Shown here one piece after another: positions 1 to 43,445 of a DNA stretch of 43,445 bases. The stretch is taken from positions 1-43,445 of the forward strand of contig CAIWKE010000025.1 of assembly GCA_903913215.1 (NCBI GenBank), given 5' to 3'. The first letter of the stretch is position 1; every line of letters begins with the position of its first letter. This DNA is from an uncultured Holophagaceae bacterium (lineage in GTDB: Bacteria; Acidobacteriota; Holophagae; Holophagales; Holophagaceae). The notes under the pieces were generated by a model. That model made no database searches, had not been told where the DNA came from, and saw only the letters and a program-made list of their open reading frames with translations. A program made the position numbers and the translations under genes.

Positions 1-1
1 C

Positions 2-136
2 TTTCCCATCCACACCAGCCTGATCGAAGGCGTGAACAACAAGATCAAGCTCATCAAGCGCATTGGCTACGGCTACCGGGACGATGCCTACTTCTTCCTC
101 AAAGTCCGCTCAGCCTTCCCCGGAATTCCCGGATGA
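2..136 (+). CDS. ISL3-family transposase, C-terminal fragment cut by window edge
   Basis: An open frame enters from the left edge and stops with TGA at 134-136. The last 44 residues include EGVNNKIKLIKRIGYGYRD followed by FFLKVRSAF. This is the hallmark C-terminus of the ISL3-type DDE transposase domain (the IS204/IS1001/IS1096/IS1165 group), and the E of EGVNNKIK is probably the last catalytic acidic residue. The rest of the gene lies outside the window, so it is unknown whether the element is intact. I could not find a convincing terminal inverted repeat in the 57 bases before the next gene. The neighbouring histidine kinase is broken, so the area may have been disturbed by this element, but that is inference. 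Confidence 0.8.
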   Translation, partial: FPIHTSLIEGVNNKIKLIKRIGYGYRDDAYFFLKVRSAFPGIPG

Positions 137-193
137 ACCTTAAAAAACAACCTTACAGGCTGACAAGAACCTCCACGGCGAAGGGGCCTCCTT

Positions 194-2716
194 TTGCGCG
201 ATCCAGAAGAAGTTGCCGCTGTCCTCGGCATCAAACCCGAAGTCATCAGCGCCCGACAAGCCTACATTCGACTTGACCCGGCTGACTGCCAGTTGCTGCG
301 CTCCACCAAGGCCGCAGTGGAACCGCTGAGGGCAGGGATCCTCGACCGCCTCTTCCTGCAATTGGGGAGGCACCCCGAGACCGCCGCCCTCTTCATCGAC
401 GAGCCCCATACCCTGCGCCTGAAGGCCCAGATGAATGGCTACCTCCAGGAGCTCTTCGAGTCCGAGGTGGACTGGCCCTACGTCCTCCGGCGGCTCTGGA
501 TCGGCGTGGCCCACCACCGGGTCCACCTTGCACCCCAGTGGTACCTGCTCTGCTATTCGCACTTCATCTGCGACCACATCCGCCCCCTCTTCCAGGCGGC
601 GCCCACTCCTGCCATCGCCCAGGTCCAGGTGCTCGCCCTCCTCCGCCGCTGCCTCTTCGATGCCAGTCTCGTCCTGGATGCCTACGGCCACATCGAAGAC
701 GCGACTCACTGGCGGCACATCTACAAGCTGGATGCGCCGACCCAGGAGGGCGTGCCGTCCTGGCTCCCACTGGACCTTAAGCTCCCCCCTCCGGTCGCGT
801 CGCTGTCAGGCGCCTATGATTCCATCCCACTCACTGAGGTGAATGCCCAGGAGCGGAAGCGCTTCATCGGCCTCAGTGATGCGGACCTCGTCAACCTCCG
901 GCATCTGCAGCCCCTCGTGGCCGCCCAAACCCCGGCGATCCTTGAGGAATTCTATGCCTTCCTCAGCAGCGCCCCCGGACAGTGCCCCGCACCCCAAGCA
1001 GCAGGTGGCCTCCTACTGGCGGGAACTGGTGGAAGGCGAGTTCGACCCCCCCTACGCCGCCTCGCGCATGCGCATCGGGGTCATCCACGAGAGGATCAGT
1101 CTCGGTCCAGAGTGGTACCTGGCCGGCCTGGCCCGCCAGGTGGGCGGCTTCATCCAGGCCATCGATCCTGCCCTGCCCAATGCCCCGGAGCTCATCCTAG
1201 CCCTGGTCCGGGCCGTACTCTTCGATGTCTCCTTCGTCATCGATGCCTACATGGAGGCCCGGGTCTCCCGCCTCTTCCGCAGCGAGGGCTATGCCCAGCA
1301 GCTGGTGGAGGGGCTGGCCTCCGCTGTGGCGGTCATCGATAGCAGGGACCGGCTCATCTCCGCCAACCGGACCCTGCTTTCCATGATCCATGGCGACCCC
1401 GCCCTGCTTTACCTGATGAGCGTGGAGAAGGCCATCCCCATTCCCGGGCTCGGGAAGCTGCTTCAACGTGCGCGGGAGGGCGATGCGCCCCGGATGGTGG
1501 GGGCCGGGCACCTGGGTGGCCGCAACTTCCGCATTGCCGTCATGCGCCTGAATTACCAGGCCGAAGCCAGCGGCATCGCCGCCCTGGTCATGGATGACAT
1601 CACCGATCTCCAGCGCATCGGCGCGGACATGGATCGGCAGTCGGACCGCTACGACCAACTGGGCGATATCGTGGGCTCGGTGCTCTGGGATATGGACCTG
1701 GCTACCTGGACCATCACCAGCATCAACCAGGGCAGCCTGGACCTCACGGGCACACAGAGCGTGCGATATCTGGGCCGCGCCGAGGCCTGGACCGACCAGA
1801 TCGTGGACGCGGACCGTGAGCGGTTCAAGCAGAAGGCCATGGCCCTCCAACCCGGAGAAAAGACCGTCATCGACTACCGCATGCAGCGGATGGACGGGCA
1901 GGAGGTTTGGGTCCGCTCCAACCTGTGCCGCTCGCGGGACCGTCAGGACCACCGGATCTTCGGCGCCAACACGGACATCTCCGCCTCGAAGCGCTACGCC
2001 TCGAGGGCATGGCCCGCATCGCCAGTGGCGTCGCCCACATCGTCAACAACTCCCTCATGGCCGTGCTGGGCAACATCGAGCTGCACACCATGAAATCGGG
2101 GGGCTTCGAGCAGATGCCCCTGTTGGCCGCGGCTGTGAAGGGCACCCTGAAAGCCCGCGCCATGGCCTCGCAGTTGCTGGCTTTTTCGGGCCTGCATCCC
2201 GTCAAGCCCCTTCTCATGTCCCTTTCCGATGCCTGCCGCTGGACCCTCCCTAAGTTGCAGTTCCAGATGGGCCCCAACATCCAGATCCAGCTCGATCTGG
2301 CTGAGGACCTCTGGACCTGCCGCCTGGACTACGAAATGTTCGCCCAGTCCCTGGAGAGCCTCGCCGAGAATGCCAAGGAGGCCATGCACGCCAGCGGAAC
2401 CCTCCGCATCAGCACTCGGAACCTGCCGAACTTGCAGGCCGAAGCTGGCAAGACGGATCCAGGCCAGGCATGGGTGGAACTGGAGGCGGGCGACACAGGC
2501 CACGGCATGAGTCCCCAGACCCTGGCCCGCGCCATCGAACCCTTCTTCTCGACGCGGTCCCTGGCCGAGGCCTCAGGCCTTGGCCTCAGCCTGGTCCAGG
2601 GCTTCGTGAACCAGAGCGGAGGCCAGGTGTTCATCGAAAGTGAACCGGGCATGGGCGCCAGGGTGCATCTGCGCTTCCCCCCGACCCAAAAGACGGATCC
2701 CCAGGGAGGGCGCTGA
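194..2716 (+). pseudogene. Frameshifted sensor histidine kinase with tandem protoglobin domains
   Basis: Three overlapping reading segments make one protein: 194 to about 985 (frame 2), about 985 to 1995 (frame 3), and about 1995 to 2716 (frame 2 again). Segment 1 holds a protoglobin domain (RLWIGVAHHRVHLAPQWYL, with the expected haem-side His) and the start of a second. Segment 2 continues the second globin (MRIGVIHERISLGPEWYLAG) and adds one or two PAS-like regions. Segment 3 has an H-box (GVAHIVNNSLMAVLGN, resembling the AHDFNN-type H-box) and a HATPase domain (N-box SLAENAKEA; GDTGHGMS; GLGLSLVQGF). Aligned with globin 1, globin 2 lacks about eight residues at the first break. About four residues seem to be missing between the PAS region and the H-box at the second. 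The two lesions cancel in frame. Its intact role would be gas or redox sensing through haem. The start is a weak TTG, so the N-terminus is uncertain. Confidence 0.75.
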
Positions 2717-2723
2717 TCCGCGC

Positions 2724-3185
2724 TCAATCGACTGCGTCACCCACGCGGATCATGCCGCCCTCAAGGATTTCCGCCCGCAGACCGCCCCGATGGGTGAGCC
2801 CCGGCAGGATCGCAGGCTTGCCGGTCATGCGGGCCAGGTCGCTGCAGGGCTCACAGAGCTCGTGGCCCCGAAGGGTGGCACCGCCCACGCGGAAATCGCG
2901 CCCCACCAGGTGGTTCAGGGCCACGCCACGGGTGACGACGTTGCGGCGAGTCTCACCGGAGCTCAGTTTCAGGCCCAACTCCAACTCCAGGGCCTCGATG
3001 GCCTCAGCTTCGATGAGGGTGATCTGGCGGCTGGGCTTGGGCTTGCCGGAGAAGCTGCCCAGGCTGGCGGCGTAGCGGTCGCCTTCCAGGCCCAGACCGG
3101 CCACGGCCATCACCTCAGGCACGCTCCGCATGGCCGCTTCAGCGGCGTTGGTGATGTGGATGGATTCGACATGTCCCTGAGCCAT
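2724..3185 (-). CDS. MOSC domain-containing protein
   Basis: A 153-residue single-domain MOSC (molybdenum cofactor sulfurase C-terminal) protein. It shows EGDRYA near residue 35, SRQITLIEAEAIEAL near 52-66, GETRRNVVTRGVALNHLVG near 77-95 and RGHELCEPCSDLARM, with cysteines 111 and 114, near 106-120. The conserved cysteine is expected to bind the molybdenum cofactor or carry sulfur. Stand-alone bacterial MOSC proteins are linked to Moco-dependent chemistry, but the substrate is unknown. The ATG is preceded by an AGGAG ribosome site. It lies 39 bases after the pabB-pabC fusion on the same strand and could be cotranscribed with it. It converges on the broken kinase with a 7-base gap. Confidence 0.9.
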   Translation of the reverse strand: MAQGHVESIHITNAAEAAMRSVPEVMAVAGLGLEGDRYAASLGSFSGKPKPSRQITLIEAEAIEALELELGLKLSSGETRRNVVTRGVALNHLVGRDFRVGGATLRGHELCEPCSDLARMTGKPAILPGLTHRGGLRAEILEGGMIRVGDAVD

Positions 3186-3203
3186 GGGACCTCCTGTAAT
3201 CAG

Positions 3204-3242
3204 TGTCGGATCAAAAGGGAAATTTCACCACGAAGACTCGAA
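3204..3242. repeat. Partial copy of a CACGAAGACTCGAA intergenic repeat
   Basis: Bases 3226-3242 are identical over 17 positions to the left arm of the repeat element at 34005-34021. Just before it, 3204-3215 (GTGTCGGATCAA) matches the right end of that element (GTGTTGGATCAA near 34091-34102) at 11 of 12 bases. The order is therefore end-then-start, as if two degenerate copies abut or one has been rearranged. The repeat runs into the 3' end of the pabB-pabC frame and supplies its last codons and stop. Confidence 0.6.
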
Positions 3243-5084
3243 TCGGCCCCACAGCGCTCCCCGCAGGGCATTGCAGACGACGATGGCTTCGGCCTGCTGG
3301 AGATCTTCCAGCCGGAGCTTACGCTCCGTGGCGTTCCAGGCTGGATCGTCCAGGAGGTGCTGTCTGAAGATCCCGGGCAGGGCCCCGCTGGCCAGGGGGG
3401 GCGTGCACCAGCGGCCTCCCAGCCGCAGGAAGAGGCTACTACGGGCACCCTCCACCAGCTCGCCCGCAGGATTGAGGAAGATCAGGTCGAAGCAGCCCAT
3501 GGCCTGGGCCTGTCGCAGGGCCGGATCGTATTGGGGCCGCCAGGTGGTCTTGTGCCCCGCGAGGAGGGGATCCTGGCACAGAGGCTCCGGGGCCAGGGCC
3601 AACAACACGGGATCTTGCGCAGATCCGGCCTGAGGCAAGGCCTCCAGGGGCCTCACTTGGAGATCCACCTGGCCCTGCTTGGAAAGGGCCAGGCGCAGGC
3701 GGGCCTCGCCTAGGGGTGGCAACTGGCGGACCCGCTCCGCCAAGCCCTGTCGCAGGACCTCGGGGTCGTAGGCGAAGCCCAGCTCCCCCGCGCTCCGTGC
3801 CAGGCGGGCCAGGTGCGCATCGAGGTGGCGGATGCCCCGCCCCGGCTGGACCAGCAGGGTCTCCAGGAGCTGGAACCCCGGATCCAGGTCCGTGAGGAAA
3901 CGGGCCTTGGCGCAGACTTCGGCAAACTCGCTCCGGGCCTCGCTGTCCAGCACGATGCCCGCTCCTACGCCCAGGCGGGCCTTTGTTTCCTCCAGCTCCA
4001 GGGTGCGGATGGCCACGGACAGACAGCAGGCGCCCAGGGCACCCGCGAGGGGCGCGTCCACCCAGCCGATGGCCCCGCAGTAGAGGCCGCGGGGGCTGTT
4101 CTCCAGGCCTGAGATGAGCTGCATGGTCCGGTATTTGGGGGCACCGGTGATGGAGCCACAGGGGAAGAGGGCCCGCAACAAATCCGGGGAGGTAGTGCCA
4201 GGGCGGGGCGTGGCCTCGAGGGTGGAGGTCATCTGGAATAGCGTCGGGTGGACCTCCACATCGAAGAGACTCCGCACCCGCACACTGCCGGGCACCGCCA
4301 TGCGGCCCAGGTCATTGCGCAGCAGGTCGACGATCATGACGTTCTCGGCGCGGTTCTTCCGGTCCCGGCCCAGGGCCTGCGCGATGTCGGCATCGGCTGG
4401 GCTGCCACTGCGGGGGGCCGTGCCCTTCATGGGCCGGGCCAGGAGCCGCGCTCCGTCGTATGCCACGAAGAGCTCCGGCGACAGGGACAGTACGTGGCGG
4501 CCATCCTCCAGCGCGACGAAGGCCCCGTAGCGCACGGGCTGGGCGGCCCGCAGGCGACGGTAGAGGGCCAGGGGTGAGCCGAAGGTCCGGCCCTCCAGCC
4601 GGAGCGTGTGATTCACCTGGTAGGTGTCCCCCGCCCGCAGGTGCCGCTGGATCCGCGCCAGGGCCGCCTCAAAGGCCGGCCACTCGGGCTCCGGATGGAA
4701 TCCGGTGATGCCCGCGGGACTGGGCTCAGGGCAGCCTTCGGCGGCCCCGAGGGCACGATCCACCTGGGCTGCGGAGAGGAACTGCAGCTCGCGGAACATC
4801 AGGACGCTCAGCGAAGGACTGCGCCCCAGATCCTTGGGAGTCCAACGCTCATGGCCCGCTTGCAACAGGGCGGCGCCCCACTCGTAGTCCGCCAGCAGCA
4901 CCGCGTGCAGCCCTTGCCCCTGGTCGGCTTCCACCGCAGACCAGGTGACCTCCAGTAGCCTCGGATCCAAACAGGTGTGGGTGCGGATATGGTTCGTATA
5001 CAGCCGACTGGTGGGCCCGGCGGCGCTGGCCTCACAGTCATCCAGCAGGGCGAAGACGGCCCCCGGCTCGAATACCCCGACCAT
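3225..5084 (-). CDS. pabB: Fused aminodeoxychorismate synthase component I and aminodeoxychorismate lyase (PabB-PabC)
   Basis: About 619 residues in two parts. The N-terminal two thirds is a chorismate-binding enzyme, with AGDTYQVNHTLRLEG, RPMKGTAPRSG, RKNRAENVMIVDLLRNDLGR and PCGSITGAPKYRTMQLIS. The last 240 residues or so are a class IV PLP aminotransferase fold: FQLLETLLVQPGRGIRHLDAHL, GHKTTWRPQYD with the likely PLP lysine, and FLNPAGELVEGARSSLFLR. The two activities convert chorismate to 4-aminobenzoate for folate; the glutamine amidotransferase partner PabA is not in view. I place the start at ATG 5084, just after GGGAGGT; a TTG at 5102 is possible. The last residues, RFESSW, are encoded by an intergenic repeat copy, so the C-terminal tail is not native. 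It lies between ornithine aminotransferase and the MOSC gene, all on the minus strand. Confidence 0.9.
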   Translation of the reverse strand: MVGVFEPGAVFALLDDCEASAAGPTSRLYTNHIRTHTCLDPRLLEVTWSAVEADQGQGLHAVLLADYEWGAALLQAGHERWTPKDLGRSPSLSVLMFRELQFLSAAQVDRALGAAEGCPEPSPAGITGFHPEPEWPAFEAALARIQRHLRAGDTYQVNHTLRLEGRTFGSPLALYRRLRAAQPVRYGAFVALEDGRHVLSLSPELFVAYDGARLLARPMKGTAPRSGSPADADIAQALGRDRKNRAENVMIVDLLRNDLGRMAVPGSVRVRSLFDVEVHPTLFQMTSTLEATPRPGTTSPDLLRALFPCGSITGAPKYRTMQLISGLENSPRGLYCGAIGWVDAPLAGALGACCLSVAIRTLELEETKARLGVGAGIVLDSEARSEFAEVCAKARFLTDLDPGFQLLETLLVQPGRGIRHLDAHLARLARSAGELGFAYDPEVLRQGLAERVRQLPPLGEARLRLALSKQGQVDLQVRPLEALPQAGSAQDPVLLALAPEPLCQDPLLAGHKTTWRPQYDPALRQAQAMGCFDLIFLNPAGELVEGARSSLFLRLGGRWCTPPLASGALPGIFRQHLLDDPAWNATERKLRLEDLQQAEAIVVCNALRGALWGRFESSW

Positions 5085-5143
5085 CAGACCTCCCAGGTCC
5101 AATGATCAGGGCTCCGGGTCCCGATGCAATTGCCTTCGTTCAA

Positions 5144-6355
5144 CTAGGCGAGCACCGCTTCCAGCTGGTCGATAGCCCAGTCGATCTGGTCTTTGGTGAT
5201 CACAAGGGGAGGCGCGAGGCGGATGATCTGCTCGTGGGTGTCCTTGCAGAGCATACCCCGGTCCTTGAGCTGGTAGCAGTAGGGACGGGCCTTGCCGGCG
5301 CTCTCCTTGAGCTGCACACCGGCCCAGAGGCCGCGCACGCGCACCAGTTCGACCTTGTCGGACTTCATGCCCCGCAGGCGCTGGGCGAAGTACTCGCCGA
5401 GCTCCGCGGTGCGCTCCACCAGCTTCTCGTCCACCAGCACGTCCAGGGCGGCACTGGCCACGGCGCAGGCCAGGGGATTGCCACCGTAGGTGGAGCCGTG
5501 GATGCCAGGGGTGAAGACGTCCATGACTTCGTCATTGGCCAGGAACGCGCTCACGGGGTAGTAACCGCCGCTGAGGGCCTTGCCGATGGTGATGCCGTCG
5601 GGGCGGATGCCCTCGTGCTCGAAGGCGAACATCTTGCCGGTGCGCCCCAGGCCGGACTGGATCTCGTCCAGCACCAGGAGGCAGTTGTTGGCAGTGGCCA
5701 CCGTGCGCAGGCCCTTGAGGAAGCCCTCGGGCGGAATGACCACGCCGCCCTCGCCCTGGATGGGCTCCATGAAGATGGCGCAGGTGTTGGGGGTAATGGC
5801 CTGCTTCACGGCCTCGAGGTCGCCGTAGGGCACGATGACAAAGCCGGGAGTGAAGGGGCCGAACTTGCTGGTGCTGTCGGGATCGGTGCTGAAGCCCACG
5901 ATGGAGATGGTGCGACCATGGAAGTTGCCATCAGCCACGATGATCTCGGCCTTGCCGTACTCGATGCCCTTCTTGTCGTAGCCCCATTTGCGCATGGCCT
6001 TGAGGGCGGTCTCCACAGCCTCGGCACCGCTGTTCATGAGCAGGGCCTTGTCGAAGCCCGTCAGCTTGCAGAGCTTCTCGAGCAGCGGGGGGAACTGGTC
6101 ATTGCGGAACGCGCGGCTCGTCAAGGCCAGAGTCTTGATCTGGGCGATCATGGCCTCGGCGATCTTGGGGTGGTTGTGGCCCTGGTTCACGGCGGAGTAG
6201 GCCGCGAGAAAGTCCATGTACTTCTTGCCGTCCACATCCGTGAGGAAGACACCCTCGCCCTTGGTGCAGACCACATCCAAGGGATGGTAGTTGTGTGCGC
6301 CGTACTGATTTTCCTGCGCGATGAGTTCCGTAGCCTTCGTCGTGATGGCGGACAT
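5144..6355 (-). CDS. rocD: Ornithine--oxo-acid aminotransferase
   Basis: A 403-residue class III PLP aminotransferase, the usual length for ornithine delta-aminotransferase. It transfers the delta-amino group of ornithine to 2-oxoglutarate, giving glutamate semialdehyde for proline or glutamate metabolism. Supporting stretches are ENQYGAHNYHPLDVVCTKGEG at the N-terminus, YSAVNQGHNHPKI, MNSGAEAVETALK, NFHGRTISIVGFSTD, EPIQGEGGVVIPP, LDEIQSGLGRTGKMFAFEHE and IGKALSGGYYPVSA with the PLP lysine. The start at ATG 6355 is chosen because AAGGAG lies eight bases upstream and the family begins near here; an upstream ATG at 6448 would add an unconserved tail. The close relative acetylornithine transaminase is less likely given the YGAHNYHPL start. 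Confidence 0.92.
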   Translation of the reverse strand: MSAITTKATELIAQENQYGAHNYHPLDVVCTKGEGVFLTDVDGKKYMDFLAAYSAVNQGHNHPKIAEAMIAQIKTLALTSRAFRNDQFPPLLEKLCKLTGFDKALLMNSGAEAVETALKAMRKWGYDKKGIEYGKAEIIVADGNFHGRTISIVGFSTDPDSTSKFGPFTPGFVIVPYGDLEAVKQAITPNTCAIFMEPIQGEGGVVIPPEGFLKGLRTVATANNCLLVLDEIQSGLGRTGKMFAFEHEGIRPDGITIGKALSGGYYPVSAFLANDEVMDVFTPGIHGSTYGGNPLACAVASAALDVLVDEKLVERTAELGEYFAQRLRGMKSDKVELVRVRGLWAGVQLKESAGKARPYCYQLKDRGMLCKDTHEQIIRLAPPLVITKDQIDWAIDQLEAVLA

Positions 6356-6746
6356 GGATGGGCTCCTTTCAGGCGGCCGGGTGCAGAGTTCTGGAAACAA
6401 GGTTGAGGACCTAGGATAAGGACCAAAAAATATTCTAGGGGAATGCAACGATTCTTTTGGTCATAATGCACAAAAATTTCGAATTATCTTTACACTTTAT
6501 AAATTTTTCCCCAGGGCCAGCCACTTTTAACTAAAGGCAAGCCCCTAGTTTACCCCTCAGAGAAAGCGGCAGGATCGAGTTCGAGGGGGCGGCGACCCTA
6601 TGGGCCAGGTCGGTCAGCCGGGGCTCCGACCCTGAACCTCAAACCCTCTCAGGGTGGGCTTTGGAGTGCTCCAAGATTTAATTAATCGACTTGCAGGATT
6701 TCCCGGGCTCCCTACATTTTGAGGATCGCTCCCCGAGGCGGCAGAC
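6356..6746. other. Divergent intergenic region between rocD and HMG-CoA reductase
   Basis: No convincing coding frame is seen in these 391 bases. The rocD-proximal half (about 6420-6535) is markedly AT-rich for this GC-rich window and probably holds the rocD promoter, though I cannot pick a clear -10/-35 pair. The other half contains a 7-bp stem (ACCCTGA with TCAGGGT, around 6630-6656) and the candidate promoter at 6691-6718. I recognise no riboswitch class or small RNA, but there is room for one. Confidence 0.5.
6691..6718 (+). promoter_or_regulatory. Candidate sigma70 promoter for the HMG-CoA reductase operon
   Basis: TTGCAG (6691-6696), a 16-base spacer and TACATT (6713-6718), 28 bases before the start codon, would give a very short leader. 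The match to consensus is moderate (4 of 6 at -35, 4 of 6 at -10). Confidence 0.4.
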
Positions 6747-8288
6747 ATGATCTCGCCCTCGATCCTCCAGAACCTCTACAGTTTTGGTTCTCTGCGTAAT
6801 GACGCGGATGGCGTGGAGCTGAGCTTGAAGAATCGCCTGAGTGACCTCGTCCTCAACCGGCTCGTACAAGTGCAGATTGGCCCCCTGGAACTGGGGGCCG
6901 AGGACGTGGAAATCGAACTTGGGGATGGGCAGTGGCGTCGCGCCGCTGAAGTCACCAAGGAGGGCCCCAGAGCATTCCCCTTGAAGCAGGTGGCCCACCT
7001 CCGCGCCCCGGGGAAGAAGGTCGACGAGGGACGGCACGCCATCCGGATCGCTGTGGAAGTCGAAGGCCTGGGAGCACTCAGCTTCCAGGTGGAGGACCAG
7101 ACGGCCCCCCATGCCGACTGCCCCGCCTCCCTACCCCGGTCCATCGACGACAACTACTCCCCGGGCATCATCGCCGCCCGCCGGGCCTTCGTGGAGGGAG
7201 CCACCGGGGTCACCCTGGAGCACACCAGCCAGTATTCCTTCGATCCCAGGCTGACCCAAGGCAATATCGAGAACTTCACCGGCGTGGTCCAGATGCCCCT
7301 TGGCTTTGCAGGGCCGCTGCTCATCAAGGGCGAACACGCCAAGGGTGAGTTCCTGATTCCCCTGGCCACCACCGAAGGCACGCTGGTGGCCTCGTACAAC
7401 CGCGGCATGAAGGTGCTCAACCTGTCTGGCGGCGTAACCTGCACAGTCCAGAGCGACCACATGCAGCGCGCCCCGGTATTCACATTCGACAGCGCCCGGG
7501 AGGCTCTGGCCTTTCGGCGGTGGGTGGGAGAGCACCTGACGGAGATCCGGGACGTGGCGGAAGCCACCACGGGGAGCGGCAAGCTGAGCTACATCGACAC
7601 CTATCTGGCAAGCAAGTTCGCCTACCTCCGCTTCAACTTCAAGACCGGTGATGCGGCGGGTCAGAACATGGTCGGACGGGCCACCCTCGCCGCCTGCAAC
7701 TGGATCCTGGAACGCAACACGCAGAGCGTCCGGCGCTTCTACCTGGAATCAAATCTCGCCACGGACAAGAAGGCCTCCCATATGAATCGGCTGCACACGC
7801 GAGGCAAGCGGGTCACCGCCGAGTGCGTCATCAAGCGGGAGGTGCTGCTCGCGGTGATGCACGCCGACCCCGAAAGCCTCGCCTACCACTGGGGCGTGGC
7901 CAACGTGGGTTCCATCATCTCCGGCGCCGACAACAACGGGCTCCACAGTCCCAACGCCCTCGCGGCCATGTTCATCGCCACCGGCCAGGACGTCGCGAAC
8001 CTGGCGGAAGGCTCCTCGGGAATCCTCTACGCGGAACTGACCCCCGAGAAGGACCTCTACATGTCGATCACGATTCCCTCCCTCATCGTGGCCACCCACG
8101 GTGGGGGCACAGGCCTGCCCACCCAGAAAGAGTGCCTGCAGTTACTTGGCTGTTTCGGCACGGGTAAGGTCTACAAGCTCGCCGAGATCATCGCCGGGGT
8201 GGTCCTTGCGGGAGAAGTCTCCCTCGGCGCCGCCATTTCCTCCCTGGAGTGGGTGTCCTCCCATGAGCGATACGGACGCAACCGCTAG
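6747..8288 (+). CDS. hmgA: Hydroxymethylglutaryl-CoA reductase, class I
   Basis: 513 residues. The reaction is reduction of HMG-CoA to mevalonate with NADPH. The catalytic domain, from about residue 125, shows IENFTGVVQMPLGFAGPLLI, LATTEGTLVASYNRG (Glu210), KTGDAAGQNMVGRAT, ATDKKASHMNRLHTRGKRV (Lys341), ATGQDVANLAEGSSG (Asp415) and a final SSHERYGRNR (His506). These are the four catalytic residues of class I enzymes. The first 120 residues or so form a soluble extension rich in beta-type sequence (LYSFGSLRNDADGVELSLKNR) instead of the membrane anchor of eukaryotic enzymes. Its role is unknown to me. No other mevalonate-pathway gene is in the window. The 3' end overlaps the next gene by 26 bases, so the two are probably translationally coupled. 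Confidence 0.92.
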   Translation: MISPSILQNLYSFGSLRNDADGVELSLKNRLSDLVLNRLVQVQIGPLELGAEDVEIELGDGQWRRAAEVTKEGPRAFPLKQVAHLRAPGKKVDEGRHAIRIAVEVEGLGALSFQVEDQTAPHADCPASLPRSIDDNYSPGIIAARRAFVEGATGVTLEHTSQYSFDPRLTQGNIENFTGVVQMPLGFAGPLLIKGEHAKGEFLIPLATTEGTLVASYNRGMKVLNLSGGVTCTVQSDHMQRAPVFTFDSAREALAFRRWVGEHLTEIRDVAEATTGSGKLSYIDTYLASKFAYLRFNFKTGDAAGQNMVGRATLAACNWILERNTQSVRRFYLESNLATDKKASHMNRLHTRGKRVTAECVIKREVLLAVMHADPESLAYHWGVANVGSIISGADNNGLHSPNALAAMFIATGQDVANLAEGSSGILYAELTPEKDLYMSITIPSLIVATHGGGTGLPTQKECLQLLGCFGTGKVYKLAEIIAGVVLAGEVSLGAAISSLEWVSSHERYGRNR

Positions 8289-10035
8289 GCCCCACTCGGG
8301 TGCGAGAGCCCACCCGCCCAAGGCGGGACGGGATCCTAAGGTCCGGGTCAGCCGCTCCGTCAGCGTCGAGGCCCCCGACCCGGCGGCCGAAATCCGCGCC
8401 CGGGGCTTCGAGGTCAGCCAGACCTGGCGGCCGCAGGGGCTGACCCGGCGGCTCCTGGTGACCTGTCGGCACTTCCTCGGCCTGCTCTTTGGCGCGCTCG
8501 CCTATCAGGTGTCCTCAGGCCCCCTGGCAGCAGGCCCCAAGGGCGGGCGCTACCTGGCCCTCTGGCTTGCGGCACTGCCCGGGCGGATCTTCGTCAACCG
8601 GACCTTGCGCAGGGAACCCCTCCCGATCCAACTGCGTCGTCGGCTTGAGCGCCTCGGCCCCACCTACATCAAGCTCGGTCAGATCCTCAGTCTGCGCGAG
8701 GATCTGCTGCCCAAGCCGATCACCGACGAACTAAAGCACCTCCTCAACCGCCTGCCCGTGGTCCCCTTGGATGTGCTGAAGGGCATCATCGAAAAGGACC
8801 TCAAGCGGCCCGTGGGCCAGATGTTCCTGTCCATCGACCCCGTCCCGCTCGGTTCAGCCTCCATCGGCCAGACCCACAAGGCCGTCACCGTGGACGGGGA
8901 CCTCGTGCTCCTGAAGGTGGTCAAGCCCGGCATCCGCCAGACGCTGCAGCGGGACGCGATCCTGCTGCGGATGCTGGGGGCGGTGACCCAGCTCATCATC
9001 CCCAGGTACCAACCCCGCCAGATCGTGAACGAGTTCTGCACCTACACCCTGAGGGAGGTGGACCTACAGCTGGAGGGAGAGAATGCCGAGATCTTCGCCG
9101 GGCATTTCGCGGATGTTCCCGATGTGGTCTTCCCCCGCATCTACCGGGAGTTCAGCGGGCACAGTGTCCTGTGCATGGAGTATTTCGATGGCCTGAGCCC
9201 GGACTCTCCAGAAGCCCTGCAGCTTCCCGAGGAGGAGAGGAAGCACCTGACTGACCTGGGCGCCATGGCCATCATGCGGATGCTGTACCGCGACGGGTTC
9301 TTCCACGCCGACCTGCACCCGGGCAACCTCCTCATCCTGCCGGGGCCCAAGATCGGTTTCATCGACCTGGGCATGGTGGGCCGCCTGGACGAAGATCTGC
9401 GCCGGTCCCTGATGTACTACTACTTCGCCCTGGTCATGGGCGATGGCGAGAACGCCGCCCGCTATCTGACGGCCATCGCCAGCCCCGGGCCAGGAGCTGA
9501 CCCCAACGCCTTCCGCCGGGACGCCGTGGACATCGCCCATCGCTGGAAGCGGGCCGCCAATTTCACGGACTTCTCTCTCGGTCAGCTCATCCTGCAATCC
9601 CTGTCCAGGGGTGCCGAGCACCGGATGTATTTCCCCGTGGAGCTGGTCCTGATGGTGAAGGCTCTGGTCACGTTCGAAGGTGTCGGCAACGTCCTGCTCC
9701 CCGGTTTCGACGTGGCTGAGGTCAGCAGGCGGCATATCCGCGCTCTCTTCATCGAACAGTTCAGCCCCGTCCGGCTCATCAGCGAAGGACTTCGGGGCGT
9801 GCCCGAGCTGGTGGACGCGATCGCCAAAATGCCCCTGCTCATCACGGATGGATTACGGGTCCTGGAGAATTACGCCCGGCAACCCCAGGAACCGCCGCTG
9901 ACTGGATTGCGTGGAACGCTCATCGCCGGATGCTGCCTGGTGGCGGGCGCCGTGGCCATGGGGTTCAAGACGCCCTGGCCCCTGTGGTCCGGCCTCTTCC
10001 TCCTCGCCTTGGTGCTTGCCCTCCGCAAGAGATGA
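8263..10035 (+). CDS. ABC1/UbiB-family atypical kinase, membrane-associated
   Basis: About 590 residues. The ABC1 kinase-like domain shows GPTYIKLGQILSLREDLLP (the KxGQ motif at 137-140), VPLGSASIGQTHKA (the nucleotide-loop region near 195-207), FFHADLHPGNLLIL (catalytic-loop Asp350) and IGFIDLGMVGRLDE (Asp368, the DFG-like site). The C-terminus has two hydrophobic segments (about 550-588) ending in RKR, so it is probably anchored in the inner membrane. Family members support quinone biosynthesis and prenyl-lipid handling; here menaquinone or another isoprenoid lipid is the likely context, since HMG-CoA reductase is directly upstream. ATG 8263 lies inside the end of the reductase gene, and a further upstream start would be unconserved. 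The WS/DGAT gene starts four bases after its stop. Confidence 0.88.
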   Translation: MSDTDATARPHSGARAHPPKAGRDPKVRVSRSVSVEAPDPAAEIRARGFEVSQTWRPQGLTRRLLVTCRHFLGLLFGALAYQVSSGPLAAGPKGGRYLALWLAALPGRIFVNRTLRREPLPIQLRRRLERLGPTYIKLGQILSLREDLLPKPITDELKHLLNRLPVVPLDVLKGIIEKDLKRPVGQMFLSIDPVPLGSASIGQTHKAVTVDGDLVLLKVVKPGIRQTLQRDAILLRMLGAVTQLIIPRYQPRQIVNEFCTYTLREVDLQLEGENAEIFAGHFADVPDVVFPRIYREFSGHSVLCMEYFDGLSPDSPEALQLPEEERKHLTDLGAMAIMRMLYRDGFFHADLHPGNLLILPGPKIGFIDLGMVGRLDEDLRRSLMYYYFALVMGDGENAARYLTAIASPGPGADPNAFRRDAVDIAHRWKRAANFTDFSLGQLILQSLSRGAEHRMYFPVELVLMVKALVTFEGVGNVLLPGFDVAEVSRRHIRALFIEQFSPVRLISEGLRGVPELVDAIAKMPLLITDGLRVLENYARQPQEPPLTGLRGTLIAGCCLVAGAVAMGFKTPWPLWSGLFLLALVLALRKR

Positions 10036-10039
10036 CCTC

Positions 10040-11329
10040 ATGCGCGAACCCCTCGCCCCCAATGACGCGATCTGGCTTCAGGATTCCGCCACGAACCTGA
10101 TGGTGATCAACGCGATCATCATCACCGACCGCCTGGACCACCACACCTTGAGATCCGCCTTTCAGCAGCGGATCTTCGAAGGGCCCGACGCCACCCGCTT
10201 TGAACGCCTGCGCTGCCGTATCACCGGGAAGGGCCACCGCCGCTATTGGGAACCAGACCCGGACTTCCACCTCGCCCGCCACATCTTCCCGACTCGGGCC
10301 AAGAACCTTCACAGCATCGAGGCCATCCAGGAATATGTGGGACGCGAGGCGAGCCACAAGCTGGACCGGGATCGTCCCCAGTGGGAGATCCAGGTCATTG
10401 AAGCCTTTGATCAGGACGCCACCGCCCTCCTGGTCCGCATCCACCACAGCATCGCCGACGGCGAGGCCCTGGTGTGCCTGCTGTTCACGCTGATGGATCG
10501 CTCCTGTGCCCCCGAGAGCAGTCTGCCCCATGGGGGCGGGCAGCCCCCGCTGGAGGACAGCTGGATGGGGCGGTTCCTGCGCACGGCCGCCATTCCCCTG
10601 GCAGCGCCGGGCATCCTGCTGCGCCGCCTGACCTGGTTCCCCGACCGCAGCCACATGCATGGGCCGCCACTGTCCGGAACCAAGCGGGTGGCCTGGACCA
10701 GGCCCCTGGACCTGGACGTGCTCAAGAAGGCCAAACATCACATTGGAGCCACGGTGAATGATGTCCTCATGGCCTCCGTTGCCGGTGCCTTCTCCAACTA
10801 CCTGACCCACCATGGGGACAAGGCCCCGCCCCGGTTCCTCATCTCCATGCCGGTGAACGTGCGGAACCCGGCCGACCCCTTGCGCTGCGACAACCATTTC
10901 GCGCCGGTGCCGCTCGAACTGCCCGCAGGGCCCTGCGCACTCTCCCATCGCATCCTGGCCGTCAAGGGAAGGATGGACGAGTTGAAGCATTCACCAGCGC
11001 CTCAGGTGATCTTCGAGCTGCAGAGGGTGCTCCTGACCCTGCTCCCCAAGGCCGTGAGCCGGGGCCTCATCGACTTCCTCGCAAACAAGTGCACAGCTGT
11101 CGTCACCAACATCACCGGTCCCACCCATGACATCGCCCTCGAAGGACGCCGGGTGCGGTCCATCCATTTCTGGGTGCCTCAGCGGGCCAATATCGGGATC
11201 GGCATCTCCATGCTGAGCTTCGCCGGGAAGGTCCAGCTTGGCGTCATCACCGACGACGCCCTTGTGCCAGACCCCGCAGCCCTCATCCAGGCCTTTGAGG
11301 ATGAGTTCGAAGCCATAAAAACACTCTGA
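10040..11329 (+). CDS. Wax ester synthase/diacylglycerol O-acyltransferase (WS/DGAT)
   Basis: 429 residues. It shows the acyltransferase signature HHSIADG (135-141) of the HHxxxDG type, an N-terminal PLAPNDAIWLQDS as in wax-ester synthases, ATVNDVLMASVAGAF in the middle, and VVTNITGPTHDIALEGRRV with VPQRANIGIGISMLSFAGK in the C-terminal DUF1298 half. It joins acyl-CoA to a fatty alcohol or diacylglycerol to make neutral storage lipid at the membrane face. The start ATG follows AAGAGA and sits four bases after the kinase stop. It converges on the patatin gene with a 12-base gap. Which acceptor it uses cannot be told from sequence. Confidence 0.9.
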   Translation: MREPLAPNDAIWLQDSATNLMVINAIIITDRLDHHTLRSAFQQRIFEGPDATRFERLRCRITGKGHRRYWEPDPDFHLARHIFPTRAKNLHSIEAIQEYVGREASHKLDRDRPQWEIQVIEAFDQDATALLVRIHHSIADGEALVCLLFTLMDRSCAPESSLPHGGGQPPLEDSWMGRFLRTAAIPLAAPGILLRRLTWFPDRSHMHGPPLSGTKRVAWTRPLDLDVLKKAKHHIGATVNDVLMASVAGAFSNYLTHHGDKAPPRFLISMPVNVRNPADPLRCDNHFAPVPLELPAGPCALSHRILAVKGRMDELKHSPAPQVIFELQRVLLTLLPKAVSRGLIDFLANKCTAVVTNITGPTHDIALEGRRVRSIHFWVPQRANIGIGISMLSFAGKVQLGVITDDALVPDPAALIQAFEDEFEAIKTL

Positions 11330-11341
11330 GGGATCAGCGAC

Positions 11342-12553
11342 CTAGCCGAGGCTGGCCTCGAGGGCCTGGAGGGTGGCCTCCAGGCGGTCGACCAAGTCCA
11401 TCGGCTGCCCACTGCCACGGCCGGGAGCCTCCAGACAATCCCACACCCTGCGGCTGGGATCGGCAAGGACATCCAGTCGGAGCGAGAGCCCATGCTTCTC
11501 GAAGGTGGGCCCCAGCACCTCGCGCCGGTTCCAAAGGTCCATGCGGGTCTGTTCGTACCCGATCTCACAGACCTTGTGGCGGGAATGGAGCCGGAAGAGA
11601 TTCGCGAACAGTCGATGTTCGGTCGGCTCCGGTCGGAAGAGCATCAAATCCGACCCAGGGTGGGTCTGGGCGGCCCGCTCCATGCCGAGGCTGACCCTCG
11701 AATTGATGAGGATCCGGAAGCTCTGGGAGAGAACGGCCGGCAGGCCACCTTTCTGCATCGCCCGGCGCCCCAACGCCTCACGGGCATCCTCCGAGCCCGT
11801 GTTCATGGGCACCAGGGGATTCACACACAACAACAGCTCTGCGCCGTTTTCCAAGGCGACGGAAGCGTGGAGCGTCTTGAGCAGAACCCCATCCACGCAG
11901 ACCCGCCCTTCGACGTCGACGGGCTGGTAGATGCCGGGGACAGCCGTGCTCGCCTGGACCGCGCGTGAGATGGGCACATGGTCCAGCCCCTGCTTGCCGA
12001 AGACCACGGCCCCTCCGGTTTCCAGATTCGTGGACACCGCAAAGAATTTTCGCGGAAGCTTGCGGAAGTCGTCGGTTCTGCCTCGCTGGGAGAAGGTTGC
12101 GTGCAGGTAGGCCCGGATCGGCTCATTGTCGAAGAGGCACACGGGCAGCGAAGGGCCAAGCCCCTCCAGTCCGCCGATGAAGGATGGGTTCTCTGGGCCC
12201 GTCAGGAACTGGACCAGGGCGTCCCCCGCCACCCAGGGGAACTGGAGGCCCCGCCTCCGCATCTCCTTGAAAGCCGGCACGAAGAAGATGGCCGGGTCAA
12301 AGAGAACCCCTTTGCCCTGGGGGGAATGCAGACCTTGGATCAGCTCCGACACGGTGATCCCGTTGACGAGGTGGGAGCCGACGAAGGCGCCGGCGCTCAC
12401 CCCGACGTAGACCTCGAGCCGGTTCAGGTCGAGTCCCTCGATGGACTCCTCAAGGGCCCGGAGGGCGCCTACCTCATAGACACCCCCCAGCATGCCTCCA
12501 GAGGCCAAGGCGAGGCCGATCCGTCGGGGTTTCCCGCGGTGCGACGCAGCCAT
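11342..12553 (-). CDS. Patatin-like phospholipase
   Basis: 403 residues with an N-terminal patatin domain. The oxyanion loop is SGGMLGGVYEVG (18-29), the nucleophile elbow is GVSAG (Ser53) and the catalytic aspartate is in CVDGVLLKTLHA (Asp221-Gly222), so the Ser-Asp dyad is intact. No signal peptide or membrane segment is seen, which suggests a cytoplasmic or granule-surface hydrolase. It follows the phasin gene by seven bases in the same transcript and faces the WS/DGAT gene. I therefore infer a role in turning over storage lipid or polyester. The last 150 residues or so are family-variable. Confidence 0.9.
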   Translation of the reverse strand: MAASHRGKPRRIGLALASGGMLGGVYEVGALRALEESIEGLDLNRLEVYVGVSAGAFVGSHLVNGITVSELIQGLHSPQGKGVLFDPAIFFVPAFKEMRRRGLQFPWVAGDALVQFLTGPENPSFIGGLEGLGPSLPVCLFDNEPIRAYLHATFSQRGRTDDFRKLPRKFFAVSTNLETGGAVVFGKQGLDHVPISRAVQASTAVPGIYQPVDVEGRVCVDGVLLKTLHASVALENGAELLLCVNPLVPMNTGSEDAREALGRRAMQKGGLPAVLSQSFRILINSRVSLGMERAAQTHPGSDLMLFRPEPTEHRLFANLFRLHSRHKVCEIGYEQTRMDLWNRREVLGPTFEKHGLSLRLDVLADPSRRVWDCLEAPGRGSGQPMDLVDRLEATLQALEASLG

Positions 12554-12560
12554 GGGGCAT

Positions 12561-12968
12561 TCAGGCCCGGGCGGTCCGGGTCCTGGCCTTCGGCTTGGCC
12601 TGGCCCGCAGACCTGGTCTGGTTCACGATCTTGGTGAGCTCTTCCACGCGGTGCGTGAGCTTGACGATTTCCGCGCGGGAAGGCACGCCCAGCCGGTGCA
12701 TGGCGGCGGCCAGACCATCCTCGATGGGCGAGGTGACCTTGGTCAGGACGTTCTTGGCGTCGCCCTGCAGGCCCTGGACCCGCTCGGTCAGGTTGGCCAT
12801 CCACTCCTTGCTGGCCTCCTCCTGTTCACCACCCTTCTCAACGAGGTGCTTGAACAGCTTGGCGCCTTCTTCACCGGCAAGGTTGTAAGCACCGAGCCCG
12901 GCGAGCCAGATGTCATGGGCGGACTCCTTCAGCCCAGTTGCAGTGGTTGTCTTCTTCTTGGTTGCCAT
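12561..12968 (-). CDS. Phasin-like polyhydroxyalkanoate granule-associated protein
   Basis: 135 residues. It starts with MATKKKTTT, followed by an amphipathic helical stretch SAHDIWLAGLGAYNLAGEEG and then EKGGEQEEASKEWMANLTERVQG. A coiled coil (EIVKLTHRVEELTKIVNQ) and a lysine/arginine-rich tail (PKARTRTARA) complete it. This is the layout of PhaF/PhaI-type phasins, which coat polyester granules; basic tails in PhaF can bind DNA, and here the tail is short. The start is set by an AAGGAG-AAAGGA ribosome site. PhaR lies just upstream and patatin just downstream. No PHA synthase is in the window. Confidence 0.8.
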   Translation of the reverse strand: MATKKKTTTATGLKESAHDIWLAGLGAYNLAGEEGAKLFKHLVEKGGEQEEASKEWMANLTERVQGLQGDAKNVLTKVTSPIEDGLAAAMHRLGVPSRAEIVKLTHRVEELTKIVNQTRSAGQAKPKARTRTARA

Positions 12969-13011
12969 GTCCTTTCTCCTTATTGCCGGCCCCGGGCCGG
13001 GAAGGTTGGGG

Positions 13012-13482
13012 TTAGATGCCCGCCTTGCGAGAGGCGCGGGAAGGGCTGGGGTTCTTGCGCATCGAACTGCGTGCTTCCAACTCGGCCAAGGTGATCTCCA
13101 GTTCAGCGAGGCGGCGGTGGAGCAGGTCCAGGTCCTCCTGGGCGGCGCCAAGGTGGACGAGCCGCTCCATGGAACCGCGGACCACGCCGTCCACCTTCGC
13201 CTGCACCTGCTCCAGGCCTTCGGTGACCGCCCGGCTGCCCAGCCGGATCACCTGGTGCAGGAACGCACCGGAGAGCAGCGAGTGACCACGCCGCTGGTCC
13301 TCGTAGATGCTCTGGGTGAGGGTCTGCGCGGTCACGTCCTCACCGGTGACACTGTCCAGGATCTGCAGCTCCTGGCCAGCCCGGATCCAGGCCGAGAGCT
13401 CCTCCAGGGAGACATACCGGCTCTCCTCGGTGTCGTAGAGCTTGCGGCTCGAGCCGCCGTAGCGTTTGATGAGGCGGATCAT
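13012..13482 (-). CDS. phaR: Polyhydroxyalkanoate synthesis repressor PhaR-type regulator
   Basis: 156 residues. The N-terminus MIRLIKRYGGSSRKLYDTEE, followed by SRYVSLEELSAWIRAGQEL, is the PhaR/PhbF DNA-binding domain. The adjacent part (QILDSVTGEDVTAQTLTQSI) is the PHB-accumulation regulatory domain. The C-terminal half is a coiled coil with a basic end. The family binds both polyester granules and phasin-gene promoters, releasing the promoter when granules form. The start at 13482 is taken because conservation begins here and a purine-rich AGGGGG lies upstream. It is the gene before the phasin, as expected for a local autoregulated pair. Confidence 0.9.
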   Translation of the reverse strand: MIRLIKRYGGSSRKLYDTEESRYVSLEELSAWIRAGQELQILDSVTGEDVTAQTLTQSIYEDQRRGHSLLSGAFLHQVIRLGSRAVTEGLEQVQAKVDGVVRGSMERLVHLGAAQEDLDLLHRRLAELEITLAELEARSSMRKNPSPSRASRKAGI

Positions 13483-13514
13483 TCCCAGCCCCCTTACGAA
13501 CCCCAATTTACCGC

Positions 13515-13554
13515 ATTGCGGCAATGGCGCCAGGGGTCCTGGCCACCAATTGGT
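13515..13554. promoter_or_regulatory. Cluster of three palindromes upstream of phaR
   Basis: The 89-base gap between the Get3-like ATPase stop and phaR holds three palindromes: ATTGC-G-GCAAT (13515-13525), GCCAGG-GGT-CCTGGC (13529-13543) and ACCAATTGGT (13545-13554). None is followed by a T run, so termination is unlikely. A PhaR or other repressor operator is plausible because PhaR proteins bind short TGC/GCA-containing palindromes, but this is inference. Confidence 0.35.
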
Positions 13555-13571
13555 AATTTTTTTCTAATCGC

Positions 13572-14621
13572 CTATTTAATTGGTTTTGATTTCATCAACC
13601 GCTCCGAAAACTGGCCCAGAGACTTCAGGTCAGCCGGTGGGAGCGGCTCAAGGGCCACGGGGATGATCGCCTGGGCGCCGGGGAACAGGCTGCTGAGCAG
13701 CTTCAGCCCTCGTTGATCCCGCTCTGCCAGGAAGTGCAGCAGGGTCATACCCGGGGACTTGCCGGCATTCGGGTCTGGTGTCGGATGCACCTGGTTCACC
13801 AGGATGGGGCCCAGGTGATGACCGGTCTCCGCGAGTTTGCGCAGGAAGAACATCGCGTCCGGTACCCGATCCGCCCCGGGCCCCGCGACCAGGAGGAACT
13901 GGGTATCACTGGACAGGAGCAGATTCCGCACCTCAAGCGCCCTGCTGCGGAACCCTTCAAATAGGGGCGCGAAGGCCCGGATGAACTCCACTACATCCAG
14001 CACGAACTGGCGGCCGATGATGCGATCCGACAGCTCCAGCGCCCCTTTGGCCACCACCCGGAAGGCCAGGCTCTTCTTTCCTTTCCCGTCCCACCAGGGG
14101 TCCAGGGCAAACCGGATGGCCTTGCTGTCCACCAGGTTCATCATGCGGTCGGGTGCCTGGAGAAACTCCATGGCCTGAGTGGTGGGCGGGGTATCCAGGA
14201 TGACGCGATCGTAACGGCCCGAGGCCTGCATCTCGAAGAGCCGTTCCATGGCCATGTACTCAAGGATGCCCGAGAGGTTGCCTGCCATGTCCCGATAGAA
14301 GCGGTTCGAGAAGATCCGCTTGGCGGCTGCCGCATCAGGTGCATAGGTCCGGATCAGCCGATCGAAGGTGCGCTTTGCGTCGAGGAGCGCAGCGTCCAGG
14401 AAGCCCGGGCCGTCCTCGATCACACGGATGGGTTTGTCCTTCGCCGAGGCCCCCACACCGAGGGCATCCTTCAGGCGCAGGGAGGGATCGAAGGTCATCA
14501 CCAACGTTCGCCGCCCCTGCTTCGCCGAGGCCAAGGCGAGGGCCGCCGCCAGGGTGGTCTTGCCGACCCCACCAGCGCCCACCACCACGATGAGCCGTCC
14601 CTCCAACAGGCCGCCGCTCAT
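13572..14621 (-). CDS. Get3/ArsA-like ATPase, partner lacking the signature lysine
   Basis: 349 residues of the Get3/ArsA/MinD-type P-loop family. The P-loop reads VVVGAGGVGKTTLA: the second residue of the usual GKGGVGKT motif, the signature lysine that reaches across the dimer, is alanine (Ala16), while Lys21 remains. Other features are LVMTFDPSLRLKDALGVG, ILDTPPTTQAMEFLQAPDRM (switch II-like DTPPT) and VAGPGADRVPDAMFFLRKL. No arsenic genes are present, so arsenite pumping is unlikely. Its start overlaps the stop of the partner ATPase by four bases (ATGA), which suggests fixed stoichiometry. Paired, unequal ATPases of this kind occur in actinobacteria (BagA/BagB) and other phyla, where they probably act as heterodimers. 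Confidence 0.85.
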   Translation of the reverse strand: MSGGLLEGRLIVVVGAGGVGKTTLAAALALASAKQGRRTLVMTFDPSLRLKDALGVGASAKDKPIRVIEDGPGFLDAALLDAKRTFDRLIRTYAPDAAAAKRIFSNRFYRDMAGNLSGILEYMAMERLFEMQASGRYDRVILDTPPTTQAMEFLQAPDRMMNLVDSKAIRFALDPWWDGKGKKSLAFRVVAKGALELSDRIIGRQFVLDVVEFIRAFAPLFEGFRSRALEVRNLLLSSDTQFLLVAGPGADRVPDAMFFLRKLAETGHHLGPILVNQVHPTPDPNAGKSPGMTLLHFLAERDQRGLKLLSSLFPGAQAIIPVALEPLPPADLKSLGQFSERLMKSKPIK

Positions 14622-15490
14622 GGATCGGCCTCGCTGAGCAACCGGGCCAGCTCGGCCACCAGTGTGGGCCCTCGCTCCAGCGGCAGCAGGGGCAGGTGGC
14701 AGAGGGGGCCATCCCACGCCTCCATGAGGCGGGCGAGTTCGCTCTCATTCAGCTGATGCCGGGCCCGCAGGAAATCCGTGCTGCGTCCCGGTGGGGTAGC
14801 CTCGTCCACAGATGGATACAGGCCATTCGCCACGATCAGGGCGGGCCTGATGCCCAGCCTCGCCTGCAGCAGGTCGATTAGCTCCAGGGTCTCCTGGACT
14901 GGCATCTCCTCCGCCAGGGTCGCGAGCACCACCCCGCAGCGCGAAGGATCCGCCAGGAAGGCGGCCAGATCCGCAGCCAGGGCTCCCAGTTGGCCGCCCT
15001 CCGCAGCCTTCGCCAACAGCCCCGGTGCTGCCAGCATGGTGGCGCCGTGCCCAGTCGCGGGGGCATCCAGGATCACCAAGTCGACCTTGGGACGTCCGCT
15101 GTGCAGCATCCGGTAGGCATGCCCCAGCAGGGCCGTCTCCTTCAGCCCCGGGGCGCCCTCGATGAACTGATGGAAGGCCGTGCTCTCGGTGATCTTCCGA
15201 GCCAGGTAGGCGATGGAGACCTTGTCCCGCACCATCTCTTCGATGACCGCACCAGGTTGGAGATTCTGGATGAACAGGCGTGGCCCCGCCTGCACGATCT
15301 CACCGCCAGAGGGGTCGGTGCCGAGGACCTGGTGCAGGCTCTCCCGGGGATCCACTTCCAGCAGCAGCACTCGTTTGCCACGTCCCGCCAGCAATCGGCC
15401 CAGCACAGCGGTGAGCGTGGTCTTGCCGACCCCGCCCTTTCCGGTCACCACCAACAACTGCCATTCAGCGAGCCGAGCCAAGGCGGACAT
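14618..15490 (-). CDS. Get3/ArsA-like ATPase with complete deviant Walker A motif
   Basis: 290 residues. It carries LLVVTGKGGVGKTTLTAVLG, a full deviant Walker A with signature Lys18 and Lys23, VLLLEVDPRESLHQVLG, and VILDAPATGHGATMLAAPGL (the DAPATGH switch II of Get3/ArsA). It is shorter than eukaryotic Get3 and has no CxxC zinc motif, so a strict tail-anchor targeting role cannot be claimed. It is the first gene of the minus-strand run that continues to the second ATPase, phaR, phasin and patatin. With its partner it could deliver or remodel hydrophobic proteins or granule-surface proteins; this is inference from context only. Confidence 0.87.
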   Translation of the reverse strand: MSALARLAEWQLLVVTGKGGVGKTTLTAVLGRLLAGRGKRVLLLEVDPRESLHQVLGTDPSGGEIVQAGPRLFIQNLQPGAVIEEMVRDKVSIAYLARKITESTAFHQFIEGAPGLKETALLGHAYRMLHSGRPKVDLVILDAPATGHGATMLAAPGLLAKAAEGGQLGALAADLAAFLADPSRCGVVLATLAEEMPVQETLELIDLLQARLGIRPALIVANGLYPSVDEATPPGRSTDFLRARHQLNESELARLMEAWDGPLCHLPLLPLERGPTLVAELARLLSEADP

Positions 15491-15673
15491 GGGAATGAAT
15501 CTCCGGGCAGGAGTGCGCGCAAAACCATTTTACCATCGCCCGTGAATCGGCCCCGAGGCGGCAATCCCGGGAACGCCCCCGCTCAACACTGAAAGGCTCC
15601 CGCTCAACCCTCGTTCTGGTCGCCAAGCGGCGGATGCGCTAGAGTTCCTGGGTCTTCTGACGAGGTCCTTGAG

Positions 15674-16420
15674 ATGAACGATCAGCCTTCCCCCTCCCTG
15701 TACGGAAAAGAACCGGAGGCATCTACGCCGCCCCAGGCGCCGAGCCTGATGGACCAGATCGTGGGCGTCTTCACCAGCCCCGTGGACCTCTTCAAGCGCC
15801 TGAACCCCACCCCGAGTTGGGGCTGGGCCATGGGATTACTCATCACGGCCTCCCTGATCCTTGCGGTGGTCTGGGCGCTGAAGGTGGACCTGGACGAAAT
15901 GCTGCGCCCGATGCTGGAGCGCAATCCTCAGATCCAGGCCTCCCAGATCGAGATGATCATCGAGATGCAGAAGAAGTTCATCCTTCCCATCGGGGCCCTC
16001 GGGGCCCTCTTTGGCACCCCCTCGGTCCTGGCCCTCGTAGGCCTCTTCTACTGGCTGGTGGGTAAGGGCATGGCGGAGGCCGAGGCGCCGAACTACCCCC
16101 AGGCGCTCGCGGCGGCGGTGGTGCCCGCCCTGGTGAAATTGCCCCATATGATCCTCATCCTGGTGATCTGCCTGGCACGCCCCATCGGCGGCCTCACACC
16201 GGACAAGCTGGCCCCCACCTCCCTGGGCTACTTCCTGCACCCGGATAGCCTCAAGTGGCAGGCCCTCCTCTATGGCATTGACCTCTTCGTCCTGGCTGAG
16301 GCCTTCCTCAGCTACCTGGCGCTCAGGTACCTGACCCGCTTGAAGGTGGCCGGTGCCCTGCTCTGTGTTCTTGGGCCCCTGCTCCTTGGCGTCGGCATGC
16401 GCGTGCTGGGGGCCAAATAG
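15674..16420 (+). CDS. Yip1-domain integral membrane protein
   Basis: 248 residues. After a proline-rich cytoplasmic start (SLMDQIVGVFTSPVDLFKRL, the usual entry of bacterial Yip1 proteins) come about five hydrophobic helices, at roughly residues 50-70, 105-130, 145-172, 195-220 and 225-245. The function of bacterial Yip1 proteins is unknown; they often sit beside ABC efflux systems. A remnant of an ABC permease follows directly after the stop codon, so this gene was probably once the partner of a MacB/FtsX-type transporter. GAGG upstream and ATG 15674 set the start. Confidence 0.8.
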   Translation: MNDQPSPSLYGKEPEASTPPQAPSLMDQIVGVFTSPVDLFKRLNPTPSWGWAMGLLITASLILAVVWALKVDLDEMLRPMLERNPQIQASQIEMIIEMQKKFILPIGALGALFGTPSVLALVGLFYWLVGKGMAEAEAPNYPQALAAAVVPALVKLPHMILILVICLARPIGGLTPDKLAPTSLGYFLHPDSLKWQALLYGIDLFVLAEAFLSYLALRYLTRLKVAGALLCVLGPLLLGVGMRVLGAK

Positions 16421-16540
16421 ATGGTTTCGAAAAAGGCCAAATTCGCCCTCGGCGGTGCCGCCCTGGTCCTGGTCATCGGCCTCTATCCTGCGGCCAAGGC
16501 CTCCAAGCTGGATCCGATCGAGGCTCTGCGCTACGAGTAG
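16421..16540 (+). pseudogene. 39-codon remnant of a MacB/FtsX-type ABC permease C-terminus
   Basis: The frame begins with ATG immediately after the Yip1 stop and ends TAG at 16538-16540. It reads one hydrophobic helix (FALGGAALVLVIGLYPAAKA) and then ASKLDPIEALRYE. That ending is the near-universal C-terminus of FtsX/MacB permeases, where the last transmembrane helix is followed by PARRASRLDPIEALR-like residues. The rest of such a permease, about 370 residues, is absent. It is therefore most likely the 3' scar of a deleted permease gene with a new in-frame start. Expression as a single-helix peptide cannot be ruled out, since the frame is intact and abuts the Yip1 gene. Confidence 0.6.
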
Positions 16541-16567
16541 ACTGGACCTCCGTCCCCCGGAGTCCCC

Positions 16568-17926
16568 ATGTCCAAGCTGGTCCGCATCGCCAATGGCCAA
16601 GGCTTCTGGGGCGACAGCATTGACGCGCCGGTGCGCCTGGTGGAAGCCGGAGGCATCGACTACCTCACGCTGGATTACCTGGCGGAGGTGACCCTCTCCA
16701 TCATGCAGAAGCAGCGGCGCAAGAACCCCAAGCTGGGCTATGCCACGGATTTTGTGGACCTCATGCGGCGAGTGCTGCCCCTGCTCAAGGAGAAGGGCAT
16801 TCGCGTGGTGGCCAATGCCGGGGGCGTGAACCCCGAGGCCTGCCGCAGCGCCGTCCTGGCCGTGGCCCGGGAGCTGGGTGTGCAAGACCTGAAGATCGCC
16901 ACCGTGACGGGCGATGATGTGCTGGCCCGGCTGCCGGAGTTCCAGGCCGCGGGCCTGAAGCTGGCCAACATGGACACGGGCGAGGGCCTCTTCGACGCAC
17001 CCAGGGAGATCCTCAGCGCCAATGTCTACCTGCAGACCCAGGCCATGGTGGAGGCCCTGGACACCGGTGCGGACATCGTCCTGACGGGGCGCTGCACGGA
17101 CCCGGGCCTTACGCTGGCCCCCCTCATCCACGAGTTCCGCTGGGACGCGGAGGACTGGGATCGCCTGGCAGCGGGCACCATCGCGGGCCACATCCTGGAG
17201 TGCGGGGCCCAGTGCACCGGCGGCAACTTCAGCCGCTGGTGGGAAGTGCCCGAGCTCTGGAAGGTGGGCTACCCCATCGCCGAGTGCAGTGAGGACGGCA
17301 CTTTCGTCATCACCAAACATGCGGGCACGGGCGGCCTGGTCAGCGTTGACACGGTCAGCGAGCAGCTGGTCTACGAGATGGGCGACCCGCAGAACTACCT
17401 CACGCCCGATGTCGTGGCGGACTTCACCTCCGTCCGCCTGGAGCAGGCGGGCCCGGACCGGGTGCGGGTATGGGGCATCCAGGGCCGGCCCCGCACCCCG
17501 TTCCTCAAGGTGAGCGGCGCCTACCTCAAGGGCCACAAGGCCACGGGCCAGCTGGTCATCAGCGGGCCCCGGGCCTTGGAGAAGGCCCGACTCTGCGCGG
17601 ACATCGTCTGGCAGCGACTGAAGGCGGCGGGCTTCGAATACGAGCACACGGACGCTGAATACCTCGGGTCCAGCACGGTCCATGCAGGCATCGCCCCGGC
17701 ACCGGAAGATCCAGCCGAGATCGTGCTGCGGCTCAGCGTGAAGGATGGGGACCGCGCCAAAGTGGAACGCTTCGGCCGGGAACTGGCCCCCCTGGTCACG
17801 GCCGGCCCGGCGGGGGTCACAGGCTTTGCCGGGGGCCGACCCAAAGCGCAGGAAATTGTGGCCTACTGGCCCGCCCTGCTGCCCCGGGAGTGGGTCCACT
17901 GGCAGGTGAGTACCGAAGTGAGTTGA
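16568..17926 (+). CDS. AtuA-like acyclic terpene utilization family protein (DUF1446)
   Basis: 452 residues spanning the DUF1446/AtuA domain. Hallmarks are VRIANGQGFWGDSIDAPVRL at the start, GIDYLTLDYLAEVTLSIM, VVANAGGVNPEACR, ANVYLQTQAMVEALDTGADI, LTGRCTDPGLTLAPLIHEF and LECGAQCTGGNFS. Family members occur in the citronellol/geraniol degradation gene set and elsewhere, but their biochemistry is not settled. Here none of the partner genes (geranyl-CoA carboxylase, AtuC/F) is present, so terpene degradation should not be assumed. Start ATG 16568 begins at the conserved N-terminus. Confidence 0.88.
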   Translation: MSKLVRIANGQGFWGDSIDAPVRLVEAGGIDYLTLDYLAEVTLSIMQKQRRKNPKLGYATDFVDLMRRVLPLLKEKGIRVVANAGGVNPEACRSAVLAVARELGVQDLKIATVTGDDVLARLPEFQAAGLKLANMDTGEGLFDAPREILSANVYLQTQAMVEALDTGADIVLTGRCTDPGLTLAPLIHEFRWDAEDWDRLAAGTIAGHILECGAQCTGGNFSRWWEVPELWKVGYPIAECSEDGTFVITKHAGTGGLVSVDTVSEQLVYEMGDPQNYLTPDVVADFTSVRLEQAGPDRVRVWGIQGRPRTPFLKVSGAYLKGHKATGQLVISGPRALEKARLCADIVWQRLKAAGFEYEHTDAEYLGSSTVHAGIAPAPEDPAEIVLRLSVKDGDRAKVERFGRELAPLVTAGPAGVTGFAGGRPKAQEIVAYWPALLPREWVHWQVSTEVS

Positions 17927-18035
17927 GGCTCAACCGGCTATCCCATCACCGGGTCCAAACCATGCAACCATCCAGCACCCTTGCGTGAGCCTGTCCATTC
18001 CCCCACCCTTGTCTGCACAGTCACTCGGAGCCCCC

Positions 18036-19232
18036 ATGCGTCCAACCTTTCGCACCCTCACCCAGTCCCTCCTCGGCGCGCTGGTCATGGCCGTCCTGGT
18101 CGGCTGCTACCACCATGACCACGACTACAGCCGCGGCCCCGTCTCCAGCTACTACGTGAACGCCATCGCTGTGGCCGACCTCGATGCCAACGGCTTCCCG
18201 GACATCCTGGGCCTGGTCTCACTGGAGACCGACGGCGTCTCCCAGCCAAGCTACGTATCCACCCGCCTCCAGAGCAGCGCCGGAAGCTTCCAGCTGCCCG
18301 TGCGCTTCGGTGTGGGACGGGGCCCCGCCAACCTTCTGGTGGCCGATGTGAACGGCGATGGCCGCCCGGACCTGGTGGTGCCCAATGCCGATGACCAGAC
18401 TGTCACCGTGCGGCTGGCGGATCCCGCCAAGCCTGGGTATTTCCTTCCGGCCATCACCCTGGCCACCCCCGGCCGTACGCCCCTGGACGTGGCCGTGGGT
18501 GACCTGATCGGTAGCGGACGCATGGACATCGCCGTGGCCGCCAGCGGGGCCAACAATGTAATGGTCTTCACCCAGACCGCCACGGGCACCTTCAACGCCC
18601 CGGTCACCTATGCCGTGGGTGGGGATCCCCAGGCCCTCGTCCTAGCGGACCTGGATGGCAACGGCCGGAAGGACATCGCCGTGGCCACCACCGCCAACAC
18701 CATTTCGGTGCTGCTCCAGACCGGGGCCGGGGTCTTCGCCCCCGCCGTGGACTACGTCACCGGCGTGCAGCCCGTAGCCATCAAGGCCGTGGACCTCAAC
18801 GGCGACGGCAAGCTGGACCTGCTCACAGCCAACTATGGGGCCGCCACCACCCCAGGCACCCAGGGCCTCAGCGTGCTGCTGCAGGTGAGCGCCGGCACCT
18901 TCGCCGCCCCCGTGACCTACACCACTGCCTACCGCCCCAGCGGCCTGGCCGTGGGGGACCTCAACGGCGATGGCCGCCCGGACGTGGCCGTGGCCTGCCA
19001 GGGCCTGCCCGGCGACCCCGGCGCCGTCTCCGTCTTCCTCCAGAGCGCCACCACCCCTGGCCTGCTCATGGCAGCGGTGAACTACCCCGGTGTCTCAGGC
19101 CCGATGGGCGTGGCCATCGCCGACATGGATGGAGATGGCCACCCGGACCTGGTCCTGGCCGACGGCGACATTGTGGTGCGCTTCAACAACGGCGCGGGAA
19201 CCTTTGGGACGCCGAATTTCTTCTACAACTGA
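18036..19232 (+). CDS. FG-GAP/VCBS repeat lipoprotein
   Basis: 398 residues. The N-terminus has a signal peptide (SLLGALVMAVLVGC) with lipobox L-V-G-C and Cys24 as the likely lipid attachment site, followed by a histidine/aspartate-rich HHDHDY. Six or more FG-GAP units with calcium-type loops follow: DLDANGFPDI, DVNGDGRPDL, DLDGNGRKDI, DLNGDGKLDL, DLNGDGRPDV and DMDGDGHPDL. Together they should fold into a beta-propeller. Exported FG-GAP proteins serve in surface binding or as scaffolds; the ligand is unknown. ATG 18036, after CGGAG, is preferred over the upstream ATG at 17985 because it places the signal peptide correctly. Confidence 0.85.
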   Translation: MRPTFRTLTQSLLGALVMAVLVGCYHHDHDYSRGPVSSYYVNAIAVADLDANGFPDILGLVSLETDGVSQPSYVSTRLQSSAGSFQLPVRFGVGRGPANLLVADVNGDGRPDLVVPNADDQTVTVRLADPAKPGYFLPAITLATPGRTPLDVAVGDLIGSGRMDIAVAASGANNVMVFTQTATGTFNAPVTYAVGGDPQALVLADLDGNGRKDIAVATTANTISVLLQTGAGVFAPAVDYVTGVQPVAIKAVDLNGDGKLDLLTANYGAATTPGTQGLSVLLQVSAGTFAAPVTYTTAYRPSGLAVGDLNGDGRPDVAVACQGLPGDPGAVSVFLQSATTPGLLMAAVNYPGVSGPMGVAIADMDGDGHPDLVLADGDIVVRFNNGAGTFGTPNFFYN

Positions 19233-19291
19233 TGCTCTGGCCTCGGTTCCCGCGGCCAGAGCTAGGTTTTATCTCCTATCAAGGCGGTTCC

Positions 19292-20248
19292 ATGCGGGAT
19301 TTCCAGGACCACGTAAATGACCGGGGCCATCTGGCCGTGGGCCATGGCCATGAACTGTATTGGGAGGACTGGGGCAACACCAAGGGGGCCGTGGTCCTCT
19401 GCCAGCACGGTGGACCAGGTGCTGCGTTCAATGCTTCGTTCAAGCAGATCTTCGACCCTGAGGTGCACCGGGTCATTTTCTGGGATCAGCGAGGCTGCGG
19501 GCAGAGCAGGCCCTTTGCCTCAACCGCCCACAACACCACGGACGATCTAGTCCGTGACATGGAAGCACTTCGAGAGACCTTCCGCCTGGAGGAGATGTAC
19601 CTCGCCGGGGGTTCCTGGGGCTCGACGCTGAGCCTCATCTACGCCATCCGGCATCCGCAACGGGTGCAGGGAATGCTGCTTTGGAGCCTCTACACCGTCA
19701 CGCCGTTTGAGAACGACTGGGTGAATGCCGCCGAGCATACGGTGGCGCCCCATTTCCCTGGGGAGTGGCAGCGGTTCATCGAGCTTGTTCCCGAAGATCG
19801 GCGCGGGAGTGGCGATGGCGTCATGAGCTACTATGCCGAGCAGATGCGGTCCAGCGACCCCACCATTGCCCGGCGCTATGCCCTGGAGTGGACCCTCTGG
19901 GAATACGTCCTCTGCCTGCACAACTACAATCCGGTCGAAACCGAAAGGGAAGTGAGTGAAGACCCCACGACGCTTTCGGTAGCCTTACTCGAAACACATT
20001 ATTTCCAGAATGGCTGCTTCATCCCTGATGGATACATCTGGAACAACCTCGACGCCATCCGCGAAATCCGCACCAGGATCGTACAAGGCCGCTTCGACAT
20101 GTGCACGCCAGCCATCACCGCCTGGCGTTTCGCCGAAGCCTACGGTCCTCGGTTAACCCTTGAGATGGTGAACTCCGTTCACTTGCGCACGGACCCACCC
20201 ATGATGGTCGAGCTCCAGAGACAAGCCAGGACCATGACCTCCCCATAG
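19292..20248 (+). CDS. pip: Proline iminopeptidase-like alpha/beta hydrolase
   Basis: 318 residues. It shows QHGGPGAAF (oxyanion loop, 38-46), IFWDQRGCGQSRPFA, nucleophile elbow GGSWGS (Ser108), HPQRVQGMLL, VQGRFDMCTPA (Asp269) and SVHLRTDPP (His297). This matches family S33 prolyl iminopeptidases, which release N-terminal proline from small peptides in the cytoplasm. The segment between residues 140 and 240 fits the helical cap. The ATG follows AAGGCGG. It stands alone between the lipoprotein and a bidirectional terminator-like hairpin. Another alpha/beta hydrolase specificity is possible, but GGSWGS and DQRGCGQS are typical of Pip. Confidence 0.85.
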   Translation: MRDFQDHVNDRGHLAVGHGHELYWEDWGNTKGAVVLCQHGGPGAAFNASFKQIFDPEVHRVIFWDQRGCGQSRPFASTAHNTTDDLVRDMEALRETFRLEEMYLAGGSWGSTLSLIYAIRHPQRVQGMLLWSLYTVTPFENDWVNAAEHTVAPHFPGEWQRFIELVPEDRRGSGDGVMSYYAEQMRSSDPTIARRYALEWTLWEYVLCLHNYNPVETEREVSEDPTTLSVALLETHYFQNGCFIPDGYIWNNLDAIREIRTRIVQGRFDMCTPAITAWRFAEAYGPRLTLEMVNSVHLRTDPPMMVELQRQARTMTSP

Positions 20249-20266
20249 GTTCTCTCCAACTAACTC

Positions 20267-20287
20267 AGGCCCCGGTGTCCGGGGCCT
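20267..20287. terminator. Hairpin between convergent pip and hsp20
   Basis: AGGCCCCGG, a TGT loop and CCGGGGCCT form a perfect 9-bp stem in the gap between two converging genes. There is no T tract on either side, so it is not a textbook intrinsic terminator, but position and symmetry suit termination for both strands. Confidence 0.6.
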
Positions 20288-20311
20288 AAGCAGGTGGGAA
20301 GCGACCGGAGG

Positions 20312-20773
20312 TCACCCAAGGCTGACATTGATCTTGCGGGGCCTGACCTCGGGGCGCTTGGGCACCATGAGGGTCAGGACGCCGTTCCGGAGTTCAGCCA
20401 CCACCTTTTCTCCCTCCACATCCTCGGGGAGGGTGAAGGTGCGGCTGAAGCGGCCGTGGCTGCGCTCGGCCAGATGGATGCGCTCACCATCCTTGAGGGT
20501 CTCCTCCTCGCGCTTGCCGGCCACGCTGAGGCGGTTGCCTTCGAGGCTGATCTCCAGGTCCGCCTCGAGGATGCCGGGCAGGTCCACCCGGAACTGGTAG
20601 GAATCGGGGGTTTCCTTCACGTCAAAGCTGGGCATGAAGGCCGCCATGGGCGCGCCGAGCTCGTAGTCCCGGAGCGGATCCCAGCGCAGGAAGTCGCGCA
20701 TGAGGCGGAAGGGTTCCAGGCTGGCCGCCGTGGCAGGCAGGGCCTGGGGGGTGCGGGTGCGAAGGATGGTCAT
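20312..20773 (-). CDS. Small heat shock protein, Hsp20/alpha-crystallin family
   Basis: 153 residues. The alpha-crystallin domain runs from about residue 48 to 145: FDVKETPDSYQFRVDLPGI, LEISLEGNRLSVAGKREEE, HGRFSRTFTLPEDV and ELRNGVLTLMVPKR. It ends in PRKINVSLG, with an I-N-V tail like the I-x-I/V motif used for oligomer assembly. It holds unfolded proteins in a refoldable state. The ATG follows AGGAGG. The gene is divergent from the HtrA-type protease and has its own strong promoter, so the pair forms a proteostasis locus. Confidence 0.95.
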   Translation of the reverse strand: MTILRTRTPQALPATAASLEPFRLMRDFLRWDPLRDYELGAPMAAFMPSFDVKETPDSYQFRVDLPGILEADLEISLEGNRLSVAGKREEETLKDGERIHLAERSHGRFSRTFTLPEDVEGEKVVAELRNGVLTLMVPKRPEVRPRKINVSLG

Positions 20774-20832
20774 GGGGTCCTCCTGGGAAAGGGAATCCTG
20801 GCCAACGAGCCATGATTCGGTTTTCGAATAAA

Positions 20833-20860
20833 ATCTTAGTGTTAGTTAGTCATGTGTCAA
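20833..20860 (-). promoter_or_regulatory. Sigma70-type promoter of hsp20
   Basis: On the minus strand, TTGACA (20860-20855), a 16-base spacer and TAAGAT (20838-20833) lie 60 bases before the hsp20 start. The -35 is perfect and the -10 matches 4 of 6. The surrounding DNA is AT-rich. No CIRCE (TTAGCACTC-type) element was seen. Confidence 0.7.
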
Positions 20861-20902
20861 CCCCACTCTTAAAAATTCTTTTAATGCCATGAATGACTCA
20901 AC

Positions 20903-20930
20903 TTGACATTGGCTTTGCCATGACTAGAGT
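20903..20930 (+). promoter_or_regulatory. Sigma70-type promoter of the HtrA-type protease gene
   Basis: TTGACA (20903-20908), a 16-base spacer and TAGAGT (20925-20930) end 19 bases before ATG 20950. The layout mirrors the divergent hsp20 promoter. A TGCCATGA sequence is repeated at 20885-20892 and 20917-20924, flanking the -35. Confidence 0.65.
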
Positions 20931-20949
20931 TGGTCCAAAGGGAGGTTTC

Positions 20950-22044
20950 ATGCGTCGGAGCGCCCTGATTCTCGGTCTCGCCGCAGCCGTCCTGGCCGGG
21001 TGGTGCGGTCATGCCCTCACCCCAGGCGGCCCCGCCCGGCCCCGGGCCGTGGAGCCCCGGGGTACCCTGCCCGAGTGGGAGCAGGTCTCCATCCGCCGCT
21101 TCAAGGACGCGGCCCCCAGCGTGGTCTACATCACCACCACCGAGGAACGCAGCCGGGACTTCTTCGGCTTCGACGTGGTGGAGGTGCCCGCGGGCTCGGG
21201 CACGGGCTTCATCTGGGACGAGCAGGGCCGCGTGGTGACGAACTTCCACGTCATCCAGGGCGCCGCCCGGGCGACCATCACCTTGGCGGACGGCAGCCGC
21301 CACGAGGCCACCCACGTGGGCAGCGCCCCGGACCAGGACCTGGCGGTGCTCCAGATGGCCAAGACCCCGCCCAAGCTGCGGCCTATCCCCCTGGGCAGCA
21401 GCGCGGACCTGCAGGTGGGCCAGGCAGTGCTGGCCATCGGCAATCCCTTCGGCCTGGACCAGACCCTCACCACGGGGGTGGTCTCCGCGCTGGGCCGGGA
21501 GATCCAGAGCGTGACCCGGCGCCGCATCTCCGGCGTGATCCAGACGGACGCCGCCATCAACCCCGGCAACAGCGGCGGGCCCCTGCTGGACAGCGCCGGG
21601 CGCCTCATCGGCGTGAACACGGCCATCCAGAGCCCCAGCGGGGCCAGCGCGGGCATCGGCTTCGCCGTGCCCGTGGACACCGTGAACCGCGTGGTGCCCC
21701 AGCTCATCGCCCGGGGCAAGCTGGAGCGCCCGGACCTGGGCTTCGAGCCCCTGGCCCCGCGCCTGGTGGAGCGGGCCTTCGGTCCCCAGCAGGGCGTCAT
21801 GGTCGGCAAAGTCACCCGGGGCAGCGCAGCTGCCCGGGCCGGCCTCCAGGGCGTCCTGGTGCAGGGCCGCCAGGTGGCGGCCGGGGACCTCATCCAAGCC
21901 GTGAATGGCCGCGCTGTGGCGGACTGGGACAGCCTCCTCGACGCCGTCGAGGCCCTGCCCATCGGCAGCAGCGCCACCCTCGACATCAACCGCGAGGGAA
22001 AGAAGCTACGCCTGCAGATCCGACTGGAGGCCGGGCGGGACTAA
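20950..22044 (+). CDS. htrA: HtrA/DegP-family periplasmic serine protease with one PDZ domain
   Basis: 364 residues. It has an N-terminal signal or anchor helix (RRSALILGLAAAVLAGWCG) followed by a proline-rich linker. The trypsin-like domain carries His100 (VVTNFHVIQG), Asp130 (DQDLAVLQM) and Ser208 (INPGNSGGPLLD). A single PDZ domain covers the last 100 residues (GVMVGKVTRGSAAARAGLQG, AGDLIQAVNGRAVADWDSLL). One PDZ domain and the short length resemble DegS/HhoA more than two-PDZ DegP. It degrades or monitors misfolded envelope proteins. ATG 20950 after GGGAGG is chosen because the promoter lies inside the longer possible frame from 20893. It converges on hydA with a 9-base gap. Confidence 0.92.
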   Translation: MRRSALILGLAAAVLAGWCGHALTPGGPARPRAVEPRGTLPEWEQVSIRRFKDAAPSVVYITTTEERSRDFFGFDVVEVPAGSGTGFIWDEQGRVVTNFHVIQGAARATITLADGSRHEATHVGSAPDQDLAVLQMAKTPPKLRPIPLGSSADLQVGQAVLAIGNPFGLDQTLTTGVVSALGREIQSVTRRRISGVIQTDAAINPGNSGGPLLDSAGRLIGVNTAIQSPSGASAGIGFAVPVDTVNRVVPQLIARGKLERPDLGFEPLAPRLVERAFGPQQGVMVGKVTRGSAAARAGLQGVLVQGRQVAAGDLIQAVNGRAVADWDSLLDAVEALPIGSSATLDINREGKKLRLQIRLEAGRD

Positions 22045-22053
22045 TGCCCGAGC

Positions 22054-23892
22054 TCAGTGGTGCATGCCCCTCGCGTGGTAGTGGGTGTGCAGCAGGTGGT
22101 GGGACTTCTCGCTGAGGGGGGCACCCAGGAAGGCGCTGTAGAGGGCCGCCATGGCGGGGTTCTCGTGGGACATGCGCACGGGCTTGCCCTCGTCCTCGGC
22201 AAAGATGGCCTTCATGCGCTCGCGCCGAACATCGTTGGTCGTGAAGCGGGGCTGGCCGCCCCCGCCGATGCAGCCTCCGGGACAGGCCATCACCTCGATG
22301 AAGTGGTAGCTCTTCTCTCCAGACCGGACCTGCTCCATCAGCCTTTCGGCATTGGCCAGGCCACTGGCCACGGCCACCCGCAGGGTCTGGCCCGCCAGGA
22401 AGGACCACTCGGGCACGGCTGTGGGGATGGTGATGGCCATCTCCTTGACCCCCTCCAGCCCTGCGATGGGCCCCACATGCAGCTGCTCAAAGGGGAAGGG
22501 CTGGCCCGTCACCAGGCACCATACCGTGCGCAGGGCGGCCTCCATGACCCCGCCGGTGTTGGCGAAGATGTCCGCAGCCCCGGAGCTGGCGCCCATGGGC
22601 TGGTCCATGGCCTCGTCGGGCAGGGCCACGAAGTCCAGTCCCGACTGGGTGATCATCCGCCCCAGCTCCCGGGTGGTGAGCACCGCGTCCACATCCTGGA
22701 AACCGCTGGCGTTCATCTCCGGCCGCTGGGCCTCGAATTTCTTGGCGGTGCAGGGCATGACGGAGACCACGTAGAGGTCCTCTGGCGGCCAGCCCATGGT
22801 CTCGGCGAAGTAGGTCTTGGCCAGGGCGCCGAACATCTGCTGGGGGGACTTGGCGGTCGAGAGGTTCGGCAGCAGCTCCTCGTGGTAGTGCTCCGCGAAC
22901 TTGACCCAGCCGGGACAACAGCTGGTGTACTGGGGCAGCGCCGCGGGCTTCTGCTCCAACAGGGCGGCCTTGAGCCGCATGAGCAGCTCGCTGCCTTCCT
23001 CCAGGATGGTGAGGTCCGCCGTGAAGTTGGTATCGAAGACCCGCTCGAAGCCCAGGCGACGCAGGGCGGCGACCATCTTGCCCGTGACCCGGCTGCCCGG
23101 GGGCATGCCGAAGCACTCACCGAGGCCAGCTCGGATGGCTGGCGCCGTCTGCACAATGACGTGCTTGGTGGGGTCCGCCAGGGCGGCCCAGACTCGCTCG
23201 ATGTGGTCCTTTTCGGTGATGGCCGCCGTGGGGCAGACCGCCACACACTGGCCGCACTGCACACAGGCCACGCGATCCAGGTTCTGGCCGAAGGCCGGGG
23301 CCGCCACGCACTCGAAGCCGCGGTCCTGGGCCCAGAGGGCGCCCGTGGCCTGGATGTCGCTGCAGACCGTGATGCAGCGGCGACACATGATGCACTTGGC
23401 CGAGTCGCGGTCCAGGGCCGGGGTGCTCTGGTCGATGATCCGGTGGTGCTTGGCCCCCACGAAGTGCAGTTCGCGGATATCGAGATCCCGGGCCTCGGCC
23501 AGGAACTCACAGTCGTGGGACCGCGCGCAGGTCTGGCAGTCGCCCTCATGGTCCGAGAGCAGGAGCTCCATGACCGTGCGCCGGGCCGCGCGCACTTTGG
23601 GCGTGGCCGTGCGGATCTTCAGGCCTTCGGAGACCGGCATGGAACAGGAGGCCTGCAGCGCCTTGGCGCCCTCCACCTCCACCAGACAGACGCGGCAGCC
23701 ACCCACCACGTGGACCCCCTCCAGGTAGCAGAGGGACGGGATGCGGATGCCAGCCTGGCGGGCCGCGTTGAGCACCGAGGTGCCTTCGGGCACCACCACC
23801 TGGCACTGATCAATGGTGAGCTTGACCATGGTGGTCGCGGGGTCATGGGTCGGGTGGGATGCCGAGGTTGGATGAACGGTAGTGGGTTGCAT
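22054..23892 (-). CDS. hydA: [FeFe] hydrogenase catalytic subunit HydA (HndD type)
   Basis: 612 residues. N-terminal [2Fe-2S] domain: Cys55, Cys66, Cys69, Cys83. His-ligated [4Fe-4S]: His115, Cys119, Cys122, Cys128. Two ferredoxin clusters: Cys167-170-173-177 and Cys210-213-216-220. H-cluster motifs: TSCCPGWVKFAE (Cys325 as proton relay, Cys326 as ligand), MPCTAKKFEAQRPE (Cys381) and MACPGGCIGGGGQP (Cys537, Cys541). All H-cluster ligands are present, so it should evolve or take up H2. The small-subunit-like C-terminus ends in SEKSHHLLHTHYHARG. ATG 23892 overlaps the hydB stop by one base and follows GGAGG. The maturases HydE, HydF and HydG are not in the window. Confidence 0.96.
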   Translation of the reverse strand: MQPTTVHPTSASHPTHDPATTMVKLTIDQCQVVVPEGTSVLNAARQAGIRIPSLCYLEGVHVVGGCRVCLVEVEGAKALQASCSMPVSEGLKIRTATPKVRAARRTVMELLLSDHEGDCQTCARSHDCEFLAEARDLDIRELHFVGAKHHRIIDQSTPALDRDSAKCIMCRRCITVCSDIQATGALWAQDRGFECVAAPAFGQNLDRVACVQCGQCVAVCPTAAITEKDHIERVWAALADPTKHVIVQTAPAIRAGLGECFGMPPGSRVTGKMVAALRRLGFERVFDTNFTADLTILEEGSELLMRLKAALLEQKPAALPQYTSCCPGWVKFAEHYHEELLPNLSTAKSPQQMFGALAKTYFAETMGWPPEDLYVVSVMPCTAKKFEAQRPEMNASGFQDVDAVLTTRELGRMITQSGLDFVALPDEAMDQPMGASSGAADIFANTGGVMEAALRTVWCLVTGQPFPFEQLHVGPIAGLEGVKEMAITIPTAVPEWSFLAGQTLRVAVASGLANAERLMEQVRSGEKSYHFIEVMACPGGCIGGGGQPRFTTNDVRRERMKAIFAEDEGKPVRMSHENPAMAALYSAFLGAPLSEKSHHLLHTHYHARGMHH

Positions 23893-26800
23893 CAGTCCTC
23901 CGATTCCCGGTAGTCACAGCGAAGGCAGCGGCGGGCTTCGCACAGCGCCACCTGGCCTGTCCAGGACTGCTCCACTTCGCTGAAGTTCTCGCGGCGGCGC
24001 TGCACGGGCAGCAGCTCCATGTGGGCGCGGGGGTAGCTGACGGGCTCGGCCTCGGGATCGAAGGGCACATCGCAGACCCGTTCCCGCCGCCAGAAGCTGT
24101 GCTCGGAGCCCGTGAAGCGGGCGTCCATGGCCACGGCGGCTCGTTCCCCTGCGGCCACGGCCTCGACCACGGAGGCCGGGCCGGAAACAGCATCACCGCC
24201 ACTGAACAGCCAGTCCAAGCTTGTGCGGCCGGTGTGGGGATCCGCCGCGATGAACCCCTCGCGGGTGAGGGGCACCTTCAGACCTCCGAGCAGCTGCGTG
24301 GCGTCCAGTCGCTGCCCGATGGCCGTGATGACCTGGTCGGCCTGGATCACGAAGGGCGGTTCCGGGAGGGCGGTGGGGCGTCGCCGGCCACTGCGGTCAA
24401 ACTCGCCCAGGGTCATGGCCTGGCAGGAGACACCGGTCACCAGGCCCTCCCAGGCCAGGATCTCCAGGGGGGCCGTGAGCACGCGCAGCTTCACGCCCTC
24501 GTTCTCCGCCTCTTCGATCTCCTCGGCGTAGGCAGGCATTTCCTCACGGGTGCGTCGGTAGAGCACGGTCACAGAGTCGGCTCCCAGGCGGATGGCAGTG
24601 CGGGCTGTGTCGATGGCCGCATTGCCGCCGCCGATGACCACCACCTGCTGACCCACGGGCACCGAGCCCCGGATGTTGTAGTCGCGCAGGAAGCGGATTG
24701 CGTCCTCCACGCCCACGGCTTCTTCACCCGGAACGCCCAGGTGCTGACCCAGGGGCGCCCCCACGCCCAGGAAGATGGCTTCGTAACCCTGGCTGCGGAG
24801 TCCTTCCAGAGTGAAGTCCCGGCCCAGGCGGCTATTAGTGGTGATGTGCACCCCCATGCGCTCGATCATGCGCACTTCCAGGGAGAGGATCTCCCGTGGC
24901 AGTCGGTAGGCGGGGATGGTCTGCACGGGCATGCCACCGGGCCTGGACTCGGCCTCGAAGACCTCAGGCCGGTAGCCCAGACGGGCCAGGAAGTACGCGC
25001 AGGAGAGGCCCGCCGGGCCAGCCCCAATGATGGCCACCTTCCGCTGCGCGTTGACCGCGTTGGTACGGATCTCCGGGTGCTGCATGGTGGCCTCCTCGTC
25101 CACCATGTAGCGCTTGATACCCCGGATGGAGAGGGCCTCGTCCACCCCGGCCCGACGGCACTTGTCCTCGCAGGTGTGGAAGCAGACGCGGGCGCAGACG
25201 GCCGCGAAGGGATTGCGCTCCCTGTGCAGCATAAGGGCCTCGGCGATGCGGTTCTGGCCCACGAGGGCGATGAAGCCCGGCACGTCCACATTGGCCGGGC
25301 AGGCGCTCTGGCAGGGAGCCCGCACGAGGCCAGGGCATACGCCAGCGGCGCAGCGCTTCTCCCGGATGTGGGCCTCATACTCGGCCCGGAAGTGGCGGAT
25401 GGTGGAAAGCACAGGATTGGGCGCGGTTTGGCCCAAGCCGCAGAGGGAGGTCTCGCGAATGATGCGACCCAGTTCCTCCAGCTTCTCGATGTCGCCCTCT
25501 TCACCCTTCCCGGTGCAGATGCGATCCACGATCTCCAGCATGCGCCGGGTGCCGATGCGGCAGGGTGGGCACTTGCCGCAGGACTCGTCCTGCACGAAGT
25601 CCAGGAAGAAGCGCGCCATGTCCACCATGCAGGTGTCCTCATCCATGACGATGAGGCCACCGGAGCCCATGATGGCGCCCAGGTCCTGCAGGGCCTCGTA
25701 GTCCACGGGCACGCTCAGGTGCTGCGCGGGGATGCATCCGCCCGAGGGGCCACCCAGCTGCGCGGCCTTGAATTTCTTGCCTCCGGGGATGCCGCCCCCC
25801 AGTTCGTAGATGATGTCCCCCAAGGGCGTGCCGATGGGGATCTCCACCAGACCCGTGTTGCGGATGGTGCCCGCCAGGGCGAAGACCTTGGTCCCCTTGG
25901 ACAGCTCGGTGCCATAGCCCGCATACCAGGCCGCGCCCCGCAGGATGATGGCGGGGATGGTGGCGTAGGTCTCCACGTTGTTCAGCATGCTGGGCTTGCC
26001 CCAGAGCCCGGCCTGCGCCGGGAAGGGCGGTCGGGGGCGTGGCTCGCCGCGCTTCCCTTCGATGGAGGTCATGAGGGCCGTCTCCTCGCCGCAGACGAAG
26101 GCGCCAGAGCCCATGCGGATTTCCAGGTCGAAGGCGAAGCCGCTGCCCAGGATGTCGGTCCCAAGAAAGCCCCGCTGCCGGGCCTGCTCGATGGCGATGC
26201 CCAGGCGCTGCACGGCCAGGGGGTACTCGGCCCGGACATAGGCGTAACCCTGGCTGGCCCCGATGGCATAGCCCGCGATGACCATGGCCTCGATGACGCT
26301 GTGGGGATCCCCCTCCAGCAGGCTGCGATCCATGAAGGCGCCGGGGTCCCCCTCGTCGCCGTTGCAGAGCACGTATTTGATGTCGCCGGGCGAGCGTCGG
26401 CACAGCTCCCACTTGAGGCCCGTGGGGAAGCCCGCGCCGCCCCGCCCACGCAGGCCCGAGGCCTTGATCTCGGCGATGACCTCGTCGCTCGACAGGCTGC
26501 CCAGGACCTTGTGCAGGGCCTCGTAGCCCTGATGTTCGATGGCATCGTCGATGCTGAGGGGATCGATGATGCCGCAGTTCCGCAGAGCGATCTTCACCTG
26601 GCGGTGGAAGAAGGGGTTGTCCTGCACCCGGGGCATGGCCACGCCGCTCTCGGCCTTGTGGCAGACCAGCCGCTCGATCACCTCACCCCGCTCCACGGTG
26701 CGGTCGATGAGCTCGGCCACGTCGCCCAGGGCGAGGCCCTGGTAGAGGATGCCCTCGGGTTCACAGCGCAGCACCGGCCCCCCGGCGCAGGGCCCCAGAC

Positions 26801-26933
26801 AGCCGGTCTCCACAAGCCGCACATCCAGTCCCCGGCGGGCCAGCTCCTCCCGCAGCGCCGCCCCCAGCGGCCCTGAACCCGCGGCCACACAGCCAGCGCC
26901 AGAACAAAGGTGAAGGGCCTGGATCTGCGTCAT
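23892..26933 (-). CDS. hydB: HydB/NuoF-like flavoprotein fused to an NfnB/GltD-like FAD oxidoreductase
   Basis: 1013 residues, about 400 more than usual HydB. Residues 1-520: thioredoxin-like [2Fe-2S] (Cys10, 15, 45, 49), FMN/NADH part (GLRGRGGAGFPTGLKWE at 160-176, NGDEGDPGAF at 191-200), SLBB, and the NuoF [4Fe-4S] motif SCGKCPPC with Cys498. Residues 526-1013: two cysteine groups (Cys528, 533, 541, 545 and Cys580, 584, 588, 592) as in GltD/NfnB/DPD-type domains, an FAD Rossmann motif (VAIIGAGPAGLSCAYFLARL near 633-652), an NAD(P)H motif (VVVIGGGNAAIDTARTA) and LFSGGDAVSGPASVVEAV. The usual C-terminal ferredoxin clusters of HydB are not seen; the GltD-like part may replace them. A complex with two pyridine-nucleotide sites is implied. 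ATG 26933 with GGGGAGG is preferred to GTG 26951. Confidence 0.92.
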   Translation of the reverse strand: MTQIQALHLCSGAGCVAAGSGPLGAALREELARRGLDVRLVETGCLGPCAGGPVLRCEPEGILYQGLALGDVAELIDRTVERGEVIERLVCHKAESGVAMPRVQDNPFFHRQVKIALRNCGIIDPLSIDDAIEHQGYEALHKVLGSLSSDEVIAEIKASGLRGRGGAGFPTGLKWELCRRSPGDIKYVLCNGDEGDPGAFMDRSLLEGDPHSVIEAMVIAGYAIGASQGYAYVRAEYPLAVQRLGIAIEQARQRGFLGTDILGSGFAFDLEIRMGSGAFVCGEETALMTSIEGKRGEPRPRPPFPAQAGLWGKPSMLNNVETYATIPAIILRGAAWYAGYGTELSKGTKVFALAGTIRNTGLVEIPIGTPLGDIIYELGGGIPGGKKFKAAQLGGPSGGCIPAQHLSVPVDYEALQDLGAIMGSGGLIVMDEDTCMVDMARFFLDFVQDESCGKCPPCRIGTRRMLEIVDRICTGKGEEGDIEKLEELGRIIRETSLCGLGQTAPNPVLSTIRHFRAEYEAHIREKRCAAGVCPGLVRAPCQSACPANVDVPGFIALVGQNRIAEALMLHRERNPFAAVCARVCFHTCEDKCRRAGVDEALSIRGIKRYMVDEEATMQHPEIRTNAVNAQRKVAIIGAGPAGLSCAYFLARLGYRPEVFEAESRPGGMPVQTIPAYRLPREILSLEVRMIERMGVHITTNSRLGRDFTLEGLRSQGYEAIFLGVGAPLGQHLGVPGEEAVGVEDAIRFLRDYNIRGSVPVGQQVVVIGGGNAAIDTARTAIRLGADSVTVLYRRTREEMPAYAEEIEEAENEGVKLRVLTAPLEILAWEGLVTGVSCQAMTLGEFDRSGRRRPTALPEPPFVIQADQVITAIGQRLDATQLLGGLKVPLTREGFIAADPHTGRTSLDWLFSGGDAVSGPASVVEAVAAGERAAVAMDARFTGSEHSFWRRERVCDVPFDPEAEPVSYPRAHMELLPVQRRRENFSEVEQSWTGQVALCEARRCLRCDYRESED

Positions 26934-26947
26934 GGCAGCCTCCCCGC

Positions 26948-27448
26948 TCACTTGTAGGATTGGAGGATCGAAGCGACCTGGGTGGGTTTGATGCTCTGGT
27001 GGACCACCTGATCCACCATGCAGGCCGGCGCAATACCACAGGCTCCGAGGCAGCGAGCCACCTCCAGGGTGAACTGGAGGTTGGGTGTGGTCTGGCCCAC
27101 CTCGATGCCCAGGTTCTGCTTGAGGGCGGCCAGCACGCGGTGGGCGCCCCGCACATAGCAGGCCGTGCCCAGGCAGACGCGGATGGTGTGACGGCCCCGT
27201 GGCACTGTGGAGAAGTAGCTGTAGAAGCCCACGACGCCGGCCACCTCACTGTAGGACTTCCCCAACCCCGAACAGATGCGCAGGAGGGCCGGCTCCGGCA
27301 GGTGTCCATAGATGCCCTGGGCGATCTGGAGGACGGGGATCAGGCCGCCCGGCACAGTCTGGTAATGGGCGATGGTCTCCTCCAGGCGTTGCATCTGGGC
27401 AGCCGCGCTGGGCGCCTCCTCACAGGAACACAAGCTGGAACCGTTCAT
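26948..27448 (-). CDS. hydC: NuoE/HydC-like [2Fe-2S] subunit of the hydrogenase
   Basis: 166 residues with a thioredoxin-fold [2Fe-2S] domain. The ligands are Cys92 and Cys97 (VCLGTACYVRG) and Cys133 and Cys137 (ARCLGACGIAPACM). The preceding helices, LIPVLQIAQGIYGHLPEPAL and SYSEVAGVVGFYSYFSTVPRG, are typical of the 24-kDa complex I family. It passes electrons between the flavin subunit and the hydrogenase. It is the first gene of the set, 14 bases before hydB. GGGAGG precedes the ATG but lies inside a small hairpin. The N-terminal SSLCSCEE cysteines are not conserved cluster ligands as far as I know. Confidence 0.95.
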   Translation of the reverse strand: MNGSSLCSCEEAPSAAAQMQRLEETIAHYQTVPGGLIPVLQIAQGIYGHLPEPALLRICSGLGKSYSEVAGVVGFYSYFSTVPRGRHTIRVCLGTACYVRGAHRVLAALKQNLGIEVGQTTPNLQFTLEVARCLGACGIAPACMVDQVVHQSIKPTQVASILQSYK

Positions 27449-27454
27449 GCACCC

Positions 27455-27473
27455 TCCCGCTGAAGGGGCGGGA
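27455..27473 (-). promoter_or_regulatory. Hairpin covering the hydC ribosome-binding site
   Basis: On the minus strand TCCCGC, a 7-base loop and GCGGGA form a 6-bp GC stem. The 3' arm overlaps the GGGAGG ribosome site of hydC, which begins a few bases before the ATG. It could lower or control translation of the first hydrogenase gene. Confidence 0.4.
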
Positions 27474-27583
27474 TTGGCCGTACGGCTCGTCCGCGGTCAG
27501 TCCCGCATCCAGAACTCGAAAACCCATGCCTTCCATTTGCAAGGTGTATCCGCCCAATCCAGAGATCCGGGACCGGATGCACC

Positions 27584-27613
27584 CAAACTAGGTCTAAAAC
27601 AACCCATGAGTCA
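27584..27613 (-). promoter_or_regulatory. Candidate promoter of the hydCBA operon
   Basis: On the minus strand TTGACT (27613-27608), an 18-base spacer and TAGTTT (27589-27584) would give a leader of about 130 bases. The region between mqnD and hydC otherwise shows no gene. No Rex-like TTGTTAA-type palindrome was seen. Confidence 0.35.
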
Positions 27614-27657
27614 ACAAAACTTCAAGGGACCAGAAGGTGGATGGATTCCCCAGGAAC

Positions 27658-28467
27658 TCAGCCCTGGATCCAGACGGGCTCGAGTCCCAGCAGCTTGGTG
27701 ACCGCTTCGCGGCCCCGGGGGCCTGGGTCCACGGTGAAGTCATTGACCCAGGCGTTCACGTAGCGACCGATCATGTCGCGGTCCATGCCGCGGCCGAAGG
27801 ACTGGCTGTAGTCCACGCTCTCCCAGTGGCGGGCCCGGGCCATCTCGACGCTTTTGCGCATGAGGATCGCAAAGCGCTGCTTCATATCGGCGGGCAGGCT
27901 CTTGCGGATGGCATTGCCTCCCATGGGCAGAGGCAGGTCGTAGGCCTGCTTCCACCAGGCGCCCAGGTCTGCCACCAGATGCAGCCCTGCCTCCTGGTAC
28001 ATCAGCTGGCTCTCGTGGATGAGCAGGCCCGCCTCGAAGCGCCCCGCCACCACGGCGGGCATGATCTGGTCAAAGGGGAGCAGCTCGACTTTGGGTGCGA
28101 ACCCAATCTCAGCGCACCACTTCTGCATGGACAGATAGGCACTGGTGCGGCGTCCAGGGATGGCGATGGTGAGGTCCTTCAGGGCGGTGGCAGCCAGGGG
28201 CTGGCGGCTCACCACCAGGGGGCCGGTGCCCTCCTGGATGCTGCTGCCCGCCGTGAGGAGGTCGTAGCTCTCCCGCAGTTCGGGATAGGCACCGAAGCTG
28301 ATGGCCGTCACATCGTAGCGACCCTCGGTGGCCTCGGCGTTGAGCTGCTCGATGTCCTTGCGGATGAACTCGATGTCGAAGCCCTCGGGATCCATCCAGC
28401 CCAGGGCCAGGGGAGCCATCATGTAGGCGTCGTCGGAATCGGGGCTGTGGGCGATGGTGAAGGTCAT
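27658..28467 (-). CDS. mqnD: 1,4-dihydroxy-6-naphthoate synthase (futalosine pathway)
   Basis: 269 residues with a periplasmic-binding-protein type II fold. The signature HSPDSDDAYMMAPLA at the N-terminus, YDVTAISFGAYPEL, IAIPGRRTSAYLSMQKW and AGLLIHESQLMYQEAGLHLV fit MqnD. It turns cyclic de-hypoxanthine futalosine into dihydroxynaphthoate for menaquinone. The start at 28467 follows GAGGAA and matches the family N-terminus; an upstream start at 28494 is unlikely. It is probably cotranscribed after the KirBac gene (57 bases). Other mqn genes lie outside the window. Confidence 0.94.
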   Translation of the reverse strand: MTFTIAHSPDSDDAYMMAPLALGWMDPEGFDIEFIRKDIEQLNAEATEGRYDVTAISFGAYPELRESYDLLTAGSSIQEGTGPLVVSRQPLAATALKDLTIAIPGRRTSAYLSMQKWCAEIGFAPKVELLPFDQIMPAVVAGRFEAGLLIHESQLMYQEAGLHLVADLGAWWKQAYDLPLPMGGNAIRKSLPADMKQRFAILMRKSVEMARARHWESVDYSQSFGRGMDRDMIGRYVNAWVNDFTVDPGPRGREAVTKLLGLEPVWIQG

Positions 28468-28524
28468 GGCATTCCTCAGCTTCCAGTTCAGCATGGATTG
28501 GACTCCCTGGGCGACCGCCTTCGG

Positions 28525-29454
28525 TCAGGAAACCGGTTCCACCGCGTCGAGGGCGGCCATGTCCACCACCGTAAGGCCATCCGGGTCAGGGGCGCTCATG
28601 GGCCTGAAGCGATGGCCCCACAAGACCTCCTCGGCAGTGTACGAAGTCCGGGCGTAGATGGTCTGGGAGAAGGTGTCGTCAAAGGCTTTCATGAGGACGA
28701 TGAACTCCGCCTTGGCTTGCAGCAGATCGGCCTCTGTGAGCCCCGCCAGTGGGCTGTCCGCGTAGATGGGATGCACCACGGTCCAACTCGAAGGGAAGAG
28801 GTGGATGGTGGCCCGCTCCAGGGGCAGCGCTGCGTAACGCCGGGTGTTGGTGGCAGGGTCCAGCAGCGAGACAGTCACGTTCACCGCTGCCTCGATGAGC
28901 TGGTTGCTACGCATGTTCACGGTGCGGAACATGAAGCCCAGGCCCTCCCGATAGGGTGCCACCAGGGCCTGGCAGCTGAAACGCAGGCAGGCCTGGGGCC
29001 GGGAAAAGCGGCCGTAGAGCAGGCCCGTGGCCAAGGCAAAGCTGAGGAGGCCCAACAGGGACTCCAGCGCGGAAAGGGCGCTGGCTGGGAAGCCGTTGGG
29101 GCTGATGTGACCGTAGCCAACCGTGGTGAGGGTCTGGGCGCTGAAGAAGAAGGCATCCATGGCCCGCTCCGCCAGGGCCATGCCGCCGGGCCGGGTGAAG
29201 TGCTCCATGCCGATGCCGAGGTAAAGGCTGGCGAAGAGGGCGTTGGTGACCATGAAGCCCAGGAAGAGCAGGGCCAGGAAGCTGGGCCAGCCCATGGTGA
29301 TGAGGTGGTGGTAGAGCTCGTAGCCACGGAAGCGGGGCAGACCCACGCGCCGCACGTTGAAGCTGCCGTCTTTGTTGAGGCTGCGCCGGGCGCTGGCCTT
29401 GATGCCAAGGCCAAGGTCGTCGTTCACCTGCGTGCGGCGGAAGCGGAGGGCCAT
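28525..29454 (-). CDS. Inward-rectifier-type potassium channel (KirBac)
   Basis: 309 residues. TM1 is about 51-80 (MGWPSFLALLFLGFMVTNAL), followed by a pore helix and the selectivity filter TTVGYGH (TVGYG at 111-115), and TM2 (SALESLLGLLSFALATGLLYG). The last 160 residues form the cytoplasmic immunoglobulin-like Kir domain (RPQACLRFSCQALVAPYREG, FRTVNMRSNQLIEAAVNV). The slide-helix region before TM1 includes FRGYELYHHLI. It conducts K+ as a tetramer. Start ATG 29454 has a weak ribosome site; a GTG at 29481 would add nine residues. Confidence 0.93.
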   Translation of the reverse strand: MALRFRRTQVNDDLGLGIKASARRSLNKDGSFNVRRVGLPRFRGYELYHHLITMGWPSFLALLFLGFMVTNALFASLYLGIGMEHFTRPGGMALAERAMDAFFFSAQTLTTVGYGHISPNGFPASALSALESLLGLLSFALATGLLYGRFSRPQACLRFSCQALVAPYREGLGFMFRTVNMRSNQLIEAAVNVTVSLLDPATNTRRYAALPLERATIHLFPSSWTVVHPIYADSPLAGLTEADLLQAKAEFIVLMKAFDDTFSQTIYARTSYTAEEVLWGHRFRPMSAPDPDGLTVVDMAALDAVEPVS

Positions 29455-29518
29455 GGTGTCCCGTGGAAAAAGTGAAGCCACCCGCAGTGGAGCGGGAGGC
29501 TGGGTGGGTCCGCTGGAC

Positions 29519-30040
29519 TCAGCGGATGGCTTCGGGATCCTTCGGCAGGAGCTTGCCCTTCAAGCGTTCTACGGCCTTGGCGGCCAGCGCATAGCCCGGG
29601 TTCTCGTCCAGAGCCTTGCGGTAGTGCTCCAGGGCCTTCTCCAACTGCCCCTTGGCCTCGAAGACCCGGCCCAGGTTGAAGTGGGGGAAGCAGTAGCTCT
29701 CGTACCGCTTGGCCTTGAGGGCCATGCGCAGCCAGGGAATGGCATCGTCGGGCTCATCCTGCTCGACGTAGTAGGCGCCGATGTCGTTGTAGGGATTTCC
29801 GAACTCAGGATCCAGGTCGATGGCCCGGTGGCAGTCCTCGATGGCCGCAGCGTAGTCCTTCTCAAAGGAACGGGCCCACCCCCGGAACGTGAAGGCCTCC
29901 GCCGTGGGGAAGATCTCCAGGGACTTGGTGTAGAGGGCGATGGCCTTCTCCACCTCACCCTTCATGTGGAGCTGGTAGGCCTTGCCCACCCACTCCATGG
30001 CTTCCTGTCGCTTGTCTCGCTTGTCCTGATCGTCGCTCAT
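29519..30040 (-). CDS. Tetratricopeptide repeat protein
   Basis: 173 residues with about four TPR units: AYQLHMKGEVEKAIALYTKS, ARSFEKDYAAAIEDCHRAID, IGAYYVEQDEPDDAIPWLRM and GRVFEAKGQLEKALEHYRKA. There is a charged N-terminus (MSDDQDKRDKRQEAMEW) and no signal peptide, so it is cytoplasmic. It is a protein-interaction module of unknown partner. It is first in a minus-strand run with KirBac and mqnD; a GC-rich inverted repeat (29481-29496, CCCGC/GCGGG) sits between it and the channel gene and may reduce read-through. Confidence 0.85.
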   Translation of the reverse strand: MSDDQDKRDKRQEAMEWVGKAYQLHMKGEVEKAIALYTKSLEIFPTAEAFTFRGWARSFEKDYAAAIEDCHRAIDLDPEFGNPYNDIGAYYVEQDEPDDAIPWLRMALKAKRYESYCFPHFNLGRVFEAKGQLEKALEHYRKALDENPGYALAAKAVERLKGKLLPKDPEAIR

Positions 30041-30153
30041 AGGTAGGTCCCTGCTCGCACCAGGATAAAACCTTCCGTCAATCTTGTATCGCTCTGGTTG
30101 CGACCATTCATGATGTCAAGGTTATCTTTTTGTAAATTTTGCGTTTCCGCTAC

Positions 30154-30182
30154 TTGCGCTGCCAGCGATCCGCACCTAGACT
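30154..30182 (+). promoter_or_regulatory. Candidate sigma70 promoter of pckG
   Basis: TTGCGC (30154-30159), a 17-base spacer and TAGACT (30177-30182) lie about 50 bases before the start codon. The DNA just upstream (30115-30145) is AT-rich and could act as an UP element. Confidence 0.45.
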
Positions 30183-30235
30183 TGGACGTTTCCTAAAAAG
30201 GGGACGTCGGAACACCCAATTTGTGTGGAGCGGAC

Positions 30236-32062
30236 ATGCCAGTGACTACCTTACAAATTCCTGAATTCGTGAAGAATCAGGCCTTCATCTCCTGGCTCGA
30301 CGAGGTGGTGACCCTCTGTCAGCCCAAGGACATCTATTGGTGTGACGGGTCTGAAGCGGAATACGATCGCCTCTGCAGCCAGATGGTTGAGAAGGGCACC
30401 TTCCGCAAGCTGAACCCCGACAAGCGCCCCAACAGCTACCTGGCCTGGAGCAACCCCACGGACGTGGCCCGAGTGGAGGACCGCACCTTCATCTGCTCCA
30501 AGCTGAAGGATGACGCCGGCCCCACCAACAACTGGATGGAGCCCGAGGCCATGAAAGCCAAGCTGCGCGGCCTCTTCCAGGGCTGCATGGCGGGCCGCAC
30601 CCTCTACGTGATCCCCTTCAGCATGGGCCCCCTGGGCAGCCCCATCGCGCACATCGGCGTGGAGCTCTCGGACTCACCCTACGTGGCCGTGAACATGCGG
30701 ATCATGACCCGCATGGGTCGCGCCGTGTGGGACGTCATGGCCAACGGCCCCTTCGTGCCCGCCCTGCACTCCGTGGGTGCACCCCTGGCCCCGGGCGAGG
30801 CAGACGTCGCCTGGCCCTGCAACCCCGAGAAGTACATCGTCCACTTCCCCCACGAGCGGAGCATCTGGAGCTTCGGCAGTGGCTACGGTGGCAATGCCCT
30901 GCTCGGGAAGAAGTGCTTCGCCCTCCGCATCGCCAGCGTCATGGCCAAGGAACAGGGCTGGCTGGCAGAACACATGCTCATCCTGGGCGTGCAGGGCCCC
31001 GACATGCCCAAGACCTACGTGGCTGCGGCCTTCCCCAGCGCCTGCGGCAAGACCAACTTTGCCATGCTCCAGTCCCCCAAGGATATGAAGGGCTACGAGA
31101 TCACCACCGTGGGTGACGACATCGCCTGGATCAAGCCCGGTGCGGATGGCCGTTTCTACGCCATCAACCCCGAGGCCGGCTTCTTCGGCGTGGCCCCGGG
31201 CACCAGCATGAAGTCCAACCCCAATGCCATGCTCACCATCACCCGCAACACCATCTTCACCAACGTGGCCCTCACCTCGGATGGCGACGTCTGGTGGGAA
31301 GGCATGAGCGACGAGGCCCCCGCGGGCCTCACAACCTGGCAGGGCCAGCCCTACGATGCGGCCAGCGGCAAACCCGCCGCTCACCCCAACGCCCGCTTCA
31401 CGGTCCCCGCCAGCCAGTGCCCCAGCATCGATCCCCTCTGGGAGGATCCCGCTGGTGTGCCCATCAGCGCCATCCTCTTCGGTGGCCGTCGGGCTACCAC
31501 GGTGCCCCTGGTCACCCAGGCCGTGAACTGGAACTTCGGCGTCTACATGGCCTCCACCATCGGCAGCGAGACCACCGCCGCCGCCGTGGGCGCCACAGGC
31601 GAAGTGCGCCGCGATCCCTTTGCCATGCTGCCCTTCTGCGGCTACCACATGGGCGACTACTTCAACCACTGGCTCCAGATGGGCCGGGACATCACCCACG
31701 CCCCCCAGATTTTCTGCGTGAACTGGTTCCGCAAGGGCCCCGACGGCAAGTTCATGTGGCCCGGCTATTCCGAGAACATGCGCGTGCTGAAGTGGGCCGT
31801 GGATCGGGTCCATGGCCGCGCCCACGCTGTAGAGTCCCCCCTGGGCTGGGTGCCCCTGGAAAAGGATCTGGACACTGAGGCCATCCCGGGTTTCGGCAGC
31901 GCCCAGTTCAAGGCCGTCATGGCCGTGGACCGCAACGAGTGGCGCCGGGAATTGCTGCTCCACGAGGAGCTCTTCGAGCGCCTCTACGACCGTCTGCCCT
32001 GGGAATTCCCCCCCATGCGCCAGATGCTCCAGGCCACGCTGTGGCGGATGCCGAGAAATTAG
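30236..32062 (+). CDS. pckG: Phosphoenolpyruvate carboxykinase, GTP type
   Basis: 608 residues, normal for GTP-dependent PEPCK. The nucleotide loop is [13 protein letters not shown] (Cys270-Gly-Lys272-Thr-Asn274), which includes the reactive cysteine typical of the GTP family. Other blocks are [63 protein letters not shown] and [26 protein letters not shown]. It interconverts oxaloacetate and PEP plus CO2, serving gluconeogenesis or, in reverse, anaplerotic CO2 fixation during anaerobic growth. ATG 30236 follows GGAG with good spacing; an in-frame TTG at 30221 is less likely. A long hairpin follows the gene. Confidence 0.97.
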
Positions 32063-32087
32063 GCTCCAGGCTGAGGACCAAAGGCTG

Positions 32088-32132
32088 TGGGTGGTAATAA
32101 CGGACTCCGCAGGAGCCCGTTATTACCACCCA
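32088..32132 (+). terminator. Long perfect hairpin downstream of pckG
   Basis: TGGGTGGTAATAACGG (32088-32103) pairs perfectly over 16 bp with CCGTTATTACCACCCA (32117-32132). The 13-base centre can add a further CTCC/GGAG stem. It begins 26 bases after the pckG stop and ends 18 bases before the next ATG. No T run follows, so it may be a non-canonical terminator, an mRNA-stabilising structure or a repeat unit. Confidence 0.65.
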
Positions 32133-32150
32133 TTCCGGTAGACTCGTCCC

Positions 32151-33998
32151 ATGGCCACCGACCTCGCCGGATCCTATTGCCAGAACTGCCTCTCCTGGAA
32201 CCCAGGGGATCGGGAGACCTGCATCAAGTGCGGCACGCGCCTGCTCATCCTCGCTGGAGACCAGACCTGGGAGGACGACGCCGACGAGACGGATGCCGGC
32301 GAGGATCTCGAAGAGCACCTCCTGGAGCGCATCACCGGCCTGGAGGAAACCCTGCGCCGGGTGGAGACCTACCTGGAGACCGTCTCGGACCAGCTGGGCA
32401 AGCTGGAGCGCAGTGAGGTCATGCTGCGCAACGGCCTGATGGCCCTGGTCCAGGAGATGGAGCAGAACCGCCAGCTGGACGCCCACGCCTTCTCAGAGCG
32501 CTGGGAGAGCCTGGTCGAAGAGAACCTGCACCTCATCAGCGCCCGGGAACTGTTCACCCGCTATCGCGCCCGCATCCTGCCCATCGCCCGGCCCAAGTCC
32601 ATGCCTCAGCTGAAGCGGGCCCTGCTGGAGACCACGGCCCTGCTGGAAGCCGCGGACCTGCCCGGAGCCGCCCAGCGGCTGGGCCAGGCCCTGCCCCTGG
32701 ACCCCAAGAACTACGAGCTGATCTTCACGGCCGCCTCCCTGCACGAGGCCGCCCAGAACTTCGAGGAGGCCGAGGGCCTGGCCCGCAAGGCCGTGGGCCT
32801 CAGCCCCCGCCATTTCGAGGGCTGGATGTTGCTCGCCCGCCTGCTCCAGGAGCTGCCTGACCACGTGGACCAGGCCATCGAGGCCCTGCACCAGGCTGCA
32901 GACCTCCGCCCCGAGGATGCCGAGCCCCGCATGCTCCTGGCGGAAGTCTTGCTGGACCAGGAAGACCTGCAGGGGGCCCTGGAGGCCGCCCAGGAGTCCG
33001 TGGCCCGGCGTCGGGACGGGGAGACCCTCCTGCTCCTGGCCCAAGTCTTCCTCGCCCGCGGCGAGAGTACCCTGGCCGTGCCCATCCTCAAGGAGGCCAG
33101 CACCCACCTGCCCGGGGACCTGCCCGTCCGCGAGGCCTTGGCCGAAGCCTACCTCCAGCAGGGAGAGCGCTCCAAGGCCTTCGCCATTCTCCAGGAACTG
33201 CTGCTCCAGAATCCCGGCGATCCGCATCTCCTGCTCATGGTGGACGCTGAGAACCACCAGCAGCTTCGCGAGGCCCGGGACGGCAAGACCGGCACCCAGC
33301 TCCTGCTGGACGAGGCCGAATCGCTCCTGGACGAGAACCAACCCGAGGGCGCTGAGGTCCTGCTGCGCCGCGCCCGCCGCAAGGGCCGCAGCCAGCGCTC
33401 GGAGTGGCTGGACCTGCGACTGGCCTTCCTCAAAGAGCCCGAGAAGCAGCTCAAGGCCGCCCTGGACTTCGCCTGCTCAGACCGCCACCCACGGCTCTGT
33501 TTCCTCGCCCTGCGCCTGGCTCTTGAACACCTCATGGAGCAGAAGCGCGAGCCGGAGATCTCCCGCATCCTCGACGCCTTCCTCACCCGCCATCCCAAGA
33601 GCACCGGCGCCTGGGAGGCGGCCCTCATGCGCCAGGCCTACAAGCTCATGAACGGCCAGGTCACGGAGCAGGACCTCGCAGAGGTTCGGCGCCTGCACGC
33701 CCACCCCCTGCCGGGCCTGGAACCCCGGGCCCGCACCCTACTGGGGCAGTACCTTCTGGCCCTCAAACACCACCAGGATGTGCTGAACCTGCTGGATCCC
33801 CTCATCGAGAAGGAACCCACCCTCATCAACCACTTCCAGCTGGGCGCCGCCCTGGCAGGCCTGGGCGAGCGGGAGCAGGCCCGGGTTCTCCTCCGGGCTG
33901 GCCTAGACTCCGACCCCGCGGATCTCAACGATTCCCAGGCCAAAGGCGTCAAACAGCAGATTGCAGGGCTGCTCCAGGAGCTGGAGCAAAAGGATTGA
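32151..33998 (+). CDS. Zinc-ribbon, coiled-coil and TPR repeat protein of unknown function
   Basis: 615 residues. A zinc ribbon at the N-terminus (Cys10, Cys13, Cys24, Cys27: CQNCLSWNPGDRETCIKCG) is followed by an acidic linker (EDDADETDAGEDLEE), a coiled coil (about 60-130) and a long TPR superhelix to the C-terminus (for example AASLHEAAQNFEEAEGLARKA, LLARLLQELPDHVDQAIEAL and LGAALAGLGEREQARVLLRA). No signal peptide or membrane segment is seen. The layout suggests a cytoplasmic scaffold, but I do not recognise a named family. It is flanked by the long hairpin and by a repeat element. Confidence 0.8.
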   Translation: MATDLAGSYCQNCLSWNPGDRETCIKCGTRLLILAGDQTWEDDADETDAGEDLEEHLLERITGLEETLRRVETYLETVSDQLGKLERSEVMLRNGLMALVQEMEQNRQLDAHAFSERWESLVEENLHLISARELFTRYRARILPIARPKSMPQLKRALLETTALLEAADLPGAAQRLGQALPLDPKNYELIFTAASLHEAAQNFEEAEGLARKAVGLSPRHFEGWMLLARLLQELPDHVDQAIEALHQAADLRPEDAEPRMLLAEVLLDQEDLQGALEAAQESVARRRDGETLLLLAQVFLARGESTLAVPILKEASTHLPGDLPVREALAEAYLQQGERSKAFAILQELLLQNPGDPHLLLMVDAENHQQLREARDGKTGTQLLLDEAESLLDENQPEGAEVLLRRARRKGRSQRSEWLDLRLAFLKEPEKQLKAALDFACSDRHPRLCFLALRLALEHLMEQKREPEISRILDAFLTRHPKSTGAWEAALMRQAYKLMNGQVTEQDLAEVRRLHAHPLPGLEPRARTLLGQYLLALKHHQDVLNLLDPLIEKEPTLINHFQLGAALAGLGEREQARVLLRAGLDSDPADLNDSQAKGVKQQIAGLLQELEQKD

Positions 33999-34000
33999 AT

Positions 34001-34100
34001 GATCCACCACGAAGACTCGAAGACACGAAATAAAAACAACAAATAAATAACTTATAGTAATTTTTCTTTTCTTTGTGTCTTCGCGCCTTCGTGTTGGATC
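34001..34100. repeat. Imperfect inverted-repeat element upstream of sufB
   Basis: The left arm (34001-34030: GATCCACCACGAAG, then ACTCGAAGACACGAAA) pairs with the right arm (34072-34100) with only a few mismatches around an AT-rich centre of about 40 bases. The centre is strikingly AT-rich compared with the genes. The arms share 17 identical bases with 3226-3242, which shows that the sequence is repeated. The unit style (CGAAGAC repeated) resembles the CCAAGACG elements inside the suf operon. Confidence 0.8.
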
Positions 34101-34139
34101 AATTGTCTTTTTCCACAAGTGATCCCCACCCCAGGGTAT

Positions 34140-34164
34140 TAAGTTGACAAATTTAGTCGAGATT
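34140..34164. promoter_or_regulatory. IscR-like (Rrf2-family) type-1 operator before sufB
   Basis: The 25-bp site TAAGTTGAC-AAATTT-AGTCGAGATT fits the IscR type-1 pattern (ATASYYGACTRWWWYAGTCRRSTAT) at both half-site cores: S-YY-GAC on the left, six bases, AGTC-RR-S on the right. It overlaps the -35 of the suf promoter, which suits repression by a cluster-bound Rrf2 regulator. No such regulator gene is in the window. Confidence 0.6.
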
Positions 34165-34171
34165 CCACAAT
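34144..34171 (+). promoter_or_regulatory. Promoter of the suf operon
   Basis: TTGACA (34144-34149), a 16-base spacer and CACAAT (34166-34171) lie 21 bases before the sufB start. The -35 is perfect and the -10 matches 4 of 6. The IscR-like site spans the -35 and spacer. Confidence 0.6.
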
Positions 34172-34192
34172 AGGGGGAATCGGGAGACGGCG

Positions 34193-35632
34193 ATGAGCAC
34201 CACCTTGAACGTGGTCACGAGCCAGGACTACAAGTACGGCTTCGTGACGGATATCGAGGCCGACAGCGTTGCGGCTGGCCTTAACGAGGAAGTGATCCGC
34301 TTCATCTCGGCCAAGAAGGGCGAGCCGGACTGGCTTCTGGAATTCCGTCTCAAGGCCTACCGGCACTGGCTGACCCTGGCGGAGCCCGACTGGGCCAACG
34401 TCCACTACCCCCGGCCCGACTTCCAGAAGATCGTCTACTACAGCGCCCCCAAGGCCAAGACACCCAAGTACGCCTCCATGGACGAGGTGGACCCAGAGCT
34501 GTTGCGCACCTTCGAGAAGCTGGGCGTGCCCATCAACGAGCAGGCAAGCCTGGCCGGCGTGGCCGTGGATGTGGTCTTCGACTCAGTGAGCGTCACCACC
34601 ACCTACAAGGAAAAGCTGAAAACCTTCGGCATCATCTTCTGCAGCTTCAGCGAGGCCGTGAAAGAGCACCCGGAGCTGATCCGCAAGTACCTGGGCAGCG
34701 TCGTGCCCCCCGCGGACAACTTCTACGCCGCCCTTAACAGCGCGGTATTCACAGATGGCAGCTTCGTCTTCATCCCCAAGGGCGTCACCTGCCCCATGGA
34801 CCTGAGCACCTACTTCCGCATCAACAACAAGGACTCGGGCCAGTTTGAGCGCACCCTCATCGTGGCCGAGGAAGGCGCCAGCGTCAGCTACCTGGAAGGT
34901 TGCACCGCCCCCCAGTTCGACACCAACCAGCTGCATGCGGCGGTGGTGGAGCTGGTGGCCCTGGACCAGGCTTCGATCAAATACAGCACCGTGCAGAACT
35001 GGTACGCCGGGGACAAGAACGGCGTGGGCGGCATCTTCAACTTCGTAACCAAGCGCGGTCTCTGCAAGGGCAAAGCCTCCCGCATCAGCTGGACCCAGGT
35101 GGAGACCGGCAGCGCCATCACCTGGAAGTACCCCAGCTGCATCCTGCTGGGCGACGAGAGCATCGGCGAGTTCTACAGCGTGGCCCTCACCAACCACAAG
35201 CAGCAGGCGGACACGGGCACCAAGATGGTGCACATCGGCAAGAACACCAAGAGCACCATCATCAGCAAGGGCATCAGCGCCGGCGACAGCTCCAACAGCT
35301 ACCGCGGCCTGGTGAAGGTGCAGCCCAGGGCCGAGGGCGCCCGCAATTTCAGCCAGTGCGACTCCATGCTCATCGGCCATACCTGCAGCGCCAGCACCTT
35401 CCCCTACATCGAGGTGCAGAACCGCAGCGCCCGGGTGGAGCATGAGGCCACCACCAGCAAGATCGGCGAAGAGCAGCTCTTCTACTTCCAGCAGCGCGGC
35501 ATCCCCGCCGAGGAAGCCATCAGCATGATCATCAACGGCTTCTGCAAGGACGTCTTCCGCGAGCTCCCCATGGAGTTCGCCGTCGAAGCCACCAAGCTGC
35601 TCAGCCTCAAGCTCGAAGGTTCGGTGGGTTAA
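34193..35632 (+). CDS. sufB: Fe-S cluster assembly protein SufB
   Basis: 479 residues, the standard SufB length. It carries [117 protein letters not shown] and [20 protein letters not shown]. SufB is the scaffold in the SufBC2D complex where the cluster is built. GGGAGA precedes the ATG. It is the first gene of the suf run and is separated from sufC by an inverted repeat element. Confidence 0.97.
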
Positions 35633-35642
35633 GAAAAATGAC

Positions 35643-35720
35643 CACCGCCAAGACGCCAAGACGCCAAGAAAACGCCAAGGAAGGCCTGTCCTTCTTGGCG
35701 CTCTTGGCGTCTTGGCGGTG
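35643..35720. repeat. CCGCCAAGACG inverted-repeat element between sufB and sufC
   Basis: The left arm (CACCGCCAAGACGCCAAGAC and on) is made of 8-base ACGCCAAG-like units in tandem. The right arm ends TTGGCGTCTTGGCGGTG and pairs with it around a centre rich in CCTTGG-like sequence. It closely matches the element at 39021-39094. It lies wholly between the sufB stop and the sufC ribosome site. Confidence 0.9.
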
Positions 35721-35744
35721 AATCTGTTCTCGTTTGGAGTTCCA

Positions 35745-36509
35745 ATGCTCTCGATAAAAAACCTGACCGCCTCGATCAACGGCACGCCGGTGCTGAAGGG
35801 CATTGACCTGGAGATCAAGGCCGGGGAGATCCACGCGATCATGGGGCCCAACGGCTCGGGCAAGTCCACGCTGGGCAAGGTCCTGGCGGGCCACCCGGCC
35901 TACGAGGTCACGGGGGGCGAGGTCCTCTTCGAGGGTCAGAACCTCTTCGAGATGGAAGCCGATGCCCGCGCCCGGGCCGGGCTCTTCATGGGCTTCCAGC
36001 ACCCCATCGAGGTACCGGGAGTGAGCAACGCCTCCTTCCTGCGCCTGGCCTACAACAAGAAGGCCGAGGCCGAGGGCCGGGACGAGCTGGACCCCCTGGA
36101 GTTCGACGACTTCATCCACGAGAAGATCAAGCTGGTGGCCATGCGGGAGGAGTTCCTGGACCGCAGCCTCAATGAGGGCTTCTCTGGCGGCGAGAAGAAG
36201 CGCAATGAGATCCTCCAGATGGCCGTGCTGGAACCCAAGCTGGCCATCCTCGACGAGCTGGACAGCGGCCTGGACATCGACGCCCTGCGGGTCCTGGGCG
36301 ACGCCGTGAACAAGCTCCAGCGCGCGGACCGGGCCCTGCTCATCATCACCCACTTCCCCCGCATCCTCGAGACCATCCAGCCGGACTACGTCCATGTGCT
36401 CTCCGGGGGCCGCATCCTCAAGAGTTCCGGGAAGGAATTGGCCCTGGAGCTGGAAGAGCGCGGCTACGACTGGGTTCTCGAAGAGGCCGCTGCCGGGGGC
36501 GCACGATGA
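35745..36509 (+). CDS. sufC: Fe-S cluster assembly ATPase SufC
   Basis: 254 residues, ABC-type ATPase. Walker A GPNGSGKST, SufC-specific FMGFQHPIEVPGVSN, signature SGGEKKRNEILQM, Walker B LAILDELDSGLDIDAL and switch histidine ITHFPRIL are all present. It drives conformational changes in SufB-SufD. The start at 35745 follows TTGGAG and begins MLSIKNLTASI, as in the family; the upstream ATG at 35712 lies within the end of the repeat element and is rejected. Its stop overlaps sufD (ATGA). Confidence 0.97.
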   Translation: MLSIKNLTASINGTPVLKGIDLEIKAGEIHAIMGPNGSGKSTLGKVLAGHPAYEVTGGEVLFEGQNLFEMEADARARAGLFMGFQHPIEVPGVSNASFLRLAYNKKAEAEGRDELDPLEFDDFIHEKIKLVAMREEFLDRSLNEGFSGGEKKRNEILQMAVLEPKLAILDELDSGLDIDALRVLGDAVNKLQRADRALLIITHFPRILETIQPDYVHVLSGGRILKSSGKELALELEERGYDWVLEEAAAGGAR

Positions 36510-37776
36510 CCTCTGGCGTTGTCGGTTCCAACCTTCTGGAGGAACTGCTCAGCGGGCCGCGGCCCGCTGAGTGGGCCTCGCTGCGCGAAGCGGCTGAACG
36601 GCGGCTGGAGGGGCTCGACCTCCCCACAAGTGCGGATGAGGACTGGAAGTACACGGACCTGAAGGGGCTGAAGGCCCTCAGCTTCGTGCCGGCCCCCGTG
36701 GCCACCATCGACATCAGCGGCCACCTGCTTCCCGAGATGGTGGGCACCCGCCAGGTCTTCGTGAACGGCCACTACGCCCCCCACGCCAGCTGTGCGTCGG
36801 CCCTGCCCGCCGGGGTCCGCTTCCTGCCTATGACCACGGCCAGCGAGGCCTGCCACGCCCTGGGCAACCTGGGCCTGGAGAAGACCTTCCTGGAGGATCT
36901 CAACACCGCTCGCTTCCAGGACGGCGCCGTCCTCCTGGTCCCCAAGAACCTCAAGGTCGCCCTGCCGCTGCACCTGCTGTTCGCCACCAAGGCCGAATCG
37001 CCCTGCGTCGTGTTCCCCCGCCTGCTGGTGGTGCTGGAGCGGGGCGCCGAGTTGGAACTGGTGGAAGAACACGTGGGCGAGGGCACCTACCTCAGCGTCC
37101 CGGTGGTGGAAATCCATGTGGGCGAGGGCGCCATTCTCCGCCACGAGCGGGTCCAGCGGGAGAGCCCCGAGGCCTTCCACCTGGGCACCCTGCGGGCCGA
37201 GGTGGCCAAGGGCGCCCAGTACCACTCGCGCACTCTCAGCTTCGGCGCCCGCCTCTCCCGGCAGCAGCCCTTCCTGCGCCTGGCCGAGGGGGCCGAGGCC
37301 TCCCTGGACGGCTTGGCCCTCCTCACGGACCAGCAGGTGGCGGATACCCACAGCTACATGGAACACGCGGAACCCAACGCCAGCAGCCACCAGCTCCACA
37401 AGTGCATCGTGGACGGCTCGGCCCGGGCCATCTTCAACGGCCAGGTCCGCGTGGCCCCCGGCGCGCAGGGCACGGACGCCAAGCAGCAGAGCCGCAACCT
37501 CCTGCTTTCCGAGGCCGCCCGGGTGGACACCAAGCCGCAGCTGGAGATCTACGCCGACGATGTGAAGTGCAGCCACGGCGCCGCCATTGGTCAGCTGGAT
37601 CCAGAGGAACTCTTCTACCTCCAGAGCCGTGGCCTGAACGCCGATGACGCCCGGAACCTGCTCACCTACGGCTTCGCCGCCGACGTGCTCACCCACGTCC
37701 CCGTGGCCAGCCTCCGCCGGTCCTTGCGCCAGCTGGTGATGGCCCGCACCCAGGCCACCTCCCTGGGGGAACTCCT

Positions 37777-37780
<4 letters not shown>
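36506..37780 (+). CDS. sufD: Fe-S cluster assembly protein SufD
   Basis: 424 residues. The SufBD core occupies the second half: QVADTHSYMEHAEPNASSHQ, GQVRVAPGAQGTDAKQQSRN, LSEAARVDTKPQLEIYADDV, CSHGAAIGQLDPEELFYLQS and GLNADDARNLLTYGF. The conserved cysteine-histidine pair in KCSHGA is present. The N-terminal half is variable, as is usual. It starts within the sufC stop and ends overlapping the sufS start, so sufC-D-S form a coupled unit. Confidence 0.96.
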
Positions 37781-39012
<1,232 letters not shown>

Positions 39013-39020
39013 AAACTGAT

Positions 39021-39094
39021 CACCGCCAAGACGCCAAGACGCCAAGAAACGCCAAGGACTCTGTCTTTCTTGGCGGTCTTGGCGACTTGGCGGT
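39021..39094. repeat. CCGCCAAGACG inverted-repeat element between sufS and sufU
   Basis: A second copy of the element at 35643-35720: the left arms are identical for about 30 bases apart from one A, and the right arm ends GGCGACTTGGCGGT. The centre differs slightly (CTCTGTCTTT versus AGGCCTGTCC). The stem-loop would form on the transcript of the suf operon between two coding regions. Confidence 0.9.
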
Positions 39095-39127
39095 AAATCC
39101 TTTTGTTTTTTCTATTGGATGCGCCCC

Positions 39128-39577
39128 ATGAGCGACCCCCGCGAGCTGTACCAGCAGGTGATTCTGGAGCACAACAAGAAGCCCCGGAACTTCGGGAAGC
39201 TGGAGGCCTGCACGCACCACGCGGAGGGCCACAATCCGCTCTGCGGGGATCAGCTGGAGCTGTCCCTGGTCGTGGCGGATGGTCTGGTGCAGGACATCAA
39301 GTTCACGGGCAGCGGCTGCGCCATTGATGTGGCCAGTGCCAGCCTCATGACCGGCGCCGTGAAGGGCAAACCGGTGGCCGAGGCCGAGGCCATGGCCGAG
39401 CAGTTCCGCGGCATGGTGCGCGGGGAGCTGGATCCCCTGACCCAGACGCCCCTGCTGGGCAAGCTCACCCTCTTCTCCGGCGTCAAAGACCTGCCCAGTC
39501 GCGTGAAGTGCGCCGTCCTCCCCTGGGCCACCCTCCACGCCGCTCTCAAAGGCGAGGAAGAAGCGAGCACGGAGTAA
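39128..39577 (+). CDS. sufU: SufU-type sulfur-transfer protein
   Basis: 149 residues. It shows MSDPRELYQQVILEHNKKPR, NPLCGDQLEL (Cys39, Asp41), KFTGSGCAIDVASASLM (Cys64) and SRVKCAVLPWATLHAAL (Cys128). These are the zinc and cysteine ligands of SufU, which relays persulfide from SufS. The insertion between the second and third cysteines is of SufU, not IscU, type. I start at 39128 because the family begins MSD; an ATG nine bases upstream exists. Ribosome-site strength is weak at either. Confidence 0.93.
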   Translation: MSDPRELYQQVILEHNKKPRNFGKLEACTHHAEGHNPLCGDQLELSLVVADGLVQDIKFTGSGCAIDVASASLMTGAVKGKPVAEAEAMAEQFRGMVRGELDPLTQTPLLGKLTLFSGVKDLPSRVKCAVLPWATLHAALKGEEEASTE

Positions 39578-39579
39578 CC

Positions 39580-40136
39580 ATGCCCAAGATTGCCGAAATC
39601 GAATACACCCCCAATCCCAACGCCGTGAAGTTCGTGCTGAAGGAAGCCGTGGCCGTGGGCTTTCCCAAGTCCTTCCCCAACGCAGAGACGGCGGAGCACG
39701 ACGAGCTGGCCAAGAGCCTCTTCGCGGTGGGCCACGTGACCTCGGTTTTCATGCAGGACAAGTTCCTCACGGTCACCAAGACCGAGGACAAGGGCTGGCC
39801 GGAGATGCTGCCCCTGCTGGCGGCGCCTATCCGCGCTGCTGCCGGAACAGGTGGCACCACGGGTGCCTCCTCAACCACGCCCCGGGTGTTCAGCAAGGTG
39901 GAGGACGAGAACGATCCCCTTCTTCGCGACATCCGCATGGTGCTGGAAACCGGCATCCTGCCGGCCCTGGCTGCAGATGGGGGCGGCCTTGAGCTGGTGG
40001 GCCGCCATGAGAAGCAGGTGATGATCCGGTATGTCGGCGCCTGCGGCTCCTGCCCCTCCAGCCTCACGGGCACTCTGGTGGCCATCGAGGGCATGCTCCA
40101 GAAGGAAGTCGATCCAGAAATTGTGGTGATCAGCGT

Positions 40137-40140
<4 letters not shown>
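39580..40140 (+). CDS. NFU-type Fe-S scaffold with Nfu_N and NifU C-terminal domains
   Basis: 186 residues. The N-terminal half is an Nfu_N domain ([34 protein letters not shown]). A linker ([11 protein letters not shown]) leads to a NifU-like domain with [20 protein letters not shown] and the cluster motif [14 protein letters not shown] (Cys155, Cys158). It carries and delivers [4Fe-4S] clusters to target enzymes, a logical need in a genome with the Fe-S-rich hydrogenase nearby. The start follows GGAG and sits two bases after the sufU stop. Its stop overlaps that of the converging kinase. Confidence 0.93.
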
Positions 40141-41950
<1,810 letters not shown>

Positions 41951-41954
<4 letters not shown>

Positions 41955-42730
41955 ACCCTAGGGTTCGGCAGAAGCTGCAGGTCGCCTGAGCCCTGGCGGA
42001 AGGTGAATGCAGCCCGCCCCTCGGCGCCCGCAGGACCGAAACCCTGCTCCAGAATCGTCACCTGCTCCCGTCCCAGTCGGACCAGGGTGGAAGCCCGGGT
42101 GCCGTAGGTCGGGGTGCGGATGAAGATGGGCGAGAGGGCCCGCTCCCAGTCCAGGGACACGCCAGTGTTGGGCAGGCGGGGCTCCTCGGCGGGCCGGACG
42201 TCCGCCAGCAGGGCCAGGAGCGCCTCGTCATCCAGAGGACTGGTCCCCAGGCCCGCCACCAGGGCTTCGACCTTGGGCCAGGGCTCGTCGAAGGCCCCGT
42301 TGGACACGGCATGGAGGCCCGGGCTGAAGGATAGGATCCGGTCCTGGCGACTCTCGTAGCCCAGGAGCTCAGCCCCATCATAGAGGAGCAGGTTGAAGGG
42401 GTTGTAACGTCCTGCGCTGGACCGGAGGGACTCCAGGCAGCTCCGGGCCGAGCCCTGGCTCTGAAGGAAGCCGACCGTAAGCTGGCCCCGGCTGGGGGCC
42501 TCAGGCCGGTTCGCCGCCGGATCCCGGTGGTTGGTGAGGGCCGCGAAGCGCCCGCTGCGACTCAGCCCCAGCCAGGTGCCCCCAGCCTGCAGATCCCGCC
42601 CCGCCAGGATCTGGTTCCCGTCCCACCAGGCCAGCGGGGCCGTGGGTCGGGCATAGAACTCGTCCCGGTTGGCCAGGACCAGGAGGGGGGTCGCCGCGTC
42701 GGGGTTCCACTGGAAGGCAAGGATGCACAT
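41951..42730 (-). CDS. NRDE/TANGO2-family protein
   Basis: 259 residues. It begins [19 protein letters not shown], continues [17 protein letters not shown] (the NRDE motif), [28 protein letters not shown] and [16 protein letters not shown]. Cys2 after Met removal sits where Ntn hydrolases have their nucleophile. TANGO2 homologues are linked to lipid and haem/acyl-CoA homeostasis in eukaryotes, but the bacterial role is unsettled. The start at 42730 is the conserved MC; the longer frame from 42853 is unconserved. It is divergent from rpsA and coupled to the kinase. Confidence 0.88.
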
Positions 42731-42872
42731 CCGCCCATTGTGCCGCCCCTTCTGCGATATTTCCTGGCTTCCCGGCCCCCCCTGGGATAACCTGTGCGTT
42801 CTGCCGGACTTCGTGTGCCGGGATTCCAGCGCACCACCAGAGCGTGGGCGCAACCAAACGAGGTGGACTTAC

Positions 42873-43445
42873 ATGTCCAAGTTAGAATCAATCATCAAGG
42901 GCCTGGGCTCCAAGCAAATGGGCCGCATCACCGTGCTCGACTCGGCATATGTCGAGGACGAGAGTGCAGAAGGCCAGGAGTTCATGGCCGCCCTGCAAGG
43001 TGAGACGCGGGGCCTGCGCGAAGAGGAAGTCGTGCGTGGCGTGGTCGTGGAAATCCGCGGCAAGGACGTCATCGTCGACATCGGCTACAAGGGTTCTGGA
43101 ACCGTCAACCTTGACGAGTTCAACAACCCCGACGGCACGCAGGGTGTGCAGGTGGGCGAGGTCGTGGAAGTGCTGCTCGAGATGCTCGAGGATGCCCACG
43201 GCAACGTGCGCCTCAGCCGCGAGCGCGCCGAGAAGATGAAGATCTGGGACGAGGTCGAGAAGGCCTTCCGTTCCAACATGACCGTGCACGGCACCGTGCT
43301 CGAGAAGGTCAAGGGCGGTCTGGCGGTCGACATCGGCATCCGCGCCTTCCTGCCCGGCAGCCAGGTGGACATGAAGCCCGTCCGCAACCTGGATCCCTAC
43401 CTCGGCAAGTCCTTCGACATGAAGGTCATCAAGGTCAACCGCCGC
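42873..43445 (+). CDS. rpsA: 30S ribosomal protein S1, 5' part cut by window edge
   Basis: 191 codons are visible, open to the right edge. S1 domains begin near residue 53: VVRGVVVEIRGKDVIVDIGY and KGSGTVNLDEF, then LLEMLEDAHGNVRLSRERAE, with KIWDEVEKAF opening the second domain (TVHGTVLEKVKGGLAVDIGI, RAFLPGSQVD). This matches rpsA, which helps the ribosome bind mRNA. GAGGTG lies eight bases before ATG 42873. The first residues (MSKLESIIKGLGSKQ) are less usual. The remaining domains are outside the window. Confidence 0.92.
   Translation, partial: MSKLESIIKGLGSKQMGRITVLDSAYVEDESAEGQEFMAALQGETRGLREEEVVRGVVVEIRGKDVIVDIGYKGSGTVNLDEFNNPDGTQGVQVGEVVEVLLEMLEDAHGNVRLSRERAEKMKIWDEVEKAFRSNMTVHGTVLEKVKGGLAVDIGIRAFLPGSQVDMKPVRNLDPYLGKSFDMKVIKVNRR

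Follow-up and report, generated by a model that had tools for sequence, protein, structure and literature searches.

Gene content and organization of the locus

The window, i.e. the whole stretch of 43,445 nucleotides analysed here (contig CAIWKE010000025.1 of an uncultured Holophagaceae bacterium), carries a plus-strand run of HMG-CoA reductase (HMGR), ABC1 kinase and WS/DGAT genes, which is convergent with a minus-strand run encoding a patatin, a phasin, PhaR and two ATPases termed here BagB-like and BagA-like. Profile searches confirmed all eight genes in place, each matching its own family, and the end of the WS/DGAT gene (11329) is separated from the 3' end of the patatin gene (11342) by a gap of 12 bases, exactly as the first-pass annotation had described the meeting of the two runs.

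On the plus strand, HMGR of the NADPH type (6747..8288) matches PF00368 (3.3e-121) and NCBIfam TIGR00533 (3e-102, under its cut-off). The following gene encodes an ABC1/UbiB-family atypical kinase (8263..10035, PF03109, 9e-61), for which 8263 is the probable start and 8287 the position from which it was scanned. The third product belongs to the WS/DGAT (wax ester synthase / diacylglycerol acyltransferase) family (10040..11329; start probably at 10040, scanned from 10034): both PF03007 and PF06974 score above their gathering cut-offs and the sequence contains HHSIADG, with the TIGR02946 score remaining below the cut-off (256.9 vs 309.95 bits). The corresponding HHxxxDG motif is present in all 30 WS/DGAT relatives scoring above 400 bits.

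On the minus strand, the patatin-like lipase (11342..12553, PF01734, 4e-20) possesses both the serine and the catalytic aspartate of its family, as S53 (in GxSxG) and D221 are invariant in an alignment with 20 relatives. The phasin (12561..12968, with the start corrected to 12968) matches PF05597 (2e-25) and, under the cut-off, TIGR01837 (72 bits). Its predicted structure is all-helical, at a pTM of only 0.35, and its amphipathicity is modest: residues 12-45 have a hydrophobic moment of 0.30, which 2.4% of shuffles reach (mean 0.14), and three of the five stretches are no better than shuffles. PhaR (13012..13482) has the PHB_acc_N DNA-binding domain (PF07879, 4e-20, above the cut-off) and misses the NCBIfam PhaR equivalog cut-off (75.9 vs 109 bits); the upstream regions of relatives and the translation place its start at 13482, not 13524. 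PhaR, the PF05597 phasin and WS/DGAT each have a single match in the genome (assembly 95% complete), all inside the block.

No PHA synthase detected

Phasin and PhaR are commonly read as a sign of PHA storage. Among the hallmarks of a PHA granule, the window contains PhaR, a phasin and a PhaR-box-like palindrome at which binding is predicted, and it lacks PhaC. A PHA synthase encoded elsewhere in the genome was considered and rejected as far as tested, since three models gave no match. PhaC_N (PF07167) gave no match in this genome (95% complete) and scored 0/41 in the set of genomes searched, and the class III PhaC model found nothing in this genome (G000) and one weak match among the 41. PF07167 alone is too insensitive in this phylum: a class III-like PhaC of G245 escaped it and was recovered with an Acidobacteriota PhaC profile (A1). 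This profile, applied at E 1e-10, was positive in all eight controls, three of which (G245, G182 and G131) are independent, having contributed no row to it; it detected no PhaC in this genome, in the 47 genomes with block genes or in 21 other genomes with PhaR. The lack of a PHA synthase noted in the first-pass annotation for the neighbourhood thus extends, within the reach of these models, to the whole genome and to the 47 genomes with block genes.

One could still argue that the block is a PHA system after all, with an unrecognised polyester synthase and with patatin degrading PHA inside the cell, the role of depolymerase that has been put forward for Slr0060 of Synechocystis. Both PhaR and phasin belong to PHA granules, the Synechocystis phasin-patatin operon has been assigned to PHB, and Slr0060 was isolated with PHB granules (PMC7203880). 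Against this stand the searches described above, the absence of PhaC from all 73 deduplicated PhaR-patatin loci (defined below) and from the surroundings of the best 80 patatins, and the identity of the recurrent partner, which is a WS/DGAT or a PlsC-type acyltransferase. We regard this explanation as very unlikely.

Co-occurrence with neutral-lipid acyltransferases

Of the 15 relatives that possess both PhaR and phasin, 14 show a strong WS/DGAT match; the remaining 26 relatives show no such match. The same association appears in 396 genomes of the phylum, where PhaR occurs in 57/58 genomes with WS/DGAT vs 28/338 without it, and it persists when genera of the phylum sample are counted (36/37 vs 24/173). 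A point on the other side is that PhaC also accompanies WS/DGAT in the phylum sample (17/58 vs 11/338 genomes), mostly in family f47.

Block genomes that lack WS/DGAT typically carry a PlsC-fold acyltransferase in the locus (8 of 10); the remaining two (G102 and G364) have neither gene in the stretch covered. The PlsC-type gene is not a strict replacement, because G026, G133 and G372 have it in the locus and WS/DGAT elsewhere in the genome. The PlsC-type acyltransferase also forms the widest cluster among the recurrent unknown neighbours.

These counts bear on the suggestion that phasin and PhaR act on a non-storage target (a membrane or nucleoid surface, or in a chaperone-like role) in a neighbourhood of lipid and membrane housekeeping genes. 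Phasins have been reviewed as multipurpose, amphipathic helical proteins (PMC5658603), and HMGR, ABC1 and BagAB are by family not storage genes. Nevertheless, the presence of PhaR in 57 of 58 WS/DGAT genomes and the joint absence of both in congeners are hard to explain without a link to storage, and two acyltransferase families recur beside patatin, which makes a non-storage function improbable.

Conservation of the linkage

We defined a PhaR-patatin locus as PhaR within 3.5 kb of a patatin gene on the same strand, which after deduplication yielded 73 loci, 67 of them with a phasin. A lack of conserved linkage in relatives had been set beforehand as the observation that would speak against a functional block; instead, PhaR-patatin linkage occurs in 42 loci with 15 family labels in the phylum sample, and also beyond the phylum, versions of the block being present in Gemmatimonadota and in one Planctomycetota locus. 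In families f34, f39 and f86, the patatin-linked PhaRs do not group with the main clade. HMGR is found beside ABC1 in Gemmatimonadota and in other families of the phylum as well.

A scan with patatin only gave a similar picture: the best 80 loci include 64 with phasin, 54 with PhaR and 37 with a WS/DGAT or PlsC-type gene. Phasin is present in one of four patatin loci of the Balneolales/Rhodothermota type and in 12 of 17 from Pseudomonadota, where phasin, patatin and WS/DGAT occur together in 7/17. Cultured carriers include Sulfidibacter corallicola M133, with the order PhaR-phasin-phasin-patatin, as well as Rhodoblastus acidophilus DSM 142, Crenobacter caeni and Caenimonas sedimenti, in which a phasin-patatin pair has WS/DGAT no more than 4 kb away. 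Similar pairings of granule proteins with lipid enzymes thus recur in several bacterial phyla, where the granule proteins probably serve to coat and regulate oil droplets.

A predicted PhaR operator

Known PhaR boxes include TGCRNYGCASMA in Bradyrhizobium (PMC6201568), CTGCN3GCAG in R. sphaeroides (cited in PMC3206438 and PMC12542648) and the core YGCRNYGCR in S. meliloti (PMC12542648). The canonical box TGCRNYGCA was found upstream of many PhaC-linked PhaRs and those of family f10, and of hardly any patatin-linked ones; this scarcity led to the search that revealed a different palindrome, CCGCANTGCGG. It is present at 45 of 72 promoters of patatin-linked PhaRs, the exact form being missing from the other 27, vs none of 21 promoters of PhaRs linked to PhaC or WS/DGAT alone; among PhaRs in other settings it occurs at 2/26. 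The deduplicated loci, 2.34 Mb in all, contain 73 exact copies, of which 60 are located no more than 300 bp upstream of PhaR. The PhaC-linked PhaRs of the phylum have TGCANTGCA instead (6/11).

In the window, the only exact copy is CCGCATTGCGG (13511..13521, assigned to no strand), a predicted PhaR operator located 28 bases ahead of the PhaR start codon. Its PWM score is 26.8, and the runner-up in the window reaches 9.8; with two mismatches allowed, the palindrome shows no excess in the window (51 vs 54 expected). PhaR-type sites that were not used in motif discovery were found upstream of BagA, BagB and a stand-alone phasin, with 7 rows for BagA and 4 for BagB (5 and 3 genomes after removal of doubles by eye). 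No such site was found upstream of HMGR, ABC1, WS/DGAT or the PlsC-type gene in the loci scanned.

The ATPase pair

The BagB-like (13572..14621) and BagA-like (14618..15490) proteins, both encoded on the minus strand, are ATPases of the ArsA/Get3 fold that match PF02374 (3e-22 and 4e-25 for the two). For the former, the best model is NF053621 (9e-69), although its 521-bit cut-off is not reached (232 bits), and the closest solved structure is 6bs3_B (7e-53). The latter has NF053622 as its top NCBIfam model (2e-25, 90 vs 400 bits), with the general GET3/ArsA model close behind (3e-24), and its top solved relative is ArsA (9nbl, 1e-22), followed by 6bs3_A (1e-16). Judged from these matches, the two proteins resemble mycobacterial BagA/BagB, clearly for BagB and weakly for BagA. 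They share with Rv3679/Rv3680 of M. tuberculosis (PDB 6BS3-6BS5) the arrangement as an adjacent pair with Walker A motifs, but differ from them in scoring under the NCBIfam equivalog cut-offs, in the proximity of BagA to ArsA among solved structures, and in adjoining PhaR-phasin-patatin.

The CxxC motif is a mark of Get3/TRC40, the targeting factor of tail-anchored proteins. Assignment of the pair to Get3 proper was rejected, as TIGR00345 scores 66 and 86 bits vs a cut-off of 135 and neither sequence contains CxxC. A Bag gene is present in 40 of the 73 deduplicated PhaR-patatin loci and absent from the stretch covered in the other 33. These results lend no support to the earlier idea of the ATPases as carriers that bring proteins to the surface of the inclusion.

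The ATPases also figure in a third explanation, according to which two independent modules, one operon for PhaR-phasin-patatin and another for HMGR-ABC1-acyltransferase, are adjacent by descent, and BagAB is a passenger that serves e.g. in glycerol-related stress. It agrees with the absence of PhaR-type sites upstream of the HMGR-ABC1-acyltransferase arm, with the location of BagAB and PhaR on different contigs in six genomes (G270, G317, G263, G398, G378 and G227), and with the reported protection by mycobacterial bagAB against glycerol-metabolism toxicity and nitric oxide (PMC10597346). We consider it unlikely, as several families of the phylum have both arms linked, Gemmatimonadota and one Planctomycetota locus show the same arrangement, and PhaR-type sites precede both Bag genes in some genomes.

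Comparison with known systems

In the parts of the literature examined, phasins and PhaR appear as components of PHA systems. With the PHB carbonosome the block shares the PhaR DNA-binding domain, a phasin and a PhaR-box-type palindrome in the PhaR promoter; it differs in the lack of a detected PHA synthase, in its partners (patatin with a WS/DGAT or PlsC-type acyltransferase) and in the palindrome itself. The slr0058-slr0061 operon of Synechocystis likewise combines a phasin (PhaF-like) with a patatin (Slr0060), but its host makes PHB, the likeness drawn here is one of gene content, and PMC7203880 contains no occurrence of PhaR. The phasin mutant reported there has more PHB granules, yet GFP-Slr0058 did not co-localise with them. 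As for wax-ester/triacylglycerol synthesis, the window protein has the WS/DGAT domains and the HHxxxDG motif, and its product is predicted from sequence. In Rhodococcus, a heterologous phasin reportedly binds to triacylglycerol bodies.

The contexts of WS/DGAT genes in metagenomes were surveyed in 2023. That survey lists one Pseudomonadota scaffold with a putative phasin and two more with a PHA-related gene, assigns the phasin to PHA metabolism and describes the accumulation of neutral lipids in Acidobacteriota as unexplored; the relevant passages contain no PhaR, patatin or BagAB as fixed partners of WS/DGAT (PMC10351704). Among the titles and abstract beginnings searched, with most subscription journals outside the coverage, we found no description of a PhaR-phasin-WS/DGAT block. 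Chloroplast plastoglobules, lipid bodies that the literature discusses alongside ABC1 kinases and ester synthases, offer an analogy only.

A probable neutral-lipid inclusion system

The gene identities, the linkage, the lack of a detectable PhaC, the acyltransferase association and the conservation of the palindrome, all obtained by computation, are best explained by a system for neutral-lipid inclusions (of the wax ester/triacylglycerol type) in which accessory proteins of PHA granules operate in the absence of PHA, with a phasin coat under PhaR control and a patatin lipase; we give this reading a probability of about 0.7. The acyltransferase swap and the PhaR operator lend it extra support. 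The original proposal is sustained in part. Its core, with one block building, coating and consuming the inclusion, withstood both of the refuting checks named in the first-pass annotation, as the linkage is conserved and no phaC was found in this genome or in the 47 with block genes; protein delivery by the ATPases gained no support, and no PhaR site was found at the synthetic arm.

In the neutral-lipid system the lipid would be synthesized by WS/DGAT, or in other lineages perhaps by the PlsC-fold acyltransferase, the droplet would be coated by phasin via its helices, and the stored lipid would be hydrolysed by patatin. PhaR would bind CCGCANTGCGG at the promoter and repress its own operon (PhaR-phasin-patatin). 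In the canonical model PHB sequesters PhaR, which relieves repression of phasin and depolymerase (PMC12542648); a growing lipid surface may draw the PhaR of the block off DNA in the same way. BagA/BagB might act as an accessory ATPase pair, with PhaR-type sites upstream in some lineages, and HMGR-ABC1 may contribute to the inclusion system as well.

A bolder and improbable extension is that PhaR and phasins have no inherent tie to PHA and instead sense and coat hydrophobic inclusions in general. One line of them, found in Acidobacteriota, in Gemmatimonadota and in one lineage of Planctomycetota (and in some Pseudomonadota, with PhaR not adjacent), would then run a dedicated lipid droplet whose core includes isoprenoid esters produced by the HMGR-ABC1-acyltransferase arm. 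Such a droplet would be the bacterial equivalent of a plastoglobule, and BagAB would serve as its ATP-driven loading factor.

In the genomes examined, phasin and PhaR often fail as a sign of PHA and track neutral-lipid acyltransferases instead. If the neutral-lipid reading is true, a coat protein, a lipase and a repressor that senses the surface, the last with a predicted operator, could be named for the lipid droplets of several poorly studied phyla, and the sensing of hydrophobic inclusions by PhaR would become directly testable.

Gene organization and conservation of the locus

Sequence analysis confirmed the gene list of the first-pass annotation. On the plus strand, HMG-CoA reductase (HMGR, 6747–8288) is followed by an ABC1 kinase and then by WS/DGAT, which ends at 11329; on the minus strand, patatin, phasin, PhaR and two Get3-like ATPases, one BagB-like and one BagA-like, run from 15490 down to 11342. 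Judging by the upstream regions of relatives, PhaR starts at 13482 rather than at the mechanical ORF start, 13524. PhaR, the PF05597 phasin and WS/DGAT each have a single match in the genome, all within this block.

The linkage, from which one kind of inclusion built, coated and consumed by the block had been proposed, is conserved across Acidobacteriota. PhaR and patatin share a strand and are at most 3 kb apart in 42 loci of the phylum sample and the close relatives. These loci bear 15 family labels and contain, within the available stretch, phasin (40), BagB (22), ABC1 (15), HMGR (11) and WS/DGAT (9). After removal of 25 duplicates, a set of 73 PhaR–patatin loci contains phasin in 67, a Bag gene in 40, ABC1 in 29, HMGR in 19, WS/DGAT in 14, and PhaC in none. 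The window's gene order recurs without insert in a sibling (locus L032) and in another genus (L066), and with inserts between patatin and WS/DGAT in L033, L034, L035 and L065; it is broken off by contig ends in L031, L036 and genome G021.

A Pfam search of L034 and L035 revealed a ParA/MinD-like ATPase (AAA_31, CbiA) between patatin and WS/DGAT (L035:14518-15402, L034:15508-16401), which in L035 adjoins a small uncharacterised ORF (14042-14488). A similar signal appears in L036, L065 and L099, and none in the window; in the siblings this ATPase is possibly an inclusion-positioning system. One sibling, G015, has a second WS/DGAT directly after patatin (L034:12328-13671; 34% identity to the window's). 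In another, L033, the WS/DGAT match (G013:C31:10002-11273) contains one in-frame TAA, reflecting either a disrupted gene or an error in the sequence.

When named genomes were scanned with patatin alone, at least 592 pattern matches and at least 514 relatives emerged. Among the best 80, phasin occurs within 2 kb in 64, PhaR in 54, BagA or BagB in 33, WS/DGAT in 24, a PlsC-type acyltransferase in 13, and PhaC in none. The Gemmatimonadota loci of these 80 have phasin in 7/7, PhaR in 5/7, a Bag gene in 3/7 and an acyltransferase in 6/7; one of them (L180) carries BagB, PhaR, phasin, patatin, WS/DGAT, ABC1 and HMGR ordered as in the window. The single Planctomycetota locus (L197) has BagA, BagB, PhaR, phasin, patatin, ABC1 and HMGR. 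The Pseudomonadota loci have phasin in 12/17, WS/DGAT in 11/17, both in 7/17 and PhaR in 0/17, and 1/4 of the Balneolales/Rhodothermota-type loci has phasin with PhaR.

PHA synthase and gene co-occurrence

The lack of a PHA synthase, noted for the block, holds genome-wide for the three models applied: PhaC_N, the class III model and a PhaC profile of the phylum are all without match. PhaC_N likewise has no match in the 41 relatives, and the class III model has one weak match there (3e-4). The profile was built from 11 PhaCs of the phylum because PhaC_N may overlook class III-like proteins, as in genome G245, and was run on 76 chosen genomes (E 1e-10). It matched in 0/47 genomes with block genes and in 0/21 other PhaR genomes; all 8 controls were positive, 5 of which had also supplied profile rows, while G245, G182 and G131 had supplied none.

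PhaR and phasin occur in an identical set of 15 of the 41 relatives. A strong WS/DGAT is present in 14 of them, the exception being a fragmented, 85% complete assembly (G003), and in none of the remaining 26, one of which shows a trace at 3e-4. Within the window's genus, 8/25 genomes have PhaR and phasin and 7/25 a true BagB, the eighth PhaR/phasin genome being G021, with PhaR at a contig end; the presence of these genes thus varies in concert.

In the phylum sample of 396 genomes, PhaR is present in 57/58 genomes with WS/DGAT vs 28/338 others, and by genus in 36/37 vs 24/173; the lone WS/DGAT genome lacking it (G358) is 74% complete. PhaC is accompanied by PhaR in 27/28 genomes, an expected pattern, and is found in 17/58 WS/DGAT genomes vs 11/338 others, mostly in family f47. 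The 85 PhaR genomes comprise 40 with WS/DGAT only, 10 with PhaC only, 17 with both and 18 with neither, although G245, counted among the latter, has PhaC by profile. BagB and PhaC_N were found together in 0/35 genomes, which by itself falls short of significance (p = 0.16).

Phylogeny of PhaR and its predicted operator

A tree of PhaR (137 columns) included 49 patatin-linked, 11 PhaC-linked and 10 WS/DGAT-only-linked sequences. A supported group (99/97) unites 42 of the 49 patatin-linked PhaRs, among them the window's, with six from other settings and no PhaC-linked PhaR. Ten of the 11 PhaC-linked and all 10 WS/DGAT-only-linked PhaRs are intermixed in a separate, weakly supported part (83/21). 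Patatin-linked PhaRs of families f34, f39 and f86 are placed elsewhere, some on long branches, and the tree therefore fails to establish one origin for patatin-linked PhaRs.

The predicted operator CCGCANTGCGG emerged when the regions upstream of patatin-linked PhaRs were searched for palindromes and 7-mers. Of its 73 exact copies in 2.34 Mb of deduplicated loci, 60 lie within 300 bp upstream of PhaR (47 loci) and 8 away from block genes. Distributions were compared by Fisher tests: CCGCANTGCGG is found at 45/72 patatin-linked PhaRs, at 0/21 of the PhaC-linked (11) and WS/DGAT-only-linked (10) ones taken together and at 2/26 of other settings, and the variant palindrome TGCANTGCA at 0/72, 9/21 and 2/26, respectively. 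Both palindromes are compatible with the degenerate consensus described for PhaR in S. meliloti (PMC12542648). The window contains a single exact copy of CCGCANTGCGG, the predicted site at 13511–13521, and shows no excess when two mismatches are allowed. A weight matrix predicted additional sites, doubles included, upstream of BagA (7 rows), BagB (4), phasin (4) and patatin (1). In the loci scanned, no such site precedes HMGR, ABC1, WS/DGAT or the PlsC-type gene. With predicted sites at the PhaR promoter and none at the synthetic arm (HMGR–ABC1–WS/DGAT), the most likely target of PhaR is its own operon, not that arm. Elsewhere, three PhaR-type palindromes precede a stand-alone phasin (L236:13398-13471), and one precedes a patatin with no adjoining PhaR (L237:9933).

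A PhaR of another kind occurs, with no patatin, at a distance of 0.6 to 8 kb from WS/DGAT (L116, L123 and L140 of f10; L106, L139 and L149 of f12; L137 and L154 of f22; L143 and L144 of f70). These loci are a further PhaR–WS/DGAT association; their genomes have no PhaC by the phylum profile, and the f10 members have TGCANTGCA upstream.

Bag-like ATPases and acyltransferases

The closest solved relative of the BagB-like ATPase is Rv3680 (6bs3_B, 7e-53). For its BagA-like partner the BagA model scores highest by a small margin, and the best solved relatives are ArsA, with 6bs3_A behind. Mycobacterial bagAB is connected with glycerol and nitric oxide toxicity (PMC10597346) and with streptomycin survival (PMC12216072). 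A role of the Bag-like ATPases in delivery to a lipid surface is conjectural.

In families f3, f26, f34, f56, f6 and f86 a PF01553 acyltransferase lies downstream of patatin on the opposite strand, in several loci at the position of the window's WS/DGAT. The gap to patatin is 18 to 243 bp in L100, L102, L090, L091, L092 and L112; the reading frames touch in L080, and the distance is greater in L069, L152, L159 and L076. Among the ten block genomes with no detected WS/DGAT (G092, G096, G102, G176, G205, G342, G364, G366, G373, G403), eight have this acyltransferase at the locus, where none was found in G102 and G364. Strict replacement of WS/DGAT is excluded by G026, G133 and G372, which have PF01553 at the locus and WS/DGAT elsewhere. 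The best structural match to the modelled L102 protein (mean pLDDT 80) is Thermotoga PlsC (5kym, E 9e-6; TM-score 0.36 by query, 0.54 by target). The f34 copies are divergent (31-34% identity to L102's) and lack its C-terminal part.

Functional implications

Two genes from BagA lies an AtuA (acyclic terpene utilisation) family gene (16568-17926; 87-89% identity in three siblings), which may or may not be tied to HMGR and isoprenoids. A minus-strand set at 22054-27448 resembles an electron-bifurcating hydrogenase: it encodes an [FeFe] hydrogenase large subunit, a thioredoxin-like ferredoxin, and a NuoF-type subunit joined to a pyridine nucleotide-disulphide oxidoreductase domain.

Taken at the level of sequence, the computations support a putative phasin–patatin module under PhaR control that would serve neutral-lipid inclusions and is both older and more widespread than the first-pass annotation could show. 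In the boldest reading, drawn from gene families and from analogy with the chloroplast plastoglobule, the inclusion would be plastoglobule-like, with isoprenoid esters, an ABC1 kinase and phasin as its coat.
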